From: a bacterium
GTDB taxonomy: Bacteria; Armatimonadota; Zipacnadia; Zipacnadales; Zipacnadaceae
Direction: 5' to 3'
Assembly: GCA_030603495.1 (NCBI GenBank)
Contig: JAUVXR010000040.1
Location: 1-20,766, forward strand
DNA: 20,766 bases
Part shown: piece after piece, positions 1-20,766 of the stretch
Layout: every line of letters starts with the position of its first letter
How positions within the stretch are numbered: position 1 is the first letter of the stretch
Position numbers and translations under genes: made by a program
Notes under the pieces: model-generated
The model's input: only the letters and a program-made list of their open reading frames with translations
What the model was told of the DNA's origin: nothing
The model's database searches: none

Positions 1-87
1 TTGCTGTGTTCGCCTTGCATAAGCTCAATCACCATTGCTACAGAATAATGGTTCAATTACTACCGATGATTCTAGCACATCGCCCAC

Positions 88-115
88 TTGACAGCAAGCC
101 CCCCTCTGCTATAAT
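88..115 (+). promoter_or_regulatory. Consensus sigma70-type promoter for the orc1/cdc6-like gene
   Basis: TTGACA at 88-93 and TATAAT at 110-115 are both perfect matches to the bacterial housekeeping hexamers, with a 16-bp spacer. Transcription would start near 121-123, about 45-50 nt before the first start codon. A short dyad, GCGAA at 116-120 and TTCGC at 128-132, overlaps the expected start point and could be a small operator or a 5' hairpin. This is the best promoter in the window and argues for a bacterial host. Confidence 0.75.
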
Positions 116-165
116 GCGAATGTAACTTTCGCAACAGTCTCCTTGTAAGTGTTTACTACTAAATA

Positions 166-1281
166 GTGCGCATGAACGGCGACGAGGACTTGGCCTTAGT
201 TGCAGACCCCGAGATCCTCCGTGAAGCTTATTTGGCACCCGAGATTGTTGGCCGCGACGAACAGATCAGGGAACTGAGCCAGGCGCTGCGCTCCGCCGAC
301 TGTCGATATAGGCCCATGCACTGCTGGCTCTATGGGAGTCCGGGAACTGGCAAGACCGCTACGGCCCGCTGGATGCTGCGCAAACTGCGGAAAGAACATG
401 GGGCCAGAGGGCTGTACGTGAACTGCTGGAAATATCCCACATACTTTTCGGTACTGGATAGAATAGTCAGAGAGCTACGGGTGCTGGGCGCAGAGAGACT
501 GACTGTCTCCTTCAAGCTCGAGCGCCTGCAACGTCACTTGAACACTGACGCCCTGATCCTGGTGCTAGACGAGATCGATCAGCCTTCCCCGAAAGAACGA
601 AACTCGATTCTCTACAACCTGGGGCAGATCGGCAATGTCGGGCTGGTGTGCATCTGCAATTCCCAACATGTCTACTTCGGGCTCGAAGAACGGGTCAAAT
701 CCCGGCTCAATCCGGTGCGCTTGCGCTTCCCCGACTACTCACAAGCTGAGATAGTGACGATTCTGCACCGGCGAGCCGACCTGGCTCTGGTCTCTGGCTG
801 CTGGTCCGAACAGATACTCACCACAATTGCTCGACTGGCACAGGGCGATGCCCGTGTCGCTATCAAGACCTTGCGCAATGCTGCCAACCTGGCGCGAGCC
901 GACCGTAGCGAGCGCATCCAGCCCAAGCATGTTATGGCCGGCTGGCACGCAGCCAAAGACATAGACATGACCTTCTTACTGCGCAGTGTCACCGACCATC
1001 ACCGGCTTCTGCACGAACTTATCGCCAAGAAGCCAGGCATTCTGTCCGGTGACCTGTGGCGACTGTATCTCAATACCTGTCAATCGAAGAAGATCAAGCC
1101 TATCGCCGTGCGCACGTACTCCGAGTACTGCAACAAACTGGCCGCACTCGGTCTGGTTGAGGCCAGGAGGGCAGCAATACCGGGGAAGGTAAGAGAGTTC
1201 AGGCCAGTAAGCTCTCCGCCAACTTGCTCTTCGGTCTCACCGAGGGCGATCCAAGGCCCGAACCCGGTGGCCAACTTCTAG
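166..1281 (+). CDS. Orc1/Cdc6-like AAA+ ATPase with C-terminal winged helix
   Basis: Seen: Walker A GSPGTGKT at residues 57-64, Walker B ending in DEID at 135-138, a sensor-1 Asn at 165 (CICNS), a possible Arg finger near R180, a sensor-2 block GDARVAIKTLR around 228-237, then a helical and winged-helix-like region at about 270-345. This order is that of archaeal Orc1/Cdc6 initiators, which load the replicative helicase at origins; length (371 aa) is close to the family norm. The start is uncertain: GTG at 166 or ATG at 172, neither with a Shine-Dalgarno sequence. The last 25 or so residues are rich in Pro and Ser and look unlike the family. A bacterial cell uses DnaA, so this copy more likely serves an integrated element or another AAA+ role. 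An ORC/Cdc6-related STAND or transposition ATPase is the alternative. Confidence 0.8.
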   Translation: MRMNGDEDLALVADPEILREAYLAPEIVGRDEQIRELSQALRSADCRYRPMHCWLYGSPGTGKTATARWMLRKLRKEHGARGLYVNCWKYPTYFSVLDRIVRELRVLGAERLTVSFKLERLQRHLNTDALILVLDEIDQPSPKERNSILYNLGQIGNVGLVCICNSQHVYFGLEERVKSRLNPVRLRFPDYSQAEIVTILHRRADLALVSGCWSEQILTTIARLAQGDARVAIKTLRNAANLARADRSERIQPKHVMAGWHAAKDIDMTFLLRSVTDHHRLLHELIAKKPGILSGDLWRLYLNTCQSKKIKPIAVRTYSEYCNKLAALGLVEARRAAIPGKVREFRPVSSPPTCSSVSPRAIQGPNPVANF

Positions 1282-1312
1282 GCAGTCGGACCCTCATACC
1301 CACCTGGCCAAC

Positions 1313-1465
1313 TTAGCGACGAAGGGACTGCCCACCGGCATCTCTGCTGTCAGCAGCAGGAGACCATACCTCTACCAGCCGGTTTAGTGTCTGGTTCAGC
1401 TCGTGCATTTCCTCACGAATGCAGCGGACCTCTCCCAGCACCTTCCTTTCTAACAAGCTCTTCAC
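1313..1465 (-). CDS. Small helical protein, 50 aa
   Basis: Start GTG at 1465 is preceded by AGGTGA at ideal spacing, which is the reason to accept this short frame. The product begins MKSLLERKVLGEVRCIREEM and continues with a heptad-like pattern (Leu, Val, Ile every three to four residues) to about residue 33, followed by a polar tail with a run of Ala, Gly and Arg. It looks like a short amphipathic or coiled-coil helix that could pack against a partner protein. It lies convergent to the orc1/cdc6-like gene, 31 bp apart. I do not recognise a family and no function is implied. Confidence 0.5.
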   Translation of the reverse strand: MKSLLERKVLGEVRCIREEMHELNQTLNRLVEVWSPAADSRDAGGQSLRR

Positions 1466-1842
1466 TTAATTCACCTATACTATTATTTGCGTCGGGTTTC
1501 TTAAGGCTTTGCCTCTAAACCCCAGTGTGCGCTCCGGCAAGCACATTTCTAAGGCTTGCCTTGTGGGCCACGCCCTCGAGTCTATTCCTATACATCGGCA
1601 CCATCAGCAACACGCCCACGACACACCTATGAGTCGTAGAGCCTCAATCCAAGCCATGGAGCAGTCAACGACACGCGAGCGTACCCAACCAATCTGGGTT
1701 CAATTCGTCCTTTCTCGAAGCCCCATGAAGCCCAAGCGTAAGAGAGAGACACCGGATAACCAGCCGTCGTAACTCATTTGCTAATCTCCTTCTCGTCGGG
1801 GGGCAACCTTTATAAACATGCGAACCTAATACCTTTTTAGCA

Positions 1843-1911
1843 GGCGTGGGCGCTTCACTTTCCACCAAACTCTCACTCCCAGCGTAGCGTGAAAGGCAGA
1901 GCGCCCACGCC
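1843..1911. repeat. Long inverted repeat upstream of the integrase gene
   Basis: Perfect 12-bp arms GGCGTGGGCGCT (1843-1854) and AGCGCCCACGCC (1900-1911) enclose 45 bp. Immediately next to the right arm is a second, smaller dyad, CCAGG (1910-1914) and CCTGG (1924-1928), ending 15 bp before the integrase start. No T-run follows either arm, so a simple terminator is unlikely. Position directly before a tyrosine integrase makes a recombinase binding or attachment site, or an autoregulatory operator, the natural guesses. The rest of the 1466-1943 gap shows no convincing gene. Confidence 0.6.
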
Positions 1912-1943
1912 AGGTCTATAAGGCCTGGTGCGGGTGTATCCAT

Positions 1944-3131
1944 ATGTCGGACGCTTTCCACAACTATGAACGCAAGTTAGAAAGGACAGCGGCCGCCATC
2001 GAACGGGCGGCCATCACTTCTGCAAACAAGCAGGACATTCTGGCTTTCCGTGACCAATGTTTTTCTGAGGGTCTGAGCGTCGCGAGAGTAGAGAAGTACC
2101 TTGGACACTTGAAATCCCTGGCTTCACGTCTGAACAAGGATTTCGCTCGTGCTGCGATGGAAGACATCCAGAGGCTCGTAAGAGACATCGAACGAGCCGA
2201 TTTCTCGGAGTGGACCAAACGGGATTTTCGAATAACTCTGAAGAAGTTCTATCGGTGGCTCAGGCGGAGTAAGAGCGATCCGCCTGAGGTGGCCTGGCTT
2301 CGCTCGGACGTCCGCAATCACAGGCGCAAGCTCCCCGAAGAGATCCTCACGGAACAGGACGTCTGTAAGCTCATTGACGCCTGCTACACCCCGAGGGACA
2401 AGGCCCTGGTGTCGGTGCTCTACGAGAGCGGATGTAGAATCGGCGAGCTTGCTTCTCTCAGGATCAAGCACGTCGTGCCACATCCTCATGGCCTCCGGCT
2501 CATTGTTGATGGAAAGACCGGTCCCCGCCGAGTGCTAGTCGTCTCTGCTGCTCCTTACCTAAGTGAGTGGCTCAACATGCACCCGCGCAAGTCGCAACCT
2601 GGGGCCTACGTTTGGGTCACTCGGGACTGCAGGGGACAGCGACTTTCATACGCTCGAGTCTACGACATTCTGACCACTGCCGCCAGACGGGCGGGTATTA
2701 CCAAGCCGGTGAATCCTCACACCTTCCGTCACAGTCGGGCCACCTATCTGGCGAGCCACTTCACGGAAGCCCAAATGAACAAGTTCCTGGGCTGGGTCCA
2801 GGGCTCGGACATGCCCGCGGTGTACGTGCACCTGTCCGGCCGTGATGTGGATAATGCCTTGCTGAAGACCTACGGAATCGCGCCGGATAGCAAAGCAGGC
2901 GTCCAGACGCAACTCAACCCTAAGCCCTGTTGCCGGTGTGGGCTGCAAAACCCCCCGACGAACAAGTTCTGCAGTCGGTGTGGCGCGGTCCTCGAACAAC
3001 GGACAGCCAGGGAGATGATCAAGCGCGACCTTGACCGCAGCCGCGCCGACCAGGTGATGGACAGGCTGATCCAGGACAAAGAGTTCCGCGAGCTGTTGCA
3101 GAGGAAGCTACACGACCTGGATGCCGCATAG
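1944..3131 (+). CDS. Archaeal-type tyrosine recombinase/integrase with zinc ribbon
   Basis: Site-specific recombinase that cuts and rejoins DNA through a 3'-phosphotyrosine. Seen: an N-terminal SAM-like core-binding region (about 10-110), then the catalytic set R165 (SGCRIGE), K191, H259 and R262 (HTFRHSR), W284 in the His/Trp position, and nucleophile Y294 in AVYVHLSGRDVDNALL. The block around the Tyr (GSDMP..YVHLSGRDVD) is the form I know from archaeal phage and plasmid integrases. A C-terminal zinc ribbon follows (C329/C330, C332, C343, C346), then a charged helical tail to 395. All catalytic residues are present, so the enzyme may be active. No clear Shine-Dalgarno sequence precedes the ATG; a TATAA-containing stretch lies 25 bp upstream. 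The neighbouring inverted repeat may be its site. Confidence 0.9.
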   Translation: MSDAFHNYERKLERTAAAIERAAITSANKQDILAFRDQCFSEGLSVARVEKYLGHLKSLASRLNKDFARAAMEDIQRLVRDIERADFSEWTKRDFRITLKKFYRWLRRSKSDPPEVAWLRSDVRNHRRKLPEEILTEQDVCKLIDACYTPRDKALVSVLYESGCRIGELASLRIKHVVPHPHGLRLIVDGKTGPRRVLVVSAAPYLSEWLNMHPRKSQPGAYVWVTRDCRGQRLSYARVYDILTTAARRAGITKPVNPHTFRHSRATYLASHFTEAQMNKFLGWVQGSDMPAVYVHLSGRDVDNALLKTYGIAPDSKAGVQTQLNPKPCCRCGLQNPPTNKFCSRCGAVLEQRTAREMIKRDLDRSRADQVMDRLIQDKEFRELLQRKLHDLDAA

Positions 3132-3199
3132 CTGATTACGAGCATATGCTTCGGCCTGAAGATATTTAAGCCCGTTTCACCAAACTCTAATTGATCCCC

Positions 3200-3862
3200 A
3201 TGTCTCTCGCGAGGATACGCACAGGCGTAAAGGGCCTCGACCCCATTATCGGTGGCGGCATACCCGTTGGCTCCATGGTTTTGGTTTCCGGGCCGCCAGG
3301 GACAGGCAAAACCCTTCTGGCCCTGCAGTTTGTCACCGCTGCCGTCAAGGCCGGGCACACCGCAGTCTATGTTTGCTTCGAGCAAGGACCCCAGGAGTTG
3401 AAAGAACAGGCAGAGCAGTTTGGTTGGAACGCACAGAAGATGGAACGTGACGGTAGCCTGGTGTTCCTTCACATGTGGGCACATGACTTTGACGAGGTGA
3501 CTACGAAACTCGTCCGGCTCACGAAACAGACCGGGAAGAAGCCCGACATCATCGTCATGGATTCGATCACATCAGTGGCCTTGAATCACACGGACACCAG
3601 GGAATTGATCCACGCCGCAATCAAGAGACTGAAAGAGATGGGCTTCACCGGAATCGTGACCTCGGAACTGTTGGAAGGACAGGACGGCTACTCCCGCGAC
3701 GGGGTTTCCGAGTTTGTTGCTGACGGAGTCATCATTTTGCAGGCGAAATCCCTGGGTCGAGGCACGGAGCGCACACTGACCGTTAAGAAGCTACGCAGGA
3801 CCCAGGTAGATTGCGATATCCACACTCTGGAAATAGGCAAGAGTGGCTTCTCGGTTCTCTAG
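3200..3862 (+). CDS. KaiC/RadA-like single-domain RecA-fold ATPase
   Basis: Seen: the KaiC-type opening TGVKGLD at residues 8-14 and GGGIPVGS, Walker A GPPGTGKT at 31-38, candidate catalytic Glu61 in CFEQG, Walker B ending in D121 (IIVMD), and the C-terminal strand pair (TVKKLRRTQVDCD) typical of KaiC-like proteins. At 220 aa it holds one domain, unlike the double-domain clock KaiC. Such single-domain proteins are common in Archaea and scattered in Bacteria; they hydrolyse ATP and usually act in signalling or as regulators of partners. ATG at 3200 is chosen because it directly precedes the conserved part; an in-frame TTG at 3191 is possible. No ribosome binding site is visible. The stop shares a CTAG with the convergent V4R-like gene. 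Confidence 0.85.
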   Translation: MSLARIRTGVKGLDPIIGGGIPVGSMVLVSGPPGTGKTLLALQFVTAAVKAGHTAVYVCFEQGPQELKEQAEQFGWNAQKMERDGSLVFLHMWAHDFDEVTTKLVRLTKQTGKKPDIIVMDSITSVALNHTDTRELIHAAIKRLKEMGFTGIVTSELLEGQDGYSRDGVSEFVADGVIILQAKSLGRGTERTLTVKKLRRTQVDCDIHTLEIGKSGFSVL

Positions 3863-4992
3863 CTCATCTGCAGTGTCAGCCACCCGGCCTTGGTGTCACC
3901 GTAGACCGCGCGAAACTTCTTTCTCTTCTGGCGCAGTTCAGAAAGCATCCCCTCGACGAGCCCCTTGAAGATCGCGAAGCTGGCAGTGTCTGCCCATTTT
4001 GTCCAGGGGAAGAAGTTCACCCGCAGTTTCAGACGAGCGCTTTCGGAAATCAATGTATCCCCCCATCCGCAGGCCGCCAGGTACTCCGGGACGAATCTTC
4101 TGTAATCCCGCCGGCCAGCCGCAGCGCCAATCCGGCGGCCCTGCTCACACGCCGTCTCCCTGAGCACTCTGCCCACCGCCGTGTCTCCGCCAAACTCCTC
4201 TTCCAGCATGTATACGAGACTCGCTCCACATACGAAGTGCCTCTCACCACCCAACGATAGCACACCGCCCTCGTAGCCGAATACTCCCAGGTTGATCATG
4301 TCTTGCACCGATGTCTCAGTATACTCCAGCTTCCTGGGTTGGTTGAAATCCCGGTAGCGCTTGTCCAGAGCCAGATGCGTCAGCCTTCTCTCGTGATACA
4401 CTTTGTGGCCTTCCTTTTCTATCTCCGTACTGGGTGCGCAAACCACCTCGCAATGCGCATCGACTCTGCCCTCACAGGCCGTCTGAACGCCCTCCACTGT
4501 GTGGTCGTTCATCGCATAGGCCCATATCCCCGCCACTCCGCCGGACGTAAGCAGCAACCCCAGCCCGTTATGGCGACACACCACGAAGTTGTTGGCTCGG
4601 ATAGTCAGCTTCTTTGCCTGGAGATATATGACTTCGCGTATGTCGCTGGAATACACACTGCCGATGTACTTGATGACGAAGTGGGCAGCCGACAGGAATT
4701 TGCGCTTCTGGAACACTGACTGACCTTCCCAGACGGGAAGACGCGAAATCAGGGCATGACGGTAGCCGAACCTCTTACCCACCGAATACAAGCGCTGCAC
4801 ACCCTCCTGGCCGGCTTGGTCCACAATCCTTCGTTCTAGGTTGCCAATCAGAGCCTCGGGCAACAGCACGTTGCGAATATCACTCTCGGCCTCTACTCGC
4901 TCCACAATGAAGCCGGGGATGTCTAAGCGAATCGTGCGAGGAATGATGGCCTTGCGCAGGAACCACGACAGGATCCTATCCGTACCTCTCAA
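3859..4992 (-). CDS. Protein with two V4R-like halves
   Basis: I read two related halves. The first (about 40-190) starts with LLPEALIG.LERRI and ends in a V4R-like signature, with C173 and C181 in the ACEGRVDAHCE segment; V4R domains (BchJ 4-vinyl reductase-like, also in sensor proteins) close with a similar Cys-containing strand pair that can hold a metal or small ligand. The second (about 245-370) repeats the plan (YMLEEEFG..., GWGD..., FPW..., GLVEGML) without the paired Cys. The assignment is by pattern and not certain. Its ATG overlaps the stop of the UbiA gene by 4 bp (ATGA-type coupling), so the two are very likely co-translated; the partner suggests a lipid, quinone or tetrapyrrole ligand. 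377 aa, no membrane segment seen. Confidence 0.5.
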   Translation of the reverse strand: MRGTDRILSWFLRKAIIPRTIRLDIPGFIVERVEAESDIRNVLLPEALIGNLERRIVDQAGQEGVQRLYSVGKRFGYRHALISRLPVWEGQSVFQKRKFLSAAHFVIKYIGSVYSSDIREVIYLQAKKLTIRANNFVVCRHNGLGLLLTSGGVAGIWAYAMNDHTVEGVQTACEGRVDAHCEVVCAPSTEIEKEGHKVYHERRLTHLALDKRYRDFNQPRKLEYTETSVQDMINLGVFGYEGGVLSLGGERHFVCGASLVYMLEEEFGGDTAVGRVLRETACEQGRRIGAAAGRRDYRRFVPEYLAACGWGDTLISESARLKLRVNFFPWTKWADTASFAIFKGLVEGMLSELRQKRKKFRAVYGDTKAGWLTLQMS

Positions 4993-5840
4993 GCCATCAC
5001 CACGTATGCCAGCGCCAGCACACCATAGACTATGGGGAAGGCATCGGCCAGTATTTCACAGGCAAACCTGACATTTCGCAGAGTCGTTGCCCAGGTCACC
5101 ACGGTCAAATACAGCGCCGTGGCCAGCATCACCAGCCCGAAAGTCGAAATCGCCCCCGCCATCACCACACCTCCCAGCCACATTGCCAGCAATCCATTCA
5201 GCAGGAGCAGGAGTCTCTTCGTGCGGCTAACGCCAAGCGTGACCGGGATAGTCCCGATACCGTAACGGGCATCTCCCCGTACATCCCGAATGTCGAACAG
5301 TACTGTGTTAATGAAACACATCACGAACGTATATCCGAAGACCACCCAGGCGGGGAAACCTGGGCTCCGAGACACATAGAATACCGGCACGAAAACAGTC
5401 CCGATAGCCCAGGCTAGCGCAACCGTAACGTTTTTCACGCCCGTAATCTCCTTCAAGCGGCTGACCGGCAGAGCCGGCATCCATTTGACGTTGTACAGCA
5501 GCGCCAGCACCGCCGGAAGCATCACCACCCAGACTGTCTGAGAGCCGCCCGTCAGCGCCACCGCCAGGGCAGCCGCATACGAACTTCCGGCCAAAGTCAG
5601 TAAAGCGTGTTTGTGTCTCATCACAAAACTGTAGCGCGCCGGATGACTCAGCCTGTCCTCGTCCAGGTCTGTGAACCGGTTGGTGGTGTAGATTGCAAAG
5701 GTTCCCAGAAACAGTATTGCCAGTATCGCAGGATATGGCTCGACATCCAGGAACACACAGGTTGCATATGCCATGAATGCTGCGCCTACCGCCAGAAATA
5801 CGTTGGTGTACACCGCCCAGTCGCGCAGGTCTCTGAACAT
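4989..5840 (-). CDS. UbiA-family membrane prenyltransferase
   Basis: Integral membrane enzyme that transfers a prenyl chain to an aromatic or other acceptor. Seen: the first prenyl-diphosphate/Mg motif N54-F-T-D58-L-D-E-D62 in NRFTDLDEDRLSHP, the second motif D183-IR-D186-VRG-D190 followed by GIGTIPVTLG, and about eight to nine hydrophobic helices over 283 aa, the normal size. Both Asp-rich motifs are intact. The family includes quinone (UbiA, MenA), heme O, chlorophyll (BchG/ChlG) and archaeal lipid (DGGGP synthase) enzymes; substrate cannot be set from sequence. It is first in a two-gene operon with the V4R-like protein; a chlorophyll-synthase-like or quinone role is therefore possible but unproven. 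The start ATG at 5840 has no strong Shine-Dalgarno sequence. Confidence 0.88.
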   Translation of the reverse strand: MFRDLRDWAVYTNVFLAVGAAFMAYATCVFLDVEPYPAILAILFLGTFAIYTTNRFTDLDEDRLSHPARYSFVMRHKHALLTLAGSSYAAALAVALTGGSQTVWVVMLPAVLALLYNVKWMPALPVSRLKEITGVKNVTVALAWAIGTVFVPVFYVSRSPGFPAWVVFGYTFVMCFINTVLFDIRDVRGDARYGIGTIPVTLGVSRTKRLLLLLNGLLAMWLGGVVMAGAISTFGLVMLATALYLTVVTWATTLRNVRFACEILADAFPIVYGVLALAYVVMA

Positions 5841-5890
5841 AGGCCTCTGTTAATAGTTGGCTGCTTCGCCTTATTAAGCTGTTAACCACA

Positions 5891-5947
5891 TCACCAGCAA
5901 CTGCGCGAACCGCACCCACCTTCTTCGACACCTTCAAGTACTTCTAT
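5891..5947 (-). other. Possible leader mini-ORF with non-standard ATA start
   Basis: On the minus strand a perfect Shine-Dalgarno sequence (AGGAGGAGGT, 5951-5960) sits at ideal distance from an ATA codon at 5945-5947, opening an 18-codon frame whose product ends GGCGSRSCW before a TGA at 5891-5893. The next gene downstream is the UbiA prenyltransferase, 50 bp away. No ATG, GTG or TTG is available at that spacing. It may be a leader peptide, a precursor peptide, or an accident. Confidence 0.25.
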
Positions 5948-5961
5948 GTGAACCTCCTCCT

Positions 5962-6150
5962 ATGGCAGGCAGCTATCAACCCGACCGGCCCCAGCCCAGG
6001 AAGTGCCAACAGTGCATCTGTGGCATACAAAACGACCGGGGCATCTGGTGTGCAAAGCTCAAACGCATTCCGACCAGACGAGAGGTCAAACGCTGCCGCC
6101 ATTTTTGCCCCAAGGTTCTACTGGATGACGACTATTCCAGTGAGCCCTAA
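5962..6150 (+). CDS. Small Cys-rich (zinc-finger-like) protein, 62 aa
   Basis: The frame holds C-x2-C-x-C near residues 15-20, then single or paired cysteines in GIWC and RCRHFC, spaced as in small zinc-binding proteins. Between them are basic residues (KLKRIPTRREVKR). The Cys spacing and the position ahead of the + strand nuclease operon support a real gene; the lack of a Shine-Dalgarno sequence before the ATG at 5962 (the local cctcct is the wrong strand) counts against it. Function unknown; a nucleic-acid-binding or structural zinc site is only a guess. Nothing else is seen in 6151-6236 apart from the ribosome binding site of the next gene. Confidence 0.4.
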   Translation: MAGSYQPDRPQPRKCQQCICGIQNDRGIWCAKLKRIPTRREVKRCRHFCPKVLLDDDYSSEP

Positions 6151-6236
6151 GGGTTTCATTCGCATTCAAACTTCCCCGCCATCAGGTCAGTCACCCAATG
6201 GCTTGACCTTACATCGGTGGGGAGAGGAGGTAGAAT

Positions 6237-6644
6237 ATGAAAGGAATCATTGAACAAATCTGGGAGAATGAAAGCAAGAACGGCCAGCAGTATCTGACCG
6301 TGCAGATAGACGGTGAGCGCTACAGCGTATGGGACGACAAGCACTTTGACCAATTGCAGGAAGGAGCAGAAATCGAATACGAGTTCCGCCAGAGCGGAAA
6401 CTTCAAGAACATAACAGAGGTATCCAGTCTGACGCCGAACCACGAGCCACCGCTCTATCACAACGACCGCGACAGGCAGATCACCAGGCTGAGCTGTCTG
6501 AAGTCGGCCGCGCAGATACTGGCCCCAGCGCAAGTTGACCCAGATGCCAAGCGCGACCTGGTCATTGACACCGCTAGAGTTTTCGAAAGATACGTTGGCG
6601 AGAACGACCCCGGTTCCCTACCCGCAGACTTGGGCGGAGAATGA
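6237..6644 (+). CDS. OB-fold-like ssDNA-binding-type protein A, 135 aa
   Basis: First gene of a three-gene operon, with a strong Shine-Dalgarno sequence (GAGGAGGT) before the ATG. Residues 1-65 form an alternating hydrophobic pattern (MKGIIEQIWEN, QYLTVQIDGERYSVWD, GAEIEYEFRQSGNFKNI) like a small OB-fold beta-barrel. Residues 80-125 are helical (RQITRLSCLKSAAQIL ... ARVFERYV) in the manner of the C-terminal helices seen on phage-type single-strand-binding proteins. It is a paralogue of the next gene: the same order of blocks, with similar residues throughout the N-terminal half. The fold is inferred from pattern only. With a RecB-like nuclease two genes on, binding of single-stranded DNA is a reasonable expectation, not shown. 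Confidence 0.6.
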   Translation: MKGIIEQIWENESKNGQQYLTVQIDGERYSVWDDKHFDQLQEGAEIEYEFRQSGNFKNITEVSSLTPNHEPPLYHNDRDRQITRLSCLKSAAQILAPAQVDPDAKRDLVIDTARVFERYVGENDPGSLPADLGGE

Positions 6645-6645
6645 T

Positions 6646-7107
6646 ATGCAGGGAACCGTAGAGAAGATCTGGCAGAACCAGCGTCAGGACGGCTCCCAGT
6701 ACTGGATGCTATCCATTGACGGTCAGCGCTACACCACATTCGCCAAGGAACTCGCCGAGGGCATTAGCGAGGGAGACCGCGTCGAGTTCTCCTTCTACAA
6801 CTCAGGCCGCTACCGCAAGATTGCCGCTATCCAACGGCTGTCATCTAGAGCCCCTACTGCCACCAAAAACTCTCCACTCAGCGCTGAGTCCCTGCGCATC
6901 ATCCGTATGAACTGCCTGCGCACCGCCGCGGAAATCCTGAAAGACTCTAAGCTGTTGCCCGAGCAAAGACTGTCGGTGGTGACGACCATAGCCCAGCAGC
7001 TACAGCAATACGTGCTGCGGCCACCCGGCGATGACCCACCGCAGTCACCGCACGAGCAGCGTAAGGCAAAAGCCGCTAAAGCCAAGGCGGAGGGGAAGAA
7101 TGACTGA
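6646..7107 (+). CDS. OB-fold-like ssDNA-binding-type protein B, 153 aa
   Basis: The ATG at 6646 follows the previous stop by one base and is preceded by GGGCGGAGA, so I prefer it to upstream starts inside the previous gene. Residues 1-62 repeat the pattern of its upstream neighbour (MQGTVEKIWQN, SQYWMLSIDGQRYTTF, GDRVEFSFYNSGRYRKI), and the helical C-terminal block also recurs (RIIRMNCLRTAAEIL ... IAQQLQQYV). It adds a basic tail rich in Lys, Ala and Gln after residue 125, which could touch DNA or a partner. The stop overlaps the nuclease start by 8 bp, so expression of the two is coupled. A tandem duplication that has since diverged is the simplest history. Confidence 0.6.
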   Translation: MQGTVEKIWQNQRQDGSQYWMLSIDGQRYTTFAKELAEGISEGDRVEFSFYNSGRYRKIAAIQRLSSRAPTATKNSPLSAESLRIIRMNCLRTAAEILKDSKLLPEQRLSVVTTIAQQLQQYVLRPPGDDPPQSPHEQRKAKAAKAKAEGKND

Positions 7108-7846
7108 TGAACCCCACCTCTCCGTGACGCAGCTCAAGATGTACCTGCGTTGCCCCCTCCAGTACTACTTCCGGTACGTCTGCGGCCTGAAGATACCGCC
7201 TACTGGCAGCCTTACTCTGGGCCGCACGGTCCACGGCACACTCGAAGAAAACTACCGACAGAAGATTCAGAGTCACCAGGACCTGCCCCTGCAGCAGATC
7301 GAGGACATATTCAGTCAGCGCTGGGATGAGGAGGCCCAGTTAACGCTCTTCCAAGAAGAAGAAAAGCCCGGCCAGCTCAAAGACGATGGTATTCGATTGC
7401 TTGACCCTTACCACCGCAACGTGGCGCCGAGGGTCCAGCCGATAGAGGTCGAGCGCGAGTTTCTCGTAGAAACCGGCGCCACTCAGCTTCCGCTAAAGGG
7501 CTACATCGACCTGATAGATGACCAGAGAACCATCATAGACCACAAGACCACAAAGCGCAGCTTTCCCGCAGACGCCGCCGCGAAAGACCTGCAGCTTACC
7601 GCGTACGCTTTCGCATATCGTACTCTGTATGGTCAGAACGAGAACGGTCTGCGGTTGGATGGCTTAGTACGAACCAAGCAGGCCAAGATACAGCAGCTGG
7701 AAACCACCCGAACCCAAGCTCACATTGACCGCTTCCTGCGGTTAGCAGAGCACGTTGAGCGCGCGATAGAAACTGAGGTCTACTACCCCAACGACAATTT
7801 TATGTGTGGAATTTGTGGGTACAGAGAGATGTGTGGGGAGTGGTAG
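7100..7846 (+). CDS. RecB/Cas4-like PD-(D/E)XK nuclease with Fe-S cluster cysteines
   Basis: 248-aa stand-alone nuclease of the PDDEXK_1 type (AddB C-terminal, Cas4 relatives). Seen: opening block SVTQLKMYLRCPLQYYFRY with C18, conserved H45 (TVHGTLE), D137 in GYIDLI, D147-H-K149 in IIDHKT, Q165 and Y169 in LQLTAYAF, and C-terminal C236-x2-C239-x5-C245, which with C18 would hold a 4Fe-4S cluster. All catalytic residues are present. Known relatives cut single-stranded or end-resected DNA. ATG at 7100 is chosen for its GGAGGGG ribosome binding site; the longer upstream frame lies inside the previous gene. No cas gene or CRISPR repeat is nearby, so a Cas4 adaptation role is not supported; repair or element maintenance with the two OB-like partners fits better. 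Confidence 0.88.
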   Translation: MTDEPHLSVTQLKMYLRCPLQYYFRYVCGLKIPPTGSLTLGRTVHGTLEENYRQKIQSHQDLPLQQIEDIFSQRWDEEAQLTLFQEEEKPGQLKDDGIRLLDPYHRNVAPRVQPIEVEREFLVETGATQLPLKGYIDLIDDQRTIIDHKTTKRSFPADAAAKDLQLTAYAFAYRTLYGQNENGLRLDGLVRTKQAKIQQLETTRTQAHIDRFLRLAEHVERAIETEVYYPNDNFMCGICGYREMCGEW

Positions 7847-7875
7847 GCTTGCGCCTCAGTCTCCACAAACCTGCA

Positions 7876-9090
7876 TCACCAGACGGAGTCGCCATACACA
7901 GTCTCAACGATCTCACGTAACCTCTCTGGCACCGACGCAATGTCAGCTTCGCTGACGTGCTCCGAAGCCGCGAGAGGTCCGCCCAGCTTCTCCTTCTGTG
8001 CATTCGAGATGCCCGCGACTCGTTCGAACTCGGGATCGACCGGCAACACGCGCCCACGCCCATCAGCGGCGACACATGCAATCGTGTTGTTCATCTCAAA
8101 TAGACGCTTCGCCGTTCCGTACTTCGGGTCTGTCGGCAGCATGTCCTCGGGGATCGGGTCCACATCATAGACCACCAAGTATGGAATCGTGAATGCATTC
8201 AGCACTCTCATGAACAGCTCGAGGTTGCCCTTGCCCCCAACCTCTATGATAGTGACCTCGTGCCTAAACATACCCATCCGCCTGGCAATCAGCGGAAGCG
8301 CAACCTTCTCCGTGTCCCCCTCAACAAGCACCACTCGACGTGTGAAGAAGAGCTCATTCCGCTCCGGGTCAAACTCTGTCAACATCCTGAATCGCTTCTT
8401 CTTCTCCTCTTCCGCAAAAATCTCTGTGCAGCACTGTTTGACGCTCGATCCCGCTTCAATTGTGGGTTTGTCCACGATGCAGATAGAGGCATAACGATCC
8501 ATCTTCACGAAGAACGTGGAATGGCTACACATTAGGACCTGATCGTGATCCGCTATCGTCTCCAATATACCAAACATGCTGCGCTGCAACTGTGGATGTA
8601 GGAAAAGCTCTGGCTCCTCAATCGCGAAAATTAGGTTCTTTGCCCCTTCGCGCACCGCCGCTTTGGCGGCTTCTCGCTGCAAGAGCCTCGCATACGCTCG
8701 AAACAAAACAAACAACATTGCCCTTTGTACGCCATGTCCCTTCGATTCCAGATACGTGCGTAGGCCGTCGTTGACCACAATCCGTGTGACCAACCGAAAG
8801 AATTCATTCACCTCCGGTGTGTTTATTTCCAACTCCACACCACACCCAGGAACACACTCGTCCAACAGTTCACTCAGCTCACCCTCAAACACTTTGATCT
8901 CCTCCAGCCTATCGTCGTCAGCGTTCCCTCCCTCGCTGGGTCGGCTCAACGGTGAACGAACTTCTTGGATACTTTGTTCTATCTGGCGTACACGCTCATT
9001 CTCTTCCACGATTCGGGACACCATAGAGGTCACAAGCTGCCCGAACATGCTCTGCGCGGTGATCTTCTCTTCCTCCGATACATCCCGCAC
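7876..9090 (-). pseudogene. OLD-family ATPase/TOPRIM nuclease, N-terminally truncated
   Basis: Overcoming-lysogenization-defect (OLD) proteins join an ABC-type ATPase to a TOPRIM nuclease. Seen here: the ABC signature-like segment ESKGHGVQRAM (115-125), Walker B FAIEEPELFLHP (155-166), H-loop MCSHS (187-191), then TOPRIM motifs VLVEGDTEK (254-262), EVGGKGN (283-289) and D309/D311 (YDVDPIP). Missing: the whole N-terminal part with Walker A, about 150-200 residues. The frame stays open only to 9156 (in-frame TGA at 9157-9159), and the family-like block PAVRDVSEE crosses the proposed GTG start, showing that the gene once began further upstream. tusA starts at 9238, so there is no room for the missing part. 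Without a P-loop it cannot bind ATP normally; likely a relic, possibly still making a TOPRIM protein. Convergent with the nuclease gene, 29 bp apart. Confidence 0.75.
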
Positions 9091-9237
9091 CGCGGGCCCT
9101 CGAGTGTGTGGCTCCCGCCCGTAGGTGTCTGGGCAAGGGAGGAATTGTTGCGTGGTTCAGAGAATCGTACGAAGGGTATAAGGATACATAGGAAGCCCAG
9201 TTATAGTATTGATTGATGATGCGCGAGGGGGTTCCAA

Positions 9238-9462
9238 ATGGCGGATGTCACCGTTGATGCCAGAGGTCTATCATGCCCAATGCCGATCGTAAAGCTCACC
9301 AAGACAGTCAAATCCATGTCCGCTGGGGATAGCATCACTGTAATGGCCGATGACCCTGGTTTCGAACCGGACGTTAGGGCTTGGATCGAAGCCCAGGGAC
9401 ATGAACTGGACTCTCTGACCGAGGCGGACGACGTTTTCACGGCGGTCATAAATGTCAGATAG
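9238..9462 (+). CDS. tusA: TusA/SirA-family sulfur carrier protein
   Basis: Small cytoplasmic carrier that holds sulfane sulfur on one cysteine as a persulfide and hands it to DsrE-type partners. Seen: the family motif LSCPMPIVKL at residues 11-20 with the CPxP active Cys13, then GDSITVMADDPGF and the C-terminal strand, total 74 aa, the standard length. A ribosome binding site (GAGGGGG) precedes the ATG. It is the first gene of a five-gene operon whose other members are all DsrE-superfamily proteins, so the donor-acceptor relation is built into the gene order. Confidence 0.93.
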   Translation: MADVTVDARGLSCPMPIVKLTKTVKSMSAGDSITVMADDPGFEPDVRAWIEAQGHELDSLTEADDVFTAVINVR

Positions 9463-9481
9463 TGAGGAGTTGGAAAGGAAC

Positions 9482-9973
9482 ATGGGAAATACCGCCACGG
9501 CCCAGAAGGCAACCATCATTGTATTCGCGGATACGCTGGACAAGGTGATGGCCGCATTTATCATCGCCACCACTGCTGCTGCCATGGGAATGGCGACCAC
9601 CATGTTCTTCACCTTCTGGGGCCTTGGCGCACTCAAGAAGGGCGGTCCGGCGGACTGTAAGAGGAACTGGATGCAGAAGATGCTGGCCTGGATGCTTCCG
9701 AAGAGCCCGGCAAGTCTGCCGCTTTCGCAACTCAACATGGCAGGAATTGGCGCGGGAATGTTAAAGAAGATCATGGCGCAGAAGAAGATCGCCAGTTTGC
9801 CAGAGCTAATCGAGTCAGCGCGCGACCTCGGAGTCAGGATGATCGCCTGCCAGATGTCTATGGATGCCATGGGCATTTGCAGGGAGGAACTCATCGGCGA
9901 TATCGAGGTTGCTGGAGCCGCAACCTACGTGGGCGAAGCCCAGGACGCACAGATAAACCTGTTCGTATCCTAG
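9482..9973 (+). CDS. DsrE2-like (DsrE/DsrF/DrsH superfamily) membrane-associated sulfur-transfer protein
   Basis: 163 aa. Seen: the typical opening TIIVFADTLDKVMAAFIIAT, then AAMGMATTMFFTFWGL, a stretch rich in Met and Lys (MQKMLAWMLPKS), NMAGIGAGMLKKIM, and the conserved ACQMSMDAMGI block with its Cys, all hallmarks of the DsrE2 group (PF13686-like). The FFTFWGL helix is hydrophobic and these proteins are often membrane-attached. In the family the Cys of ACQMSMD carries sulfur received from TusA. I choose ATG at 9482, with AAAGGA just before it, since family members have only a short leader before TIIVF; a start at 9452 overlapping tusA by 11 bp is possible. Confidence 0.88.
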   Translation: MGNTATAQKATIIVFADTLDKVMAAFIIATTAAAMGMATTMFFTFWGLGALKKGGPADCKRNWMQKMLAWMLPKSPASLPLSQLNMAGIGAGMLKKIMAQKKIASLPELIESARDLGVRMIACQMSMDAMGICREELIGDIEVAGAATYVGEAQDAQINLFVS

Positions 9974-9985
9974 CAGGAGCTATCG

Positions 9986-10336
9986 ATGAGACTTGTCTTT
10001 GTTGTTCGAACTGGTCCCTACGCCTTTCAGCACATACAAACCGTAACCGACCTATCCAAGGCCGCACTGGCAAAGGGCCATGAAGTTGGCATTTTCCTGG
10101 CCGAGGACGCAGTGGTGGCCATGAACGCCGGATGCCAGACGGGCAGTCAGGCTAACATGACTCAGGCCCTTGTGAACTTGGTGGCGCAAGGCGTTGAGAT
10201 TAAGGGCTGTGGGGCCTGCTGTCAGGTGCGGGGACAGAAGCGCTCGGAGCTTGCAGAGGGGCTCAAGATGGCGGGCATTGCGACATTGGCCAAAATGGTC
10301 AATGAAGCCGACCGTGTCCTCAGCTTCGGCTACTGA
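9986..10336 (+). CDS. DsrE-like sulfurtransferase subunit
   Basis: 116-aa DsrE/TusD-type protein. Seen: the alpha/beta opening MRLVFVVRTGPY, AKGHEVGIFLAEDAV, and the Cys cluster GCGACCQVRG at about residues 72-81; DsrE and TusD carry their reactive Cys at the equivalent place before an RG. The Shine-Dalgarno sequence GCAGGAG lies 12 bp after the previous stop. DsrE, DsrF and DsrH form a hexamer in sulfur oxidisers that passes sulfur to DsrC/TusE; no DsrC/TusE gene is present in this window. Confidence 0.82.
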   Translation: MRLVFVVRTGPYAFQHIQTVTDLSKAALAKGHEVGIFLAEDAVVAMNAGCQTGSQANMTQALVNLVAQGVEIKGCGACCQVRGQKRSELAEGLKMAGIATLAKMVNEADRVLSFGY

Positions 10337-10355
10337 CCAGCAAGTTGGAAAGCAA

Positions 10356-10709
10356 ATGAAGAACGTTCTGTTCATTGTTCGAACTGCGCCGCATGGTTCA
10401 GCGGCCGTGCCCGAGAGCATAAGGACATGCCTGGGCTTCGGCACCATGCCATTTGACATCGGCTATATGCTGCTGGATGATGCCACGTGGGCCGTGCTGC
10501 CGAACCAAAGCCCCGAGTCAATTGGTGGCAATGACGCCCTTGAACTCATCGCCAACCTGACAGATCTCGGTGTGAGACTGTATGTGGAAAGCGACGCGCT
10601 CGCCGAGCGGGGCCTGTCTGTGGCAGGTATTGAGCCCGAATTCGTGCCACTTTCACAAGAGCAGATCTCCGATCTTATCGCCAGCGCCGATGTTGTGCTG
10701 ACCTACTGA
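10356..10709 (+). CDS. DsrF/TusC-like subunit
   Basis: 117 aa, same superfamily fold as its neighbours (MKNVLFIVRTAPHGSAAVPES, then FDIGYMLLDDATWAV, LGVRLYVESDAL, ISDLIASADVVLTY). The helix after the first strand has the PES.R form found in DsrF/TusC. It has a single Cys at residue 24 and none at the DsrE active position, consistent with a structural, non-catalytic subunit. The ATG at 10356 follows GGAAAG; a longer frame starting inside the previous gene is a shadow. Order E-F-H matches the dsrEFH and tusDCB operons. Confidence 0.75.
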   Translation: MKNVLFIVRTAPHGSAAVPESIRTCLGFGTMPFDIGYMLLDDATWAVLPNQSPESIGGNDALELIANLTDLGVRLYVESDALAERGLSVAGIEPEFVPLSQEQISDLIASADVVLTY

Positions 10710-10721
10710 GGTATAGATGGC

Positions 10722-11015
10722 ATGCCTACACTATTCGTGCTCAGTCACGCGCCACATTCTGACCCCAACGAAGGCAAGAAGATCCTCTTTGCCAGAAGAG
10801 GGGACACGGTTATACTCATAGAGGACGCGGTATACGCCGCCGGACCCAATACAAAGCCACTTTCACCGTTTATTCGTGATGGTCTTGACCGCGGCGTGAC
10901 CTTCCACGTTCTGGAACCTGACTTGGTGGCGCGAGGCGTCGAAACCGTGTTGCCCAAAGTAGACTACGGTGGCCTTGTGGACCTGATTGTTAAGCATGAA
11001 CGAGCTGTTCACTAA
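10722..11015 (+). CDS. DsrH/TusB-like subunit
   Basis: 97 aa, the usual length for DsrH/TusB. Seen: MPTLFVLSHAPHSDP, then GDTVILIEDAVYAA (the family's strand-helix turn after GD) and a C-terminal helix after VDYGGLVDLI. There is no cysteine anywhere, so it cannot carry sulfur itself; in sulfur-oxidiser DsrH a Cys is usually conserved. GAGG lies 10 bp before the ATG. It closes the operon; no T-rich terminator is clear after it, only a weak CCCA/TGGG hairpin near 11023-11035. Confidence 0.75.
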   Translation: MPTLFVLSHAPHSDPNEGKKILFARRGDTVILIEDAVYAAGPNTKPLSPFIRDGLDRGVTFHVLEPDLVARGVETVLPKVDYGGLVDLIVKHERAVH

Positions 11016-11332
11016 CGAGATCCCATCTTGTGGGCGGAACATTCTCGGGCCCCAACCCTCTCGACAATCGTTCGAACTGCCCTTTCTATATAAGCTGGCG
11101 AGAATCAGGCCAGACCTACCTCGCACAGACTGCAACCGGCGCGGGGGTTTAGCACAAGCTGCCAGCCTTGGCGCCCGGGTGTGGCCTTGGTGCTAGAACG
11201 ACACTGTGGAGCGCCTTCTTCCCTCTTGGCCAAACCTCGGCTGATGTTCTTCTTCCCAGTATGCGAAGGGGTGCTTGTCAGCGCTGCTCAGGAATAGCAG
11301 CTTGCACACCAAATTCTGGAATCAGGCATGCC

Positions 11333-11542
11333 TCATGTGGTCCGTAGTACTTTCGTCACCCACGCCCTTGAGCAACCGAGTAAGCGTGCCAGGTCTGCCC
11401 CGTTCTTGACGATGCCAGAATCGAGCATACGCTGGAAGCGTCTGGCTCGTTCTTCCATCGTCTCATGCAAGTAGGGCGGCTTGCGTAGGGATAGCTGGGC
11501 GTGACTAGGCGACTGCCCGAAGTAGAGGCGGAAGTATCTTCG
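11333..11542 (-). pseudogene. Helix-turn-helix protein relic without a start codon
   Basis: On the minus strand an open frame ending in TGA at 11333-11335 encodes a clear HTH: after LSLRKPPYLHETMEERAR it reads through RMLDSGIVKNGADLARLLG to CSRAWVTKVLR. The pattern (ELARxLGxSRAxVTxVL) is that of small HTH proteins often found near recombinases. The similarity seems to begin near 11542, but no ATG, GTG or TTG exists in frame upstream over at least 100 bp; an ATG at 11458 would give only 41 residues, cutting the protein before the HTH. A lost start or upstream frameshift is likely. In the rest of the 11016-11799 gap I see no gene. Confidence 0.5.
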
Positions 11543-11799
11543 TTTCCTCGAGTGTGCAATCGAGCAAAAGATCGAAATTCGGAGAAAAGTTCGGATTAAC
11601 TCTGGCCCGGGGAGCCACCAGGATTCCGAGCCCCTTTTTGAGCAATCGAAGGGGGCTTTTTGGCTTAATGGCGGGTATTTCGGGCAGCATAAGCTGGTGA
11701 CTGCGGGAGATCATCGAAGCGGGCGAAGCAGTGGAAATCCGAGCTTCGGGCAGATCTCTTCCGTAGCAGACCCACGCTGCCCTCACCAGTGTCATCCTG

Positions 11800-12468
11800 C
11801 TACTTGAACACGCGCTTGCCGTCCCTAAGCTCCACAACCCGGTCACAGCGGTCCGCTTGCTCCAAGTCGTGCGTGGCGACTACTATAGCCAGCCCGTCCT
11901 GCTTGAGTTCTTCGAAGATGCCCAGGATGGCGTCGCGCGATTTGCGCTCGAGGCGTCCGGTGGGCTCATCAGCCAACAGAAGTTTAGGATCATTGACCAG
12001 CGCTCTGGCGATGGCCACCCGCTGCATCTCGCCCCCATCCAGGCTGGTCGGCAACGCACGCAGCTTGCCCGACAGACCGACTCTTTCACATAATTCCTCA
12101 ACTCGCTGCGGATCTTTACGACTGGCAAAAAGCAAGGGCAAAGCGACATTCTCGGCTACCGTTAGAGTTGGCAGCAGGTAGAATAGCTGAAAGATGAAGC
12201 CGATGTAGTCCCGGCGAAAGGAGACAAGCTGTGGCTCCGGCAGGGCTGTGATGTCCGTACCCGTGATGATAACCGAGCCCCTCGTGGGGCGGTCCAGACA
12301 TCCTGCCTGATTCAAGAAAGTCGTCTTGCCCGAGCCTGAGCGGCCCACTATGCCGACCATCTCACCGGGTTGCACAGTGAGATTGAAGTCAGCTAGAGCA
12401 TGGATGGTCTCGCTCCCCCGCTGGTATGTCCGCCAGAGCTGTTTGGCTTCCAGGGCTGATGTGTTCAT
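11800..12468 (-). CDS. LolD/MacB-type ABC ATPase B (altered signature and D-loop)
   Basis: 222-aa nucleotide-binding subunit. Seen: Walker A GRSGSGKT (41-48 region), Q-loop [13 protein letters not shown] with Gln kept, Walker [11 protein letters not shown]-loop VVATHD. Odd: the ABC signature is LDGGEMQR instead of LSGGE, and the D-loop is GRLE instead of GNLD. Both elements act in trans on the ATP held by the partner subunit. It starts one base after the stop of ATPase A, with GTGGAGG as ribosome binding site, and is the last gene of the operon. With ATPase A it probably powers the two FtsX-type permeases as a heterodimer; two independent homodimers are the alternative. LolD moves lipoproteins and MacB pumps drugs or peptides; substrate here is unknown. 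Confidence 0.9.
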   Translation of the reverse strand: MNTSALEAKQLWRTYQRGSETIHALADFNLTVQPGEMVGIVGRSGSGKTTFLNQAGCLDRPTRGSVIITGTDITALPEPQLVSFRRDYIGFIFQLFYLLPTLTVAENVALPLLFASRKDPQRVEELCERVGLSGKLRALPTSLDGGEMQRVAIARALVNDPKLLLADEPTGRLERKSRDAILGIFEELKQDGLAIVVATHDLEQADRCDRVVELRDGKRVFK

Positions 12469-12469
12469 T

Positions 12470-13156
12470 TTATGCCTCCACTAGTAGTCCGTCTCTGATA
12501 TGTAGCACCCGTGTGGCGCACTTCGCCAAATCAGTGTCATGAGTCGTCAGGAGTATCGTTAGGCCGTCATCGTTAAGGTCTCGAAGTAGGCTCAGGATCT
12601 CGTCACGAGTCCGAGTATCCAGATTGCCGGTCGGTTCATCCGCGAGAAGCACTGTAGGTTGGTTGATCAGCGCCCGGGCAATAGCCACTCGCTGCATCTC
12701 ACCGCCCGAAAGCTCAGTTGGCCGGTGGGTGAGGCGGTGGGCCAAGCCGACTCGTTCAAGTAGCTCGCGGGCCCGTTGAGGATCGCGCTGGTCCCGCCAC
12801 AGCAGAGGCAACTGTGCGTTCTCCATAGCCGTGAGTGTCGGTAGCAGGTAGAAATCAGCGAACACGAAGCCCACATGCTCACGCCGGAGCGCATCCAACT
12901 GCCCCTCCGACAGATACGCGCCGTCCCCGTAGACTTGGTTTCCAGCCACCGTCAGGCGCCCACCGGTCGGTCTGTCCAGGCAGCCCACCAGGTTGAGTGT
13001 GGTCGTCTTGCCGGCGCCCGAAGGCCCCAGCAGCACCACGAACTCGCTGGCCCGCAGCGACAGGTCAATGCCGCGCAAAGCGGGGACCGATCTTTTCCCC
13101 ACGCGATAAGACTTCTGCAGGTCAATTGCTTCCACGACATGGTCATTACTACTCAT
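12470..13156 (-). CDS. LolD/MacB-type ABC ATPase A (Q-loop Gln replaced)
   Basis: 228 aa from the ATG at 13154-13156, which overlaps the permease stop by one base (TAATG); upstream in-frame starts lie inside that permease. Seen: Walker A GPSGAGKT, signature LSGGEMQR intact, Walker [13 protein letters not shown] intact, H-loop LLTTHD intact. Odd: the Q-loop reads [13 protein letters not shown], with Ala where nearly all ABC ATPases have Gln, the residue that senses the gamma-phosphate site and contacts the permease. The change is a clean codon difference (GCT), not a frameshift. Its deviation and those of ATPase B would meet in the same ATP site of a heterodimer. Confidence 0.9.
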
Positions 13157-14352
13157 TAGGTACCACCACCTTTGATCGCTTCGATGGGAGAGATTGAGGC
13201 TGCGCGCCACGCCGGGTAGCTGCCCGCTATCATCCCCAGGATGACTGACACTCCCAGGCAGAACCAAAGGGTGCTAGCCGAAAAGCCCAACGCGAAGTCG
13301 CTAGGAGCGTAGGGCAACACATGTCGCAATACTGCGACTACGCCCCGCGCCGAGACGACCGCCAGCCCAACTCCCGCCACTCCACCCGCCAGAGTCATTA
13401 GCAGTGTCTCCAGCCAGATGAGACGAAAGATATCCAGCCGACCGGCCCCCATCGCCTTCATCATCCCAATCTCCTGGGTGCGTTCGTGCACGGTCATCAG
13501 GATCGTGGTCAACACGCCCACGCCGCCGACCAGCAAAGCCACCGCCACGATGGCCAGGACGAAGACCTTGGTCGAAGAGATCAGGTTGGTGAGCGTGCCC
13601 AGCAGCTCCGAGAGTGGGAAGATATTCATACCCGCTTTCGCTTCTCGGGAGGCGGCCCGAAGCCGCTCAGCTACCTGGTCAGTCTGACTAACGTCTTCCA
13701 CCTTGACCAGGATCACCACCAGCTTGTCCTCCAGGCCAAAGATCTGCTGCAGGGTGGCCTGGGGCAAGAAGATCAGGCCATCATCCTGACTATTGGTGCG
13801 CTCCAGTACTCCAGCGACGCGCAACCGGGTGGGAGGAATGCGGCTGCCATCGGCAATAGTAATCTCATCGCCAACCCCGAAGCCCCCGAGTTCCGCGACT
13901 GAAGGACCCAATATGGCGGTGCGCTCAGCATCAAACCAACCGCCCGCCTGGTACTCCCATTTGGCGCGCATCTTCGGGTACTCCTCATCAATGCCCATGT
14001 ATATCAGGTTCTGACTACCTCCCCCTTTGATGACAGCGTCCATGATCAGGGCAGCACTCTCACCAACACCGGGAGTCGCTTTGACGATGTCGTACCACTC
14101 CTGCTCCATATAGCGGGGCCATTTGCCACCATGCAGGACTATTGTCGCGGCCTCGTACGGGCAGCCGCGCGGCACGATCATAATGTGGGCGCCCAGGCCG
14201 CCCAGTTCACTGCGCAGGCCCTGTTCGTAGCCACGCTGGAACTCCAGCAGGTTGAACAACATGGCCACCGCAATGGCGATGCCGGCCAGGGTCAACAGTG
14301 AACGGATCGGGCGGCGCACAACATTCTTAATTGCCAGGTTAAGCCAATCCAT
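13156..14352 (-). CDS. FtsX/MacB-type ABC permease B
   Basis: 398 aa. Seen: N-terminal membrane helix (about 18-38) after LAIKNVVRRPIRS, a large extracytoplasmic domain (about 40-265), then three C-terminal helices (near 270-295, 318-345 and 360-385), the MacB/FtsX layout. The outside domain holds VPRGCPYEAATIVL with one Cys, and TNSQDDGLIFLP, both shared with permease A. The ATG at 14352 is favoured over TTG at 14358 by its distance from AGGTGA. The FtsX family works mechanically, driving a periplasmic step rather than moving substrate through the membrane in many cases. Similar paired permeases with a GCPYEA motif occur, as I recall, near P19/FTR1 iron-uptake genes in Campylobacter. Confidence 0.88.
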   Translation of the reverse strand: MDWLNLAIKNVVRRPIRSLLTLAGIAIAVAMLFNLLEFQRGYEQGLRSELGGLGAHIMIVPRGCPYEAATIVLHGGKWPRYMEQEWYDIVKATPGVGESAALIMDAVIKGGGSQNLIYMGIDEEYPKMRAKWEYQAGGWFDAERTAILGPSVAELGGFGVGDEITIADGSRIPPTRLRVAGVLERTNSQDDGLIFLPQATLQQIFGLEDKLVVILVKVEDVSQTDQVAERLRAASREAKAGMNIFPLSELLGTLTNLISSTKVFVLAIVAVALLVGGVGVLTTILMTVHERTQEIGMMKAMGAGRLDIFRLIWLETLLMTLAGGVAGVGLAVVSARGVVAVLRHVLPYAPSDFALGFSASTLWFCLGVSVILGMIAGSYPAWRAASISPIEAIKGGGT

Positions 14353-14362
14353 GATCAATCAC

Positions 14363-15550
14363 CTACTCCGAACGCAGAGCTTGAATAGTGCGCACGCTGG
14401 CGGCGCGTAGTGCCGGATAGATACCGGCAAATAAGCCCACGCCCAGTATGGCAATGATACAGATCATCGCTGAGCGGGGGTCAAAACTGGTCATCGCGCC
14501 TTGGGGAGCCATGGGTACAAACCGCTTAATCACAGCTTCAACACCGCGGGCTCCAACAACCGCCAGTACCAGACCGGCCGCGCCGCCGACCAGGGTCAGC
14601 CCCAGCGTCTCCGACCAGATCAGACTGAATATGTGCAGACGCCCGGCGCCGGTGGCCCGCAGCACCCCGATTTCTCGGGTGCGCTCAAAGACGCTCATCA
14701 GCATCGTGTTGAGCACGCCCAAGGCGCTAATGGTGATGGCCACGGCGACTATGGCGAAGATCAAAGCCCGGGCCGAGTCCATGAGCGCCGTCATACTACC
14801 CAGGAGTTCCTCCATACGGATAATCTCGGCGTTGGGCAGCATCGCTTCCAGCCCTTCGGCGACGCCAGAAGCCAGGGAGGGGTCGGTAAGTCTGACCTGG
14901 ACGGCCGTTATCTTGCCCACCTGGTTGAACTTACGCTGGGCGGTAGTCAGGGGCAGGTAGAAGAAGCCGTCGTCCTGGCTGCCCGTGGCCTCCAGGATGC
15001 CGCTCACGGTGAACTCGGATTCAATCTCTGGCACCCACAGCTTCTCGCCGATTTCTTCCCGCTTCTCGATAAGCGCCGCGTCGTAACCGAGTACCACCGC
15101 ATTAGGCTGCGCGAGCAGGTCCCCCGTGGGGACGGCACCGCTGCCCTCCAGGCGCCACCAGTTCTTAAGCTCGAACGTGCGCCCGTCAATGCCGAGATAG
15201 ATATCAGTACGGCCCTCGTCGGGCTTGACCACTGCGTGCATCAGGGAGGGGGCAGCGATCGCCACCCCCTCCAGGGCCGCTATCCGGTCGGCTACGTCGG
15301 ACTCCAGATAGTTTTCAATCTCACCGCCCTGCAGCACCAGGGAGGCGGCCTCATAGGGACACCCAATAGGCACGACCATCAAGTGCACACCCATCTGCTG
15401 CAGTTGCTGGCGCAAGGCCTTTTGGTAGCCACTGTTAAACGTCAGCAAAGAAAACAATACGGCTACCGAAACGGCTACCGATGTCATCGTCAGCAGGGTG
15501 CGCGCCGGCCGTCGGCGCAAGTTCTTCATCGCCAAATTGGTGAGATTCAT
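14363..15550 (-). CDS. FtsX/MacB-type ABC permease A
   Basis: 395 aa with the same layout as permease B: one N-terminal helix after LAMKNLRRRPART, an outside domain, and three C-terminal helices with the FtsX-type E.TREIGVLRATGAGR loop between them. It carries VPIGCPYEAASLVL and TGSQDDGFFYLP, matching permease B, so the two are old duplicates that kept these outside motifs. AAGGAG precedes the ATG at 15550. Permease B starts 10 bp after its stop. Two different permeases with two different ATPases imply an asymmetric transporter of the LolCDE kind, but LolC/LolE lipoprotein-binding features are not apparent to me. Confidence 0.88.
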   Translation of the reverse strand: MNLTNLAMKNLRRRPARTLLTMTSVAVSVAVLFSLLTFNSGYQKALRQQLQQMGVHLMVVPIGCPYEAASLVLQGGEIENYLESDVADRIAALEGVAIAAPSLMHAVVKPDEGRTDIYLGIDGRTFELKNWWRLEGSGAVPTGDLLAQPNAVVLGYDAALIEKREEIGEKLWVPEIESEFTVSGILEATGSQDDGFFYLPLTTAQRKFNQVGKITAVQVRLTDPSLASGVAEGLEAMLPNAEIIRMEELLGSMTALMDSARALIFAIVAVAITISALGVLNTMLMSVFERTREIGVLRATGAGRLHIFSLIWSETLGLTLVGGAAGLVLAVVGARGVEAVIKRFVPMAPQGAMTSFDPRSAMICIIAILGVGLFAGIYPALRAASVRTIQALRSE

Positions 15551-15562
15551 GTGTTCGTCTCC

Positions 15563-15970
15563 TTACAGCTCGGCCGACTCGGCCGCGATTTCCAGGTCAC
15601 CATTTTCCTTCTCGATGACCTGGCCCACTATCCGCACCTTGGAGCCCTCCCGGCGCAGCGGCAGGGCGAAACCGCCAGGGTTGGTGTCAATGCGGATCTG
15701 TCCACTGGAGTCCTCGACGACGGCCCAGCAGCCCGTGTGCGGGCATTCCTTCACGATTGTGCCCTCGATGGCTACCTGGTGGCCGATGTGGCTGGGTCCG
15801 ATCTCGCCGATCTTCAGTTGTGCAGCAGTCTCAGTGGTAGTGGCCTTCACGACAGTACTCTCTGGACTTGTCCCGCCGTAAGATTCGACCTGCGGCCGGA
15901 CCAGATACCAGATGCCTCCGGCGAGCAGTACGACTATCACTACCGGAACGACTATCAGCTTGGCTTTCAT
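15563..15970 (-). CDS. Membrane-anchored OB-fold protein, DUF4920-like
   Basis: 135 aa. An N-terminal hydrophobic helix (about 4-24) anchors a periplasmic domain. From residue 64 the pattern VAIEGTIVKECPHTGCWAVV, with C76, C81 and W82, then GQIRIDT, and GSKVRIVGQVIEKENGDLEI matches the small OB-type domains that include DUF4920, where a C-x(3-4)-GCW motif is conserved. The two Cys could bind metal or form a disulfide. It stands between the FMN-binding-domain protein and the permeases, 12 bp before permease A. A periplasmic metal- or redox-partner role for the ABC system is likely but inferred. Confidence 0.65.
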   Translation of the reverse strand: MKAKLIVVPVVIVVLLAGGIWYLVRPQVESYGGTSPESTVVKATTTETAAQLKIGEIGPSHIGHQVAIEGTIVKECPHTGCWAVVEDSSGQIRIDTNPGGFALPLRREGSKVRIVGQVIEKENGDLEIAAESAEL

Positions 15971-15989
15971 ATCAATTCACCTCTTTCAG

Positions 15990-16577
15990 TTATTTGGTAC
16001 CAATATTGAGCTCTTCGTAGGCAACCAACAGCTTCTTTACTGATAGTGCGACCACTTTACTGCCCTTTACCGCTCCTGGGTGGGCCTCCTTGATGTCCTC
16101 GCCCACCTGCAACTTACTGTTGGCCTGCTTGCCCTTGAACTGGTCCAGAAAAGTGGCGCTGCGTAGGGCACTACGGTAGCGCTCGCGGTCTCTCTGGATT
16201 TTGACAGCCTTGATCTTGGCCGGAGCATCGGGCGGATCCACGATGGCCACAACCACTTCAATGGCTCCGTAGTCGCCCTTACCCAGGTGACTGGCGACCG
16301 TGCCGACTCGCTGCCCGTCCTTGATAACCGGCCAGAACTTGAGCTGTAATTCGTCAGAGTCGAGTTTCTGGCCGATACGCTTTTCAATCTTGGTCTTCTT
16401 GGAGCCCACTCTCTCCAGTACAGTGCGGTACTTGCCGCCGCCAAAGAATTCCTTAATGTCGGCGTCAGGGTTGCGCCATACACACAGTGAGGCCAGCGCG
16501 GTGCTCAGCGGCACCAGTGCCAGCACGGTGGCCAGAAGCAGTGCCACGTAAGAACGTCTGTATCCTTTGGGTAGCAT
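15990..16577 (-). CDS. Exported FMN-binding-domain (NqrC/RnfG-like) protein
   Basis: 195 aa from ATG at 16577, which lies 7 nt after AGGAGG; the GTG at 16583 is too close to that site. Seen: a signal or anchor helix at about 8-29, then a domain with YGAIEVVVAIV......KIKAVKIQRDRERYRS and TFLDQFKGK, followed by HPGAVKGSKVVALSVKKLL, the order seen in PF04205 FMN-binding domains. The usual Ser/Thr attachment motif (TGAT/S) is not clear, so covalent flavin is doubtful. Its ribosome binding site overlaps the porin stop region, showing coupling. In Nqr, Rnf and NosR systems such domains pass electrons across or along the membrane, so here it hints at a redox step outside the cytoplasm. Confidence 0.7.
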   Translation of the reverse strand: MLPKGYRRSYVALLLATVLALVPLSTALASLCVWRNPDADIKEFFGGGKYRTVLERVGSKKTKIEKRIGQKLDSDELQLKFWPVIKDGQRVGTVASHLGKGDYGAIEVVVAIVDPPDAPAKIKAVKIQRDRERYRSALRSATFLDQFKGKQANSKLQVGEDIKEAHPGAVKGSKVVALSVKKLLVAYEELNIGTK

Positions 16578-16589
16578 CTTCACACCTCC

Positions 16590-17615
16590 TCAGATGTCTG
16601 GTGACCAAACGTATTCTCGATAGTATTGGAGTGTCCAAAGATCAGCGGAGCGATCGGAAGCCAGGTTCGGATGCGCCCACCGATGCTCATAGCTAAGCCG
16701 CAGTCCGCTCCAGTCGTCCAGGCGATGGTGTGTCTCCGCACCCAGGCCATAGCTGGTGCCATCCTCCTGGCGCCAGCGATCCGCTTGTAAAGTGAGGTCC
16801 GTCTCGTAGGAGAAGGGGTGGTTGTAGTACAGCCACTGCCCATCCACCCTCTTGCTATCATCCTGGCCCACCACCAGCTCAGCGCGGATATTGTCAATCC
16901 CCCGCAGCCAATCTACGTCCACCGCCAGCCTTCGCTTGTCTGCGAAGGCAACCATCTCGTCCATCCCCATCGGCACCGGCATGGGATTGGTGGGAAAAGT
17001 AGGCATGTTATTGCCTTCCAGGTAGGAGAAGCCGAGGCGCAGGAAGTCGTCGCCTAACTCCCAATCACGGACCAGCCGCAGACTGGCCGCGTAGCCGCCG
17101 TTCTGCCTGGTGCGGCCGTCGCCTGACGTGGCCGACAGCCAGTAGTCCCAGTCGCCGACGAAGCCTTCCAGCTCCACACCTCTGTCCAATCGCAGGCCTA
17201 TTGTGCGGGCGTACGGCGTCTGCAGGAGCAGAGCGTGAGTGGCGAACTCGGCGAGGGTGCCGAAGGGCACCACAAACTGACCGACCTTGACCTTGGGCCG
17301 GCCCACGCCGAGATTTCCGACGGCGTAGAAGTTGCTGAAGTGCATCTGCCGGGCGCGGCCGGTCATCGGCGTCGCTAAGACGCCCTGGAGCGCGAAGTTC
17401 GCCCACTCCTTCTCACCGTCGCCCACTGAGAAGCGCAAGTCAATTTCACCCTGCTGCACACGCAGCGTCTCGGCAGCAGGTTGCCCAGCTTTCGCGCGGA
17501 GGTCCAGCCGAGGAAGTATCTCCACGGCGCTGACCTTGAGCTCTGCGCTGGCGCAATTTGCACTCAGTAGCAACAGGCTTACCACAACAACTGTCGGTCG
17601 AACGATGTTTTTCAC
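16590..17615 (-). CDS. Outer-membrane beta-barrel, phosphate-selective-porin-like
   Basis: 341 aa from GTG at 17615, spaced from GAGGGGT; the upstream TTG would add five residues before the signal peptide. Seen: a classic signal peptide (MKNIVRPTVVVVSLLLL then ANCASA for cleavage near residue 25), then alternating beta-strands with aromatic belts. The core segment VKVGQFVVPFGTLAEF.......RTIGLRLDRGVELEG is typical of porin O/P-type barrels, and later strands (WLSATSGDG, LRLGFSYLEGN, GLRLSYEHRW) fit. The end is YVWSPDI, not the usual C-terminal Phe. It implies an outer membrane. It is first in the seven-gene set, so it probably brings the same substrate or ion to the periplasm that the ABC system handles. 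A weak TTGACT box lies at 17687-17692. Confidence 0.75.
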   Translation of the reverse strand: MKNIVRPTVVVVSLLLLSANCASAELKVSAVEILPRLDLRAKAGQPAAETLRVQQGEIDLRFSVGDGEKEWANFALQGVLATPMTGRARQMHFSNFYAVGNLGVGRPKVKVGQFVVPFGTLAEFATHALLLQTPYARTIGLRLDRGVELEGFVGDWDYWLSATSGDGRTRQNGGYAASLRLVRDWELGDDFLRLGFSYLEGNNMPTFPTNPMPVPMGMDEMVAFADKRRLAVDVDWLRGIDNIRAELVVGQDDSKRVDGQWLYYNHPFSYETDLTLQADRWRQEDGTSYGLGAETHHRLDDWSGLRLSYEHRWAHPNLASDRSADLWTLQYYREYVWSPDI

Positions 17616-17646
17616 AGTGGTACCCCTCAAGTAATGGTGTGTCCGG

Positions 17647-17663
17647 GCCGCCAGAATGGCGGC
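17647..17663. repeat. Short inverted repeat before the porin gene
   Basis: GCCGCC at 17647-17652 and GGCGGC at 17658-17663 pair perfectly around a 5-nt loop, 32 bp upstream of the porin start. No T-run follows on either strand. It is a candidate 5' UTR hairpin or operator of the porin-ABC operon. Confidence 0.45.
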
Positions 17664-17726
17664 AGAATCATGCCTGGGACAAACTCAGTCAAACGGCGGG
17701 CACAATACTGGCGTGCAAATGAGGGG

Positions 17727-18083
17727 TTAGGCAGGGGGAGCGCGCTCTGCGCGCGTTAGACAGATGGAGAAATCGCATGGAGTAATGCTGCGCTCGAGGG
17801 CCACCGCAGTGTCGGCAATGATAGTCGGCTGCGGCAGGGCCTTGGTCAGCACAAAGAGGTGTGGTACAGTCTGCTCGATCCTACTTAACGTCGCGTTGGT
17901 CGGCTGGGCAGGCTCTTTCGCCACCTCATAACAGCAGCATTCATCCGTGCCTGCTGGGTCACAATCGCAGCAACAGTCTTGCACTGGGGCTGCTGGCGTG
18001 GCAGCACACGGGCAGGCCCCGCCACCAATAGGTAGCAGAGCCTGTGCTGTGAATAGGATTGTGAGCAGTAAATGCCGTGCCAT
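17727..18083 (-). CDS. Exported Cys-rich protein, 118 aa, unknown
   Basis: Seen: a hydrophobic N-terminal segment (about 4-20) that looks like a signal peptide, then 11 cysteines: C24 and C26 (CPC), a dense cluster C37-C39, C41, C49-C51 within 15 residues, and a later pair C103 and C108. The last half is otherwise ordinary (PHLFVLTKALPQPTII). The CCCxC-x7-CCC cluster suggests binding of a soft metal or metalloid such as copper, zinc or arsenic outside the cytoplasm. It sits between arsM and the porin-ABC operon on the same strand, with about 110 bp on each side. No family recognised. An 11-bp inverted repeat lies 23 bp upstream of its ATG. Confidence 0.65.
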   Translation of the reverse strand: MARHLLLTILFTAQALLPIGGGACPCAATPAAPVQDCCCDCDPAGTDECCCYEVAKEPAQPTNATLSRIEQTVPHLFVLTKALPQPTIIADTAVALERSITPCDFSICLTRAERAPPA

Positions 18084-18105
18084 GTGTTACTTCACTGCGT
18101 CCTTT

Positions 18106-18137
18106 GACGTCTGAACCTGTTAGATTGTTCAGACGTC
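18106..18137. repeat. Perfect inverted repeat between arsM and the Cys-rich gene
   Basis: GACGTCTGAAC (18106-18116) and GTTCAGACGTC (18127-18137) are exact reverse complements around 10 bp. Neither strand shows a T-run afterward, which argues against a terminator. It lies just upstream of the Cys-rich gene start, as expected for a repressor operator or a regulatory 5' hairpin. Confidence 0.65.
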
Positions 18138-18191
18138 CACCTGACTTGTTGGGGCTTCTCGGTGTCCCCAGCACTCGATAATAACTTCTCA

Positions 18192-18989
18192 TCAGCCCGG
18201 CTTGCGGCCACATACTATTATGCTGAGCGCCAGGCCCTCGAGGCTGCTCTCACCACACTCTCCAGCGGCTGATACTGCTGCCTGCAGCAAGGGGTCGGAG
18301 CCGCCGCATTGAGTGAGCAGTTCCGTGGCGTCGTGCTGCGAGGCCACCCTAACATCGCACAGGCCTGCATTGCGGATAGTGGACAAGTAGTCGTCCACAA
18401 GGACGGCACCAGCCAGGCAGCCTGCCCAGGCCTCAATGCTCTGGGCCAATTCCCGGGGCAAAGGCTGCTGCAATACTATGTCGGCAATGGCCAGGCGGCC
18501 GCCCGGTTTCAATACTCGAAAAACTTCGCGGAAAACTTGGGCTTTGTCGGAAGCCAGGTTTATCACGCAGTTGCTGATCACCACATCAGCAGAATTGTCG
18601 GCCACTGGCAAGTGTTCTATTTCGCCCAACCGAAACTCTACATTACCGTAGCCGTGTTCCGCAGCAGTATTGCGCGCACGGTCAATCATTTCTGGCGTCA
18701 TATCTATGCCGAGGACCCGGCCATCCGGCCCTGCCTGCTCGGCAGCATTAAAGCAATCAAAGCCGGGGCCGGCACCCAGGTCCACTACTGTCTCACCCTC
18801 CTGCAACGCAGCGAATTGCAGAGGCATTCCGCACCCGAGACCGAGATCTGCTTCGGTGACCACTACTTGCTCCCCCGTGGGGCAGCACGATGCTGCCGCT
18901 GAAGCCGTGTTATTCGAGCAACAACTTGTCTGTTGGCCATCAGCTATCTTCCCATATACCTGGCGAATGTACGCCTTTGTATCATCCAT
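18192..18989 (-). CDS. arsM: Arsenite S-adenosylmethionine methyltransferase
   Basis: 265-aa cytoplasmic enzyme that methylates As(III) using S-adenosylmethionine. Seen: the SAM site DLGAGPGFD (70-78) and GIDMTPEMID (94-103), and the three Cys known to be needed for arsenic binding in ArsM: C53 in LGLGCGMPL, C141 in ISNCVINL, C191 in WAGCLAGA. An N-terminal CC pair (23-24) and CCP (35-37) are also typical. GGAGGAG precedes the ATG. It is 153 bp downstream of the ferredoxin gene and has its own candidate promoter with a dyad. Bacterial ArsM is usually under ArsR control, but no arsR gene is present here. Confidence 0.92.
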   Translation of the reverse strand: MDDTKAYIRQVYGKIADGQQTSCCSNNTASAAASCCPTGEQVVVTEADLGLGCGMPLQFAALQEGETVVDLGAGPGFDCFNAAEQAGPDGRVLGIDMTPEMIDRARNTAAEHGYGNVEFRLGEIEHLPVADNSADVVISNCVINLASDKAQVFREVFRVLKPGGRLAIADIVLQQPLPRELAQSIEAWAGCLAGAVLVDDYLSTIRNAGLCDVRVASQHDATELLTQCGGSDPLLQAAVSAAGECGESSLEGLALSIIVCGRKPG

Positions 18990-19030
18990 AAGTGTTGTCT
19001 CCTCCCTGGAGCTACCGTACAGGCACTATA

Positions 19031-19061
19031 ACATAACTATTCTCACAATGAGAATTGACAA
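19031..19061 (-). promoter_or_regulatory. Candidate promoter with dyad operator for arsM
   Basis: On the minus strand TTGTCA (19061-19056) is followed by the perfect dyad ATTCTCA-TTG-TGAGAAT (19055-19039) and then TTATGT (19036-19031), a possible -10 with a 19-bp spacer. A better -10-like hexamer, TATAGT (19030-19025), has no matching -35. The dyad filling the spacer resembles repressor or MerR-type control, and TGAGAAT arms recall Fur-like boxes. Metal- or arsenic-responsive control of arsM is inferred. Confidence 0.45.
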
Positions 19062-19142
19062 CTTCCTGGCGGATACAGAGGGAAGAGCAGTCGCTATTAC
19101 TGATGACCGAAGCGCGCTCATCCCTCTGTCCTGCGCGTTGCC

Positions 19143-19550
19143 TCAGAGTGCCACCTCCATCGCCCGCGGCGGGCAGGCGGGGACGCACAACTCACAGGCA
19201 ATGCACTTATCCGAGTCGAACAGCACCTCCTGCGTGGCTATGTGCTTGTAGAGTGCTCCCGTCGGGCAGATGGTCACACAGGCCCCGCAGTGAGTGCATT
19301 CTTGCTCGTTGCGCACTACGTCCTTCTCCAGTGGCTGGACGCTCACGCCCTCCTCCCGAACCCAAGCCAGCGCCTGCTCGATGTCGTCCTCGGCACCCTC
19401 GAGTCCCAGCACCATCACGCCCTCGGATTGAGGCGTGATATTGGCACGCAGTATGTTGAACTCCAGGTTGTATTTACTCACTATTTGTGAAACCACCGGC
19501 GAATCAATGAGATGCCGGGGATAGTGAAACACCACGCGACGTGTTGCCAT
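19143..19550 (-). CDS. NIL-domain 2x[4Fe-4S] ferredoxin for homocysteine synthesis
   Basis: 135 aa. Residues 1-75 form a NIL domain (VVFHYPRHLIDSPVVSQIV, NILRANITPQSEGVMVLGLEG), followed by two 4Fe-4S sites, C-THC-GAC-VTICP and C-IAC-ELC-VPACP. This pairing matches the small ferredoxin encoded beside DUF39 proteins (MA1822-type in methanogens), which is needed with DUF39 to make homocysteine from aspartate semialdehyde and sulfide or another sulfur source. Its ATG follows directly after the stop of the DUF39 gene (TAG then ATG), so the two are made together. Probably the electron donor that reduces the thioaldehyde or persulfide intermediate. Confidence 0.9.
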   Translation of the reverse strand: MATRRVVFHYPRHLIDSPVVSQIVSKYNLEFNILRANITPQSEGVMVLGLEGAEDDIEQALAWVREEGVSVQPLEKDVVRNEQECTHCGACVTICPTGALYKHIATQEVLFDSDKCIACELCVPACPPRAMEVAL

Positions 19551-20765
19551 CTATACCACCTCCGTGCGAACCGGTCGGTCGGGCAACAACTTGAAGGTCA
19601 GCCCGGAATCGGCTGAAGGCAACAGCTCGGCTGGCTCGCTGAGCAAGAAATGGCCGGTCTCGATCCAGTCTTTGAGGATTGCGGCGATCTCGCGCGCCTT
19701 CGGATAGCTAGACAAAGACCCCGTCGGCACTTCTTTGCCATTGACCGTTATGCTGCCACTCTTCAACTGCTTGTAATTGGCGTGCCCCAGAGGCCCGCCC
19801 TCGCTGTACGGATAGTGGCGGCTGTAGTCGGTAATTGGGGCGACGATGTCCTCATCCTTGACTGCTGTGAAGCGTGCCATTTCCTCGTCCAGTACCGGAA
19901 TGGCTGCCCCCAGACCCATCTGTAACGAGACCCCGTAGCCATACATGCTGACGCCAACAACCCACTCGGCGCTCATCTGCTTCATATCACCGACCACCGA
20001 TAGGGTCCCGGCACCACCCTTGGGCACGCCCTTCTCCGTGCGCGCCACGGTGGGATTATGCTGGGTGCCCTGCCAGAATACGTAGCCTTGCGCTCCGCCC
20101 AGGAATATGCGGCTGCCTATCCCCAGGGTGCGATAGTACGGGTCATTCAGCAGAGGGCTGAGTTGCCCCGCCGAGCAATAGTTGGCATTGCCCAGGTCTG
20201 CCTTGAGCACGCCCATGTAGGTGTATATGTCGCGCTCAGAGTCGAGGTTCACCGCCACATTGTAGTTCTGGTAGGCGTTGCGAGGATTGCATAGGAAGCA
20301 TTCATTCAGATCCTCGATGTTTATCCACGTATCCAACTCCTTGCGTGGGTAGCAGTTAGTACCGTAGGCAGTGGCCCTCAGTCGCACATCCTGGCCCGCA
20401 ATCAGCTCCTCGATTACGTGCCCCCCGCCGTAAGCGAACTCGCCGGGATGATCCTGGTTAAGCGGGTCCTGCTCGGCCATCTCCGTGGCCCCGATGTAGA
20501 GGTCCACAGCCGCCAGACCGGCGTAGGCCGGTACATCGTTAAGCCACGCCTTCTGCATCTTGATACGGGGATTGGCGTGGCCGGTGTTGATGAATGCTCC
20601 TGACGAGCACATCGGGCCAAAAGTACCGGTAGTCACTACGTCCACCTGTTCGGCGGCCTTAGCGGCTCCCTCCTCTGCCACGATGTCAATCATCTCTTCC
20701 GCGGTCACGACCACCACCTGACCACTCTTGATCTTCTCGTTTATTTCCTGGTAGGTCTTAGCCAA
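19551..20765 (-). CDS. L-aspartate semialdehyde sulfurtransferase (DUF39), start at or beyond window edge
   Basis: Enzyme that places sulfur on aspartate semialdehyde on the way to homocysteine, an alternative to the MetX/MetY route. Seen over 404 residues: INEKIKSGQVVVVTAEEM near the start, TTGTFGPMCSSGAFIN with C53, GATEMAEQDPLNQDHPGEFAYGGG split around 92-115, AYGTNCYPRKE with C138, and GAQGYVFWQGTQHNP; the two Cys lie at places conserved in the family. It ends without the pair of CBS domains found in methanogen versions, as in the two-gene bacterial form. The only start in view is TTG at 20765, one base from the edge; the true start is probably a codon or so outside, so the gene is slightly partial. 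Confidence 0.9.
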   Translation of the reverse strand: MAKTYQEINEKIKSGQVVVVTAEEMIDIVAEEGAAKAAEQVDVVTTGTFGPMCSSGAFINTGHANPRIKMQKAWLNDVPAYAGLAAVDLYIGATEMAEQDPLNQDHPGEFAYGGGHVIEELIAGQDVRLRATAYGTNCYPRKELDTWINIEDLNECFLCNPRNAYQNYNVAVNLDSERDIYTYMGVLKADLGNANYCSAGQLSPLLNDPYYRTLGIGSRIFLGGAQGYVFWQGTQHNPTVARTEKGVPKGGAGTLSVVGDMKQMSAEWVVGVSMYGYGVSLQMGLGAAIPVLDEEMARFTAVKDEDIVAPITDYSRHYPYSEGGPLGHANYKQLKSGSITVNGKEVPTGSLSSYPKAREIAAILKDWIETGHFLLSEPAELLPSADSGLTFKLLPDRPVRTEVV

Positions 20766-20766
20766 G

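Follow-up and report, generated by a model that had tools for sequence, protein, structure and literature searches.

A minus-strand cassette of eight genes (positions 18083-11800 of the window, the entire 20,766-nucleotide stretch of DNA that was analysed) appears to encode, in seven or eight adjacent genes, a pump that bridges the inner and outer membranes. The cassette works like a MacB-type system and lies outside the definitions of MacAB-TolC, LolCDE and the Fet system. We consider it an even bet that it represents an unnamed, horizontally spread MacB-type family, marked by the permease motif GCP[Y/M]EAA, present in more than 12 phyla and in methanogens and handling thiophilic cargo, in which a two-permease branch has a permanently asymmetric pair of ATPases.

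Operon structure

The seven genes described in the initial annotation were all found among the window ORFs, on one strand and separated by -1 to about 20 bp, and the cassette has a further member, an exported Cys-rich gene in a conserved first position. Most of the starts are preceded by ribosome-binding-like sequences. The features are, from the upstream end:

18192..18989, minus strand: arsenite methyltransferase (ArsM)-like gene, directly upstream of the cassette (NF008823, 296 bits against a cut-off of 263)
17727..18083, minus strand: small exported Cys-rich protein with a C-terminal RAERAPP motif, kept 5' of the barrel in 5/6 same-order relatives
16590..17630, minus strand: exported 16-stranded outer-membrane porin-like barrel (AlphaFold and Foldseek)
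15990..16583, minus strand: exported RnfG/NqrC-like protein (FMN-binding fold; RnfG profile, fold match, Cys34)
15563..15970, minus strand: membrane-anchored OB/DUF4920-like protein with the Cys pair ECPxxGCW (DUF4920 E 4e-4, below the cut-off; Cys conservation)
14363..15550, minus strand: FtsX/MacB-type permease 1, GCPYEAA and TGSQDDG (MacB_PCD E 2e-20, FtsX E 1e-16; within the GCP clade)
13156..14358, minus strand: FtsX/MacB-type permease 2, GCPYEAA and NSQDDG (MacB_PCD E 3e-21, FtsX E 7e-17)
12470..13156, minus strand: ABC ATPase 1, canonical LSGGE and D-loop ADEPTGNLD (ABC_tran E 7e-31)
11800..12468, minus strand: ABC ATPase 2, degenerate LDGGE and D-loop ADEPTGRLE (ABC_tran E 4e-31)

An alternative GTG start near 17615 is possible for the barrel, and ATPase 1 most likely starts at the ATG at 13156, where it would overlap the stop of permease 2 by 1 base. 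The ArsM-like gene accompanies the window copy, is not shared by its relatives and is no conserved part of the system. Elsewhere in the window, a single stretch (166-9090) of this bacterial contig holds genes for a Cdc6-like AAA ATPase, a tyrosine integrase, a KaiC-like ATPase, a UbiA prenyltransferase, a Cas4-like PD-(D/E)XK nuclease and an OLD-like TOPRIM ATPase.

Distribution and gene-order variants

The order Cys-rich protein, barrel, FMN-like protein, OB protein, permease 1, permease 2, ATPase 1 and ATPase 2 recurs in six same-order genomes, with exceptions at two loci and at contig ends: the OB gene was not found in L017, and the FMN gene of L018 is masked by an overlapping ORF and was recovered on a separate search. 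The Cys-rich gene holds the same place in five of the six, the sixth ending at a contig edge. The permeases are present in 29/291 genomes of the phylum (Armatimonadota) and absent from all six of the other genomes of the window's genus, indicating a patchy presence; their nearest named relatives belong to the Armatimonadota (Candidatus Zipacnadia).

A scan of named genomes returned 479 candidate sequences related to the cassette permeases, the best 80 of which span more than 12 phyla plus methanogenic archaea; many of these are metagenome bins, for which the assigned name may be inaccurate. The bacterial taxa among the best 80 include Armatimonadota, Chloroflexota, Planctomycetota, Acidobacteriota, the Bacteroidota-like Stygiobacter, Pseudomonadota, Zixibacteria, WOR-3, Bacillota, Elusimicrobiota, Deferribacterota, Spirochaetota, Verrucomicrobiota and Margulisbacteria. 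Genes for the barrel, FMN-like protein, OB protein, permease and ATPase are repeatedly adjacent among these loci, and conservation across phyla excludes a chance arrangement. Four forms occur: (i) ArsR-barrel-FMN-OB-permease-ATPase, in a metal-resistance clade that includes a Massilia plasmid; (ii) OB-permease-ATPase, in archaea, Chloroflexota and Bacillota; (iii) YtkA-like-barrel-FMN-permease-ATPase, in Elusimicrobia, Margulisbacteria, Spirochaetia and others; and (iv) a permease pair with either a single ATPase or two, in Armatimonadota, WOR-3, Zixibacteria and two Bacillota. The barrel is present in about 36/80 of the best loci and is accompanied by the FMN-like gene in every one, although in one locus the gene caller had missed it. 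When genomes were sampled across the phyla of the Methanothrix and Chloroflexota members, only 2/246 and 1/350, respectively, contained the system, and so it is patchy in those groups as well. The proposal that the genes form an envelope-spanning system is supported, with a neighbourhood that recurs in more than 12 phyla among the best 80 of 479 relatives. The system is apparently undescribed: searches of open-access literature found no match for this gene combination or for DUF4920.

In all 13 of the sampled Armatimonadota loci that lack a barrel (L057-L062, L064, L065, L067-L071), a DUF1559/N-methyl pseudopilin-like gene, in the same orientation, adjoins the OB-FMN-permease-ATPase operon, and none lies next to the barrel-bearing loci.

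Permeases and ATPases

Both permeases possess the MacB_PCD and FtsX domains (Pfam) of type VII systems and are 42% identical to each other; the closest solved structures are MacB (best, E 3.5e-39) and LolE. The extracytoplasmic motif GCP[Y/M]EAA characterizes the family, with the GCP cysteine in 155/157 permeases. Both the domains and the shared GCPYEAA and SQDDG motifs that had been read from the window are confirmed. The permease tree, a quick search with long outgroup branches, gathers the GCP proteins in a single clade (127 rows; SH-aLRT support, 99) that excludes MacB, LolC/E and the Fet-type (Campylobacter-type FetBC) permeases. The second permease-ATPase pairs that adjoin OB-permease-ATPase cassettes at L093:9726- and L101:1993- group with the Fet-type permeases, on long branches.

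The MacB_PCD plus FtsX architecture is that of MacB itself, from which the cassette differs in its two unlike permeases, two unlike ATPases and GCP cysteine motif. MacAB-TolC, as defined, has an ATPase fused to the permease together with MacA and TolC, whereas here the ATPases are separate, the barrel has a 16-strand porin fold, and neither MacA nor TolC is encoded in the cassette. A partial counterpart is an island in Vibrio campbellii (plasmid NZ_CP092684.1, 3673-7061; L023), in which ArsR, an anchored protein, a permease, an ATPase and TlpA lie beside a Tn3 transposase; it shares with the cassette the anchored protein, a permease whose GWCAYE sequence puts a cysteine at the GCP position, a single ATPase and a metalloregulator, but has no FMN-like or barrel gene, and its permease is about 26% identical and falls outside the GCP clade.

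Both ATPases are ABC_tran proteins (Pfam), as had been annotated, and they differ consistently. The D-loop of the second reads ADEPTGRLE rather than an ADEPTGNLD-like sequence in 18/18 readable distinct two-ATPase loci, and in 16 of those 18 the second ATPase departs from the norm in its signature as well (L[DN]GG), while the first ATPase is canonical. Site asymmetry has precedents among other ABC exporters, though we know of none in MacB/Lol-type (type VII) systems.

Extracytoplasmic components

The barrel and the Cys-rich protein lack any Pfam or NCBIfam family match. Despite this, the outer-membrane barrel noted in the window is upheld by its predicted structure, a signal helix followed by 16 strands (AlphaFold, pLDDT 87), as expected of an outer-membrane porin with a signal and an even-stranded barrel; the fold matches the porins OmpU/Omp32/OprO (Foldseek, E about 1e-11 to 1e-8) and not TolC. 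It is the sole extracytoplasmic part without a near-invariant cysteine.

For the protein annotated as carrying an FMN-binding domain, export and fold held up. The predicted structure (pLDDT 92) has the RnfG/NqrC fold in fold searches and the sequence matches the RnfG profile weakly (E 2.3e-5), with no match to Pfam FMN_bind. The columns facing the RnfG TGAT are variable and no S/T-G-A-T motif is kept across the family, and since the flavinylation threonine is not conserved, the protein is unlikely to carry covalent FMN. It differs from RnfG/NqrC further in having no Rnf/Nqr partners and in an N-terminal CxW motif, the cysteine of which (Cys34, in CVWRxPDxDI) occurs in 63/67 sequences. The OB protein retains the Cys pair ascribed to it, with ECPxxGCW well conserved (Cys76 in 74/74 and Cys81 in 65/74), and its likeness to DUF4920 scores 20.8 bits against a Pfam cut-off of 25; a profile search against solved structures gave weak, uninformative matches to YgiW and RPA.

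Genomic context

In one clade, ArsR/SmtB regulators precede the cassette; they exceed the general metalloregulator cut-off, and inspection shows CadC-like Cys sites in some of them. A Cd-family P1B-ATPase and a MerT-TlpA fusion (Pfam MerT), both above cut-off, come after the cassette, with CusA/CzcA nearby. A mobilizable plasmid of a mine-tailings Massilia putida carries one copy from this clade. The subclade with this metal context is not the one to which the window belongs.

The clade of archaea and Chloroflexota has no adjoining metal-resistance genes and instead has sulfur genes for cysteine, methionine and thiamine. Cysteine desulfurase, MetX, MetY, CysK, CysE, ThiF and Rrf2, some of them named from reading the sequences rather than from the scan, neighbour form (ii) cassettes (OB-permease-ATPase; Chloroflexota, Peptococcaceae, Methanothrix and Methanospirillum) and the barrel/FMN form of Margulisbacteria. 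The thread common to these contexts is thiol chemistry, in agreement with the conserved cysteines. MduS-type methyltransferases occur in or near three cassettes (L075:3801-4529, L076:3816-4511, L077:1992-2675), their best NCBIfam match being a selenoprotein family whose C-terminal part is missing here, and one of these cassettes is directly followed (L076:7172-8872) by a membrane domain fused to a corrinoid domain like that of tetrahydromethanopterin methyltransferase subunit A.

The initial annotation had called the system "redox/metal". The metal part finds indirect backing in the gene context of some clades (ArsR, P1B-ATPase, MerT-TlpA), while the redox part is weakened by the loss of the flavinylation threonine and retains the thioredoxin or DsbD-N genes beside some relatives.

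Proposed function

Our favoured, if tentative, reading (probability about 0.4) is a type VII (MacB/Lol-like, mechanotransmission) ABC system that moves a thiophilic cargo outward, likeliest ions of soft metals or metalloids, or complexes of these with thiols. ATP hydrolysis by the normal ATPase 1 and the degenerate ATPase 2 would drive movement in the extracytoplasmic domains of both permeases; the cargo may be held on the exposed cysteines of the permease GCP motif, the OB-protein CPxxGCW and Cys34 of the FMN-fold protein, and would be handed outward to exit through the porin-like barrel. The components and how they are conserved, the cysteines and the difference between the ATPases are observed; the cargo, its outward direction and a hand-over between thiolates we infer. 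Two points favour outward movement of a metal or metalloid: the MacB-type systems characterised so far work in that direction, and the metal clade resembles a resistance island. The recurrent gene order and the 99% SH-aLRT support of the GCP clade, the near-invariant cysteines in three proteins, the metal genes around one clade's cassette, the Massilia putida plasmid copy, the ArsM-like gene abutting the window copy, and MacB and LolE as the solved relatives of the permeases all speak for this reading. Against it stand the sulfur-flanked archaeal and Chloroflexota clade, the placement of the metal context outside the window's subclade and the barrel, which is porin-like and offers no TolC duct, so that an outward drive across the outer membrane is not self-evident.

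A less probable alternative is a sulfur cargo (cysteine, persulfide, sulfide or a related thiol), the link to metals being secondary, with metals travelling as thiol complexes or thiol export forming part of detoxification. The sulfur-metabolism genes adjoining the cassettes named above agree with this, as does MetY, present in 10/80 loci (about 0.9 Mb of sequence), though these loci lack independence and an expected count could be estimated only roughly. The window itself holds DsrE2, two DsrE and a DsrH/TusB-like gene (9452-11015; downstream of the operon and convergent), with a DsrE2 gene also near the operon of its closest relative (L141), and homocysteine-biosynthesis HcyBio and NIL-ferredoxin genes (19143-20765), a pair best known from methanogens. 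However, the two-permease clade seldom has sulfur genes next to it, and the ArsR/P1B/MerT surroundings are a typical metal-resistance context.

It is unlikely that the ABC unit instead provides the periplasm with reducing power or thiol redox control, with the FMN-like, OB and thioredoxin proteins relaying electrons. TlpA, DsbD-N or MerT-TlpA genes do lie alongside several relatives, the cysteines are conserved, and a relay of reducing power has been proposed for Campylobacter FetBCD, whose substrate is unclear (PMC10783030). Such a role sits poorly with an FMN-like protein that has no flavin-attachment threonine, with permease and FMN-like cysteines that are single rather than in CxxC pairs and with a window operon free of thioredoxin genes.

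LolCDE-like extraction of a lipoprotein or pseudopilin, the client being the OB lipoprotein or the neighbouring pseudopilin, is improbable. LolCDE likewise combines heteromeric FtsX permeases with a LolD-like ATPase, the permeases are weakly LolCE-like, and the pseudopilin-like gene is constant at the barrel-less Armatimonadota loci sampled. The scores nevertheless fall well short of the equivalog cut-offs (LolCE, 86 vs 362 bits; LolD, 216 vs 308 bits), and the cassette differs in its two unlike ATPases and its added barrel, FMN-like and OB partners, has no LolA/LolB and is also archaeal; the cysteines and metal context would be left unexplained.

Least probable of all is a FetMP-type iron or copper uptake system. 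Uptake would suit a porin-like barrel, and Campylobacter FetMP-FetABCDEF likewise combines a MacB-type permease pair and an ATPase, beside P19/FTR1, with thiol-active extracytoplasmic partners, but the cassette lacks FTR1, P19 and DUF2318, and one Deferribacterota genome (G299) carries both Fet-type and GCP-type systems. The suggested kinship to the Campylobacter P19/Fet permeases holds only at the level of fold, and anything closer was rejected once P19 loci were compared in the tree, where the P19-linked, Fet-type permeases have no GCP motif and fall outside the clade.

Implications

Outward movement of a metal or metalloid ranks above sulfur species and a reductant relay. If the interpretation is true, a broadly distributed envelope ABC system with its own signature motif would join the MacB/Lol family, and the pairing of a canonical with a degenerate ATPase would be, as far as known, a mode new to type VII transporters. 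The family would also provide tractable relatives in which to ask what role MacB-type permeases have in metal or sulfur handling, a question that is also open for FetBCD.
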